Below the pieces are notes generated by a model. The model searched no databases and was not told the DNA's origin. It worked only from the letters and a program-made list of their open reading frames with translations. A stretch of DNA of 44,805 bases from Nitrospirota bacterium (GTDB taxonomy: Bacteria > Nitrospirota > Nitrospiria > Nitrospirales > UBA8639), in contig JAOTTP010000018.1 in the NCBI GenBank assembly GCA_029864405.1, positions 1-44,805 of the forward strand, written 5' to 3'. Shown here in pieces: positions 1 to 44,805 of this stretch (position 1 is its first letter; each line of letters begins with the position of its first letter). The position numbers and the translations under genes are program-made.

Positions 1-367
1 GGTGGGTGCTATGATCTGTTCTTTCAAACGCATTATAGCCAATCCTGGAAGGCGTTTCCGGCCTTTTCGTGTTGAGCACAAAATAAAATCACACTTATTT
101 GAGGACTAGCGCCCGCTTCCTCTTTTCCAAAGCACCTTCTTCACTCTTCACAACCTATCGGCTTCCGTCCACAACTCAACTTCCAAAGCTGGACAACTTG
201 TCCTGGTTGGACAAACACCTCCACCAACCGCTGGAAACATCCTGGCTCACAATTTTCCAAACTCACCTCTACGAACATTTGATAACTTGGCTCGCCAATT
301 CACTTTTTTCAGTCAAGGAAAGCTGCTCTTTCATCTTTCTTGGCAACTCTATCAGAGTCTTTAATCT
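1..367. other. Upstream intergenic stretch, no convincing gene
   Basis: I see no supportable gene here. A TTG-initiated 90-codon frame runs from 99 to 371 and overlaps the next ATG by four bases, but it has no ribosome binding site and a low-complexity Ser/Leu composition, so I do not call it. A small dyad AAGGC (49-53) / GCCTT (61-65) followed by a few T residues could be a weak terminator of a gene lying to the left of the window. Confidence 0.4.
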
Positions 368-3300
368 ATGAAGCGTTCGTATATTTTTTGCACACTTGTG
401 TTTCGAAACACTTGGCTAGGATGGGTTGCGTTCCGTTATCACATGTCAATGCTCTTTCACATGCAGCCCAGGCCTTTCCGTAAACCGGCTACTTTTCTGG
501 CATCCCTTTTTCTATCAAGGAAGGCCCTGACCTTTCCCCCTGCCCATCCTTGGGTGGGCGCGGAAAGCACCCCTGGCAATTCACAGCAGATTGATAAATG
601 GCGAAAACTTGGCCGCCTCGTTCAAAGCCTGCGCCCTCCATACCAAACCACGCATATTATCTTCCTTGCCACATTGACCATTTTGGGCTGGGGGATGTTT
701 GAACTGAACACTTCCTGGCTGCAATCCCATCTATTTCATGCACTCTCCGCTCAACTAACGTACCAGATAAAACCCGGGCCCTCCCCACTCACGGTGTTTC
801 CATCATCAGGCCCCTTGGACGAACGCCGCGGGTACACCCGACTCCCCGTTATCCTATCGAGGCTCGAGAAGAAAGGATTCGTCATTCAGGCGCAAGCCCA
901 TCCATCGACTGAACTCACGACCATCTCGGGTCTGGGGATTTCTCCCATCTACCGGGAAAAGGCTCAGGGCGGGTTACATATTATGGATAGTCATGGTCAG
1001 GTCCTGTTTCACCATGCAGACCCCAAGCGAGTATTTCCCAATTTTGAAGCGATTCCCCCTTTGTTGGTTCAAACCCTCCTGTTCATTGAAAATCGAGAAT
1101 TACTTGATCCCTGCTGTCCCTATGCCAATCCGGCACTGGAATGGGACCGGTTAGGGCAAGCATTCCTGACGCAAGGCATTCGGTTGGTGAAACACGACCA
1201 GAACGTTCCCGGAGGGAGCACGTTGGCCACGCAATTGGAGAAATTCCGGCATTCTCCCGGAGGCCAAACCTCCTCCCTTCTTGAAAAAGCCAAACAGGTG
1301 ACGGCTGCCAGTCTCCGGATTTATCACGACGACGTACGCACGCAAGAAGCTCAAAAACATTTGGTCGTGGATTATATGAATTCATTCCCGCTCGGCGCGT
1401 ATCCAGGTGCCGGGGAAATCCATGGATTCGGTGATGGATTATCCGCCTGGTTTCACATGGACATCAACAGGTTTGGCCAGATTCTGGCTGATTCTGACCC
1501 GGCGTCTTTGGAAAAAATGGCCCTGGCCGCTGCCACCTACAAAAAGGGAGTCAGCCTCCTCCTGGCTCTCAGGCGACCCTCCTATTACCTGACACATGTT
1601 GATGCCCTGAACGAGAAAACAAATACCTACCTTCGCCTCCTGACACACGCCGGCATTATTTCCCCTGCCTTACGAGACCTCGCACTTATTTATCCCTTGG
1701 TCTTTGCGCCAGCAACCTCAACAAATTCAAGTAACAGCTCCTTTCAGGATCAAAAAGCACCCAATTTCATCCGCGCCCATTTGCAAAATTTATTAGGGCT
1801 TCCAAGCCTGTATGCCTTGGACCATCTGGACGTCACCGTGGACACCACCCTGGACCGCGATCTCCAATTCCAAGCGACCACCCTCCTGCAACACCTGGCA
1901 GATCCCGCCTTCGTGACAGACTCAAACCTGACTCACCCTCATCTGCTTGCTCAAGGAAATCCGGAGGACATCATTTATAGCCTGACCCTTTATGAGCGAA
2001 CTTCTCACGGCAATCTCCTTCGAGTCCAGACCGACACCCTCAATCAACCATTGGATATGAATCAGGGATCAAAAATGGATTTGGGCTCGACTGCCAAACT
2101 TCGTACCTTGGTCACCTATCTAGAAGCCATTGAACAACTCCATCACGCGTACGCAGGGCAATCCCCTCAAAAGCTCTTGGAACTCAACCAGCAATCCATA
2201 GACCCCCTTAGCCGATGGGCATTAACCTATCTGCAAACTTCTTCTGACCAATCCCTCTCTGGGATATTGCAAGCCGCCCTTGATCGCCGGTATTCAGCGA
2301 GTCCGACCGAACGGTTTTGGACGGGAGGCGGGCTTCACACCTTTGCCAATTTCAACAGGGCCGACAACGGAAAACTGTTTACTGTCCGCGAAGCTTTTCA
2401 TCACTCCGTGAATTTGGTCTTTATCCGCTTAATGCGGGACCTCGTCCAGTACCACACTTTCGCCATTCCCGGATCGACCGCGATGGTCCTCAAAGACCCT
2501 CTCAACCCCATACGCCGGCAATATTTACAAAAATTCGCCCAACAGGAAGGTCGAGTCTTTCTTTATCGTTTCTACGACAAATACAAAGGACTGACGCCGG
2601 AAGAAGCCTGGCAGCTGGTCCTTTCCCAGGCACGGCTCACACCGCTCCGACTGGCTGTCCTCCTGCGCTCGATCGAACCTGAGAAGGATGTCCAGGCCAT
2701 CATCACATCTCTGCGACAGGCATTTCCAACCATCAAGCTCTCCTCCGAACAAGCCAACCGGCTTTTCACTCAGACTGATCCCCGCGTGCTCAGCCTTGCT
2801 GATCGAGGCTATGTGGCCCGCATCCATCCACTTGAATTGTGGACGGTTGCATTCCTCCGGCAACACCCCAATACCCGCAAATCCGAACTCGCCAAAGCCA
2901 GTGAGCAGGAGTTGGTGGAGGTGTACGCCTGGTTATTTAAGACCCATCGAAAAGCGGCACAGGATAGTCGGATTCGACTTATTCTGGAACAAGAGGCATT
3001 CATGGAAATCCACAAAGCCTGGAAACGGGTCGGATATCCCTTTGCAACGTTAGTCCCGTCGTTAGCCACCGCAATTGGCAGCTCCGCCGACCGCCCGGCG
3101 GCTTTGACCGAACTCATGGGTATTCTGGTCAACGAGGGAAGAAAAATCCCCACGGTGACGATTCGGCAACTGCACTTTGCGGAAGGAACCCCGTTTGAAA
3201 CACTTGTCGCACCTCAAGAACCAGACCGGGAACAAATTTTGAATCCGCTGGTCGCTCAGATTCTCCGTCAGGAACTTATCGAAGTGGTGGAACATGGAAC

Positions 3301-3643
3301 AGCTATCGGTGCGAAAGGCGCCTTGCCACCCACAGAGGGTATAACCATCTCGATCGGTGGGAAAACCGGAACCGGGGATCATCGCCAAAAAGTGTATGAG
3401 CCAGGCTATCGATTAATTAAATCCCGCCCGATCGCCCGAACAGCCACATTTGTGTTTCTCATCGACAATCGCTTTTTTGGAACCATTACCGCCCAGGTAT
3501 CAGGTCCGCAATCGGGCGACTTCAGCTTCACGAGCAGCTTACCCGTCCGCATCTTTCGCTTATTCGCACCCCATCTCCACGCGTATGTCATGCCTCACTC
3601 CTTAGAGGCCGAAGTAGCCCAACCCTTTCAACCACGGAGTTGA
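368..3643 (+). CDS. Class A penicillin-binding protein (GT51 transglycosylase / transpeptidase)
   Basis: This is a bifunctional peptidoglycan synthase that polymerises lipid II and cross-links stem peptides, acting from the inner membrane into the periplasm. A single membrane helix lies near residues 94-113. The GT51 domain shows a variant first motif FIENRELLDP with the presumed catalytic Glu241, then GGSTLATQLEKF, then a YMNSFPLG segment. The transpeptidase has SxxK at Ser574-Lys577 (STAK), SxN at Ser680 (SVN) and KTGT at Lys999. At 1091 residues it is longer than typical PBP1 proteins, and the spacing is stretched: about 106 residues from SxxK to SxN and about 319 from SxN to KTG. The first 90 residues before the helix are poorly conserved-looking and no clear ribosome binding site precedes 368, so an internal ATG (443, 449 or 461) may be the true start. 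Three L,D-transpeptidase genes follow within 10 kb. Family assignment is firm; the exact subclass is not. Confidence 0.9.
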   Translation: MKRSYIFCTLVFRNTWLGWVAFRYHMSMLFHMQPRPFRKPATFLASLFLSRKALTFPPAHPWVGAESTPGNSQQIDKWRKLGRLVQSLRPPYQTTHIIFLATLTILGWGMFELNTSWLQSHLFHALSAQLTYQIKPGPSPLTVFPSSGPLDERRGYTRLPVILSRLEKKGFVIQAQAHPSTELTTISGLGISPIYREKAQGGLHIMDSHGQVLFHHADPKRVFPNFEAIPPLLVQTLLFIENRELLDPCCPYANPALEWDRLGQAFLTQGIRLVKHDQNVPGGSTLATQLEKFRHSPGGQTSSLLEKAKQVTAASLRIYHDDVRTQEAQKHLVVDYMNSFPLGAYPGAGEIHGFGDGLSAWFHMDINRFGQILADSDPASLEKMALAAATYKKGVSLLLALRRPSYYLTHVDALNEKTNTYLRLLTHAGIISPALRDLALIYPLVFAPATSTNSSNSSFQDQKAPNFIRAHLQNLLGLPSLYALDHLDVTVDTTLDRDLQFQATTLLQHLADPAFVTDSNLTHPHLLAQGNPEDIIYSLTLYERTSHGNLLRVQTDTLNQPLDMNQGSKMDLGSTAKLRTLVTYLEAIEQLHHAYAGQSPQKLLELNQQSIDPLSRWALTYLQTSSDQSLSGILQAALDRRYSASPTERFWTGGGLHTFANFNRADNGKLFTVREAFHHSVNLVFIRLMRDLVQYHTFAIPGSTAMVLKDPLNPIRRQYLQKFAQQEGRVFLYRFYDKYKGLTPEEAWQLVLSQARLTPLRLAVLLRSIEPEKDVQAIITSLRQAFPTIKLSSEQANRLFTQTDPRVLSLADRGYVARIHPLELWTVAFLRQHPNTRKSELAKASEQELVEVYAWLFKTHRKAAQDSRIRLILEQEAFMEIHKAWKRVGYPFATLVPSLATAIGSSADRPAALTELMGILVNEGRKIPTVTIRQLHFAEGTPFETLVAPQEPDREQILNPLVAQILRQELIEVVEHGTAIGAKGALPPTEGITISIGGKTGTGDHRQKVYEPGYRLIKSRPIARTATFVFLIDNRFFGTITAQVSGPQSGDFSFTSSLPVRIFRLFAPHLHAYVMPHSLEAEVAQPFQPRS

Positions 3644-4307
3644 TCATTCTGGCCGTCATCGTGATTTTAGGCTGAACTTAATTCCTGCCTATGCCTCCCT
3701 TTTCCTTCTTCCCTTGGAGTTTTATGGGAAAGATAAGATCTTCGTTTCAATAAGGCTTGCCTTGAGTGTGAGTCCAACGAGCCGCTTCTTCGGTACGTTG
3801 GATCTCCCTAAACCAATGTCACACCGATCACAAAGCTTTTGTGCGTCCTAGCAAATATTTGGTGCTTCGTTTACTTACTTCTTTAGAGAAATTCACGGAC
3901 AAAGTTTCTTTACTCAGACATGATGTCCATGGGTACTCACACATTGTTCAGCCTTTTTCCTGATTTTTCGTTCAAAAACTGGTATTTTTGCTGCTCATAC
4001 TTCTCATACTCGTCTTTTCTGGTCACAATCTTTTGGCATCTTCTTTGCTCATTGAATTATGTGCTTGAAGAAAAAGCCGCTCAGGAAACAGGAAGTGAAC
4101 GAAAGAACTCACGCCCCTCGTATCTGAAATGTCTTACCCAAGCATTCCGCGGATAAACCAACGCTGTACTTTTCAAACAAGGCAGTGGGATTCGTAAACG
4201 AAGGGAGGGAATTCGCCCCCTTGGCCAACCGTGGGCCGAGCTCATACAACCATAACCAACGGGGAGAGAATGTTCTCTCTCAATCATGAAGGAGGAAATT
4301 GACAAAC
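3644..4307. other. Long intergenic leader before lipoprotein gene
   Basis: No gene is supportable in these 660 bases; a 78-codon frame at 3920-4156 lacks a ribosome binding site and any recognisable composition. A perfect dyad GAGAGAA (4264-4270) TG TTCTCTC (4273-4279) sits just before the Shine-Dalgarno of the next gene and could be an operator or a short leader hairpin. A near-palindrome CACAAAGCTTTTGTG lies around 3830-3845. Confidence 0.35.
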
Positions 4308-4925
4308 ATGGGAACCGTGATTCAATCATTTAAAACGGGTGCTCTCGTATTGCTATTCGGCACCATGCTCATGGCCTGTGCTGAAAAACCGATCCAAGGG
4401 TCGGACGCGGCCTTGCAGGCCCTTCAGGCTGCGAAGCAAGCCGGTGCAACGGAATATGCTCCTGAAGCATTACGCGTGGCTGAAGACGAGTATCAAAAAG
4501 CGCAGGAAGAAATCGGGGTGCAAGACAACACCTTTATGTTGACGCGCAATTATGATGCAGCCAATGCCCTCTTAACGAAGGTCGCGGGGGATGCGGAGAA
4601 AGCCAAAATCGCCGCCATCGCGAACAAGCAACAGGCGAAATCCGAAGCGGAAGGGTCTGTAGTTTTAGCCAAAACTTCCTTAGAGGAAGCCAAGAATCAG
4701 TTGGCCCAGGCGCCAACCGGCAAGGGGACTCAGGCTGACCTGCAAGCCTTACGGGGCGACCTGCAAGCCGCCGAAGCCACGTTGGGGGAAATTGATGCCA
4801 TTATGGCTAAGGAAGACTTTTTAGGCGTGAAGGCGAAAGCCGAATCCGTTCAAACCTTAGCCACACGCGTCAATGAACAGGTCGCGCAGGCTATTCTGAA
4901 GACCGGCAAACACAAGAAGGCCTAA
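4308..4925 (+). CDS. DUF4398-like lipoprotein, copy 1
   Basis: This is a predicted outer-membrane or periplasmic lipoprotein of 205 residues. The signal peptide ends in a lipobox (LMAC) with the lipidated Cys at residue 24. The mature part is Ala/Glu/Lys-rich, strongly helical and probably coiled-coil, resembling the DUF4398 family. The ATG at 4308 is chosen over an in-frame TTG at 4299 because AAGGAGG (4289-4295) lies only 3 bases from the TTG. The choice also gives exactly the same length and Cys position as the paralogue at 10638. The next gene starts 3 bases after the stop, so the pair is an operon with an L,D-transpeptidase. A role as envelope scaffold or partner of that enzyme is inferred from the repeated pairing; no activity is predicted. 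Confidence 0.82.
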   Translation: MGTVIQSFKTGALVLLFGTMLMACAEKPIQGSDAALQALQAAKQAGATEYAPEALRVAEDEYQKAQEEIGVQDNTFMLTRNYDAANALLTKVAGDAEKAKIAAIANKQQAKSEAEGSVVLAKTSLEEAKNQLAQAPTGKGTQADLQALRGDLQAAEATLGEIDAIMAKEDFLGVKAKAESVQTLATRVNEQVAQAILKTGKHKKA

Positions 4926-4928
4926 CAC

Positions 4929-6137
4929 ATGCAATGGTGGGGCTCTGGTTGGCACCCAGCCAAACGACCGGCAATTTGGCTAACGACTGGAGCCCTCATC
5001 ATTCTTTCTTCCCTTTTTGTGGCCTGGTGGAACGCAGACCGTCTTCCCCCTCTCTTCCCACCCCAACTGGAATCGCTCGACCGCCAGGCTTGGACCCACG
5101 GAGCAGAAGCCTTTTCTCTGGAAAGGTATACCGCATTTCATCAAGACATCACCGATCTTCGAACCCAATGGCGAAGAGAACAATCCCGCTGGTGGCCAAC
5201 CGCCGACACCCAGACGCTTCAGACAACATACCAGCGGTTGCTGCATGAAGGCACGGACCTTCTTGAAGCTTCCAAGCACCAAAAATCCACTCGACACCAA
5301 CAACTGACGACCGCCTTGGAATCGGAACGTCGACAAGTCAACCGTTTACGCGCGCTCATAGGAATTTTTGATGTTCGACGAAACTTACGGGCACTCTCGG
5401 TGACGGAGGGGTTGTTGAACCAGGCAGCCTCTCGATTCAAGCAAGACCGCGACGATCAAGCCCGGATTCTTCTTCTGCAGGCCAGAGAATCGCTTTTACC
5501 TGTCGAGTCTCAAGCCATGGCCCAAATGAAACGGTATGGAGCCGCATCACAACTTGCCAAGTGGAACCATTGGGTGGCCAGCACCCTGAAATGGTCCTCA
5601 ACGACCGGCGGAACGGCAATGATTGTCCTCAAGGCCTCCGGCCAACTCGTGCTGTATCAGCATGGAAAACCTCTGCGCCGTTTTCCCATTGAACTCGGCT
5701 TTTCCGGACTCCAGGAAAAGATACAGGAAGGCGATGGCGCGACACCGGAGGGCCAGTTTCGCATCCTCCAAAAGAAAGAGGCAGGAGCCACAAAATTTCA
5801 TAAAGCCCTCTTACTCAATTATCCGACCAGCGAGCATCGTCGACGTTTTCAGGAAGCCAAGGTTCGGGGAGTCGTGGCCGCGCACCGCGCTATCGGTGGC
5901 CTTATTGAAATCCATGGTCAACAACCAAATGGGAACAACACCACCAATGGCTGCATTGCCTTGGACAATGCGGATATGGATGTCGTCTTTTATCTCGCCA
6001 AAGAAGGGACGCCGGTGACCGTCGTCGGAGCCCTCCAATCAGACAATTGGATCGTGAAAGCTCTTCACGACATCACTGAACATACCCGCCACAGAATAGC
6101 ACTCCCGGCAGAGTCCGGTTCTGTCAGACACCCGTAA
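4929..6137 (+). CDS. L,D-transpeptidase (YkuD domain), copy 1
   Basis: This 402-residue protein has an N-terminal membrane helix or uncleaved signal (about residues 15-35), a helical region of about 180 residues, and a C-terminal YkuD catalytic domain (about 230-375). The catalytic signature is seen as IEIHG followed by TTNGCIAL, giving nucleophile Cys342. YkuD enzymes form 3-3 cross-links in peptidoglycan or attach lipoproteins to it in the periplasm. The gene begins 3 bases after the lipoprotein gene, so the two are almost certainly co-transcribed. The paralogue at 11252 shares the whole architecture, including LDR(Q/K)AW near the start of the helical part and EGDGATPEGQF in the catalytic domain. 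Whether it cross-links peptidoglycan or anchors a protein cannot be read from sequence. Confidence 0.9.
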   Translation: MQWWGSGWHPAKRPAIWLTTGALIILSSLFVAWWNADRLPPLFPPQLESLDRQAWTHGAEAFSLERYTAFHQDITDLRTQWRREQSRWWPTADTQTLQTTYQRLLHEGTDLLEASKHQKSTRHQQLTTALESERRQVNRLRALIGIFDVRRNLRALSVTEGLLNQAASRFKQDRDDQARILLLQARESLLPVESQAMAQMKRYGAASQLAKWNHWVASTLKWSSTTGGTAMIVLKASGQLVLYQHGKPLRRFPIELGFSGLQEKIQEGDGATPEGQFRILQKKEAGATKFHKALLLNYPTSEHRRRFQEAKVRGVVAAHRAIGGLIEIHGQQPNGNNTTNGCIALDNADMDVVFYLAKEGTPVTVVGALQSDNWIVKALHDITEHTRHRIALPAESGSVRHP

Positions 6138-6191
6138 GGTCGTTCAGCGGAGAACGCAATGAATTGATGGATTCAATGGGAAAGCTTCGGC

Positions 6192-6695
6192 TTACCGCTG
6201 CACCCGCCGCATCAACATCTGCGGTTCAACCAGCACCACGTCCTGTAGAGCGCGCAGCTTTGCGAACCCATTGAGCGCTGTGGCAATATTTCCATCTATA
6301 CTCTGAAGCCACGCGGCATGAGGAGCATAGGAGAGGGGTTCACTAATAAAAAATCCGCACGCTTTCAATTCTGAACGCCGTTCCTCGACGGGGACTTGTT
6401 CCGGGAAACGAATAAACACACGACCGGACGGCACTCCCTGCGGACCATTCGGCCCAAGACGGTAAACCGGCGTAAGGGCGAGATCGGAAGGAAGGGCTGA
6501 TATAATAGAGACCTCACCTCGGCACACATTGATAACCGGATCCTCAAAAGAGTACAACACCGCTGAGGTCAAAGCAGGAGGCACTGCCCCATGAACCGCG
6601 AAGCAGTCAAGTTCACGAACATAGACACGGGTTATGCCTTCGGCTTCCACCGTCATCCTTAGAGGAAAGTGAGAAAACAGATCGTTTAGGACCAT
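6192..6695 (-). CDS. Free-standing protease-prodomain-like protein
   Basis: A 167-residue protein transcribed divergently from the subtilisin-like gene at 6766. Its C-terminal half aligns by eye with the prodomain of that protease. Here it reads SGRVFIRFPEQVPVEERRSE and ends VLVEPQMLMR; the protease has TENLFVKFDDDLAESTCRKI and ends VELCHPELVR. Intervening lengths are nearly equal. It has no catalytic domain and no clear signal peptide. In subtilisin-like enzymes prodomains act as folding chaperones and inhibitors, so a trans-acting inhibitor or chaperone is a reasonable inference. The frame stays open to 6767, overlapping the start of the protease gene, so an internal ATG at 6695 is used; 6656 is an alternative. 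Neither has a strong ribosome binding site. Confidence 0.6.
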   Translation of the reverse strand: MVLNDLFSHFPLRMTVEAEGITRVYVRELDCFAVHGAVPPALTSAVLYSFEDPVINVCRGEVSIISALPSDLALTPVYRLGPNGPQGVPSGRVFIRFPEQVPVEERRSELKACGFFISEPLSYAPHAAWLQSIDGNIATALNGFAKLRALQDVVLVEPQMLMRRVQR

Positions 6696-6765
6696 TATCC
6701 ATTCTACGAAGGAATGCGAAGCAATTCCAAGCGCGATCGCATTCTCCAACAGGAGGAAGACACCC

Positions 6766-8733
6766 ATGCTGTCATTTCGTTATGGAGGACGAAAGGGAAA
6801 ATCGTTTTCGTTGAAAACCGGTGAAGACCTTGTCGTTGTGCGGACACAGAGTCGTCGCCCCTTGGATGCAGCCGCCCAATCGCCCAAAGCCCGACAAGCC
6901 TTGAGCGATCTCGAGCCGGTACACCGGTTTCAACATGCCGGCGTGGAAATCTTTCGGTATCGCCCAGACGTCCGACGCGCCAGTGCGCGGGGAGCCATCC
7001 GCACCACCTTGAAAGCTGAAAAGGACGTTCAATTTGCCGGACACGTCCTCATAGATCCTCAATCAAAAAAACCCGTGCTCTATACGGAAAATCTCTTCGT
7101 CAAATTTGATGATGACCTGGCCGAATCCACCTGTCGCAAGATCGTAAGAGCGTCTGGCCTCGGAATCAAACGAGTACTAGAATATGCGCGCAATACCTTT
7201 TTCGTCGAAGCCCCCGAAGGCACGGGCCAGGAGGTATTTGCCATGGCCGAAAATCTCTTTCGGCAGAAAGATGTAGAGCTGTGTCATCCAGAACTCGTCA
7301 GGCAAATGGGATGGCGCACAGCGTTTCCTCAACAATGGCACCTGAAAAAGACCACGATTAATGGAACGGTCTATGATGCCCATGCCAACGTGGAAGCCGC
7401 CTGGGCACTCAGTGAGGGGGAAAACATCACGATCGCGATCATCGATGACGGGGTTGATCTGGATCACGAGGAATTCGTTGGTTCAGGAAAAATGATCGCC
7501 CCTCGCGACGTGACACGCGCCAACAACGATCCTCGGCCCGGTAGCCGCGATAATCATGGAACCGCCTGTGCAGGCGTCGCCACGGGCAATGGGTTTCATG
7601 GAGCCTCCGGTGTCGCTCCCAAAGCCCGATTAATGCCCATCCGTTACGCATCCCCATTAGGCTCGCAGGCCGAGGCCGATGCATTTATCTGGGCAGCGCA
7701 ACACGGGGCGGATGTTATTTCCTGTAGCTGGGGGCCGGAGGATGGCGCCTGGTGGGATCCACGCGATCCCCTTCATCACACCGTCGTTCCCCTCACGGAT
7801 GCCCCCCGCCTTGCCATTGACTGGGCCATAACCCATGGACGCAACGGGAAAGGATGCGTGATCACCTGGGCCGCCGGCAACGGTAACGAAAGTGTCGATA
7901 ACGACGGATACGCCAGTTATGAAAAAGTCATTGCTGTGGCCGCCAGCCACGCCAAAGGGAAGAAGAGCGCCTATAGCGATTTTGGCAAGGCCATTTGGTG
8001 CACCTTTCCCAGCAACGACACCGTACTTCCCATACCAGGAATCTGGACCACCGATCGCTCAGGATCAGCCGGATACAATCCCGGGCAGGTCAGTCGAGGC
8101 GATGCGGCAGGCAATTATGTGAACGACTTTGGCGGCACGTCAAGCGCGTGTCCCGGTGTCGCAGGGGTCACTGCCCTCATTCTGTCTCGCAACCCGTCCC
8201 TGCGATGGGATGAGGTCAAAGATCTGCTCAAGCGCTCATGCGATCAGATCGATCCCACCGCCGGCAAATATGATACAAACGGGCATAGCACCCTCTATGG
8301 CTATGGACGGGTCAATGCCAATCGCGCGGTAGAATTGGCTGCACCGGCCGTTCAAACTCCAACCACCGTTCATACCTCTGCCGCCATCGTTCCCATTCGC
8401 GATCTTAAGACCTCACGACTCTCTGTCCAAGTGGCAGAAACCACCCTGCTCACCTCCGTCAAGATCGGAGTGGATATTGAACATACCTACATCGGAGATC
8501 TGATCATCAAAGTGATACCACCTAAATCGACAGGCGTATCGTCCATTCTGCTCCACAATCGAACCGGAGGAGGCACAGACAATCTCCATACCACCTATGA
8601 TGTCACCACATCACCGGATCTGATGGCGCTGGTAGGCAAAAATCCCAAGGGGAAATGGTCATTGACGGTTCAGGACAAAGAGAAGCTCGATACCGGGCGC
8701 ATCTTACAATTCTCGGTGACCCTGGTTTTCTGA
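6766..8733 (+). CDS. S8 subtilisin-like serine protease with C-terminal P-domain
   Basis: This is a 655-residue subtilase. Residues 1-180 are a prodomain-like region with no evident signal peptide. The catalytic domain follows, with Asp227 (IAIIDDGVD), His264 (DNHGTACAG) and Ser459 (GGTSSACPG). The last 120 residues form a beta-rich module resembling the proprotein-convertase P-domain (HTYIGDLIIKV and GKWSLTVQD). AGGAGG at 6751-6756 fixes the start. P-domains stabilise kexin-like proteases and are common in secreted bacterial subtilases, yet no export signal is visible here, so location is uncertain. The divergent neighbour looks like a second copy of the prodomain. A hairpin without a U-tract follows at 8753-8782. 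Confidence 0.9.
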   Translation: MLSFRYGGRKGKSFSLKTGEDLVVVRTQSRRPLDAAAQSPKARQALSDLEPVHRFQHAGVEIFRYRPDVRRASARGAIRTTLKAEKDVQFAGHVLIDPQSKKPVLYTENLFVKFDDDLAESTCRKIVRASGLGIKRVLEYARNTFFVEAPEGTGQEVFAMAENLFRQKDVELCHPELVRQMGWRTAFPQQWHLKKTTINGTVYDAHANVEAAWALSEGENITIAIIDDGVDLDHEEFVGSGKMIAPRDVTRANNDPRPGSRDNHGTACAGVATGNGFHGASGVAPKARLMPIRYASPLGSQAEADAFIWAAQHGADVISCSWGPEDGAWWDPRDPLHHTVVPLTDAPRLAIDWAITHGRNGKGCVITWAAGNGNESVDNDGYASYEKVIAVAASHAKGKKSAYSDFGKAIWCTFPSNDTVLPIPGIWTTDRSGSAGYNPGQVSRGDAAGNYVNDFGGTSSACPGVAGVTALILSRNPSLRWDEVKDLLKRSCDQIDPTAGKYDTNGHSTLYGYGRVNANRAVELAAPAVQTPTTVHTSAAIVPIRDLKTSRLSVQVAETTLLTSVKIGVDIEHTYIGDLIIKVIPPKSTGVSSILLHNRTGGGTDNLHTTYDVTTSPDLMALVGKNPKGKWSLTVQDKEKLDTGRILQFSVTLVF

Positions 8734-8752
8734 CACAGGTTATCCGCTAAGA

Positions 8753-8782
8753 ACCAGGGAGGGTGTATTGATCCTCCCTGGT
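8753..8782 (+). terminator. Hairpin after protease gene
   Basis: Perfect 10-bp stem ACCAGGGAGG (8753-8762) / CCTCCCTGGT (8773-8782) with a 10-base loop, 20 bases after the protease stop codon. No T-run follows, so it may be a transcript-end stabiliser or a weak terminator rather than a classical intrinsic terminator. Confidence 0.5.
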
Positions 8783-9117
8783 GCCACTGGGGCACAGACA
8801 TCTCGGGATCGATCACCGCCTGTTTTACTAGCCATAGAAGACATAGACCAAGTGGCCATGCCCCAAGACGAATCCAGTTCCCCCCAACTTGTATGAGAAG
8901 GCGCTGGGTGATCGACAACGCCAAGGTTCTTCGAGATTCCGTCACGGAGAAAATCATGTCCCCAGCAAACCGGCAAACAGAAGGCCTCAGCTTTTCCTTC
9001 AACCACGATTTCTTCTACAATTCACATTCCGGCTCACCACCCGAGAAGATCACGGCCGGGCAATGACGGATATTGACGCAATCCATTTAACCGATTGTTC
9101 CTCTAACATATTTTCTC
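8783..9117. other. Intergenic stretch, no gene seen
   Basis: I find no convincing coding frame, promoter or repeat here. A 111-codon frame starting at 8889 overlaps the following gene in another frame and has no recognisable content. Confidence 0.4.
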
Positions 9118-9897
9118 ATGGATGCTTCCACCCCTCACCAATCGTACAACCTGGACATACAAACCCCTGCCGGAGATCTGAAGGCGTCGGTCTCGGTTCC
9201 CTCAGGATTCATTCCCATTACTGAGATTATCCCTCTCATGCGGTCCCTTGGTGAACAAGCTCACCAGCTGGCCATCGACAACGCCACTCAAACCGGTGCC
9301 ACGATTTCCTGTCGAAAAGGTTGTGCCGCCTGCTGTCGCATGATGATTCCCGTGGCCCCACCGGAAGCCTTTGCCCTCACGACGGTCGTTGAAGCACTCC
9401 CGTCTCTAAAAAAGGAGCGGTTGCTTGCGCGATTTCAGGCGGCTCAAAAGACCTTGCGTGAGGCCGGTCTGGAGGAAGGGTTGGAACGATTGACCTTCTC
9501 AGACGATCAAGTCACCGATGAAGAACTGGAACCCCTCAATCGTGCCTATTATGCGCTTCGGATGCCTTGTCCTTTCCTGGAGGACGAAGTCTGCTCAATC
9601 TATGACCAGCGGCCTTCCGCCTGCCGGGAATTGCTGGTCACTTCCCCTGCCGAATTGTGCCAAGACTTGATACGAAACTCCGTCCAACTGATTCCCGCCC
9701 CGTTTCGAATCGGGACGGTCCTGAGCAAACTTTGGGCGGATTGTTACCAGGGCCCGGTTCGCCTCATTCCCCTCCCCTTCGCACTGGACTGGGCCAAAGC
9801 CCGTGAAAACCGGAACACTCGAGCCGGGGCCGGGCCTGAACTGCTGAGCCGGGCCTTGGATGCCGCCGCGCAATTCTTACAACGCCAATCACCATAA
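9118..9897 (+). CDS. YkgJ-family cysteine-cluster (Zn/Fe-chelating) protein
   Basis: This 259-residue soluble protein has the cysteine pattern of the YkgJ / zinc-or-iron-chelating family: C65-x3-C69-x2-C72-C73 near the start and C151-x7-C159-x9-C169 later (CPFLEDEVC, SACRE). These cysteines probably bind a metal or a cluster. The biochemical role of the family is poorly defined. No signal peptide or membrane helix is visible, so it is probably cytoplasmic. The ATG at 9118 has no good Shine-Dalgarno, but the first 60 residues contain no better in-frame start. The gene stands alone between two intergenic stretches. Confidence 0.82.
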   Translation: MDASTPHQSYNLDIQTPAGDLKASVSVPSGFIPITEIIPLMRSLGEQAHQLAIDNATQTGATISCRKGCAACCRMMIPVAPPEAFALTTVVEALPSLKKERLLARFQAAQKTLREAGLEEGLERLTFSDDQVTDEELEPLNRAYYALRMPCPFLEDEVCSIYDQRPSACRELLVTSPAELCQDLIRNSVQLIPAPFRIGTVLSKLWADCYQGPVRLIPLPFALDWAKARENRNTRAGAGPELLSRALDAAAQFLQRQSP

Positions 9898-10253
9898 AAG
9901 GTATTGAGCACCCTCTCTCTCATTCACCACTCATAACTGCCTCCGCTCCGGCTCACCAGGGGGCAACCAGCGCCCGCAACAGAATGGCAAGAGCAGGTTC
10001 AAGCCCTCTGTTGTCCAGTCAGATGTTATTCCCCAGCTTCCATCCGAACTCCGGAAAAGATGCAAGAAAGCCTCTCCCAATCATCACCAGAATTTCAAAA
10101 AAAATTGGACAAGTTTTCTTTCATTGGACAGGATGTCTCTTCTCATGATGTTCTTTCAATGATTTTCCCGGTCATATCCCCCAAAAACCCAGGAATTACT
10201 CTTGGGGTACAGATCGAAAACTGGCATTACCTTTGCTGTTACTCCTACAAGTA
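9898..10253. other. Intergenic stretch upstream of small-peptide gene
   Basis: No supportable gene. A 64-codon frame at 10060-10254 has no ribosome binding site. The stretch ends at the leader hairpin of the small peptide gene. Confidence 0.4.
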
Positions 10254-10295
10254 GTAAGCCATGACGGCTTACCTAACCTTAAAGGAGGTGCTCCT
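10254..10295 (+). promoter_or_regulatory. Leader with two hairpins, second one masking the Shine-Dalgarno
   Basis: A perfect 7-bp hairpin GTAAGCC (10254-10260) ATGAC GGCTTAC (10266-10272) lies just upstream of the strong ribosome binding site AAAGGAGG (10281-10288). The binding site itself can pair: AGGAG (10283-10287) GTG CTCCT (10291-10295), with the GTG start immediately after. This geometry would occlude ribosome loading and suggests translational control, for example by temperature, an RNA-binding protein or an antisense RNA. It is structure read by eye, not tested. Confidence 0.45.
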
Positions 10296-10412
10296 GTGAA
10301 CCAATCAAATCAAAAAGATCCCAAAAAGGGTATGCCAATCGGGAAACCCTCGGCTGCTCCTGGTCCTGCCAAGCCACAGCCAAATCCGGTCAAAAGGCCA
10401 ATGGGCAAATAG
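10296..10412 (+). CDS. Small Pro/Lys-rich basic peptide (38 aa)
   Basis: A GTG-initiated 38-codon gene preceded by one of the strongest Shine-Dalgarno sequences in the window (AAAGGAGG, 7 bases upstream). The product has 9 prolines, 7 lysines and 1 arginine but only one acidic residue, is probably disordered and has no membrane segment or signal. A perfect intrinsic terminator follows about 90 bases later, so this is a self-contained transcription unit. I do not recognise the family. A nucleic-acid- or ribosome-binding role would fit the charge but is only a guess. The strong ribosome binding site and terminator are the main evidence that it is a real gene. Confidence 0.6.
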   Translation: MNQSNQKDPKKGMPIGKPSAAPGPAKPQPNPVKRPMGK

Positions 10413-10503
10413 TCATCCTGACAATTCCCCACACCTGCAACTCCCGTCCTTTTACCATCAAGGAAAAGGCCCACCTGTTCAGGGTTGGATGCGAAAGAAC
10501 GCC

Positions 10504-10540
10504 AAGAGGGGCCGGAAGGATTCGGCCCCTCTTCCTTTTA
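10504..10540 (+). terminator. Intrinsic terminator
   Basis: Perfect 11-bp GC-rich stem AAGAGGGGCCG (10504-10514) / CGGCCCCTCTT (10523-10533), 8-base loop, followed by CCTTTTA. It ends the small-peptide unit and insulates the following lipoprotein operon. Confidence 0.8.
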
Positions 10541-10637
10541 GGCAAGAACCACATTCTCGACTTATCAGAAAGCCAAAATGGTCGTGACACAGAGAACCCA
10601 ACTCAACAATGCTCGATGGCAATCGATCACCCGACCA

Positions 10638-11255
10638 ATGTCTCGAAACGTTGACCCTCTCTGCGGCAGACGTGTGCTTTTCCTGACCTGGCTGCTCTTG
10701 GCCGGTTGTGCCGAACCACCCCTCTCACAATGGAACGCAGCCACCCAAGCCCTTGAGGACGCCAAAATGTCAGGAGCCGAAAATTATGCAATTGAGAGAT
10801 TCACTGAAGCAGAAACGGCGTATCAACGAGTTAAGCAGGAACTGGATCTACAGGGAGATCGGATGCCGCTCTTTCGAAATTATGATCCTGCCATCGCGAT
10901 GTTGTCGGGAGTCTTGAACTACGCCACGCAGGCCAAAATGGAAGCCATCGCCAATAAAAACGAGAGCAAAACGAATGCCGAGGTGGCTCTCGCCTTTGCC
11001 AAACACAATCTTCAAAACGTTCGCGCAATGCTGGCAGAGGTTTCCACCCCCGCAACCGATCACGGAGAGCTCGACCAACTCATCCAAGCCTTCCAGGATA
11101 CCGAAACACTGCTAGCCGAAACGGAATCCATCATGACACACGAACACTTCATCGACGTGATGACCACCTCCCATTCCGTAGAATTTTTTTCCACTCGGAT
11201 TCAAGAGCAGATTATCTCTGTCAGACAGCTTGCCGCAAAGCGACAGGTCTCATGA
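10638..11255 (+). CDS. DUF4398-like lipoprotein, copy 2
   Basis: Paralogue of the lipoprotein at 4308. Both mature proteins share RNYDxA, an AK-x-x-AIANK segment, then an AE...AK pattern. A lipobox (LLAGC) puts the lipidated Cys at residue 24 when the ATG at 10638 is used, and the length is then 205 residues, both identical to copy 1. An upstream in-frame ATG at 10578 would add 20 charged residues before the signal peptide and is less likely. The mature chain is helical and Glu/Lys/Ala-rich. Its stop overlaps the ATG of the following L,D-transpeptidase by four bases (ATGA), indicating translational coupling. Function is inferred from the pairing: a periplasmic or outer-membrane partner of the transpeptidase. 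Confidence 0.82.
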   Translation: MSRNVDPLCGRRVLFLTWLLLAGCAEPPLSQWNAATQALEDAKMSGAENYAIERFTEAETAYQRVKQELDLQGDRMPLFRNYDPAIAMLSGVLNYATQAKMEAIANKNESKTNAEVALAFAKHNLQNVRAMLAEVSTPATDHGELDQLIQAFQDTETLLAETESIMTHEHFIDVMTTSHSVEFFSTRIQEQIISVRQLAAKRQVS

Positions 11256-12487
11256 TGAAGAACAACACGACGACTCCGCCAACCCGGTTTCAGTTTCCCG
11301 GGCGCTGGCGCTGGATGATCACCGTCATGCTGGTCCTCCTTCCAGCGTTGACGTTTGCCTGGTGGGGACACACAGGATATCCCGAGACCTTTCCCTCTCT
11401 GGTCGAAGATCTGGACCGGAAAGCGTGGGTCAACGGCGCACAGACCTTGTTTCCTGATCGGTATCAACAATTCCATGATCATGTGCTTGAACTCCGTTCC
11501 CGGTGGCGGACGGAAGCCAATCACTGGTGGACAACCGGCGACGCCGAGTATTTCAACCAAACATATCAACAACTGGTAGAAGAAGGCTCCCTGCTGATTG
11601 AAGCCTCTCGCCAAAAGATCGCAGCCCTTCGCTTGGAGGTCGTGGAACTCCTTCAGCCCGAACAGGCGCAACTCACACGGTTGCGGGATCTTTCCCATTT
11701 GTTCGATTTGGAAGACGACATGCTGGCGCTTTCCCAAGCGGACGGACTGCTACGAGAAAGTGCCTTGCGATTAGAGCACGGACAATACTTGCAGGCGCGG
11801 GCGGCTGGAGAACAGGCTCTCGAGCATCTTCGCCGCGTGGAAACCCACGCCCTCACGCAGATGAACCGCTATAGAGACGATGCCCAAATTACGCTCTGGG
11901 AACAATGGGTCACGCACACCATCCTACGGTCAACCGCGACAACCGGCACAGCCGTGATTGTGCTCAAGGCTCCTCGTCGCCTGCTCGTGTACCAACGCGG
12001 ACGGATCATTGCCGACTATCCGGCACGCATGGGATTTTCGGGATTAGCAGACAAGCGATTCGAGGGGGACGGCGCCACGCCGGAAGGCCAATTTCAGGTG
12101 ATACGCAAAAAAGTTGGAACGGGGACCAAATACTATAAAGCCTTGTTATTAGATTACCCCACGGTTGCCCACCAAAAGCGCTTCCACGAAGCACAAGCCA
12201 ATGGCCTGGTTTCACGGGATCGGTCCATCGGCAGCCTGATTGAAATTCATGGGGAAGGTCCTAATAACGAAGATACCACCAGCGGCTGCATTGCCTTGGA
12301 GAATTCAGCCATGGATGACGTATTTGATCGGGCGAAAGCCGGAATTCCTGTCACCATTGTGGGGGCTCTGAATCAAGACAATGACGTCGTCAACACCTTA
12401 CGCCAGCTGGAAACACATATTGAGGAACGGACCGAACGGTGGCACAAAACCCGTACCCTTTCAGCCTCATTCACCAGCACCAAATAA
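11252..12487 (+). CDS. L,D-transpeptidase (YkuD domain), copy 2
   Basis: A 411-residue paralogue of the protein at 4929 with the same order: N-terminal membrane anchor (about residues 15-32), a long helical region, and a C-terminal YkuD domain. Catalytic residues are in IEIHG and TTSGCIALE, with nucleophile Cys346; GDGATPEGQF is shared with copy 1. Expected activity is periplasmic 3-3 peptidoglycan cross-linking or lipoprotein attachment. It is coupled to the upstream lipoprotein gene by an ATGA overlap and followed at once by another L,D-transpeptidase gene. Divergence between the two copies is substantial, so the duplication is not recent. Confidence 0.9.
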   Translation: MMKNNTTTPPTRFQFPGRWRWMITVMLVLLPALTFAWWGHTGYPETFPSLVEDLDRKAWVNGAQTLFPDRYQQFHDHVLELRSRWRTEANHWWTTGDAEYFNQTYQQLVEEGSLLIEASRQKIAALRLEVVELLQPEQAQLTRLRDLSHLFDLEDDMLALSQADGLLRESALRLEHGQYLQARAAGEQALEHLRRVETHALTQMNRYRDDAQITLWEQWVTHTILRSTATTGTAVIVLKAPRRLLVYQRGRIIADYPARMGFSGLADKRFEGDGATPEGQFQVIRKKVGTGTKYYKALLLDYPTVAHQKRFHEAQANGLVSRDRSIGSLIEIHGEGPNNEDTTSGCIALENSAMDDVFDRAKAGIPVTIVGALNQDNDVVNTLRQLETHIEERTERWHKTRTLSASFTSTK

Positions 12488-12488
12488 T

Positions 12489-13127
12489 ATGACACGCTGC
12501 CTCTACCGCCATTCACGCGTGACGCTTCTGCTGAGCCTGCTCGTGGTTCTGGCAACCACGCTTGGGGCTTCACCTACTGGCACTCCCAAGCGCGCCACAA
12601 CCATGATCCCGGTGACGACAAAAACTCAGGGAGAAGAAATCCCGTTTTACCCCTCCTCTCCCGGCCTCCTCGCCACGGCACCAAAGGGCCTCTACCTGGT
12701 GGTCGACACGGCTCAAAATCGTGTGTCCCTTCGAAAGGGAAATCGAATCCTCTACAGTGCCGTGGCCTCCACAGGTAGTGGGGCGCGGTTGCAAGATCCT
12801 CGCAATCCCACCCATGGGTGGGTGTTCGATACCCCGCGAGGGGTGTTTACCATTTCCAGTAAAATCAAAAACCCCTCATGGAACAAGCCCGATTGGGCCT
12901 TCATTGAAGAAGGGCAACCCATTCCAACGCAAACCAAGGACCGGATTGAAACTGGCGTGCTGGGGGATTATGCCCTCGGATTTGGCAAGGGCTATTTCAT
13001 TCATGGCACGCTGTATACGCGAATGCTGGGCACCAACGTCACCCATGGCTGCATCAGACTCGGTGATGAACCGCTTGAATATGTCTTCCACCACGTGCCT
13101 CTTGGCACAACCCTGATTATCTTTTGA
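12489..13127 (+). CDS. Secreted L,D-transpeptidase (short YkuD type)
   Basis: A 212-residue exported protein: a hydrophobic signal (about residues 10-28), a short linker, then a YkuD domain starting near GLYLVVDTAQNRVSL. The signature is FIHG followed by THGCIRLGD, with nucleophile Cys188. It lacks the long helical region of the two other copies and belongs to a different subfamily, closer to the classical ErfK/YbiS type. The ATG at 12489 is one base after the upstream stop codon; a longer reading of the same frame would run back into the preceding gene. Its stop overlaps the next start (TTGA). It should act on peptidoglycan in the periplasm. Confidence 0.88.
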   Translation: MTRCLYRHSRVTLLLSLLVVLATTLGASPTGTPKRATTMIPVTTKTQGEEIPFYPSSPGLLATAPKGLYLVVDTAQNRVSLRKGNRILYSAVASTGSGARLQDPRNPTHGWVFDTPRGVFTISSKIKNPSWNKPDWAFIEEGQPIPTQTKDRIETGVLGDYALGFGKGYFIHGTLYTRMLGTNVTHGCIRLGDEPLEYVFHHVPLGTTLIIF

Positions 13128-13801
13128 AGCGCCTCAATTATTCCTTCACCCCCGCATCGCGGTATGTCGTGGGCCCCTGCTTGCGGTGGGTGCTTCTCCT
13201 GACGCTTGTGCAGGGAGCATTCTATACGTCCCTGGGGCTGGCTCAACCACCAAATTCTCCGCATCCCGTCGGACAAGAATTGCCTCTGGCAAAAACCAAG
13301 TTTCTCTATGTCATCGTCGATACCGAAAAGAATATCGTGTTTCTGAAAGCACGTGGCATTCCCCTACGAACATTTCCGCTCACGAAAACTGAGTGGATCG
13401 GAGACCCTCTCGCCCACTCAACGATTCTTCACCTCCAAACGAAAGATCCATCGGTCTCACCCATGTCCATTTCCCCTCCCTCAGATTCTTCCTCAGAGTC
13501 TCCGCCAGAAGATCCCATCACGCCGTTAACCGTCAACGATATGCCCAACCGCTATGAGCTCACCTTTCAAGAACACCTGACCATTCTGGTGCAACCGCCT
13601 CACCTCCCCTCCTTCTGGAAAAACATAGGACACCAAATAGCCGGCTGGGGACAGCGGGTCGCAGCCAGAATAGGCGCCTGGGGCGGTTCCCGCCAATACC
13701 TGGTCCTCTCACTTGATCCTGCCCAAGCGCAAGCCTTGTATTGGGCCGCCATCCCCCCTATGACCTGTCTGGTGATTTCAGGAAACCCCACAACCCAATA
13801 G
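13124..13801 (+). CDS. Exported L,D-transpeptidase-like protein without catalytic motif
   Basis: A 225-residue exported protein whose TTG start overlaps the stop of the preceding L,D-transpeptidase. After the signal region (about residues 20-40) comes FLYVIVDTEKNIVFLKARG, which matches the first strands of the YkuD fold in the upstream enzyme (LYLVVDTAQNRVSLRKGN). No HG...GC signature follows. Instead there is a Ser/Pro-rich linker and a C-terminal part ending in a Trp/Pro-rich segment. It could be a degenerate paralogue kept as a partner or regulator of its neighbour, or a decaying gene. The intact frame and tight coupling favour the former. Function unknown. Confidence 0.7.
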   Translation: MKRLNYSFTPASRYVVGPCLRWVLLLTLVQGAFYTSLGLAQPPNSPHPVGQELPLAKTKFLYVIVDTEKNIVFLKARGIPLRTFPLTKTEWIGDPLAHSTILHLQTKDPSVSPMSISPPSDSSSESPPEDPITPLTVNDMPNRYELTFQEHLTILVQPPHLPSFWKNIGHQIAGWGQRVAARIGAWGGSRQYLVLSLDPAQAQALYWAAIPPMTCLVISGNPTTQ

Positions 13802-14192
13802 AGACGGTCCTCGCCTTCAGGAATTGATCGTAAAGATCCTTCCGAATCTCAGAATTTTTTCCAAAGTCTATACAGACCAAGAAAATTGCCGGATGGAATG
13901 ATCGTCGCAAGAGTCGACCTTCCACACCATCTGAAGGATCGAAGATTGAGTGCCAGATGAAATTAGAAACAGAAGAATCTGAAAAATGGCAACTGAAAAA
14001 CATCATACCCATTCAGGCGTTGAGAGCGTCACCGGAAACGGATTGACGTGGACATCACAGGGGGGAAAGAGACCGTTCGCTTTGAGCGGCACGGAAGTCG
14101 AGAAGGAACAGGATGCGTCACTGACGTGTTTAAGGATCAGGCGTGTTCCGGGCGAATGAGCATGAACAGGTTTTCACTCGTGGTGCGAACGA
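13802..14192. other. Intergenic stretch between convergent genes, nothing recognised
   Basis: No convincing gene in either strand. I see no strong hairpin followed by a T-run in this convergent interval, although a terminator for both neighbours would be expected. Confidence 0.4.
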
Positions 14193-14888
14193 CTATTCTT
14201 TTAAGGTGACTTGCAATTGACCATCCTGGATTTTCATATCTTTCACACCCTTCGAAAATTGATCCCAAAACCCGCCTGAGCCCCCAAATTCTTCCACCAG
14301 GTTGGTATTTTTGATATCTCCCCACCAGGCGCTGGGGAGCGGAATTCCGCCGAGACTGATCCCGCGCATCGCCACCACCGGCCTCCCATTGGCATAACTG
14401 AGCGCAAGTCCGAAATTGAGCTTCAACATCTTTCCACCCACAATAGGCATCTCCTGATTAATGGGGACCACCAGTTGGACACTCACGAGATCGTCTGCCA
14501 AATCAACAGCCACATGTCTGGCCATATACGAATCCTTGGCAATCAACGCATTCACCTCGCGCTCCGTTAACTGAATGTGCCGATTGGCATCCTTTTCAGC
14601 ATACGGCTCCGGCTCAAGGGGCATGTCTGTCGTAGGCGGGGAAGGTTTGGACACGGATGAAGAAGTCGCATTGGTCGTCTGGAGCAGTTGAGCCATTTTG
14701 GCATTCAGGACCTGCTGCTCCGCATCGCCCAGTCGGGTAGGCTCAAACATCGTGGCATACACGTACTGGTTGATCCACCATGCGGTACCGAACGCGGTGG
14801 CCAACACCGCAAGCCCGACAAAAAGGATAACCTGTTTCCCACTAAACATTCGACGTGAAGCCGCTGCTTGGGGCGTCTCACCATTCAT
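14193..14888 (-). CDS. Membrane-anchored protein of unknown function
   Basis: A 231-residue protein with one N-terminal membrane helix (about residues 19-42), a linker rich in Ser/Thr/Pro (about 70-95), and a C-terminal globular domain beginning near LTEREVNALI. The later pattern (GLALSYANGRPVV, ISLGGIPLP, then IQDGQLQVTL at the end) is reminiscent of LmeA/DUF2140-type lipid-binding (TULIP-like) domains, which start with a similar 'sE.eLNaLl' segment; I hold that loosely. A strong AGGGGGAGG precedes the ATG at 14888. It is transcribed divergently from the M48 protease gene 175 bases away. The bulk should face the periplasm. Confidence 0.72.
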   Translation of the reverse strand: MNGETPQAAASRRMFSGKQVILFVGLAVLATAFGTAWWINQYVYATMFEPTRLGDAEQQVLNAKMAQLLQTTNATSSSVSKPSPPTTDMPLEPEPYAEKDANRHIQLTEREVNALIAKDSYMARHVAVDLADDLVSVQLVVPINQEMPIVGGKMLKLNFGLALSYANGRPVVAMRGISLGGIPLPSAWWGDIKNTNLVEEFGGSGGFWDQFSKGVKDMKIQDGQLQVTLKE

Positions 14889-15063
14889 CGCCTCCCCCTT
14901 TCCAAGGTGACCATCCGGCAGAATACACGCATGCCGACTTCAGGATTATCAACGCTAGCCTCTCTTGGCTCTTTTGCAGTAAGCTTTCACCGCCTCCTCA
15001 TGTATTCTACCGCAAATTTTTCTTATCGATACCGTTTGATTAAGCCCCCGGAGAACACAGACG

Positions 15064-15939
15064 ATGGGATTCGGACCGTTTGGAAGACAGCGAGGAATGG
15101 GCAGGCAACCCCGTGCACGCATGAGTTGGAAAATGCGGCTCATCCCGCTCGTTTTATTCGCGTTATACGGATTGTATTTTTACGTCTCGAATCAAGAAAT
15201 CGTTCCGTTGACGGGCCGATCGCAATTGGTGGACATAACCCACGAACAGGAAATGACCTTGGGGTATCAGTCGTATCAAGAAATTCTCAGCCAATCGCAG
15301 GTCATTCCAGACGGAGCAATTGTGGATTTGGTCAGAAACATCGGCCGCCGTCTGGCGAACGCGGCAGCCGATGTCGATCCCGGGTTCGAATGGGAATTTA
15401 ATGTCATTGAATCTCAACAGGCCAATGCGTTTGCGTTACCTGGGGGAAAAACAGCCGTATATACCGGGCTCATTCCGGTTGCGGAAACTCACAGTGGATT
15501 GGCGGTCGTCATGGGCCATGAAATCGCCCATGCCATCGCGCGTCATGGCGCCGAGCGCATGGCTCATCAAAAGTTAGTCCAGATGGGAACTCTGGCAGCC
15601 ACGGTGGCGGTAGGCGATATGGATTACGACACCCAGAGAATGGTCATGGGCGCGTTGGGAGTCGGCGCACAATATGGGGTGCTCCTCCCGTTTTCCCGAG
15701 ACCATGAATCCGAAGCCGACTATATGGGCTTGTTGTTTGTCGCTCGGGCTTGTTTCGATCCGACCGAAGCCCCGAGACTGTGGGAACGCATGGGAGAAGT
15801 CAGCAAAGGCAACCAACCAGCCGAATTCATGTCCACCCACCCCAGCCATGAGACCCGCATCCAACAATTTCAAGAATGGATGCCCGAAGCCCTCGCTCTC
15901 CGGGAAAAACACTGCGGCAAGTCGTCCCGCTCCTCATAG
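15064..15939 (+). CDS. M48-family metalloprotease (LoiP/BepA-like)
   Basis: A 291-residue zinc protease. One N-terminal membrane helix (about residues 24-41) anchors it. The HEIAH zinc motif is at His152-His156, and the third ligand Glu217 lies in ESEAD. The family signature FALPGG followed by YTGL is present just before the active site, and HPSHETR occurs near the C-terminus, as in YggG/LoiP-type envelope proteases. These enzymes degrade misfolded envelope proteins or help outer-membrane assembly. A GGAG at 15050 lies about 10 bases before the ATG. The gene is probably monocistronic; the minus-strand gene at 16282 is convergent. Confidence 0.9.
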   Translation: MGFGPFGRQRGMGRQPRARMSWKMRLIPLVLFALYGLYFYVSNQEIVPLTGRSQLVDITHEQEMTLGYQSYQEILSQSQVIPDGAIVDLVRNIGRRLANAAADVDPGFEWEFNVIESQQANAFALPGGKTAVYTGLIPVAETHSGLAVVMGHEIAHAIARHGAERMAHQKLVQMGTLAATVAVGDMDYDTQRMVMGALGVGAQYGVLLPFSRDHESEADYMGLLFVARACFDPTEAPRLWERMGEVSKGNQPAEFMSTHPSHETRIQQFQEWMPEALALREKHCGKSSRSS

Positions 15940-16039
15940 AAATCCTCTATCGAAGATATTCAAAATCCTTACGACTCGCCACGTTCTTGAGCCCGACGCC
16001 TGCCGTCTGGCCCAAGGAGGGACGCTCTCATCTGCTGAC

Positions 16040-16205
16040 GGGCCTTGTTTGAGCCCTTCGAGAAGACTCAGGACGGGCTCCGCGAGTTGGGCTGCCTCCT
16101 CAGGATCGCGTCCGCCCCATCCAATGTGGCCAGGGAGGGCGTCAATGGTTTTGGGCCCTTTTGCCGAAACAAAAGGGCCTCGCCTGCCGGGGCGAAACCC
16201 GGCAA
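16040..16205. repeat. Multi-hairpin intergenic element (REP-like)
   Basis: Three consecutive dyads in a non-coding interval: GAGCCC (16051-16056) / GGGCTC (16075-16080); GGCCCTTTT (16154-16162) / AAAAGGGCC (16171-16179) with an 8-base loop; and GCCGGG (16186-16191) / CCCGGC (16198-16203). The arrangement resembles dispersed palindromic repeats, but no second copy exists in this window. The middle hairpin could also work as a terminator between the convergent genes. Confidence 0.45.
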
Positions 16206-16281
16206 CGGTCGAACATGCCAATCACACCCAGGTAATAAAATGATGGGCTCAAAATTTGTTGGAAATTATTCAGAAATACTT

Positions 16282-16662
16282 TTAGGTGGAGGAGGAGCTA
16301 GGAGCTAAAAATTGAAGAGCCTCCGCAAACGTCCGATAATCTCGTTGGTCAATTTTTCCGCTGTCGAGAGGGTGCGACACCCAGGGCAACACTGATTGGA
16401 TTAAACTCCGATACGTGGTGAACCATTGGCAAGCTTTCTGATAGGCATCCTGAACCTCAGGATGATCCTGCCAGGGCTTGAGGTCAAGTTGATCGTTAAA
16501 GAGAATTTCCAGCCAAAACAACCGTCTGGCCCGAGGGACTTGAAGAATTTCCTCAACAGTATTTAACCCCGTATAGGCCGGTAAAATTTTGAGGAGATGA
16601 GATGAGGAAGAAGTCGAGTTATTCTGCATACCAGCAAGTGTAAGCCAATGGGCCCTTTCCAT
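16282..16662 (-). CDS. Small hypothetical protein
   Basis: A 126-residue protein, mostly helical by composition, with many Leu/Trp/Gln residues (RLFWLEILFND, QKACQWFTTYRSL) and no signal or membrane segment. I do not recognise the family. The ATG at 16662 is used; the frame extends to a TTG at 16698 and another ATG exists at 16629, with no clear ribosome binding site for any. The gene lies between the M48 protease (convergent) and the SIR2-like gene (divergent), at the edge of the accessory block. Confidence 0.5.
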   Translation of the reverse strand: MERAHWLTLAGMQNNSTSSSSHLLKILPAYTGLNTVEEILQVPRARRLFWLEILFNDQLDLKPWQDHPEVQDAYQKACQWFTTYRSLIQSVLPWVSHPLDSGKIDQRDYRTFAEALQFLAPSSSST

Positions 16663-16745
16663 CAAGCTCAAACTCTGGTTCCGATTGCAGAGGCACAACC
16701 GGATTTTCTCGTTCTGCTACATAATTCCTGCCGTAGGGAAAATGC

Positions 16746-16774
16746 TTGACATCGCAAAGGGTTGCATCTAGATT
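16746..16774 (+). promoter_or_regulatory. Sigma-70-like promoter of SIR2-like gene
   Basis: A perfect -35 TTGACA (16746-16751), 17-base spacer and -10 TAGATT (16769-16774, 4 of 6 consensus) lie 70 bases before the SIR2-like ATG. The ribosome binding site AAAAGGAG (16835-16842) is 3 bases from the ATG, which is rather close. Confidence 0.55.
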
Positions 16775-16845
16775 TTATTGCAACTGCCGCATACGATGAA
16801 CCATCTAGTCTTTCTACCGCAGTGTATCCCGCTTAAAAGGAGTGT

Positions 16846-17973
16846 ATGCGAGTCATCGTTCTAGGTGCCGGTGCCTCACACCATGCAGGCTACCCGCTTG
16901 CTTCAAGCCTTCTCACCAAAGTCGAGGAACATGTCAAATGTTCAAGTAGGGTGGACATCAAACGGGATTGGTCCAAATGGGTGAGTTTCCGAGACTTATG
17001 CCCGGATTATCTCCAATTGGTGGTGAGGAACAACAACCCCGAAGTCGTCTTTACCCTACCCTCTCTCCTTAGAATTGCTGCGAAGGCTGAGGATTCATAT
17101 CGGATTCAAAAAGCCTTCAACGGAGCCGAAATTTCCGAAGTGGAAGAGCAAGCAGGAATGCACGAACAGTATCACGATTCCCCCGGCCGCCAATTCCTTT
17201 CCCAAGCTAGTATTGCACTCACTCATCTTTCGCGCGCCCTCGATGGGTATTTCCTCGATCATCACATGGAAGACGGGCAACACCGTAGTAAATTTCGAAG
17301 AAAACCTCTCAGCAATCTTTTCTCTCCCCTTCAGCCTGGAGATGTCATTATCACTCTAAACTGGGATACCACCGCCGAAAGAACCCTTGCAGAAAACAAG
17401 AAATGGAGTCCACTCGATGGATACGGATTCTCTAAGAATCTCGACATTGATTCCCCAGCCAGCTCAAATTTACCTGTGCCAGACTATTTGGCTACGAGTG
17501 TTGTAAGGGTTCTCAAACTGCACGGTTCGGTTGGATGGTATACGAATGGCGATAGTGTATCCTTCGAAAATTCCACATATCTCAATGAGTTTGCCTATAA
17601 CCACGAAGATCGAACTGTGCTCCTAACCGATCCAGAATACTCCTATTCTCACGGTATTAACCAACTCCTTGTTACCCCTTCCTTTATCAAAAATCTTACG
17701 CATCCCATTCTTGTGAAGGTCTGGGGAGCTGCCCATTCAGCACTTGAACAGGCAGATGTCGTTGACGTTTGGGGTTACAGCTTGCCTGAGGCGGACGGCG
17801 CGGCAAGAGCATTGTTTCTTGGGTTAAAGACACGATTAAATTCCGGAAAGGTTCACGTGACCGTCCATGATCCCTGTAATGCCACTAGAGAGCGTTGGCT
17901 TCATTGCCTCGGGGATTTAATACATACTAAAGACGAAGGACTGAGTTCACTCTATAAAACAAAATTGGCGTAG
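16846..17973 (+). CDS. SIR2-like NAD-binding protein, putative defence NADase
   Basis: A 375-residue protein with SIR2-fold signatures: an N-terminal VLGAGAS dinucleotide-binding loop (residues 5-11), TLNWDT with Asn172, KLHGSVGW with His226, and a late DVWGYSLPEADGAAR segment. Asn and His are the positions used for NAD hydrolysis or deacylation in SIR2 proteins. This SIR2_2-like group is common in anti-phage systems, where it depletes NAD+. No additional effector domain is present. Base composition appears more A/T-rich than the flanking genes. A clear promoter precedes it. The small membrane peptide gene and the nuclease-helicase gene follow in the same direction, with gaps of 93 and 285 bases, so a shared operon is possible but not shown. 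The defence role is inferred from the family and context. Confidence 0.82.
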   Translation: MRVIVLGAGASHHAGYPLASSLLTKVEEHVKCSSRVDIKRDWSKWVSFRDLCPDYLQLVVRNNNPEVVFTLPSLLRIAAKAEDSYRIQKAFNGAEISEVEEQAGMHEQYHDSPGRQFLSQASIALTHLSRALDGYFLDHHMEDGQHRSKFRRKPLSNLFSPLQPGDVIITLNWDTTAERTLAENKKWSPLDGYGFSKNLDIDSPASSNLPVPDYLATSVVRVLKLHGSVGWYTNGDSVSFENSTYLNEFAYNHEDRTVLLTDPEYSYSHGINQLLVTPSFIKNLTHPILVKVWGAAHSALEQADVVDVWGYSLPEADGAARALFLGLKTRLNSGKVHVTVHDPCNATRERWLHCLGDLIHTKDEGLSSLYKTKLA

Positions 17974-18066
17974 CTACAATACGAACAGACAGGAATTAAA
18001 CAGATTTAATCCATTAGAGCAATAATTTTGGGATACGGGAAAGAGTAGTCCAACAGGCATACGAGT

Positions 18067-18312
18067 ATGAACACAGGTCAACTTATTGTTTTATGGTACG
18101 CAGGCCTGATGATTTCTGGGATCATGTTTTTCAACGCATTTAAATCGGAAGATTTTTGGTATCTAATGAGTGGAATTGCTGTTTTAGCGGGTGTATTAAT
18201 TTACACTCTCAAGGAACATCCTAAAGCAAACAAAGTTTTGGTATTTTTGTGGGTAGTAGGTCCCTTCATCCTTCTAGCGTTTTATTATCTGCGGCAAAAT
18301 CCAATTACCTGA
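18067..18312 (+). CDS. Small three-helix membrane protein
   Basis: An 81-residue very hydrophobic protein with three predicted membrane helices (about residues 5-24, 30-48 and 55-76) separated by short charged loops (FKSEDF, KEHPKANK). No family is recognised. The Shine-Dalgarno is weak (ACGAG). It sits between the SIR2-like and nuclease-helicase genes on the same strand. Small membrane proteins are often effectors or anchors in phage-defence operons, but that role is only contextual here. Confidence 0.6.
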   Translation: MNTGQLIVLWYAGLMISGIMFFNAFKSEDFWYLMSGIAVLAGVLIYTLKEHPKANKVLVFLWVVGPFILLAFYYLRQNPIT

Positions 18313-18597
18313 AAAAGAAATCAAAGAGGCACCCTCTGCGCCTCGACTATTATCAGCATCTTCAGTTTAATATGAAATTGCTTTACCTTATTCTTTCAGT
18401 CCAAATTAGACACCACTAATCAAGCCGATAAATTCCCAACTTCTCATTCCCTATCTTGGTGAAATATCCATCAATAAGCTAGATGGGAAATATTGTGGAG
18501 ATATCGAAGCGACGTCAAACTCCCTAGAGAAATAAAAAATCCGTGAGGGGGTGGAAAATTTTCCCTCCCCAAGGTTATCTGACTCTGAACCACATAC
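18313..18597. other. AT-rich gap before nuclease-helicase gene
   Basis: No gene, obvious terminator or consensus promoter is visible. The base composition is clearly more A/T-rich than the following gene, consistent with a junction between segments of different origin. Confidence 0.35.
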
Positions 18598-21500
18598 ATG
18601 AAAAAGGATCTCTCAGGCCAACTGGTGTTTTCGCCGAGCGATCTTATCCGCTATCTGGCCTCGCCGTTCGCGTCATGGATGGACCGATACGCCTTGGAGA
18701 ATCCCGGCGCCGTCACGCCTGATGCGGAAACCGAGGATGGACACCTGATCGCACAGACCGGCGCGCAGCACGAGCGCGCGGTGCTCGAAAAATTCAAATT
18801 GTCTGGTGCCAACGTGGTCGAGGTTCCAAAGACCGATCCTGGCGTTGCCCGGACAACGACCCTCTCCGCAATCAGCGCAAAAGTCCCCATTATTTATCAG
18901 GCGTTTTTGGAACATGGGCAGTTCGCAGGGTTTGCCGACTTTCTTCTGCTCGATGAATCGGGACACTACCAGGTGTGGGACACGAAACTGGCCCGTTCAC
19001 CCAAGCCCTATTATGCGATTCAGCTGTGCTGCTACTCGGACATGCTCGCCGCCGTCACCGGCGCTCCGATGCCCGAACATTTCGGGCTCATCCTTGGCAC
19101 AAAGGATCGAATTGAGTTTCGCCTCGAGAACTTCATCCACTACTACCGCCGCATCAAAACGAATTTTCTGACCATGCACAACGGCTTCACCGGGAACATC
19201 ACCGAACGCCCGGAACCACTTCCACGAGCTGATCACAGCCGTTGGACTTCCTATGCGGAGAAGTTCTTCCACGACACAGACCATCTCGTGCAGGTGGCGG
19301 GAATCACCGTGGGTCAGATCAAGAAGCTGAAGAAGGGTGGTATCGCCACAGTAGCCGATCTCTCAACGGCGTCAGGCACGTCCATACGCAAACTGACTGC
19401 CGACTCACTGGAAAAACTCGTGGCCCAGGCGCGACTTCAATGTCAGACCCGTGCCGACCGGATCGGGAATCCCGATGCCCCGCCGCGCTACGAAGTCCTG
19501 CCTTGCACCGGGGCGAATGGCGAACCCGTGGGCCTCGCCGCTCTTCCGCCCGATCATCCGGCAGATGTCTTCTTCGACATGGAGGGGTATCCGCTGGTTT
19601 CCGGCGGACTGGAATATCTGTTTGGGGTCTGCAGTCGGAACGGACAGCCGGATTCTTTTGAGTTCATGGACTGGTGGGCACATAACCGTGAGGAGGAACA
19701 ACTCGCATTCGAAGGCTTCGTGGATTGGGTCTTCAACCGATGGGAGAGTAACCCCGGCATGCACATCTACCATTACGCTCCCTACGAGGTCAGCGCGGTG
19801 CGACGGTTGAGCACCCGCCACGACACCCGTCAGGACGAGGTGGATGCGCTGCTCCGGAACGAGGTGTTCGTTGATCTCTTCCAAATCGTCCGCCACGGCC
19901 TGCGCTTCGGCGAGGACAGCTACTCCCTTAAGACGGTGGAACGCCTCTACCGACCGAAACGCGCCACTGAGGTCGCCACGGCGGCTGACTCGATCGTTCA
20001 ATACGCCCGATGGCTCGAAAGCCAACAGCCGGATAATTGGAACCACAGCCCCATCCTGAAAAACATCCGCGACTACAACCAGGACGATTGCACATCCACG
20101 AGTGAGTTGCTGCAGTGGTTAAAGACGGTGGTGGTCGACCATCAGATAACTGCTACACACGCAAATTCCGAATTGGCTCCGTCGGCGCCAAAAGAATTAC
20201 CGCCGGAAGTCGTCGCGCGATTGGACACCGCTGCAAAGCTTCGCACGCAGGGCGATGCCATCTCCGGGGTTCTCGCTGATTTAATTGATTTTCATCGCCG
20301 GGAAGAAAAGCCCATGTGGTGGCGCCTGTTTGACCGCGCCAAGGCGACGTCCGAAGAACTCCGCGATGAGCCGGCCTGCATTGAGGGCATTCGAGCCATC
20401 GGATCGCCTACGCCCGAAAAACTTTCGCTCGTGCAAACTTACCGTTTCGATCCGTCACAGGAGTGCAAACTTGCTGCCGGTGACAGATCAAAAGTAATGT
20501 TCACCTACAATCTGAATGCGAAGTTCACGCTCACGGAGCTGGATGCGTCCAAGGGCAGTCTTGGCCTCAAGATCGGCAAGAAGGGTTTGACCGAGAAATG
20601 TGCAGGCGCGTTCCCTCAAGAGGGTTCACTACTTCCGGACGAGCATGTCTCAGCGACGGCCATTCAGCTTGCGCTGACGGAAGTGGTTGCCAGGCATCTA
20701 TCCAACAACCTCGATGCCCCCGTGGCCGCGCTGTTGAACCGTGTGCCGCCCGTAACACCTCTACAACATGCTGATGAAACGCCAACCGAAGCCGCCAAAC
20801 GGATTGCTGGGTCGATGGCCGGTGGATGCCTGGTCATCCAGGGGCCTCCAGGCACGGGAAAGACGTTCACCGCCTCACAGGTTATTACCTCACTTCTCGC
20901 TTCCGGCAAGAAGGTCGGTGTCGCCTCCAACAGCCACAAGGCCGTGACCAATCTTCTCACCGCCTGCGGCGACGCCACCAAAGAGAGCGGCTCTCAGCTC
21001 CACGGAATGAAAGTCGGAGGTGACGCCGAGGATCCCTTGTTTACCTGCAATCCCGGTTTGCACTACGTCCAAGACACTGGCACCGCACACCAGGCTTACA
21101 CCGGTGGCGTTGTCGGCGGAACGGCCTGGCTCTTTACCCGACCCGAGTGGGAAGGCGCGCTCGATTTCTTGTTCATCGATGAAGCGGGGCAGGTTGCCCT
21201 GGCCAACGCCATTGCGATGGCTCGATGCGCGAAGAACCTTGTTCTCCTCGGTGACCAGATGCAGCTCGAACAACCCGTGCAAGGCTCCCATCCCGGCGAT
21301 GCCGGGCTTTCCGCCCTGCAGTACGCCCTCAAGGACATGGACGCCAGCCAACCCGACTCCCCTATCATGCATGCCGTGGTACCTCCGGACTATGGGCTTT
21401 TTCTCGGCGAGTCCCGCCGGATGCATCCGGCAGTCTGCCGCTTCATCTCGGAGAGCATGTATGAGGGCCGCCTTGGGTCACATTCCGACTGCGCCCGGCA

Positions 21501-22026
21501 GAAGATCGTGGTCCCGCCCGGTGCCAACGGCCTCATCACCTGCGAAAGCGGGATCCTCTTCAGCGGCGTCGAGCACGATGGCAACATCCAGCAGAGCGAT
21601 GAGGAGATTGAACGGGTCACGGCGATTTACCACGAGCTGCATGGACGTCTCTACACCGACAAGGATGGCATCACCAAGCCACTGGCACTAGAGGACTTTC
21701 TTTTCATCGCCCCCTATAACGCCCAAGTTCGCGCGCTGCAGGTCGCCCTCCCCGACGACGCACGCATCGGAAGTGTTGACAAGTTTCAAGGGCAGGAAGC
21801 CCCGGTCTGCATCCTGTCACTCTGCTCCAGTTACGGTGAATACGGTTCACGCGGACTGGCCTTCATTCTCGACCGCAACCGTGTAAATGTGGCGATCTCC
21901 CGCGCAAAATGCATGGCAGTGGTGGTTGCTGATCCCCGTATTGCCGGCACCCCTCCCGGCTCCCTGGACGACATGAAACTCATCAATCTGTTTTGCAAAT
22001 TAACCGATGCCTCCGCCTCGACATGA
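18598..22026 (+). CDS. RecB-like nuclease / RNase H-like exonuclease / SF1 helicase fusion (TM0106 family)
   Basis: A 1142-residue protein with three parts. (1) The N-terminal PD-(D/E)xK nuclease of the TM0106 RecB-like family has GFADFLL with Asp114, WDTKLA with Asp128 and Lys130, then a QLCCYSDML helix. (2) The middle DEDD/RNase_H_2-like exonuclease has FFDMEG with Asp327 and Glu329, YHYAPYE, and a YNQDDC segment near residue 495. (3) The C-terminal SF1 DNA2/NAM7-type helicase has Walker A GPPGTGKT with Lys755, Walker B FIDEAGQ with Asp861, LLGDQMQL, ESRRMHPAV, DKFQGQEAP and NVAISRAK. All key residues are intact, suggesting coupled unwinding and degradation of nucleic acid. The gene is G/C-richer than the SIR2 gene upstream. 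Immunity is a contextual inference; DNA repair is an alternative. Confidence 0.9.
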   Translation: MKKDLSGQLVFSPSDLIRYLASPFASWMDRYALENPGAVTPDAETEDGHLIAQTGAQHERAVLEKFKLSGANVVEVPKTDPGVARTTTLSAISAKVPIIYQAFLEHGQFAGFADFLLLDESGHYQVWDTKLARSPKPYYAIQLCCYSDMLAAVTGAPMPEHFGLILGTKDRIEFRLENFIHYYRRIKTNFLTMHNGFTGNITERPEPLPRADHSRWTSYAEKFFHDTDHLVQVAGITVGQIKKLKKGGIATVADLSTASGTSIRKLTADSLEKLVAQARLQCQTRADRIGNPDAPPRYEVLPCTGANGEPVGLAALPPDHPADVFFDMEGYPLVSGGLEYLFGVCSRNGQPDSFEFMDWWAHNREEEQLAFEGFVDWVFNRWESNPGMHIYHYAPYEVSAVRRLSTRHDTRQDEVDALLRNEVFVDLFQIVRHGLRFGEDSYSLKTVERLYRPKRATEVATAADSIVQYARWLESQQPDNWNHSPILKNIRDYNQDDCTSTSELLQWLKTVVVDHQITATHANSELAPSAPKELPPEVVARLDTAAKLRTQGDAISGVLADLIDFHRREEKPMWWRLFDRAKATSEELRDEPACIEGIRAIGSPTPEKLSLVQTYRFDPSQECKLAAGDRSKVMFTYNLNAKFTLTELDASKGSLGLKIGKKGLTEKCAGAFPQEGSLLPDEHVSATAIQLALTEVVARHLSNNLDAPVAALLNRVPPVTPLQHADETPTEAAKRIAGSMAGGCLVIQGPPGTGKTFTASQVITSLLASGKKVGVASNSHKAVTNLLTACGDATKESGSQLHGMKVGGDAEDPLFTCNPGLHYVQDTGTAHQAYTGGVVGGTAWLFTRPEWEGALDFLFIDEAGQVALANAIAMARCAKNLVLLGDQMQLEQPVQGSHPGDAGLSALQYALKDMDASQPDSPIMHAVVPPDYGLFLGESRRMHPAVCRFISESMYEGRLGSHSDCARQKIVVPPGANGLITCESGILFSGVEHDGNIQQSDEEIERVTAIYHELHGRLYTDKDGITKPLALEDFLFIAPYNAQVRALQVALPDDARIGSVDKFQGQEAPVCILSLCSSYGEYGSRGLAFILDRNRVNVAISRAKCMAVVVADPRIAGTPPGSLDDMKLINLFCKLTDASAST

Positions 22027-22447
22027 ACCCATAACCGCCGCTATCTGCATCAAGACTCTTAAGAACCTATCTGAAAAGAACGCCCGTTTTGAAACTGAGA
22101 TTTTCAGGGAGGAAGCTTACGACAAACAGAATCAACAGAAGCAGTGGAATGCCTATAAAACCCTTACGCCCAGGAGCCTGTCTGACTTTGGGGATCGATA
22201 GCGAAGTCCGACAGGCTCCTAGAGCCATCGACCATATTGAAGGGAAAACCATGGGAGGAAAAGTATCTAATTCGATATATGGAGTATCTAAACAGATACA
22301 TTTCGTCACCCATTCATTGTGATTTCTATAATCCTGGAAGCGAATTTTTCTGATGCATCGCAAGCAAGTTGGCTCATTCCTACCAATCTCCTCACGTTAG
22401 GCCTCTGACTTGCACTTTCATCGAGTATCGAATCTGAAATTTACAGT
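22027..22447. other. Non-coding stretch between nuclease-helicase gene and IS110
   Basis: No supportable gene. It holds a short inverted repeat CTGAAAA (22071-22077) / TTTTCAG (22101-22107) and the 49-base palindrome described separately, then about 220 bases without recognisable signals up to the start of the IS110 leader. Confidence 0.4.
22172..22220. repeat. 49-base imperfect palindrome
   Basis: Arms AGGAGCCTGTCTGACTT (22172-22188) and AAGTCCGACAGGCTCCT (22204-22220) are complementary at 16 of 17 positions with a 15-base loop. There is no T-run. It could be a terminator of the nuclease-helicase transcript, a REP-like repeat or a mobile-element remnant. It is the only copy in the window. 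Confidence 0.65.
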
Positions 22448-22719
22448 ACTACACCATTGATGGTGGTAGTGGGCCCTTCGACAGACTTGTATGGTGTTTT
22501 GGTGCGCATTCTTGAGAAGCTACGAGGAGCCGGGGTGGAGGGACATCGACTGGCATCTGCCGCACGGCGGACAGACTTCCTGAGAACTCTCCCACCCACA
22601 CCACAAACGTCGATGAGGAATCTCGCGGCAGGGACCCTGACCGCCGATTTACCCGCAAGCTCACGTCGGTGTGTGCCACCCCAGCGTCATTCATTTACTT
22701 CTTGGAGGAGGGTACGATC
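22448..22719 (+). ncRNA. Candidate IS110 bridge-RNA region
   Basis: IS110-group elements carry a structured RNA in the non-coding end upstream of the transposase gene that guides target and donor recognition. This 270-base leader is non-coding and rich in self-complementarity. A hairpin ACTACACCAT (22448-22457) / ATGGTGGTAGT (22460-22470) with one bulge is followed by GGGTGG (about 22533-22538) able to pair with CCACCC (about 22592-22597), and by a GCCG/CGGC hairpin near 22559-22568. ATGGTGT (22491-22497) is complementary to ACACCAT in the first hairpin arm. CCTGAGA (22579-22585) is complementary to TCTCAGG (23683-23689) just beyond the transposase gene, as a donor guide might be, but matches of 7 bases can arise by chance. 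The boundaries are not determined. Confidence 0.4.
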
Positions 22720-23673
22720 ATGCAAACCTTTCTGAACGTTGGCGTGGATGTGGCCAAAGACGCCGTCGTGGTGGCGTGTGCCGAGCAACGTTTTCCGGTC
22801 CAGAGTGTTCCCAATCAGCGGGCCCCGTTGCGGGCTTGGCTGAAGTCGCTCCCCGCCGGTAGCCGCATCGGCTTGGAATCCACCGGTGCCTACCACGAAT
22901 TACTGGCTGACCTGGCGCAGGCCCAAGGTTATACCGTCTTCCTGCTCAATCCCTTAGAGACTCGGCACTACGCCAAGGCCATGGGCACTCGGGCCAAAAC
23001 CGACCGAGTGGATGCGGAATTGATTGCGCGGCTCATCGCACAAGAGCACACGCGCTTGCGGGCCTACACGCCCCCTACGGCCAACCAACGCAAGCTCGAT
23101 CGGCTGATTCGACGGCGGGCCACGATCGTCCGCCTCAAAGGCACGCTCAAGCTGACGATGGACAATCTGGGCGGCTTTGCCGCCGAACTCAAGGCGGTGA
23201 TGGGCAAACTGGATGCCTTGATTGCCAAGATTGATGCCGCCATGGCCGCGCTGGCCGCCTGTTCGCCCCAACACCAGGAAGCACAACAGCGGGTAGAAAC
23301 CATTGTGGGAGTCGGGCCCGTGGTGGGCATCAGCCTGACCAATACGTTAGAGCGCGTACCGTTCCGCAAGGCGGATGCGTTCGTGGCCTTCATTGGCTTG
23401 GATCCGCGGGCGAATGACTCGGGACACAAAGCCGGGCGCCGACGGTTGTCCAAACGCGGCCCCGCCGAGTTGCGCCGCTTGCTGTTTAACGCCGCGATGT
23501 CGGCCATCAAAACCAAAGTCTGGAAACCGATCTACGAGTCTTACCGCACTCAAGGCTGGAGCACGACTGCCTCATTGGTGATCATCGCTCGTAAAATCGC
23601 CCGAGCCGCCTGGTCTATTCATCATTACCACACAACCTTTAATCCAGAACGGATTACAAAATGCTTGGCATAA
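22720..23673 (+). CDS. IS110-family transposase (DEDD recombinase)
   Basis: A 317-residue transposase. The N-terminal DEDD RuvC-like domain begins VGVDVAKDAVVVA, carries a GLESTGAYHE segment and a TDRVDAELIARL segment, and the C-terminal transposase_20 domain contains VGVGPVVGISL, a FIGLDPRANDSG stretch, GRRRLSKRGPAELR and a final catalytic-Ser-type region. Length matches complete IS110-family enzymes. The ATG at 22720 has GGAGGAGGG (22704-22712) at good spacing. The frame remains open 17 codons further upstream, but those residues are not part of the family. The gene appears intact, so the element may be active. Confidence 0.93.
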   Translation: MQTFLNVGVDVAKDAVVVACAEQRFPVQSVPNQRAPLRAWLKSLPAGSRIGLESTGAYHELLADLAQAQGYTVFLLNPLETRHYAKAMGTRAKTDRVDAELIARLIAQEHTRLRAYTPPTANQRKLDRLIRRRATIVRLKGTLKLTMDNLGGFAAELKAVMGKLDALIAKIDAAMAALAACSPQHQEAQQRVETIVGVGPVVGISLTNTLERVPFRKADAFVAFIGLDPRANDSGHKAGRRRLSKRGPAELRRLLFNAAMSAIKTKVWKPIYESYRTQGWSTTASLVIIARKIARAAWSIHHYHTTFNPERITKCLA

Positions 23674-23875
23674 ACCATAGAATCTCAGGAAAAGCGAGTG
23701 TTTTCCCATGCCCTCTTTCTCATAAACGCCTAGTAAATGGTTCCATCCGAGAAACGACCTGAGCAAAGGGTAACCCCAATAACTCACAGAGGAGTCACCC
23801 CTGGAGATGACCCCAATGAATCTCATAGAATGTGGTACTGGCCTTCTTGAGGTAAGCACCAAAAGGTAAGGCATC
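23674..23875. other. Gap between IS110 and haem operon
   Basis: It contains the probable short right end of the IS and the upstream region of the haem operon. I see no strong promoter match. AAAAGGTAAGG lies just before the ATG at 23876. Confidence 0.3.
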
Positions 23876-26335
23876 ATGAGGAAAAATATTCTGCTCATTT
23901 CGATCATGATGGTGGGACTGTGGGCCATCCATTCGCCTGGCTTCCCAAAAGATTCATCCTATTCTTCCAGCTCACACCCTTCCCGCCCTGATGTGATCTC
24001 CCTTTCTTGTCTTCGCAATCTCGATCATACCCTGACTCCCTCACAATTAGTCGGCAAATATATCTGGTTTTGTGCCACCGCAGGGAATGCCCGATTCTTT
24101 TCCTATACCTATCCGCAACGGTTAGGAATTCTCATTGATTGGTATCGAGTACTCAACACCGATGACCGGGATGATCGTTTTGAAAATTGGGGTCTGATCA
24201 ATGATCCGGACTGTTGCAAGCCCGGCGACCCTGATTGCCCCGCTCGCCACCTCACGTATGATGATACATATGGATTTGACTGGTGCCCCGGCGATGAAGC
24301 GTTACTTCCCTTTGTCGGTAAACCGTTGACAGCTGAAGGCCCGGCCTATCGAGATCCGGGGTGTGACCTTCAAGATGCTCCTGGCGATTCACTCGGTGCA
24401 TTCTCCCCTACACAGGATCATCGCCAATCTTCTTGCGATTTAGCCTTTGGCACTTCAACGGGAGCCTTAGGATTTCGAAAATTTCCCAATCCTCGCTTTG
24501 ATCGACAAGCCTGGGTCACGGTTAATGGGGAGGCTGGAACGTGGAAGGGGTACCAAGCACGATTGAATGACGCCTCCATTGAACCACCATTTTTAATCGG
24601 AATGGCCTGTGGGGCCTGTCACATTGCTTTTGATCCTCTTCATCCCCCTACCAATCCAGCCCACCCGGAATGGAAAAATATTTCGGGAACCATTGGGAAT
24701 CAATACGGAAGGATGTCCCAGATATTTACTTCCGGAATGCCGAAGAACAGCTTAGAGCAGCAAGTATTTGCTTACGCCAGGCCCGGAGTGGTGGACACGT
24801 CGGCGATTCCGACCGATTCCATCAATAATCCCGGGACGATGAGCGCCATTATCAATCTTCCCTCTCGCCCCCTCTTTCTGGAAACCGTCACCAAATGGCG
24901 AAAAGTCAGCCAATGTTCCAAGGACTCGCATCCAGATACGTGCTGGTGTGAATTTCCAGATAAATGTTGGATACGAGGAACCCAACAAGAATGGGTCCCA
25001 CACATTCTTAAAGGCGGGGAAGATAGTATCGGGCTCGAAGAAGCGTTACAACGCGTCTACATTAATATCGGCAGTTGTGGGGAAGAGGCCTGGGTCAACC
25101 ATCTGACTGATCCCTTCCAGCTTGATCCACATCAACGGAATTTTGGACAAACGCCCTTCCAGATAGCGCAAGCCAGACGCGATTGCCCTCATTTTCGAGC
25201 CATTGAGGACCGGCGGTCAGATTTAGCGAATTTCCTTCTCACGGCCCGGCCAACCGATCTGTACGTAGCCAGAGGGTTAACGGACCCAGAGGATCTAGAA
25301 GAGCAATTGGATCAGGAGTTTGGAAAGGACGCGGTCAAAAAAGGACGAGATCTTTTTCGAACGCATTGTACGAGTTGTCACTCCAGCCAGAAGATTCCAG
25401 CAGAACTCATCCAGGACTTCCGACAACCTTCTCCCAATGTCCTGCACCAGGACATTCGTCTTGATTGGCTCGGAAAGGATACCCTGATCCCCGCGACCCA
25501 GGTGGGAACGCATTGGTCACGCGCCCTCCATACCAATCATATGACCGGACATATCTGGGAAGAATTCAACGCAGATTCTCTTCGCCAGCAAAAGCCTCCT
25601 CCTAGTTTTCCAGATCCCGTGGACGGGGGAAGGGGCTATTACCGCAATATCTCCTTGTTGAGTGTGTGGGCACATGCACCCTTTTTGCACAATAATGCGA
25701 TTGGACCTGAATTGTGCGGACAGCGTGGCAAAGATTCGACTGGGAAATGGAAAGACGCTCTTTATCGGTCCCCCTATGTCACGATTCCCCCTCAAAGCGA
25801 TCAAGACCCCATTCCCGTGCCGCACCCACAGGACTGCTGGCCGTTTGATCCCAGCGTGGAAGGCCGCTATCAACTCTTCAAAGCGTCCATGGAGAGCCTG
25901 CTCAATCCCGAGAAGCGGATCCCAAAAGTCACGTTGCTCGATGAGGACATCCCCTTGCCTGTCCTTCCAAAACTGAACATTCATCCCCTGACCCGAATGC
26001 CAATAGCCTTCACTCTCTCTTTCTCCAAGGGGTTCCCCGCCGCGAAACTGGGAAATTTTAACTATAAACTGTTCATCCAGGATCTCAGGGAATTTTTGAA
26101 GAACCCTGATTCTCCGATCATTCAGGATATCGCCTCTGAATTCCACACCATGAAAAACGCGCTCACTGAGAACCCTCACCAAATCCCGATCCACACGATT
26201 CGAAAAATTTTCAAAGGGAAGTTGCGGCGATATCTCAGCAGCTCTGCCCTCATTGAAAATGAAGGCCATCCTTTTGGTGGAACACTTTCTTCTGAGGAGA
26301 AAGGCTACCTCACCGCGTTTTTGGCTACGCTGTGA
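23876..26335 (+). CDS. RoxA-like di-haem c-type cytochrome / peroxidase-family protein
   Basis: An 819-residue exported protein. A signal peptide (about residues 4-22) is followed by two c-type haem sites: CGACH at 245-249 and CTSCH at 498-502. Segments around them, such as HPEWKNISGTIGNQYGR, then ARPGVVDTS, and the late SVWAHAPFLHNN, resemble the di-haem peroxidase/oxygenase superfamily that includes MauG and the rubber oxygenase RoxA. RoxA itself is about 650 residues with two CxxCH sites about 200 apart, so this is a longer relative. It should be periplasmic and could be a peroxidase or dioxygenase; the substrate is unknown. It is the first gene of a tight operon (next start 12 bases after its stop). 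Confidence 0.8.
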   Translation: MRKNILLISIMMVGLWAIHSPGFPKDSSYSSSSHPSRPDVISLSCLRNLDHTLTPSQLVGKYIWFCATAGNARFFSYTYPQRLGILIDWYRVLNTDDRDDRFENWGLINDPDCCKPGDPDCPARHLTYDDTYGFDWCPGDEALLPFVGKPLTAEGPAYRDPGCDLQDAPGDSLGAFSPTQDHRQSSCDLAFGTSTGALGFRKFPNPRFDRQAWVTVNGEAGTWKGYQARLNDASIEPPFLIGMACGACHIAFDPLHPPTNPAHPEWKNISGTIGNQYGRMSQIFTSGMPKNSLEQQVFAYARPGVVDTSAIPTDSINNPGTMSAIINLPSRPLFLETVTKWRKVSQCSKDSHPDTCWCEFPDKCWIRGTQQEWVPHILKGGEDSIGLEEALQRVYINIGSCGEEAWVNHLTDPFQLDPHQRNFGQTPFQIAQARRDCPHFRAIEDRRSDLANFLLTARPTDLYVARGLTDPEDLEEQLDQEFGKDAVKKGRDLFRTHCTSCHSSQKIPAELIQDFRQPSPNVLHQDIRLDWLGKDTLIPATQVGTHWSRALHTNHMTGHIWEEFNADSLRQQKPPPSFPDPVDGGRGYYRNISLLSVWAHAPFLHNNAIGPELCGQRGKDSTGKWKDALYRSPYVTIPPQSDQDPIPVPHPQDCWPFDPSVEGRYQLFKASMESLLNPEKRIPKVTLLDEDIPLPVLPKLNIHPLTRMPIAFTLSFSKGFPAAKLGNFNYKLFIQDLREFLKNPDSPIIQDIASEFHTMKNALTENPHQIPIHTIRKIFKGKLRRYLSSSALIENEGHPFGGTLSSEEKGYLTAFLATL

Positions 26336-26347
26336 TTGTCCTGTTGA

Positions 26348-27316
26348 ATGCGAGAACGTATGACTCAAGATCACCTCATCCAAAAAGTTTTTTGGTTCGT
26401 TGTGGCGTTAAATATGTGGGGAATAGGAATGTCGGGCCCTGCCCTCACCGCTCAAAGTTATGCACAAGCTTCTGCCATGCAACCCGGTACATCCTCTCCT
26501 TCAGACATTTATTTCGCCCCTGTGGCTGAGGGGGACGCTCCCTCAATAGATTTTGCTCAGCTTGACCATCAGCATCCGCTCACCCTCACTCAACGGATTC
26601 ATCTCACACCTGAGTTTTTGCAAACTCTATCACAAGAACATCTGGATCAAGTTTATGCTCGCTTAACGGCCGGCACTATTCCTGATGGAGCCCTCGATGG
26701 CATTGCTTTTTTACCACAACGACAGCGGGATCCTTTTGAGGTGGCTACACAAATACTAGGCAAGATGACTTCGCCTCACACTGAAAAATATTTCACACTC
26801 ATTCAAAACTCCTGGACAGAGCTTTGGAAAGGGAAAGTTTTCGATCGTAGTCAAAAAAGCCTACAAAACCGCGTCAATCTCACGCTGATCCACAGCATGG
26901 CCCCTCTCCTAGGCGAACAGTTTGCCCAACGGGTTCAACAGCTCCCAAAGGACTCTTTGTTGTTTCCAGCTAAAGTGTACTGCGGGCAAAGCAAGCTCGA
27001 TAGTCGACGAGAGTCAATTATCCTAGACTATGCGTACACAGATGACCTCCCTCACTATCGAGAAGGGATTGATTATTTGGCCGGTCGCAACGGGTTGGAA
27101 ATTCGCGACGAACTTCGCATGCTTCGGCCAGGATTTTACTTGGGACGAGCCTATATGGGGAAATTCTTTTTGATCAATTTCACTTTAATGAATCATGCCA
27201 TCGCTCAGGATTGGGAACGACAAGTCACACGGCAGAACTCGCTCTCCACCACTCAGCCGGTCTTTCAAGAAGAATGCAGGACCGGGAAACACGACGCCAA
27301 ACACCCAGGCGGGTAA
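26348..27316 (+). CDS. Exported protein of unknown function in haem operon
   Basis: A 322-residue protein with an N-terminal signal-like helix (about residues 14-35). The C-terminal half contains a conserved-looking stretch (VYCGQSKLDSRRESIILDYA, then REGIDYLAGRNGLEIRDE, and GRAYMGKFFLINFTL), which suggests a compact beta-rich domain. I recognise no catalytic motif and no haem site. The ATG at 26360 is an alternative start. It lies 12 bases after the RoxA-like gene and 24 bases before the second di-haem gene, so it very likely works with them, perhaps as a binding or accessory protein. Confidence 0.75.
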   Translation: MRERMTQDHLIQKVFWFVVALNMWGIGMSGPALTAQSYAQASAMQPGTSSPSDIYFAPVAEGDAPSIDFAQLDHQHPLTLTQRIHLTPEFLQTLSQEHLDQVYARLTAGTIPDGALDGIAFLPQRQRDPFEVATQILGKMTSPHTEKYFTLIQNSWTELWKGKVFDRSQKSLQNRVNLTLIHSMAPLLGEQFAQRVQQLPKDSLLFPAKVYCGQSKLDSRRESIILDYAYTDDLPHYREGIDYLAGRNGLEIRDELRMLRPGFYLGRAYMGKFFLINFTLMNHAIAQDWERQVTRQNSLSTTQPVFQEECRTGKHDAKHPGG

Positions 27317-27340
27317 TCACCATTTCCAGAGTACACGTCA

Positions 27341-29722
27341 ATGGAGATTCAGAGAGTCCAGACAACCCGATTTTCCTCCTGGAAGGCACATGCCGGTGTC
27401 TTCCTCATTGCCTGTGTTCTGATCCTGGAGCTTCTCCCCATTTTCGGGGTGAGTGAGGACAAGCGTGTGTGGGCCAATGCTCACGCCTCGGAAGATTTTT
27501 CCCGGCCAACCTGGGTTGTCGACCCGACCAATCCTGGAGAAGATACCCCGCCAGTGGGGCGTTCACTATTTGATCTTCTCGTTTCCCGACAGGATGGAGA
27601 ACACCTGATCTATGATGTCCCATTTCCCTTTTCCGCGTTGCTTAAAAAAATTGAGACGACCGTCGGCTCAGAGAGATCGTCTTCACTCTTTACGGTGCTC
27701 CTGGTTCCATTCGGTCGCTCGCTTCAACGTCATGCCGCTCAACCTGACTTTTTCCGTTTCCCCCGAGTCCTCGCCACCGTTGCGACCGAAGCAGAGACTG
27801 ACACCACGTTCCCGAGTCTTTATCTCAAAGACAGATTATTTTTGGCCTATCAGGAGAAAGCCGCGATTGTCGAGGTCATTAGTTACAATGAAGCCGCAGG
27901 TCGGTTTGAATTTCAAATTGTCCGCAATTTCCAACCGGGGACATCGCCTGAAGTACTTTACGCCAATCGAAAAGTTTGTACTGTCTGCCATCAAAATCAC
28001 GCACCCATCTTCCCTGATCCGTTGTGGAATGAAACAAATGCCAACCCCGCCATCCATGCGTTCTTGCAATCAGCCCAAAGCCCATTTTCCTCTCTTCCCC
28101 ATGGAGTGGATATGGCTTCCGCATTTGACGTCGCGACAGATCGAGCCAATGAGCTACTCGCCTATGACAAGCTCTGGCAAGAAGGATGTGACGCTCCGGT
28201 CTTCCCTCTGCAATCGATCGAATGTCGTGGCAACCTCTTTATCCGTGCGCTCCAACAACGTCTCAGTGGGAGCAGCCCCCTTCTTACGCGTTCGTCTTCT
28301 CAACAATATGCGCTCCTCTCCCCACTTCCACAATTATGGAAAGCACGATGGCCCCATGGCTTATGGATTCCCAATCCGAATATACCTAATCGTGTACTGG
28401 CAGATTTCCTCCCTACTATTGCTCCAGAGGCTTCCGGGCTCTCCCCTTCCCTGAGACCTATGAATAGCCACGCGTTCCTTCATCCCTTGATGGATCCAGC
28501 CACTCCACGACCAGCTCTGACCACCTGGACCTTTTCGCCTCCTGACGATACCTTCCCTTTGATTCAGGTGATGACCGGTCTGTCGAATCTTTTCTCCGCG
28601 GCTGACATCCAACAACTCGATCAGCAACTGGTGAACCTTGGCCAACAGCAGCACAGACCAGCCATGGACTTTCATAGCGATTGCCACACATCCATTCATA
28701 CAAATTCTGAGAGCGGGGTTCATCTGAAGATGCAGTGCCACCCCTCCCCCACCTCCCAGGTCGAGCCGGGGCAATCCTTTTCCCTCACCGGTCGTGTATC
28801 GTTTGACCAGGGCCAATTCCAAACGGGCACGCTTTCTCATTTACAGATCGGCCAGGGAGAAGACCACGCCCATGTGACCATCCAAGACGCGTCGTTCCGG
28901 GAGGAAGGCACCCGAGGGCTGTTGACCTTGCGTATGACTCAATCTCCTTCAGGACTTCACGCCCGGACCAACGATGGCAATCTCATTCAATCGATTGATC
29001 TCACTTGGGACATGCCTCTCACCGAAACGGGAGTCTCTCAGGAGAGTACCGTCGTTAGCAGAGGGACGCTCAAGACTCTCTCTGACTTTTCCCTGGTGCA
29101 GGAGGCGGTGCAGACAATGCAAGAGGAAACGCTCAAGTGGCAAACTGATGTCTTAGGCCATGTACCCTTTCGCCGGGGAAAACTGCTCGCAACCCTCTTT
29201 CAGTATCTTGGTCTTCCTGAAGGAACCTGGTGTTGCGAATCCCAGGCGAATTTCCCACCCGTGGTACTGGAGGCCCATCCTTCCCACATCAACATTGCCG
29301 ATAGTACGGACACCCTCTCGACCCCATTTCACCTTTTAGATAAATATTGTGGAGACTGTCATCATGGGGTGGATCCTGCTCCCCCGAATTTTTTACATGG
29401 TTCTATAGATCAGATAGGGGAAAATCTGGCACAGTGTGCCGAACGAATGTATGTTCGCCTCAGCATGTGGGATGTCGCTCCGGCTCAACGCGGCCTATCC
29501 CCTATGCCTCCAGCCACGGCATTACCTCGATTGACCACTGGATCCAGCCATTGGCCACAGCAAGAGGAGGCCCGGTTGCTCAAACAATATTTCCTCAAAC
29601 TCCTAGAAGAGCAAGGCAAATCCCCGCCTTCAATAGCGGACCTGAATCCCCCACGCTATGATGGGCTCTCTCAGTGCCTTTCTCCCTCAAATCTCATGGT
29701 GCCAGATTCACCTTCTTCGTAA
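27341..29722 (+). CDS. Exported di-haem c-type cytochrome protein
   Basis: A 793-residue protein with an N-terminal membrane or signal helix (about residues 17-36) and two CxxCH haem sites far apart: CTVCH at residues 213-217 and CGDCH at 670-674. The region around the first reads KVCTVCHQNHAPIFPDPLW; the second reads DKYCGDCHHGVDPAPPNF. The roughly 450-residue middle has no signature I recognise. It is probably periplasmic and may be the electron-transfer partner of the first gene's product. It is the third gene of the operon, followed 7 bases later by the sensor kinase gene. Confidence 0.78.
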   Translation: MEIQRVQTTRFSSWKAHAGVFLIACVLILELLPIFGVSEDKRVWANAHASEDFSRPTWVVDPTNPGEDTPPVGRSLFDLLVSRQDGEHLIYDVPFPFSALLKKIETTVGSERSSSLFTVLLVPFGRSLQRHAAQPDFFRFPRVLATVATEAETDTTFPSLYLKDRLFLAYQEKAAIVEVISYNEAAGRFEFQIVRNFQPGTSPEVLYANRKVCTVCHQNHAPIFPDPLWNETNANPAIHAFLQSAQSPFSSLPHGVDMASAFDVATDRANELLAYDKLWQEGCDAPVFPLQSIECRGNLFIRALQQRLSGSSPLLTRSSSQQYALLSPLPQLWKARWPHGLWIPNPNIPNRVLADFLPTIAPEASGLSPSLRPMNSHAFLHPLMDPATPRPALTTWTFSPPDDTFPLIQVMTGLSNLFSAADIQQLDQQLVNLGQQQHRPAMDFHSDCHTSIHTNSESGVHLKMQCHPSPTSQVEPGQSFSLTGRVSFDQGQFQTGTLSHLQIGQGEDHAHVTIQDASFREEGTRGLLTLRMTQSPSGLHARTNDGNLIQSIDLTWDMPLTETGVSQESTVVSRGTLKTLSDFSLVQEAVQTMQEETLKWQTDVLGHVPFRRGKLLATLFQYLGLPEGTWCCESQANFPPVVLEAHPSHINIADSTDTLSTPFHLLDKYCGDCHHGVDPAPPNFLHGSIDQIGENLAQCAERMYVRLSMWDVAPAQRGLSPMPPATALPRLTTGSSHWPQQEEARLLKQYFLKLLEEQGKSPPSIADLNPPRYDGLSQCLSPSNLMVPDSPSS

Positions 29723-29729
29723 CCAACCC

Positions 29730-32450
29730 ATGAACCCGACCCCACCCATTGTGCTTTTATCGAAAGACCACACGATTCTGGAAAGACCGCGAATGGAGTT
29801 CCGTCCGTTCGGCATAGAGAAAGGCCGCAAGATCCGTGACGTCACTGGTGTGAAAGTTAATGCCTATATCACTTATTTGGAAGAAAGCATCGCACGAAAA
29901 CAGGGCGCCCAAGCGGGAACAGAAGCCGTCCAAACATTATGCACCTTGTTGAATGCGCGCATCTCTGATCCCACATACCACGTCACGCCTTCTTTTCTTG
30001 GGAATGTCTGGAATAGCTATTCCTATGAGTTTGTCTGTTTCCTCAGCGAGTTTTGCATCCTTCTCTCAGAGGATCCGACATTTCAATTTCACGCCGGAAA
30101 AGCCAAGTTCATTTCTCCTGTCATTCAGACCCTCGGACGCCCGTTTTCTCTTCCACAAATTTTCAAAATGTTCCCGCATTTTGGGCAGAAGTTTGCGAAA
30201 GATTCTATCGAGTTTGGCGTCGGAAAAGTGACTGATCGTTCAGCCATTCTCCGGATGAAATTTACCGATCATATCTATGAACAATTTGGTCCCTATCGCC
30301 GACGGTGTGCGGAACAAATCTGTCAGGCCTCTCAAGCTGCGCTGTCCGCCGTCCCGCAAGACATCCACCACCAAGGCTATGCCGCCATTACAGAACGGCA
30401 ATGTATCGCAAAAGACGATGAATGGTGCGAATGGGAATTCACCTGGACCCAAAGAAAAACCTTTCCTGTGATCTGGTCAATGGGCGGTCTTGTTGCCGGG
30501 CTTCTGGCCTTTCTCTACCTCCAAGTCTGGCATCCCTCCTTAACCATTCTCGAATGTGCGTTGTTGACCTTGGCTCCCACAGGCCTGGGATGGCTCGCCA
30601 TGGTCTACCGACTAAAGAAGCACAGGATTCAATGGGATCAGTTAATCCAGGAACAACTCGAAACCGTTGAAAGGCAGCATGAGGAACTTCGTGAATCGTA
30701 TCTGGATCTGGAGCAAACCAGTGTAGAACTTCGCCGAACCGTGACCCAGCTTACGGTTCTCCATGAGGCTGGATTGCTCTTTAGTTCTTCCCTGGACCGT
30801 GAGACCGTGATTCACCATATCTTGGCGGTCCTTACCAAAAAATTCAATTATGAACGCGCCATGCTCTCCTTTTATGACTCCGCTCGCAAGGTGGCGTATG
30901 ATGCGCGCCTTGCCGGAGTCTCTGATGAAGTCGCGTCAGAAATTCGATCCATGGAAATTCCTATTACCACGCGGACCAGTTTGGAAGGAAAGCTGCTGTT
31001 GCAAGGTCAGCCCATTCTCATTGAGGACATTCATGCTCCACAGATTTGGTCGGAACTCCATCCCTTGAATCAGAATGCCGCCAACATGCTTCAAGTGAAA
31101 TCCCTGGTGGGCGTGCCGATTATCGTGAAAGAGCAGATCATCGGATGCTTGGTGATTGATCGCAACGTGGCGCCCCCCCTCAACCACCATGATGTGGAGA
31201 TCATGTTGACCTTTGCGGCTCAAGCTGGTCTGGCATTGGATAACACCAACGCCTACCAACAAATTGCTGAACTCAATGCCAATTTGGAAGAACGGGTTCA
31301 AGTACGAACGAAAGAATTAGAGGTGGCCAATACTCAACTTCAAGAACATGACCGGTACCGTTCTCAGTTTGTCGCGCATGTCTCCCATGAACTTCGAAGT
31401 CCGTTAACGAGCATGAAAGGATTTGTGGAGAATATGGTAGACGGGTTAACCGGGCCAATCAGCCAGAAACAAGAGCAATATCTCACCCGCATCCAAACCA
31501 ATATTGGGCGACTCACTCACATGATCGTGGACCTGTTGGACCGGGCTAAGCTGGAAGCAGGCAAAATGGAGGTGAGCATCAACACGGTACTGATTGTCCC
31601 CCTGGTAAAGGACATTGTTGAACAGTTCCAACCGTTGGCTTACGCGAAAGGGCAACAGTTAACACTCTGGGAACCTCCGTCCCCGCTGACCGTCCTGGCC
31701 GATGGCGATAAGGTCAATCAAATAGTAAATAACCTGATTGAAAATGCCATAAAATACACTCCTCACGGGGGGGCAATTTCTGTCAAAATCCGGCCAGACC
31801 ATAACCAACGTGTCGAGATTTCGGTCACGGATACTGGTGAAGGTATTCCGCCCCTTGCGCTTCCCCACATTTTCACCCCTTTTTTCAGAATTAAACGGAA
31901 CCGTCCTCTCTCGATTCAGGGTTTAGGCTTGGGCCTCTCGATTACCAAGCAATTGCTTGAGCTTCAACATGGGACTATTGAGGTGAGTAGCCAAGAAGAT
32001 CAGGGAACCACGTTTACCATTACCCTTCCGCATCACGCACCGCCCACGACCACACCAACACGACCTCTTGATAACAATCGCATCTTAGTGGTCGATGATG
32101 ACCCGGATATTTGCGAGTTTCTTGTGGACCGATTAAAAGGGGAGGGATTTCAGGTAGATTCGGCATCGAATGGGCAAGAAGCCCTTCTCGCGACAGCCAC
32201 AACGGCCTTTGCGGGGATTTTTCTGGACATTGGCCTCCCGGATATCAGTGGATTGGTTGTCTTAGAACAAATACGTGTCAACCATCCCAGGCTTCCCGTC
32301 ATTATGGTTACCGCCACAAAAGCTGAAGATCGCGCCAAATCTGCTATGGAAAAAGGGGCGAATGCCTATCTTCTCAAACCTCTAGACCCGACACAGTTTT
32401 CGTATGTTCTTCGCGAGTGGTTTCAAGCAGATAAACAGCCCACTCCTTAA
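29730..32450 (+). CDS. Hybrid sensor histidine kinase / response regulator with GAF domain
   Basis: A 906-residue signalling protein. The order is an N-terminal sensor-like domain (about residues 20-240) ending in a Cys/Trp-rich segment (CIAKDDEWCEWEFTW) reminiscent of V4R/XylR-N or haem-NO-binding-type sensors, then two membrane helices (about 250-300) and a coiled coil. A GAF domain (about 340-500) follows, then HisKA with His553 (HVSHELRSP), HATPase with NLIENAIKYTPHGG and GLGLGLSIT, and a C-terminal receiver with phospho-acceptor Asp833 (FLDIGLPD) and the late Lys of KPLD. The ATG at 29730 is chosen because an ATG at 29658 lies inside the upstream gene; 29793 is possible too. Its place at the end of the haem operon suggests it senses a product or redox state linked to those proteins. 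Confidence 0.87.
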   Translation: MNPTPPIVLLSKDHTILERPRMEFRPFGIEKGRKIRDVTGVKVNAYITYLEESIARKQGAQAGTEAVQTLCTLLNARISDPTYHVTPSFLGNVWNSYSYEFVCFLSEFCILLSEDPTFQFHAGKAKFISPVIQTLGRPFSLPQIFKMFPHFGQKFAKDSIEFGVGKVTDRSAILRMKFTDHIYEQFGPYRRRCAEQICQASQAALSAVPQDIHHQGYAAITERQCIAKDDEWCEWEFTWTQRKTFPVIWSMGGLVAGLLAFLYLQVWHPSLTILECALLTLAPTGLGWLAMVYRLKKHRIQWDQLIQEQLETVERQHEELRESYLDLEQTSVELRRTVTQLTVLHEAGLLFSSSLDRETVIHHILAVLTKKFNYERAMLSFYDSARKVAYDARLAGVSDEVASEIRSMEIPITTRTSLEGKLLLQGQPILIEDIHAPQIWSELHPLNQNAANMLQVKSLVGVPIIVKEQIIGCLVIDRNVAPPLNHHDVEIMLTFAAQAGLALDNTNAYQQIAELNANLEERVQVRTKELEVANTQLQEHDRYRSQFVAHVSHELRSPLTSMKGFVENMVDGLTGPISQKQEQYLTRIQTNIGRLTHMIVDLLDRAKLEAGKMEVSINTVLIVPLVKDIVEQFQPLAYAKGQQLTLWEPPSPLTVLADGDKVNQIVNNLIENAIKYTPHGGAISVKIRPDHNQRVEISVTDTGEGIPPLALPHIFTPFFRIKRNRPLSIQGLGLGLSITKQLLELQHGTIEVSSQEDQGTTFTITLPHHAPPTTTPTRPLDNNRILVVDDDPDICEFLVDRLKGEGFQVDSASNGQEALLATATTAFAGIFLDIGLPDISGLVVLEQIRVNHPRLPVIMVTATKAEDRAKSAMEKGANAYLLKPLDPTQFSYVLREWFQADKQPTP

Positions 32451-32926
32451 TCTTTTTCCAGCCTATCGACCCTTCCACACTGCCTATTAGGATTTGGAAG
32501 GATTCTGAACCCGACAAGGCCCAATCTTTTGGCACCCCAGCTAAGGACTTGTCCTTCCTAAAATCCAACGTTGCTGAAGCCGCTTAAATACGCTAGATTC
32601 CCCTCCAACAAAACCACTTTCAAATTTTCGCTCCTTAAAAATAATTCTTCCTTACCCAACCGCCCATTTAAAGAAATCTCTTGGTCATAGTAAGGAGCCA
32701 GACCCAGCAGTGGACCCCGAGGAACTCAACCCAGTTAAAGAGGAGAATATCTTGAAGATTTTGCTTCACAGCATTTGAGATTATCCAGACAGGCCACGCA
32801 TACGATAGAATTGCCTCTGAGAACTTGTTGGCTGAGGGGACATTCCCATTGTGAATTCCAATAAATTACGATGATCGTGCGCTTCATGTTTTGACGTATA
32901 ATTCTCTATTTTCATGAGAGGAAGAC
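32451..32926. other. Intergenic stretch with a possible promoter
   Basis: No gene is supportable. A perfect -10-like TATAAT (32897-32902) lies 24 bases before the GTG at 32927, but no convincing -35 is at the right distance. GAGAGGAAGA provides a ribosome binding site directly before the start. Confidence 0.4.
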
Positions 32927-33856
32927 GTGCCCAACACCTTAGCCCACATCGGAGTGCAAGGCGTTCTGAATCAGATTGTTAAACCTGGGATCGACCCCAA
33001 ATTGGTGTGCCTGGGTTGCTTGCTTCCAGACATCCCATGGATCTTCCAAAGAGTCCTGATTGGAATCTTGCCGGGAAGCGATCCTTATACCATTCGACTC
33101 TACTGTATCGCTCAAGCATCCTTATTCGTCACGTTGGTGTTATGCGGGGCCTTGGCCTTCCTTTCAAAAACGCCTAGAACAGTCTTCCTGATTCTCGGAC
33201 TCAACGTTCTCCTTCATCTCGTGCTTGATGCGCTTCAAACCAAATGGGCCAATGGCGTCCATCTCTTTGCCCCACTATCATGGGACTTATGGAATGTGGG
33301 GTTATTTTGGCCGGAAAGTCTTCCAACCTATATCATGACAGGGAGTGGCTTATTCTATATAGGATGGCAATGGCGAAAGGGGATATCACAGCCTCTCCCA
33401 ATCTCGCCCTTGTCACCTTTCAAAGTGGCGATATCGGCGTCGTTACTCATGTTGTATTTCACGTTCCCTTTGGTCCTTTTAGAAGGACCTCGAAACGCCA
33501 ATAACCATTTCGTCCAAACTCTTGAAGAAACCGAGACCAGGCCGGGGCGTCTTCTGGAACTGGATCGGCCATCTTATATGAAAACTTCCGCAGGAGATAT
33601 GATTGGGTTATTCAATGGTGAAAAAATCAGCACCACTCAAGAGATTCTGGATCACTCAGCTATCGTTTCGGTTCGTGGACGTTTTGTGACGCCCACCCAA
33701 TTAGAGGTTCTTGAATTTCATGAACATTCCAGCTGGTTCCGGGATATAAGCACCTACCTGGGCATCCTTCTACTCTTTGGCATGTGGTTGGGGGCTTTTC
33801 TTAAACAAGGTATCCTCCCCTATTCACACAAATCCAAAAACCTTTCAAATAAGTAA
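32927..33856 (+). CDS. Membrane protein, metal-dependent-hydrolase-like (YdjM/DUF457-like)
   Basis: A 309-residue integral membrane protein starting at GTG after GAGAGGAAGA. The first residues (MPNTLAHIG), the early PDIPW and the HLVLDALQTKW segment, followed by FAPLSWDLWNVGLFWPE, fit the YdjM/LexA-regulated membrane metal-dependent hydrolase group, where His and Asp residues on helices bind metal. About four helices lie in the first 170 residues, one near 175-195 and one near 275-295, with a soluble beta-rich stretch of about 80 residues between the last two. Substrate unknown. The gene seems monocistronic. Confidence 0.65.
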   Translation: MPNTLAHIGVQGVLNQIVKPGIDPKLVCLGCLLPDIPWIFQRVLIGILPGSDPYTIRLYCIAQASLFVTLVLCGALAFLSKTPRTVFLILGLNVLLHLVLDALQTKWANGVHLFAPLSWDLWNVGLFWPESLPTYIMTGSGLFYIGWQWRKGISQPLPISPLSPFKVAISASLLMLYFTFPLVLLEGPRNANNHFVQTLEETETRPGRLLELDRPSYMKTSAGDMIGLFNGEKISTTQEILDHSAIVSVRGRFVTPTQLEVLEFHEHSSWFRDISTYLGILLLFGMWLGAFLKQGILPYSHKSKNLSNK

Positions 33857-34126
33857 CAACAGTAGGTGCCCAAACGATCAAGGAGGACAATCGCTAACAT
33901 AGAAAGGCGAGAAAGGTCATTCAACTCCCAGTCAAAAGGGGATACTCCCCCAAGCAAGGCCGGACTTCGGTCGAAGTTTTGGTGCTAGCCATAAGTTTTT
34001 CAGACCTCCCTCACTAATTACCATTATTCAAACTCAGAATCTTCCCATCACTTCTCTGAACCCAAACCTCAGAAATATTTTTTTTACCACTACTGGGGTA
34101 TAATCGAGGCCCCCATAATTTACTAC
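33857..34126. other. Intergenic stretch upstream of haem peroxidase
   Basis: No gene seen. An AAGGAGG at about 33881 is not followed by a usable start codon. A perfect -10-like TATAAT (34099-34104) could promote the peroxidase gene, though the -35 position (around 34076) is a poor match. Confidence 0.4.
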
Positions 34127-34147
34127 TCTACCTCACAAAGAGGTAGA
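34127..34147 (+). promoter_or_regulatory. 5' leader hairpin of haem peroxidase gene
   Basis: A perfect 8-bp stem TCTACCTC (34127-34134) / GAGGTAGA (34140-34147) with an ACAAA loop lies between the candidate -10 and the Shine-Dalgarno GGGAGGA (34174-34180). It could stabilise the leader or bind a regulator as DNA or RNA. Confidence 0.45.
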
Positions 34148-34187
34148 ACCATTTTCATAACATGAATTATTTTGGGAGGACCAGAAC

Positions 34188-35861
34188 GTGAAACGCAAAA
34201 AACTGATCAAATTCCAGAACCGGAACACAGTTCCTCCATGGACGCAATCCGTTTTTGCAGTCAGCTTGATTATAGCCCTCATAGCAATCCTGATTCCCGA
34301 GACCTTCGCATCCGAGACCCGAACCATTGATGGCAGGAACAATAATGTGCAAAACCCTGACTGGGGAAGCAAGGATAGCCAATTGATTCGAAAGGCCAGG
34401 CCGGATTACGAAAATGGTAGCTGGACACCTTCGGGCTACAACCGGCCAAATGTCCGTGACATCTCCAATACAGTGGCCGCCCAGGAGAATCCGATCTTCA
34501 ACAAAAAATCGGCCTCAGACTTTATCTGGCAGTGGGGCCAATTCATCGATCACGATATCACCCTCAGCGATGAGGGCCGCCCCCTCGAACCCTTCCATAT
34601 TCAAATTCCGACAGGGGATCCTGACTTCGATCCACAATCCACCGGAACGCAGCAAATATTTCTGAACCGGTCTGTCTATGATCCGGCCACCGGGACGGAT
34701 CCCAATAATCCCCGGCAGCAAATCAACCAGCTCACCGCCTTTATCGATGCCTCCATGGTCTATGGCTCAGACCCCATTCGCGCTACAGCCCTCCGAGCTA
34801 ATGACGGAACAGGCCGGCTGAAAACCAGCCGAGGCAATTTGTTGCCCTTCAATACCAGCGGCCTGCCCAACTTTGGCGGGTCCGATCCCAAGTTGTTTGT
34901 CGCCGGAGATATTCGGGCTAACGAGCAGCTTGGACTCACTGCCATGCATACCCTGTTCGTGCGGGAACATAATCGCGTAGCCGATCGTATGCATGAGGAT
35001 TCCCCCCGGTTAAACGACGATGCCATTTATGAAGCCGCGAGGGCCTGGGTCGGCGCACTAATCCAGGTCATCACCTATAAGGAATTTCTTCCCATGCTCC
35101 TCGGACCCCATGCCCTGAAGCCATACAATGGGTACAAGCGCGAAGTGAATCCAGGAATTGCCACCGAGTTCAGCACAGCTGCCTATCGAGTAGGCCATAC
35201 CCTGCTCTCACCCGTCTTACACCGTCTGGAGAAGAATGGAAAGCCGATCCCAGAAGGGAATTTGCCGTTGCGAGAGGCGTTTTTGGTCCCATCGCGTCTC
35301 ATCAATGAAGGGGGTATCGAACCGTTACTTCGAGGACTCGCAAGCAATCGCGCACAGGAGGTCGACAACTATGTCATCGACGACGTTAGGAATTTCCTCT
35401 TCGGTCTCCCTGGAGAGGGAGGGTTCGACCTGATTTCACTCAATCTGCAACGGGGACGGGATCATGGGCTGCCAAGTTACAATGATGTCCGGCTGGCCTA
35501 CGGCCTTTCACCGGCCGTGTCCTTTGCCGACATTACCAAGACTCGTGAAGTGCAACAACGGCTAGAATCCGCATATGGAAGTGTCGAACTCGTGGATGTG
35601 TGGATGGGCGCGGTGTCTGAAGATCATTTCCGCGGCGCGATGGTGGGAGAACTCATCTATACCATTCTAGCGGATCAGTTTAAACGATTGCGGGACGGAG
35701 ACCGGTTCTTTTATCTTAATGCATTTCCTAATTATCAAATACGAATACTGGAAGCCACCACACTTGCGGACATCATCCGGCGCAACACCACCATCGGCCG
35801 GGAGATACAAGATAACGTGTTTCTCGTCCCCCAAAAGGACAATCATCAGGGAAGACGCTAA
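34188..35861 (+). CDS. Animal-type haem peroxidase (peroxidase-cyclooxygenase superfamily), exported
   Basis: A 557-residue exported peroxidase starting at GTG, with GGGAGGA 7 bases upstream. An N-terminal helix (about residues 20-41) is followed by the hallmark motifs of this superfamily: distal His122 in FIDHDITLSDEG, LFVREHNRVADRMH, proximal His337 in YRVGHTLLSPVL, and LQRGRDHGLPSYNDVR. Size and motif order match bacterial peroxidases related to peroxicins and peroxidasins. They oxidise halides or organic substrates with hydrogen peroxide, often as an external antimicrobial or oxidative-chemistry enzyme. Whether the haem is covalently bound is not clear. It lies 1.7 kb downstream of the di-haem operon and kinase and may share the same physiology. 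Confidence 0.92.
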   Translation: MKRKKLIKFQNRNTVPPWTQSVFAVSLIIALIAILIPETFASETRTIDGRNNNVQNPDWGSKDSQLIRKARPDYENGSWTPSGYNRPNVRDISNTVAAQENPIFNKKSASDFIWQWGQFIDHDITLSDEGRPLEPFHIQIPTGDPDFDPQSTGTQQIFLNRSVYDPATGTDPNNPRQQINQLTAFIDASMVYGSDPIRATALRANDGTGRLKTSRGNLLPFNTSGLPNFGGSDPKLFVAGDIRANEQLGLTAMHTLFVREHNRVADRMHEDSPRLNDDAIYEAARAWVGALIQVITYKEFLPMLLGPHALKPYNGYKREVNPGIATEFSTAAYRVGHTLLSPVLHRLEKNGKPIPEGNLPLREAFLVPSRLINEGGIEPLLRGLASNRAQEVDNYVIDDVRNFLFGLPGEGGFDLISLNLQRGRDHGLPSYNDVRLAYGLSPAVSFADITKTREVQQRLESAYGSVELVDVWMGAVSEDHFRGAMVGELIYTILADQFKRLRDGDRFFYLNAFPNYQIRILEATTLADIIRRNTTIGREIQDNVFLVPQKDNHQGRR

Positions 35862-36177
35862 GGCCTTTCCTCAAGACCACGATCGAAGTTTTCAGACAAC
35901 CCAGGCAGGAAACTCAAATGTTGGGCATTCGGGTTTCCTGCCATTCCTTTTGCGTGCTTCAGATTGCCTTTTGTCATCACCCACCTTTTCGGTGCCCGCG
36001 CAGATTAGTGTTTATGAGATCAGCCCCCCAACTTAGGCAAAAAGGATGTATTTCTCAAATCCTCACACAATAGTTTATTGCAAAGTTATTTTCACTATCT
36101 TCTATTTTTACCATGGAAATTTTTCATCTGATTCTTTCAGCCCAAACAAGCCGCCACCGACCAAGCCGGCAAGGCCA
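35862..36177. other. Intergenic stretch between convergent genes, nothing recognised
   Basis: No gene, no strong terminator hairpin and no repeat seen. The part from 36040 to 36150 is A/T-rich. Confidence 0.35.
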
Positions 36178-37527
36178 CTACTTCTCATCCACGATATTGG
36201 TAGACGGGACATCGATGGTGAGTTTGGCGGGGAAGAAGGTGTGGGTGTCTGAGCGGTGTCGAACTTCCTGAAGGAGCGTTTCGATACTGGGCTCTACCAA
36301 TCCTTCAAAAGATTTCGTTCCATTCGTTTCCACAATAACGGGTTTGGAAAAATCCACCAGGTCTTGATTCAGAAACACCGTAAAGCGGCGAATACGATTC
36401 GTACTCACCACGATCTTGTTGGGGGTCGTGATCTGGGCGTGCAATTTGGCATAGATGCCACCGGTAATAAATTCATCGCGGCTGTCAATCAGGTTTTCGG
36501 TAAAGGCGGCAATCTGGTCGGTCATATCGATACGCACCCAAGAGAAGGGAGAGAGATGGGTGGCATCCCGAACCAGCGAGATGCTCCGTGGCACTGGCTC
36601 TCGTTGTTGCCCATTGAACCAGGCCATGAGATCCGGCAAGGCTTGCTTGGGAAAGAAATGCCCTCCTGCATGGGCATGCGTCCAGGTATGTTCCTGGTAA
36701 TGATAGGGAATGCCGCGACGCTCCATCTCTTTAACTAAGTCGCGACTCAACTGCACGGGCATGACCTGATCTTCCACGCCGTGAATGACATAGACAGGCG
36801 TATGGACCAAATTTTCCAGAAACGGATAAAGCACCTCATCAATGCCGCTGGCCATCGGCGCGATACCCGCAAAGCGATCCGCATGATGCATCCCGATGAT
36901 CCAGGCTCCGATACCGCCATTGGACATACCTGTGAGAAAGATCCGATTAGGATCGATGTGGTATTGCTCTTGAACCTCATGTAAGACGTCCAAAACCAGT
37001 TCCTCGCCGTATCTGGTCCACCATGACCCCATGGTCACCGAAGGACAAGCGAGGATATATTTCTCGCCCAACCGAGGCATCCAGCGATCAAGATAGGCTT
37101 CCCCGGTAAACCCTGCCCCATGTAAACAGAGGATTAAGGGGTAAGACTGTTCGGGCGTATAGGAGGTAGGAACATACAAGGCATATTCTGCATCCTGATC
37201 TCTCACTCGAACGGAGCGGCGTGGTTGCGCACCAACCGGTTGAGCTTCATACCGAGGCGGCTGCTGAAGGATGGTTGAAATGGTTTCAACCGTGACGTCG
37301 GGCATACGTTGAATATCAGCCAACACCCCTTGGGCTCTTTCCGGAGAAGAAGTCTCCACATATTTTTTCACCAATGAAGACAGACTCCGCTCCGAAGACT
37401 GTAAGGCTTCGTCCTTTCCCGTTTCCGGAAGGGGATCGGCCCAACTGGACAGGGCCACCATGCTCAACACCAGACATGAAAGCAGGCCAACGAACCTTTT
37501 TGTACGGTGTATCATGAACATCCCCAT
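36178..37527 (-). CDS. Exported alpha/beta-hydrolase (esterase / PHB-depolymerase-like)
   Basis: A 449-residue protein with a signal peptide (about residues 10-30). The alpha/beta-hydrolase core has an oxyanion-hole segment LCLHGAGFTGE (near residue 130), nucleophile Ser202 in GMSNGG, an Asp in HGVEDQVMP, and a His in HAHAGGHFF. The fold and spacing resemble the LpqC/PHB-depolymerase esterase family, which includes feruloyl-esterase-like enzymes. About 120 residues after the core form an extra C-terminal domain of unknown use. The start is uncertain: 37527, or the fifth residue ATG at 37515. The product should be secreted or periplasmic; its substrate cannot be read from sequence. Confidence 0.82.
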   Translation of the reverse strand: MGMFMIHRTKRFVGLLSCLVLSMVALSSWADPLPETGKDEALQSSERSLSSLVKKYVETSSPERAQGVLADIQRMPDVTVETISTILQQPPRYEAQPVGAQPRRSVRVRDQDAEYALYVPTSYTPEQSYPLILCLHGAGFTGEAYLDRWMPRLGEKYILACPSVTMGSWWTRYGEELVLDVLHEVQEQYHIDPNRIFLTGMSNGGIGAWIIGMHHADRFAGIAPMASGIDEVLYPFLENLVHTPVYVIHGVEDQVMPVQLSRDLVKEMERRGIPYHYQEHTWTHAHAGGHFFPKQALPDLMAWFNGQQREPVPRSISLVRDATHLSPFSWVRIDMTDQIAAFTENLIDSRDEFITGGIYAKLHAQITTPNKIVVSTNRIRRFTVFLNQDLVDFSKPVIVETNGTKSFEGLVEPSIETLLQEVRHRSDTHTFFPAKLTIDVPSTNIVDEK

Positions 37528-37671
37528 TACGATGATAGAATTGAGAGACCTTCAGGCCGTTGAGGAAACTGTTTTAATCCTCTCATATTCCACTGATCAT
37601 TCCTATAGTCTGATAACAACAGTCGACTAGGAAGGATTTCCGGAAAGCTGAGAAGGAGGAGGAAAAGGAGA

Positions 37672-38004
37672 TTATGCGGGGTTTTCGTAGAAAATATACG
37701 ATGTGGAGTAATCGCTGAATTCGAAATAGACTTTTTTCTCGCCGGGATCTTGTAGACTGTTCAAATTGGCATCCAGAACCCCATATCCAAACCGGTACGC
37801 GCGGGGAAGATCGTCCTGAGTTCCCATGGCAGTCGTCAGTTTATCGATTTTTATAAATCGCTTGACCAACTTCTCTCCGGCATAAACTTCTAACACCCCG
37901 TCGGTGCCGGTCCAATTCTGGACAGCACGCCCGATTTTATTTTGGGTTTCTTGTGTGCAGGCCACAAGCAATGGCAAAGCTAAGACCCAAAGATAGTATT
38001 TCAT
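37672..38004 (-). CDS. Small lipoprotein
   Basis: A 110-residue lipoprotein: a signal peptide with lipobox LVAC and lipidated Cys16, then a compact domain (VLEVYAGEKLVKRFI, then a FGYGVLDANLNSLQD stretch). GAGGGAG precedes the ATG at suitable spacing. No family is recognised. It should sit on the periplasmic face of the inner or outer membrane. It lies 95 bases after the EcsC-family gene, possibly in the same transcript. Confidence 0.75.
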   Translation of the reverse strand: MKYYLWVLALPLLVACTQETQNKIGRAVQNWTGTDGVLEVYAGEKLVKRFIKIDKLTTAMGTQDDLPRAYRFGYGVLDANLNSLQDPGEKKVYFEFSDYSTSYIFYENPA

Positions 38005-38099
38005 GTTTTCTCCCTCAGTTTCAGTTGAAAGGGTTCTTATTGGACAAGGAGGCTAGCAGGTCCTGCCCGTCTCATTTCCTTTGTAAATCCAGGAGCTTG

Positions 38100-38894
38100 T
38101 TAATTTCTGGTGGCGAATTGACGATAGGCCTCCCGCACCGGCTCTTTGCCATGGGTGCGTTCCAACCTGCGCACAATGAAATGGCCGCGCGCCATATTTT
38201 GAAAGTGATCCATAAACAGCAAATTGATGGTGGCTCCCCCTGCTGCACCCAACAACGGGATCGCCTGGGCGGCGGCTTTTTCTGATACTTGAATACTGTA
38301 CCGTGAGGCAATTTTAGAGAGAAATCGTACCAATGCCGGGGCTCCTGACCCGGCCAAGCCATGTTCGAGCAGATACTTGCCGGCTTCGGTCATCGCGCCC
38401 GCCAGCGCGGCCCTCACCGCAAAATACCCCGTTTCTGCTCCGTCATCCTCCTGACTGGTCCCACCCATGGCAAACACCTCCAAACACGCAAGTTTGGTCT
38501 GAACGTCCGTAATGGCTTCCCCTTCACTCCGGGCAATATCGGCAATCGAGCGCAACATTAGGGTGGTGGAGATTGGCAATTCCACGGTCAACGCCATGAG
38601 CCCTATCGCGCCCCCAACCGCACCACTGACGATTGTCAGTACCCGATGGGCCCCATTGGCCGGTGCACCACGATACCGCTCATTCAAACTGGACACGGCC
38701 AGATCTAACGCTTTAGTCAAAGCTTGTTGCGTGGTAGACAGGAGTTTGTCGGACAAGCCATCGGGCAGCATGGTGATAGCCTTTTCGACCGGCCCTCCGA
38801 TGAGATTCGTGACTTTGGCGGCAAAGCTGGGATGTTCTAAGAGATCCACCGCCAGTTCTAAATCTTGCTGATCGGTATTATTGAGAATGGTCAT
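38100..38894 (-). CDS. EcsC-family protein
   Basis: A 264-residue protein matching the EcsC family in its core: a helical N-terminal part, a Gly/Ala-rich hydrophobic stretch (TIVSGAVGGAIGLMALTVELP), a LRSIADIARSEGE segment typical of the family, and a second hydrophobic region with AAGGATINLLFMDHF. EcsC proteins are membrane-associated with unknown biochemistry. GAGGAG lies 8 bases before the ATG. It follows ribD by about 100 bases on the same strand and may be co-transcribed. Confidence 0.82.
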   Translation of the reverse strand: MTILNNTDQQDLELAVDLLEHPSFAAKVTNLIGGPVEKAITMLPDGLSDKLLSTTQQALTKALDLAVSSLNERYRGAPANGAHRVLTIVSGAVGGAIGLMALTVELPISTTLMLRSIADIARSEGEAITDVQTKLACLEVFAMGGTSQEDDGAETGYFAVRAALAGAMTEAGKYLLEHGLAGSGAPALVRFLSKIASRYSIQVSEKAAAQAIPLLGAAGGATINLLFMDHFQNMARGHFIVRRLERTHGKEPVREAYRQFATRN

Positions 38895-38993
38895 AAGGTG
38901 GTCTCCTCGGTTTCCGAACGCTCAACACATGTTGGGGTATTGTATCGTGTTGCGGACATCAGAAACAGCCGGCTCCCTTTGCTGTCCGGGAGG

Positions 38994-40136
38994 CTAGGCC
39001 TGACCTTTCCGTCCGGCCTCAATCGTCCCCGTGACAAGCCAATCCTTGCCGAGCTTTTTAAGTTGGCAATCAGCAAGTGGCCAGGCCCGATCAAGCTTTT
39101 TCGGCGACTGCCCGCCGATGAGACCTTTGGCGTCCTGCCCTCCAAGCAGTGTCGGTGCGAGGTACAGTCTGACCCGGTTCACCAATCCTTGTTGGAGCGC
39201 AGATGCATTGACCGTACTGCCTCCCTCAATGAGCACCGAGGTCAGACCTTCTTTCCCTAATCGGGAAAGACAGGCTTTTAACGAGACCATTCCGGCTTGC
39301 ACGGGCAACACCCACACTTGAATGCCCCGTTCTCTGAGGAGTTGGATTTTTTTTGGTGGCGCCTGTGTGGTCGTGCACAGAATGGTGGGTTGTTCACCGA
39401 CCCATTGCAAGATCTTGGCATTGGGTGGAATGCGCAATTGGCTATCGAGGACAACTCTTACCGGTTGCCGTCCCACGCGTGTGCGTGTCGTCGTTTTCCC
39501 TCTGGCAGACAATTCGGGATCGTCAGCCATGACGGTTCCGACTCCCACCAGAATGGCATCCACCTGACTTCGCAGACGATGGACATCCTGCCGCGCGCGT
39601 TCACCCGTGATCCACCGGGACTCACCACTGGCCGTGGCGATTTTTCCATCCAACGTCATCGCCCCTTTGATGATCACCAATGGGCGTCCTGTGGTGATCC
39701 AATACCCATACACCTCATTCAGGTGACGGGCATCCTGTTCTAAGACACCAACGAAAACTGGAAGGTTCGCCTTCTTGAGTTGTTGAAGGCCGCGTCCATT
39801 GACCTGTGGATTGGGATCGACCATTGCCACACACACTCGCGCTAACCCTGACTGGATGAGGAGTGGGACACAGGGAGGCGTTCGCTTGTTGGTATGGCAG
39901 CAGGGCTCTAACGTCACATAGAGGACACCTCCTCGTGCGCGAGGGCCCGCATGATGGAGCGCTAAAATTTCGGCATGAGGTTCACCGGGCTGACGGTGAA
40001 AGGCTTCTCCGACGATCTGCCCATCCTTGACAATGACGGCGCCCACCATGGGATTGGGGCTCGTGCGCCCTTTCCCTTTGGCTGCGAGGGAAAGGGCTCG
40101 CTTCATGAAGGTCGCATCTGAGGGAACAGATGTCAC
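38994..40136 (-). CDS. ribD: Bifunctional riboflavin biosynthesis deaminase/reductase RibD
   Basis: A 380-residue two-domain enzyme of riboflavin biosynthesis in the cytoplasm. The N-terminal deaminase has the zinc motifs HAEILAL and PCCHTNKRTPPC. The C-terminal reductase (from about residue 150) contains KGAMTLDGKIAT, GVGTVMADDPELSAR and VLIEGGSTVNAS, as in RibD. The pair performs deamination of the pyrimidine intermediate and NADPH-dependent reduction of the ribose side chain. Its GTG start overlaps the ppdK stop by four bases (GTGA), so the two are translationally coupled, an uncommon pairing for a riboflavin gene. No FMN riboswitch is visible, which fits an internal operon position. Confidence 0.95.
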   Translation of the reverse strand: MTSVPSDATFMKRALSLAAKGKGRTSPNPMVGAVIVKDGQIVGEAFHRQPGEPHAEILALHHAGPRARGGVLYVTLEPCCHTNKRTPPCVPLLIQSGLARVCVAMVDPNPQVNGRGLQQLKKANLPVFVGVLEQDARHLNEVYGYWITTGRPLVIIKGAMTLDGKIATASGESRWITGERARQDVHRLRSQVDAILVGVGTVMADDPELSARGKTTTRTRVGRQPVRVVLDSQLRIPPNAKILQWVGEQPTILCTTTQAPPKKIQLLRERGIQVWVLPVQAGMVSLKACLSRLGKEGLTSVLIEGGSTVNASALQQGLVNRVRLYLAPTLLGGQDAKGLIGGQSPKKLDRAWPLADCQLKKLGKDWLVTGTIEAGRKGQA

Positions 40137-43100
40137 CGCCTTTTGGAAGCCCCAGTCGGTTTCTTACGTGTACGAGATGGAGACGCTATTTTCTTGGCTG
40201 TGTGCTTCGTGCCTGTTGTCTTCGTGACTGGATTCTTCTTGGCTGCCTGCTTCGTGGCCGATTTCTTCTTGGCCACAACTTTTTTAGGCGTGACTTTTTT
40301 CACGGACGTTTTTTTTGATGACGCCTTTTTAGCTGTGTTAGAGGGACCGGATTTGGACGCCACGGTTCGGGGTTTGCTGGTGTTGCGAGGCGTGGCTCGA
40401 AGCTGACGTTGAGTCTCTTCTCCTTCAAGCACCGCCACGGCCGCTTGGGCCGCCGCGAGTCTTGCGATGGCCACACGGTATGGAGAACAGCTCACATAAT
40501 TCAGGCCTAATTCATGACAAAAGGCCACGGAACTCGGCTCACCCCCATGCTCTCCGCAGATTCCAAGCTTGATAGACGGACGAGTCTTCCGCCCTTCCTG
40601 AATTGCCCATTTCATGAGTGCGCCAACCCCTTCTTGATCCAACACGGCAAAAGGATCCGCATCCAAAATATTTTCGGCCTTTTTGTCGATCGTGGCCTTA
40701 CACATCCGGCACACCATTTTTTTCCAATCCACGTTAGTCCGTTGACAGACCGGGCACCGATCCTGGCGATCCATATAAAACCCGATATAGGGCCCTGCGT
40801 CATCACGAGAAAACCCAAACGTGGTTTGCGTCAGATCATTGGTGCCAAAGGAAAAGAATTCAGCATGTTCGGCGATTCGCCCTGCCGTGACCGCCGCGCG
40901 AGGTAGCTCGATCATCGTGCCGATCAAATACGTTAACTTCATGCCATATTGCGCCATGGTCTTTTGCGCCACTTCTTGAATCAGTTCTTTTTGGGCTTTC
41001 ATCTCCGACGTCATTCCCACCAACGGGATCATGATCTCCGGCACAATCTTCTTGCCCTCCCGCGCGACCTCACAGGCCGCTTCAAAAATCGCCTGAACCT
41101 GCATACGCGTAATTTCCGGCATCGTAATCCCGAGGCGACACCCACGAAGCCCCAGCATGGGATTATATTCATGCAACTCTTCGACTCGATCTAGGATCCG
41201 TTGTTTCTCCTGAATGACTTGTGGATCTCCGTTGGTCACCTCTAACTTTGCCAGTTCAACCAGAAGATGTTCGCGCTTGGGTAAAAACTCATGGAGGGGA
41301 GGATCGAGTAAGCGAATCGTGACCGGAAATCCCTTCATTTCCCGATAGAGTCCGATAAAATCCTGACGCTGAAGGGGCAGCAGCTGCTCCAAATACAATT
41401 CCCGTTCTTCCATGGAGGAGGCCAGGATCATTTGCTGCATGATGGGGACCCGGTCTTCAGCAAAAAACATGTGCTCCGTCCGGCAGAGCCCGATGCCCTC
41501 GGCCCCAAAACCCCGTGCGATGTGCGCTTGCTCGGGAATGTCCGCATTGGATCGAATTTTGAGCACTCTGAACGCATCGGCCCATTTTAAAATCGTGGAG
41601 AAATATTGATATTTTTCGGAATCTTTTTGATCCATTCTCCCTTGAATGACTTGAATCACTTCGGAATCCACCACCGGAATGTCTCCCGCATAGACCTGCC
41701 CGGTAAACCCGTTTAAGGAGAGAAAGTCTCCTTCGGACAGGATCATGGATCCAAACTGCACCTTTCCGTTCGATAAGACCTCCACGGCATCACAGCCGGC
41801 GATACAGACTTTTCCCATCTGACGGGCCACCACGGCAGCGTGCGAGGTCATCCCGCCCTTGGCCGTGAGAAATCCTTCGGCTGCATGCATCCCTTGAATA
41901 TCATCAGGGCTGGTTTCATGACGGACCAGAATCGCGCGTTCCCCCTTGGCTTTCATGGCCACCGCTCGATCGGGGGTGAGAGCAATATGGCCGGCCGCCG
42001 CTCCCGGACCCGCTGGAAGGCCTTTACCGACGGACTGAAATTTGGCCTCATCACTGCTTTCAAAAATTGGATACAAATATTGAGAGAGTTGCTCAGGAGC
42101 GACCCGCTTCACCGCTTCTCTCCGGTCGATGAGGCCCTGACGAACCATGTCCACGGCAATCCGAACCGCAGCAATCCCGGTCCGTTTTCCGACCCGGGTT
42201 TGCAACATATACAATTTGCCCTCTTGGATCGTGAATTCGAGATCAAGCATGTCCCGGTAATGTTTTTCCAGGGTACGCTGGGTCTTGATGAGATCCTTGT
42301 ACGCTCCCGGCAACGTGTCTTGTAACGCCACCACTGGCAAGGGGGTTCGAATCCCCGCCACGACATCCTCGCCCTGAGCATTCAATAAACACTCGCCAAA
42401 AAAGACCGGGACACCATTTGCGGGATTTCGTGTAAAGGCCACCCCCGTCCCGCTGGTGTCGCCCATGTTGCCAAACACCATCGACTGGACATTCACGGCT
42501 GTTCCCCATTCATCGGGAATATCGTAGAGCCGGCGATAGGTGACTGCCCGATCCCCAAACCAGGAATCAAACACCGCATCGACCGCCATCCGAAGTTGCT
42601 CAAATGGATCTTGGGGAAAGTCTCGGGCGGTCTCGGTTTTCACCAATTCCTGATACTGGATCACTAACTGCGCAAGGGCCTGTTCAGTCAAATCAGTATC
42701 GTGCTGGACCCCTTGCGCCTGTTTCATGGCTTCCATGGTATGCTCAAACCGGTCACGAGCAATCCCCATCACCACACTGCCAAACATCGTGATGAAACGC
42801 CGATACGCATCAACGGCAAACCGTTGATTGCCGGTCTTTTTAGCTAAACCCTGAACCGTCTGTTGGTTGAGGCCGAGGTTTAAGACCGTATCCATCATGC
42901 CGGGCATCGACGCTCGTGCCCCTGACCGCACGGACACCAGCAATGGATTCTCCGTATCGCCGAGTCTGGCCTTCATGACCTGTTCCACCTGTCGCAGCCC
43001 ATTGAGCGCTTGATCCCACATCCCGGGTGGAAAGCGTTTTTTGGAATGAAAATATTCGACACAGGCCTCGGTGGTAATCGTGAACCCTGAAGGAACGGAA

Positions 43101-43219
43101 ATTTTCAGATTGGTCATTTCGGCCAATCCCGACCCTTTCCCTCCCAAGAGTTCTTTCATGTTGCCGGATCCTTCGGCTTTGCCGCCGCCAAAGAAATAGA
43201 CATATTTTTTGTGCCGCAT
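40133..43219 (-). CDS. ppdK: Pyruvate, phosphate dikinase with lysine-rich C-terminal tail
   Basis: This 1028-residue enzyme interconverts pyruvate, ATP and phosphate with PEP, AMP and PPi, in the cytoplasm. Motifs include GGKGSGLAEM in the ATP-grasp part, phospho-histidine His460 in GGMTSHAAVVAR, and GICGEHGGEP with the active-site Cys near the end of the TIM barrel. The ATG at 43219 has AAAGGAGAG upstream; the frame stays open 97 codons further, but those residues do not match the family. The core ends near residue 935; a 93-residue tail then follows, made mainly of Lys, Ala, Thr, Ser and Arg in KKxxxKK repeats, resembling histone H1-like or nucleoid-protein tails. The stop overlaps ribD by four bases. 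Confidence 0.95.
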   Translation of the reverse strand: MRHKKYVYFFGGGKAEGSGNMKELLGGKGSGLAEMTNLKISVPSGFTITTEACVEYFHSKKRFPPGMWDQALNGLRQVEQVMKARLGDTENPLLVSVRSGARASMPGMMDTVLNLGLNQQTVQGLAKKTGNQRFAVDAYRRFITMFGSVVMGIARDRFEHTMEAMKQAQGVQHDTDLTEQALAQLVIQYQELVKTETARDFPQDPFEQLRMAVDAVFDSWFGDRAVTYRRLYDIPDEWGTAVNVQSMVFGNMGDTSGTGVAFTRNPANGVPVFFGECLLNAQGEDVVAGIRTPLPVVALQDTLPGAYKDLIKTQRTLEKHYRDMLDLEFTIQEGKLYMLQTRVGKRTGIAAVRIAVDMVRQGLIDRREAVKRVAPEQLSQYLYPIFESSDEAKFQSVGKGLPAGPGAAAGHIALTPDRAVAMKAKGERAILVRHETSPDDIQGMHAAEGFLTAKGGMTSHAAVVARQMGKVCIAGCDAVEVLSNGKVQFGSMILSEGDFLSLNGFTGQVYAGDIPVVDSEVIQVIQGRMDQKDSEKYQYFSTILKWADAFRVLKIRSNADIPEQAHIARGFGAEGIGLCRTEHMFFAEDRVPIMQQMILASSMEERELYLEQLLPLQRQDFIGLYREMKGFPVTIRLLDPPLHEFLPKREHLLVELAKLEVTNGDPQVIQEKQRILDRVEELHEYNPMLGLRGCRLGITMPEITRMQVQAIFEAACEVAREGKKIVPEIMIPLVGMTSEMKAQKELIQEVAQKTMAQYGMKLTYLIGTMIELPRAAVTAGRIAEHAEFFSFGTNDLTQTTFGFSRDDAGPYIGFYMDRQDRCPVCQRTNVDWKKMVCRMCKATIDKKAENILDADPFAVLDQEGVGALMKWAIQEGRKTRPSIKLGICGEHGGEPSSVAFCHELGLNYVSCSPYRVAIARLAAAQAAVAVLEGEETQRQLRATPRNTSKPRTVASKSGPSNTAKKASSKKTSVKKVTPKKVVAKKKSATKQAAKKNPVTKTTGTKHTAKKIASPSRTRKKPTGASKRR

Positions 43220-43440
43220 TTCTTCGCTCTCCTTTACCCGACCCACAGACCCCTCGAAAAAAAAGACGTCATCACAGGAGAAGGCTGAATGGCTGGCATT
43301 CTTCCCCTGGCCACTCTCCCCGTCATAGGGAGCCCTTCCCTGGTAACGCTCTCTTTTCTCAAAGATGCCTGAGATAGGCGTGGTGTATGAATATGAATGT
43401 GTGAGCTGGCTATCAGAAAAAAGGTGGGATACACAAGCAT
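43220..43440. other. Gap between membrane protein gene and ppdK
   Basis: No gene of its own. An open frame extending ppdK upstream crosses it but reads as non-coding. No clear promoter seen. Confidence 0.35.
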
Positions 43441-43926
43441 TCAGACCGAACGATGATCTACAGATTGAAGATGGTCGTGATATTTGGCAATCAGCACTTG
43501 CTTCGTCCACATGCCGGATACTATGACAACTATGGCAAAAATCATGAGCGCAATCAATCGGTAATTCTCGGCGGAATTCCCGGAGACATACAGATTGCCA
43601 TCCGGTCCCATGGCTAAGGTTTTTCCTTCCGGCAAGATATGCGTTTCACCTGAAATATCGGAGAAATCCAGCCATTCGGTGCAAACCTTGACCAACCCGT
43701 CCGCTCCCACAACCTTTAACCAGGTCACCCGGACACAATGACCATTAACCGGGTCATAGAGTTCAGATTTCGAGAAGGTCCTTTCCAAATCAACTCCACT
43801 CACCCAAAGTCCAGTCAATAATAAGGCATTGCAGCCAATAATAAGGGCTACCGTCACGATCAGGGTGAAGCGTTTCAGGCGTCGTGAGGTCTCTGGGCTC
43901 TCTACACGGTCCGTACCATCCCCCAT
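43441..43926 (-). CDS. Two-helix membrane protein of unknown function
   Basis: A 161-residue protein with membrane helices at about residues 20-43 and 124-145 and an 80-residue domain between them, likely periplasmic, with two cysteines (GHCVRV, KVCTEW) that could form a disulfide. AAGGA lies 8 bases before the ATG. No family recognised. It lies between glyS and ppdK on the same strand, 65 bases after glyS. Confidence 0.7.
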   Translation of the reverse strand: MGDGTDRVESPETSRRLKRFTLIVTVALIIGCNALLLTGLWVSGVDLERTFSKSELYDPVNGHCVRVTWLKVVGADGLVKVCTEWLDFSDISGETHILPEGKTLAMGPDGNLYVSGNSAENYRLIALMIFAIVVIVSGMWTKQVLIAKYHDHLQSVDHRSV

Positions 43927-43991
43927 CGGATGTTCCTTCCCATGACCGCCCCGCTTACACGACGGCGTCCAGGAATCGCTTCTCCCGACTG

Positions 43992-44805
43992 CTACCCACT
44001 TGCCAATTGCAGACAGGACAAATCGGCTACCGTAAGAAACAGATCATCAGTCGCCTTTAATAAGGAAAGGCGGTTGGCCCGTGTCTGAGGATCTGAATCA
44101 TTCACCATCACAGCTCCAAAGAACTCATCAATCGGGCACTTGAGTTCCAACAACGAGTGAAGGGCTTTCCCGTAATTGCGGTCATTCACTGAATCGCTCA
44201 CCCGTTGCTGCATGACCCCTAAAGCCTGAAACAGTCGACGCTCCGATTCATGCACAAACTGTTCAGGCACGGCTTGCACATCGGTCCATTGTTCTTTTTC
44301 GACAATTCGGTGAGCCCGCTTAAATCCGATCATCAGCGGATCAAAATCAGGCTGAGGCAACATGGCTTGCAAGGCCTGCATTCGTGCGACCAGATCGGCC
44401 AGGTCACAGACTGTCGAATGGGGGACACGGATGACCGCCTCCATGACATCTTCCCCTAATCCCAGGTTTTGTTTGCCATAAAATCGAAGCCGGTCAAGAA
44501 TAAACGCCACAACCTCTGAACCGGTTTGAGAGTTGCCACGCACCATGCCTTGGCCTGCCAAGATCTGCAGCGCCTGATCCACAATAGAGACAACATTCAG
44601 CCGGAGTGGAGTTTCCGTGACAATCCGCACCAACCCGTAAGCGGCTCGACGTAACCCTAACGGGTCTTCTGAGCCTGATGGGGCCATTCCCGCCGCAAAA
44701 AAAGACGCGATGGAATCACACCGATCGGCCACGGCAAGAAGGACACCAGGCATCCCCCCCGGCAATTGATCATCTGGAAATCGTGGAAAATACTGTTCAC
44801 CAATG
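43992..44805 (-). CDS. glyS: Glycine--tRNA ligase beta subunit, partial (3' part)
   Basis: The last 270 residues of the beta subunit of the tetrameric glycyl-tRNA synthetase, which charges tRNA-Gly; the 5' end lies beyond the right edge of the window. The stretch LAVADRCDSIASFFAAGMAP followed by DPLGLRRAAYGLVRI is the hallmark of this subunit, which carries tRNA-binding regions. The end of the protein (TRANRLSLLKATDDLFLTVADLS) also fits. It is followed on the same strand by the two-helix membrane protein. Confidence 0.95.
   Translation of the reverse strand, partial: IGEQYFPRFPDDQLPGGMPGVLLAVADRCDSIASFFAAGMAPSGSEDPLGLRRAAYGLVRIVTETPLRLNVVSIVDQALQILAGQGMVRGNSQTGSEVVAFILDRLRFYGKQNLGLGEDVMEAVIRVPHSTVCDLADLVARMQALQAMLPQPDFDPLMIGFKRAHRIVEKEQWTDVQAVPEQFVHESERRLFQALGVMQQRVSDSVNDRNYGKALHSLLELKCPIDEFFGAVMVNDSDPQTRANRLSLLKATDDLFLTVADLSCLQLASG

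Follow-up and report, generated by a model that had tools for sequence, protein, structure and literature searches.

The stretch that separates a conserved promoter from a nuclease-helicase gene in the analyzed contig (the window, 44,805 nt from a Nitrospirota bacterium) is best explained as a slot in which defense genes are exchanged. The slot would be anchored by a self-sufficient nuclease-helicase, with a SIR2-like gene as the cargo of this strain, and we put the probability of this reading at roughly 70%. The first-pass annotation had described a SIR2-like gene, a small ORF, a nuclease-helicase fusion, a promoter, an adjacent IS110 element and a palindromic repeat; all were found where it had placed them, the last as an inverted repeat. 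The features of the region are as follows.

15064..15939, plus strand: M48 peptidase gene, conserved left neighbor (Pfam Peptidase_M48, 6.3e-38)
15993..16206: dispersed repeat with many copies per genome, between the left anchor and the slot
16282..16698, minus strand: 138-aa ORF, conserved left anchor, in the blocks aligned to relatives
16746..16774, plus strand: sigma-70-like promoter TTGACA-N17-TAGATT, left edge of the slot
16797..18577: variable slot, holding other genes or nothing in seven relatives, bounded by alignment breaks
16846..17973, plus strand: SIR2-like protein, 375 aa, presumed cargo in the window strain (PADLOC SIR2, 6.5e-8, a weak match)
18067..18312, plus strand: 81-aa hydrophobic ORF, resembling the first 74 residues of a membrane protein (202 aa) in other Nitrospira
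18598..22026, plus strand: nuclease-exonuclease-helicase, 1142 aa, right anchor of the slot (TIGR03491, RNase_H_2, AAA_11/AAA_12)
22172..22220: inverted repeat with 17-nt arms and a 15-nt loop, between the helicase and IS110
22669..23673, plus strand: IS110 transposase, outside the slot (NF033542, 4.3e-53)
32927..33856, plus strand: next conserved downstream gene, from comparison with relatives

An orthologue of the helicase (86–89% identity) is present in nine of 20 same-genus genomes, the window's own included, and eight of these nine sites could be read from the left flank to the helicase (G011 was left out); the sample is one small clade, that of the window within Nitrospira. At the readable sites the left flank and the helicase align and the stretch between them, about 0 to 7.6 kb in size, does not. 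Its content differs at all eight.

Window: SIR2-like gene and 81-aa ORF
G016: SIR2-like gene and HerA (HerA, 2.5e-152)
G013: HsdR, KilA-N/PDC-S22, HsdM-S and DUF3644/PDC-S19 (type I R-M)
G015: HsdR remnant and OLD/AriA/GajA-like ATPase
G002: TIR_2 protein
G009: HsdR remnant
G017: two ORFs without a match
G018: empty

Six of the seven occupied slots hold a gene that matches a defense family, with the exception of G017. The suggestion that this is a defense-type locus is borne out by the SIR2-like, R-M, TIR, SIR2-HerA and OLD-type genes that fill the same slot in relatives. N-terminal HsdR remnants occur in G009, G015 and G016, left over from a type I R-M system that was there before. The flanks are conserved at all eight sites of this one clade, with the M48 gene and the 16282–16698 ORF (no Pfam match) on the left and the helicase on the right. 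The M48 orthologue is 88–90% identical in seven relatives, and in three same-genus genomes (G001, G006 and G007) the M48 gene is present but not followed by this helicase. The repeat at 15993–16206 accounts for most of the 46–74 matches per genome in all seven genomes. Downstream, the distance from the helicase to the conserved gene is approximately 270 bp in G009, compared with 10.9 kb of other genes in the window. The IS110 element was rejected as a component of the system: it follows the helicase, lies outside the slot and is missing from this position in relatives. Insertion targeted to a tRNA was also rejected, as no tRNA was found in the window; the window had no match in Rfam, and no tandem repeats were found in it. 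No integrase or transposase was seen in the slots, and we therefore infer that homologous recombination, acting through the conserved flanks, exchanges the cassettes.

The promoter sequence is a local conservation maximum at the orthologous sites. Mean pairwise ungapped identity over the 29-nt block is 78% across seven sites, compared with 42–60% to its left and 29–37% from 20 bp past the -10 box; the promoter-like site in G018 has a 19-nt spacer. Alignments of the left flank with relatives stop at 16648–16797 and restart at 18577–18598. A consensus scan of the 300 bp upstream of the helicase revealed no further sigma-70-like site in seven of eight genomes, and no plus-strand terminator-like site was found between 16774 and 18598 of the window; cargo and helicase may be transcribed from a shared promoter. 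A leader of up to ~270 bp before the helicase is common to G002, G009, G013, G015 and G016 and is missing from the window and G018. The slot therefore has no single right edge, and the helicase may have its own promoter of a different kind.

The right anchor matches TIGR03491 (TM0106 nuclease) at 4.4e-61, with 207.2 bits against a curated cut-off of 97.45, as well as Pfam RNase_H_2 (1.6e-23) and AAA_11/AAA_12. Residues were assigned to a PD-(D/E)XK nuclease (D114, D128 and K130), a DEDDy exonuclease (D327, E329, D426, Y493 and D497) and an SF1 helicase (K755, D861, E862, R941 and R1102), which confirms the earlier numbering of Lys755 and Asp128; catalytic residues are retained in 62–66 of 66 helicase homologues. 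Foldseek returned IGHMBP2 and Dna2 (5ean, E 4.3e-24, 1250 alignment columns) at 20% identity or less. The protein is Dna2-like, resembling TM0106-family RecB-like nuclease/helicases and eukaryotic Dna2 by TIGR03491 and Foldseek, but, unlike in either, its nuclease and helicase parts are separated by a DEDDy exonuclease (RNase_H_2). Mokosh systems comprise a helicase with a kinase partner or a fused PLD nuclease. The helicase part is similar to theirs (PADLOC MkoA, 1.2e-35; MkoC, 4.9e-26), but Pfam detected neither a kinase nor a PLD domain. In the literature as far as searched, only unrelated papers were found for TM0106 and no test of a defense role for this nuclease-helicase family. The dN/dS values of 0.117–0.176 (10 pairs) indicate that the helicase is under purifying selection, and the gene is intact and similarly constrained both in G018, whose slot is empty, and in G009, whose slot has nothing but a remnant.

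Related helicases were also found in other phyla at 55–78% identity, which points to horizontal transfer. At locus L076, the gene order is PLD/HKD-SNF2, helicase, DUF4391, type III Mod and Res; L063 and L081 match this set, although L063 ends after Mod at the contig end, and L102 matches only its upstream part. HsdR lies 177–197 bp downstream of the helicase in L061, L091 and L069. R-M queries against 76 non-genus loci produced a match within 4 kb at nine loci compared with one at 6–10 kb (480,161 and 333,413 bases available, respectively), but seven of the 10 queries were picked from L061, L076 and L077 after inspection, all three of these are among the nine, and two more of the nine are L114, with a weak PLD-SNF2 match, and L069, the contig of G040. 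Across 17 loci from other genomes, defense genes were no more enriched beside the helicase than farther away (34 near and 33 far genes; 50 and 67 PADLOC families matched, respectively), comparing the first gene on each side with far genes under naive gene calling.

These data are best explained by a Dna2-like nuclease-helicase that stays at a fixed site in the window's clade while the DNA between it and the conserved promoter is exchanged for different, mostly anti-phage cassettes. The enzyme may act alone by unwinding DNA that is foreign or broken and degrading it, and may ancestrally have worked alongside restriction enzymes. Alternatively, the locus could be a modular operon in which a constant helicase on one conserved promoter is the common sensor or effector for whichever partner is plugged in (SIR2, TIR, R-M, SIR2-HerA or OLD). 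All seven cargoes are indeed oriented with the helicase, between it and the promoter, and members of this helicase family are embedded in runs of R-M genes at other loci. However, SIR2-HerA and type I R-M are known to work without such a helicase, and the helicase remains intact and constrained beside an empty slot or a remnant. Cooperation between cargo and helicase is possible, but we consider it less likely than simple exchange, and the modular operon as a whole unlikely. About equally doubtful is the proposal that the helicase is an ordinary DNA repair gene at a site that merely tolerates insertions, its link to defense being positional. The Dna2/IGHMBP2-like fold and the unremarkable neighbors at the 17 other loci would fit such a role, but the patchy presence within the genus, the copies in other phyla, the recurrent R-M partners and the predominance of defense families in occupied slots argue against it.

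The SIR2-like cargo of the window itself is diverged. The SIR2-like protein scored below the cut-off for Pfam SIR2_2 (18.2 vs. 24.5 bits), had no match in NCBIfam and found none in a direct sequence search of the PDB. N172 and H226, singled out in the first-pass annotation, are correctly numbered and invariant in all 10 aligned SIR2-like proteins, as are D174 and G7-A8-G9; the protein therefore has the conserved active-site Asn and His of the SIR2-like NADase group, whereas its SIR2_2 score falls short of the cut-off. A profile of the window SIR2 group, made from eight phylum relatives (of 24 matching genomes besides the window's own) plus one further sequence, had 8yhx, 8w9l and 8j4u as its nearest solved chains, which we take to come from SIR2-HerA complexes; a literature search on PDB codes gave no match. 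Because inclusion of the G016 SIR2 might draw the profile towards SIR2-HerA, the search was repeated without it, and these three chains were again the best solved matches. A single-sequence AlphaFold2 prediction was unusable (pLDDT 34.3). No close relatives of the window SIR2 were found among 395 phylum genomes, plasmids, phages and pattern-scanned viral and genome contigs. The protein is probably an NAD+-consuming effector, and as an independent cargo it would most likely consume NAD+ or a related nucleotide on sensing infection. Identity with DSR1/DSR2 was rejected (375 aa vs. ~1000 aa with a long C-terminal part, length per solved DSR2 chains), and none of the window's three genes has a TIR match, as the ThsB partner of ThsA in Thoeris would. 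The ORFs in 16846–22026 are the SIR2, the 81-aa ORF and the helicase, none of which matches HerA. The SIR2-HerA pair (Nezha; PMC11559045) has a counterpart in G016, where a SIR2-like gene lies beside HerA in the same slot, whereas no HerA gene accompanies the SIR2 of the window.

The hydropathy profile of the 81-aa ORF shows three peaks, in agreement with the putative three-helix membrane peptide described earlier. Homologues cover it at 45–46% identity in two of 198 genomes besides the window, so it is probably a real coding sequence; they sit in other surroundings with no SIR2 nearby. The ORF had no match in PADLOC or NCBIfam, its predicted product aligns with the N-terminal region of an unrelated membrane protein, and it may be a passenger.

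The grouping of SIR2, peptide and nuclease-helicase into a three-gene system, as the annotation had proposed, did not hold up, because a co-occurrence search, as far as it reached, found the trio nowhere else, a result that the annotation itself had set as a refutation. Seven relatives have the helicase at this position but lack both the window SIR2 and the peptide; neither of these had a BLAST match in 80 helicase loci of other genomes, and a home-made SIR2 profile matched only the unrelated G016 SIR2 in 91 loci (twice, L041 and L082). A PF13289 search placed SIR2_2 somewhere in 16 of 40 genomes holding a related helicase; positions were compared in the single-contig chromosomes L103 and L104 only, where the SIR2 genes are far from the helicase, and the local SIR2 profile was used for the others. 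A system in which phage DNA is sensed by the nuclease-helicase and NAD+ is depleted by SIR2, with help from the membrane peptide, is very improbable: the genes are adjacent, co-oriented and share a promoter in the window, but the trio was found only there, its SIR2 has no close relative in the databases searched, and intact helicases beside an empty slot or a remnant argue against a helicase that licenses SIR2.

Sites of this kind are already known as core defense hotspots, of which the Nitrospira slot would be a variant. DUF4011 proteins include helicases, and NCBIfam lists the DUF4011 anti-phage protein Hhe. According to PMC10250203, cDHS1 and cDHS2 of Pseudomonas aeruginosa have conserved flanking genes with varied defense systems between them and no single mobile element in charge, transfer via the conserved flanks is proposed, and a DUF4011 gene is the right flank of cDHS1. 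The Nitrospira slot is like these, as described there, in its conserved flanks, varied defense content and lack of a single mobile element, but it is small, lies directly behind one promoter and before one nuclease-helicase, and that flanking gene is itself patchily distributed.

The slot is a short, well-bounded address in nitrite-oxidizing Nitrospira with a different defense cassette per genome, which makes the diverged SIR2 of the window and the two orphan ORFs of G017 good candidates for new defense genes. Its anchor, a Dna2-like nuclease-helicase that has been widely transferred and neighbors type I as well as type III restriction genes, raises the question of whether one constant helicase serves many swapped partners. 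If so, its DNA-processing signal or activity would serve a restriction enzyme, a SIR2/TIR NADase, SIR2-HerA and an OLD nuclease alike.

The helicase locus is a small defence-exchange slot, with a conserved promoter on one side and a conserved nuclease-helicase on the other. Its features were confirmed in the window, in the following order:

15064-15939, M48 peptidase gene (left flank)
15993-16206, dispersed repeat of about 214 bp (left flank)
16282-16698, minus strand, ORF (left flank)
16746-16774, plus strand, promoter-like site
16846-17973, plus strand, gene for a 375-aa SIR2-like protein
18067-18312, plus strand, 81-aa hydrophobic ORF
18598-22026, plus strand, gene for a 1142-aa nuclease/exonuclease/helicase
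22027-32927 (about 10.9 kb), IS110 element (plus strand, next after the helicase), cytochrome-like and sensor-kinase-like genes

G+C content is 47.7% for the SIR2-like gene, 37.4% for the small ORF and 58.4% for the helicase, against 52.2% for the window. The source genome is 66% complete, and the window is one of its contigs (C63). Family UBA8639 is assigned to Nitrospira lineage IV in the available text of PMC12342949, where "defense" refers to stress and not to phages; we infer that the window comes from a lineage IV member.

The first-pass annotation had proposed that the SIR2-like protein, the small peptide and the nuclease-helicase form one three-gene system, but the trio is not conserved among relatives and the proposed system was not confirmed. 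Of 20 same-genus genomes, 9 (one being the source of the window) carry a helicase orthologue with 86-89% identity. In a search of 59 relatives, six matched the window SIR2; it was full length only in its own genome, and the other five matches were partial (27-34% identity). Phylum-wide, 25 of 395 genomes matched (own counted), the others partially and at 25-38% identity. No match was detected among plasmids or phages, and pattern scans of genome and viral contigs, whose reach is close relatives only, confirmed none.

Reading from the left flank through to the helicase was possible at eight sites. DNA identity is 73-90% across the aligned flank (M48 gene, repeat, minus-strand ORF) and the helicase, and no part of the window's cargo between them aligns. 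Gene calls and family scans identified different contents at each relative's site.

Slot contents in same-genus relatives
G016: HerA and a SIR2-like protein differing from the window's; a short HsdR remnant is also kept
G013: HsdR, KilA-N protein, HsdM-S and DUF3644 protein
G015: HsdR start and an OLD-type ATPase
G002: TIR-domain protein of 430 aa as sole cargo (contig L045:1693-2985)
G009: HsdR, 103 aligned residues at 77% identity
G017: two ORFs alone, 121 and 97 aa, without Pfam or PADLOC match (contig L042:8646-9346)
G018: empty

The promoter-to-helicase distance is shortest in G018 (83 bp) and longest in G013 (7691 bp), and cargo lies in the helicase orientation in all seven occupied slots. 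Parts of HsdR recur at several sites; therefore, the slot probably once housed a type I R-M system. The two G017 ORFs are candidates for an unknown defence.

At the left edge, seven sites anchored on TTGACA share a 29-nt promoter block whose mean pairwise identity is 78%. Beginning 20 bp past the -10 box, identity drops to 37% and further on to 29% (26% for the window versus the others); the G018 variant has a spacer of 19 nt. At the right edge, alignment between the window and its relatives resumes 0-21 bp upstream of the helicase start. Among five relatives, nine of the 10 possible pairs have 98-273 bp of leader in common, G017 has 34-41 bp in common with three of these five, and pairwise site comparison found no shared leader in the window or G018. 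This uneven sharing indicates that the right edge has moved. A consensus scan of the 300 bp upstream of the helicase turned up a sigma-70-like site only in the window, where it is weak, and none in the other seven of the eight genomes. Transcription of the helicase from the left promoter is therefore favoured, though not proven, on these sequence grounds.

Among the other same-genus genomes, G001 and G007 carry another conserved gene directly after M48, and G006 has two desaturase-like genes before that same gene, all without the helicase; in G008 the minus-strand ORF is present together with other genes, again without it. For G004, G005 and G012, the contig ends at the M48 match. The helicase was thus probably acquired in the common ancestor of the nine carriers. 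Identity to copies from other phyla, Verrucomicrobia and Planctomycetota among them, is as high as 55-77%; this suggests transfer, with the reservation that most of the source sequences are metagenome-assembled genomes. Plasmid matches (153 records) are all below 60% identity, and viral contigs yielded one relative (L212, 47%). The dispersed repeat takes most of the left-flank query's 46-74 matches per genome in 7/7 same-genus genomes. The 10.9-kb stretch lies between the helicase and the gene directly following it in G009; an 819-aa gene (23876-26335) is present in one of seven same-genus genomes searched.

An AlphaFold2 model of the helicase (54 sequences, mean pLDDT 89) matched IGHMBP2/UPF1 helicases and Dna2 in Foldseek, the Dna2 alignment (5ean) spanning 1250 columns at 12% identity. 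Among 66 full-length homologues, D114, D327, E329, D426, Y493, D497, K755, E862, R941 and R1102 are invariant, D861 is conserved in 65, and D128 and K130 in 62 each. The Y493-x3-D497 spacing is that of a DEDDy exonuclease. Over ten pairs, dN/dS is 0.117-0.176 for the helicase and 0.043-0.097 for the M48 gene; the helicase is constrained, yet less than a core gene.

Identity between the window SIR2 and the nine distant relatives aligned with it is 21-26%; G7, A8, G9, N172, D174, H226, G227 and a GYS motif (310-312) are invariant. A SIR2 profile without G016 best matched the solved SIR2-like chains 8yhx, 8w9l and 8j4u (3.8e-11 to 1.2e-7), and DSR2 and ThsA chains weakly. By analogy with the SIR2 defence proteins of DSR2 and Nezha, described in the available text of PMC11087589 and PMC11559045, respectively, as depleting NAD+, the window protein probably does the same. 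The 81-aa ORF resembles a 202-aa protein over the latter's residues 1-74; in two other Nitrospirales genomes, where it occurs, that protein adjoins ordinary genes, and we have no grounds for treating the ORF as a defence component.

A neutral count of the helicase's first neighbours found no enrichment, so its R-M link rests on recurring gene orders. In L076 (Nitrospira; L076:201-12726), a PLD/HKD-SNF2 helicase, the nuclease-helicase, DUF4391, type III Mod and Res occur in series. Verrucomicrobiales locus L081 has corresponding genes in that order, L063 follows it as far as Mod before its contig ends, and Chloroflexi locus L102 retains only the upstream gene, its nuclease-helicase cut by the contig end. 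This arrangement may be a compound R-M system. In L061, L091 and, at a contig end, L069, the helicase is followed after 177-197 bp by the start of HsdR; a ZorB-like gene lies downstream in L070. HTH/WYL-type regulator-like genes, mostly judged by eye, lie upstream in L061, L065, L091, L075 and L078, and Pfam WYL matched 2 of 34 first-neighbour genes.

The boldest reading of the exchange slot, a less likely one, is a plug-in operon. The intact helicase beside the empty G018 slot speaks against strict dependence on a partner; dN/dS in G018 pairs (0.122-0.147) is not above that of other pairs, and the maximum belongs to G016-G009. In a plug-in operon, the helicase would serve whichever partner is swapped in.
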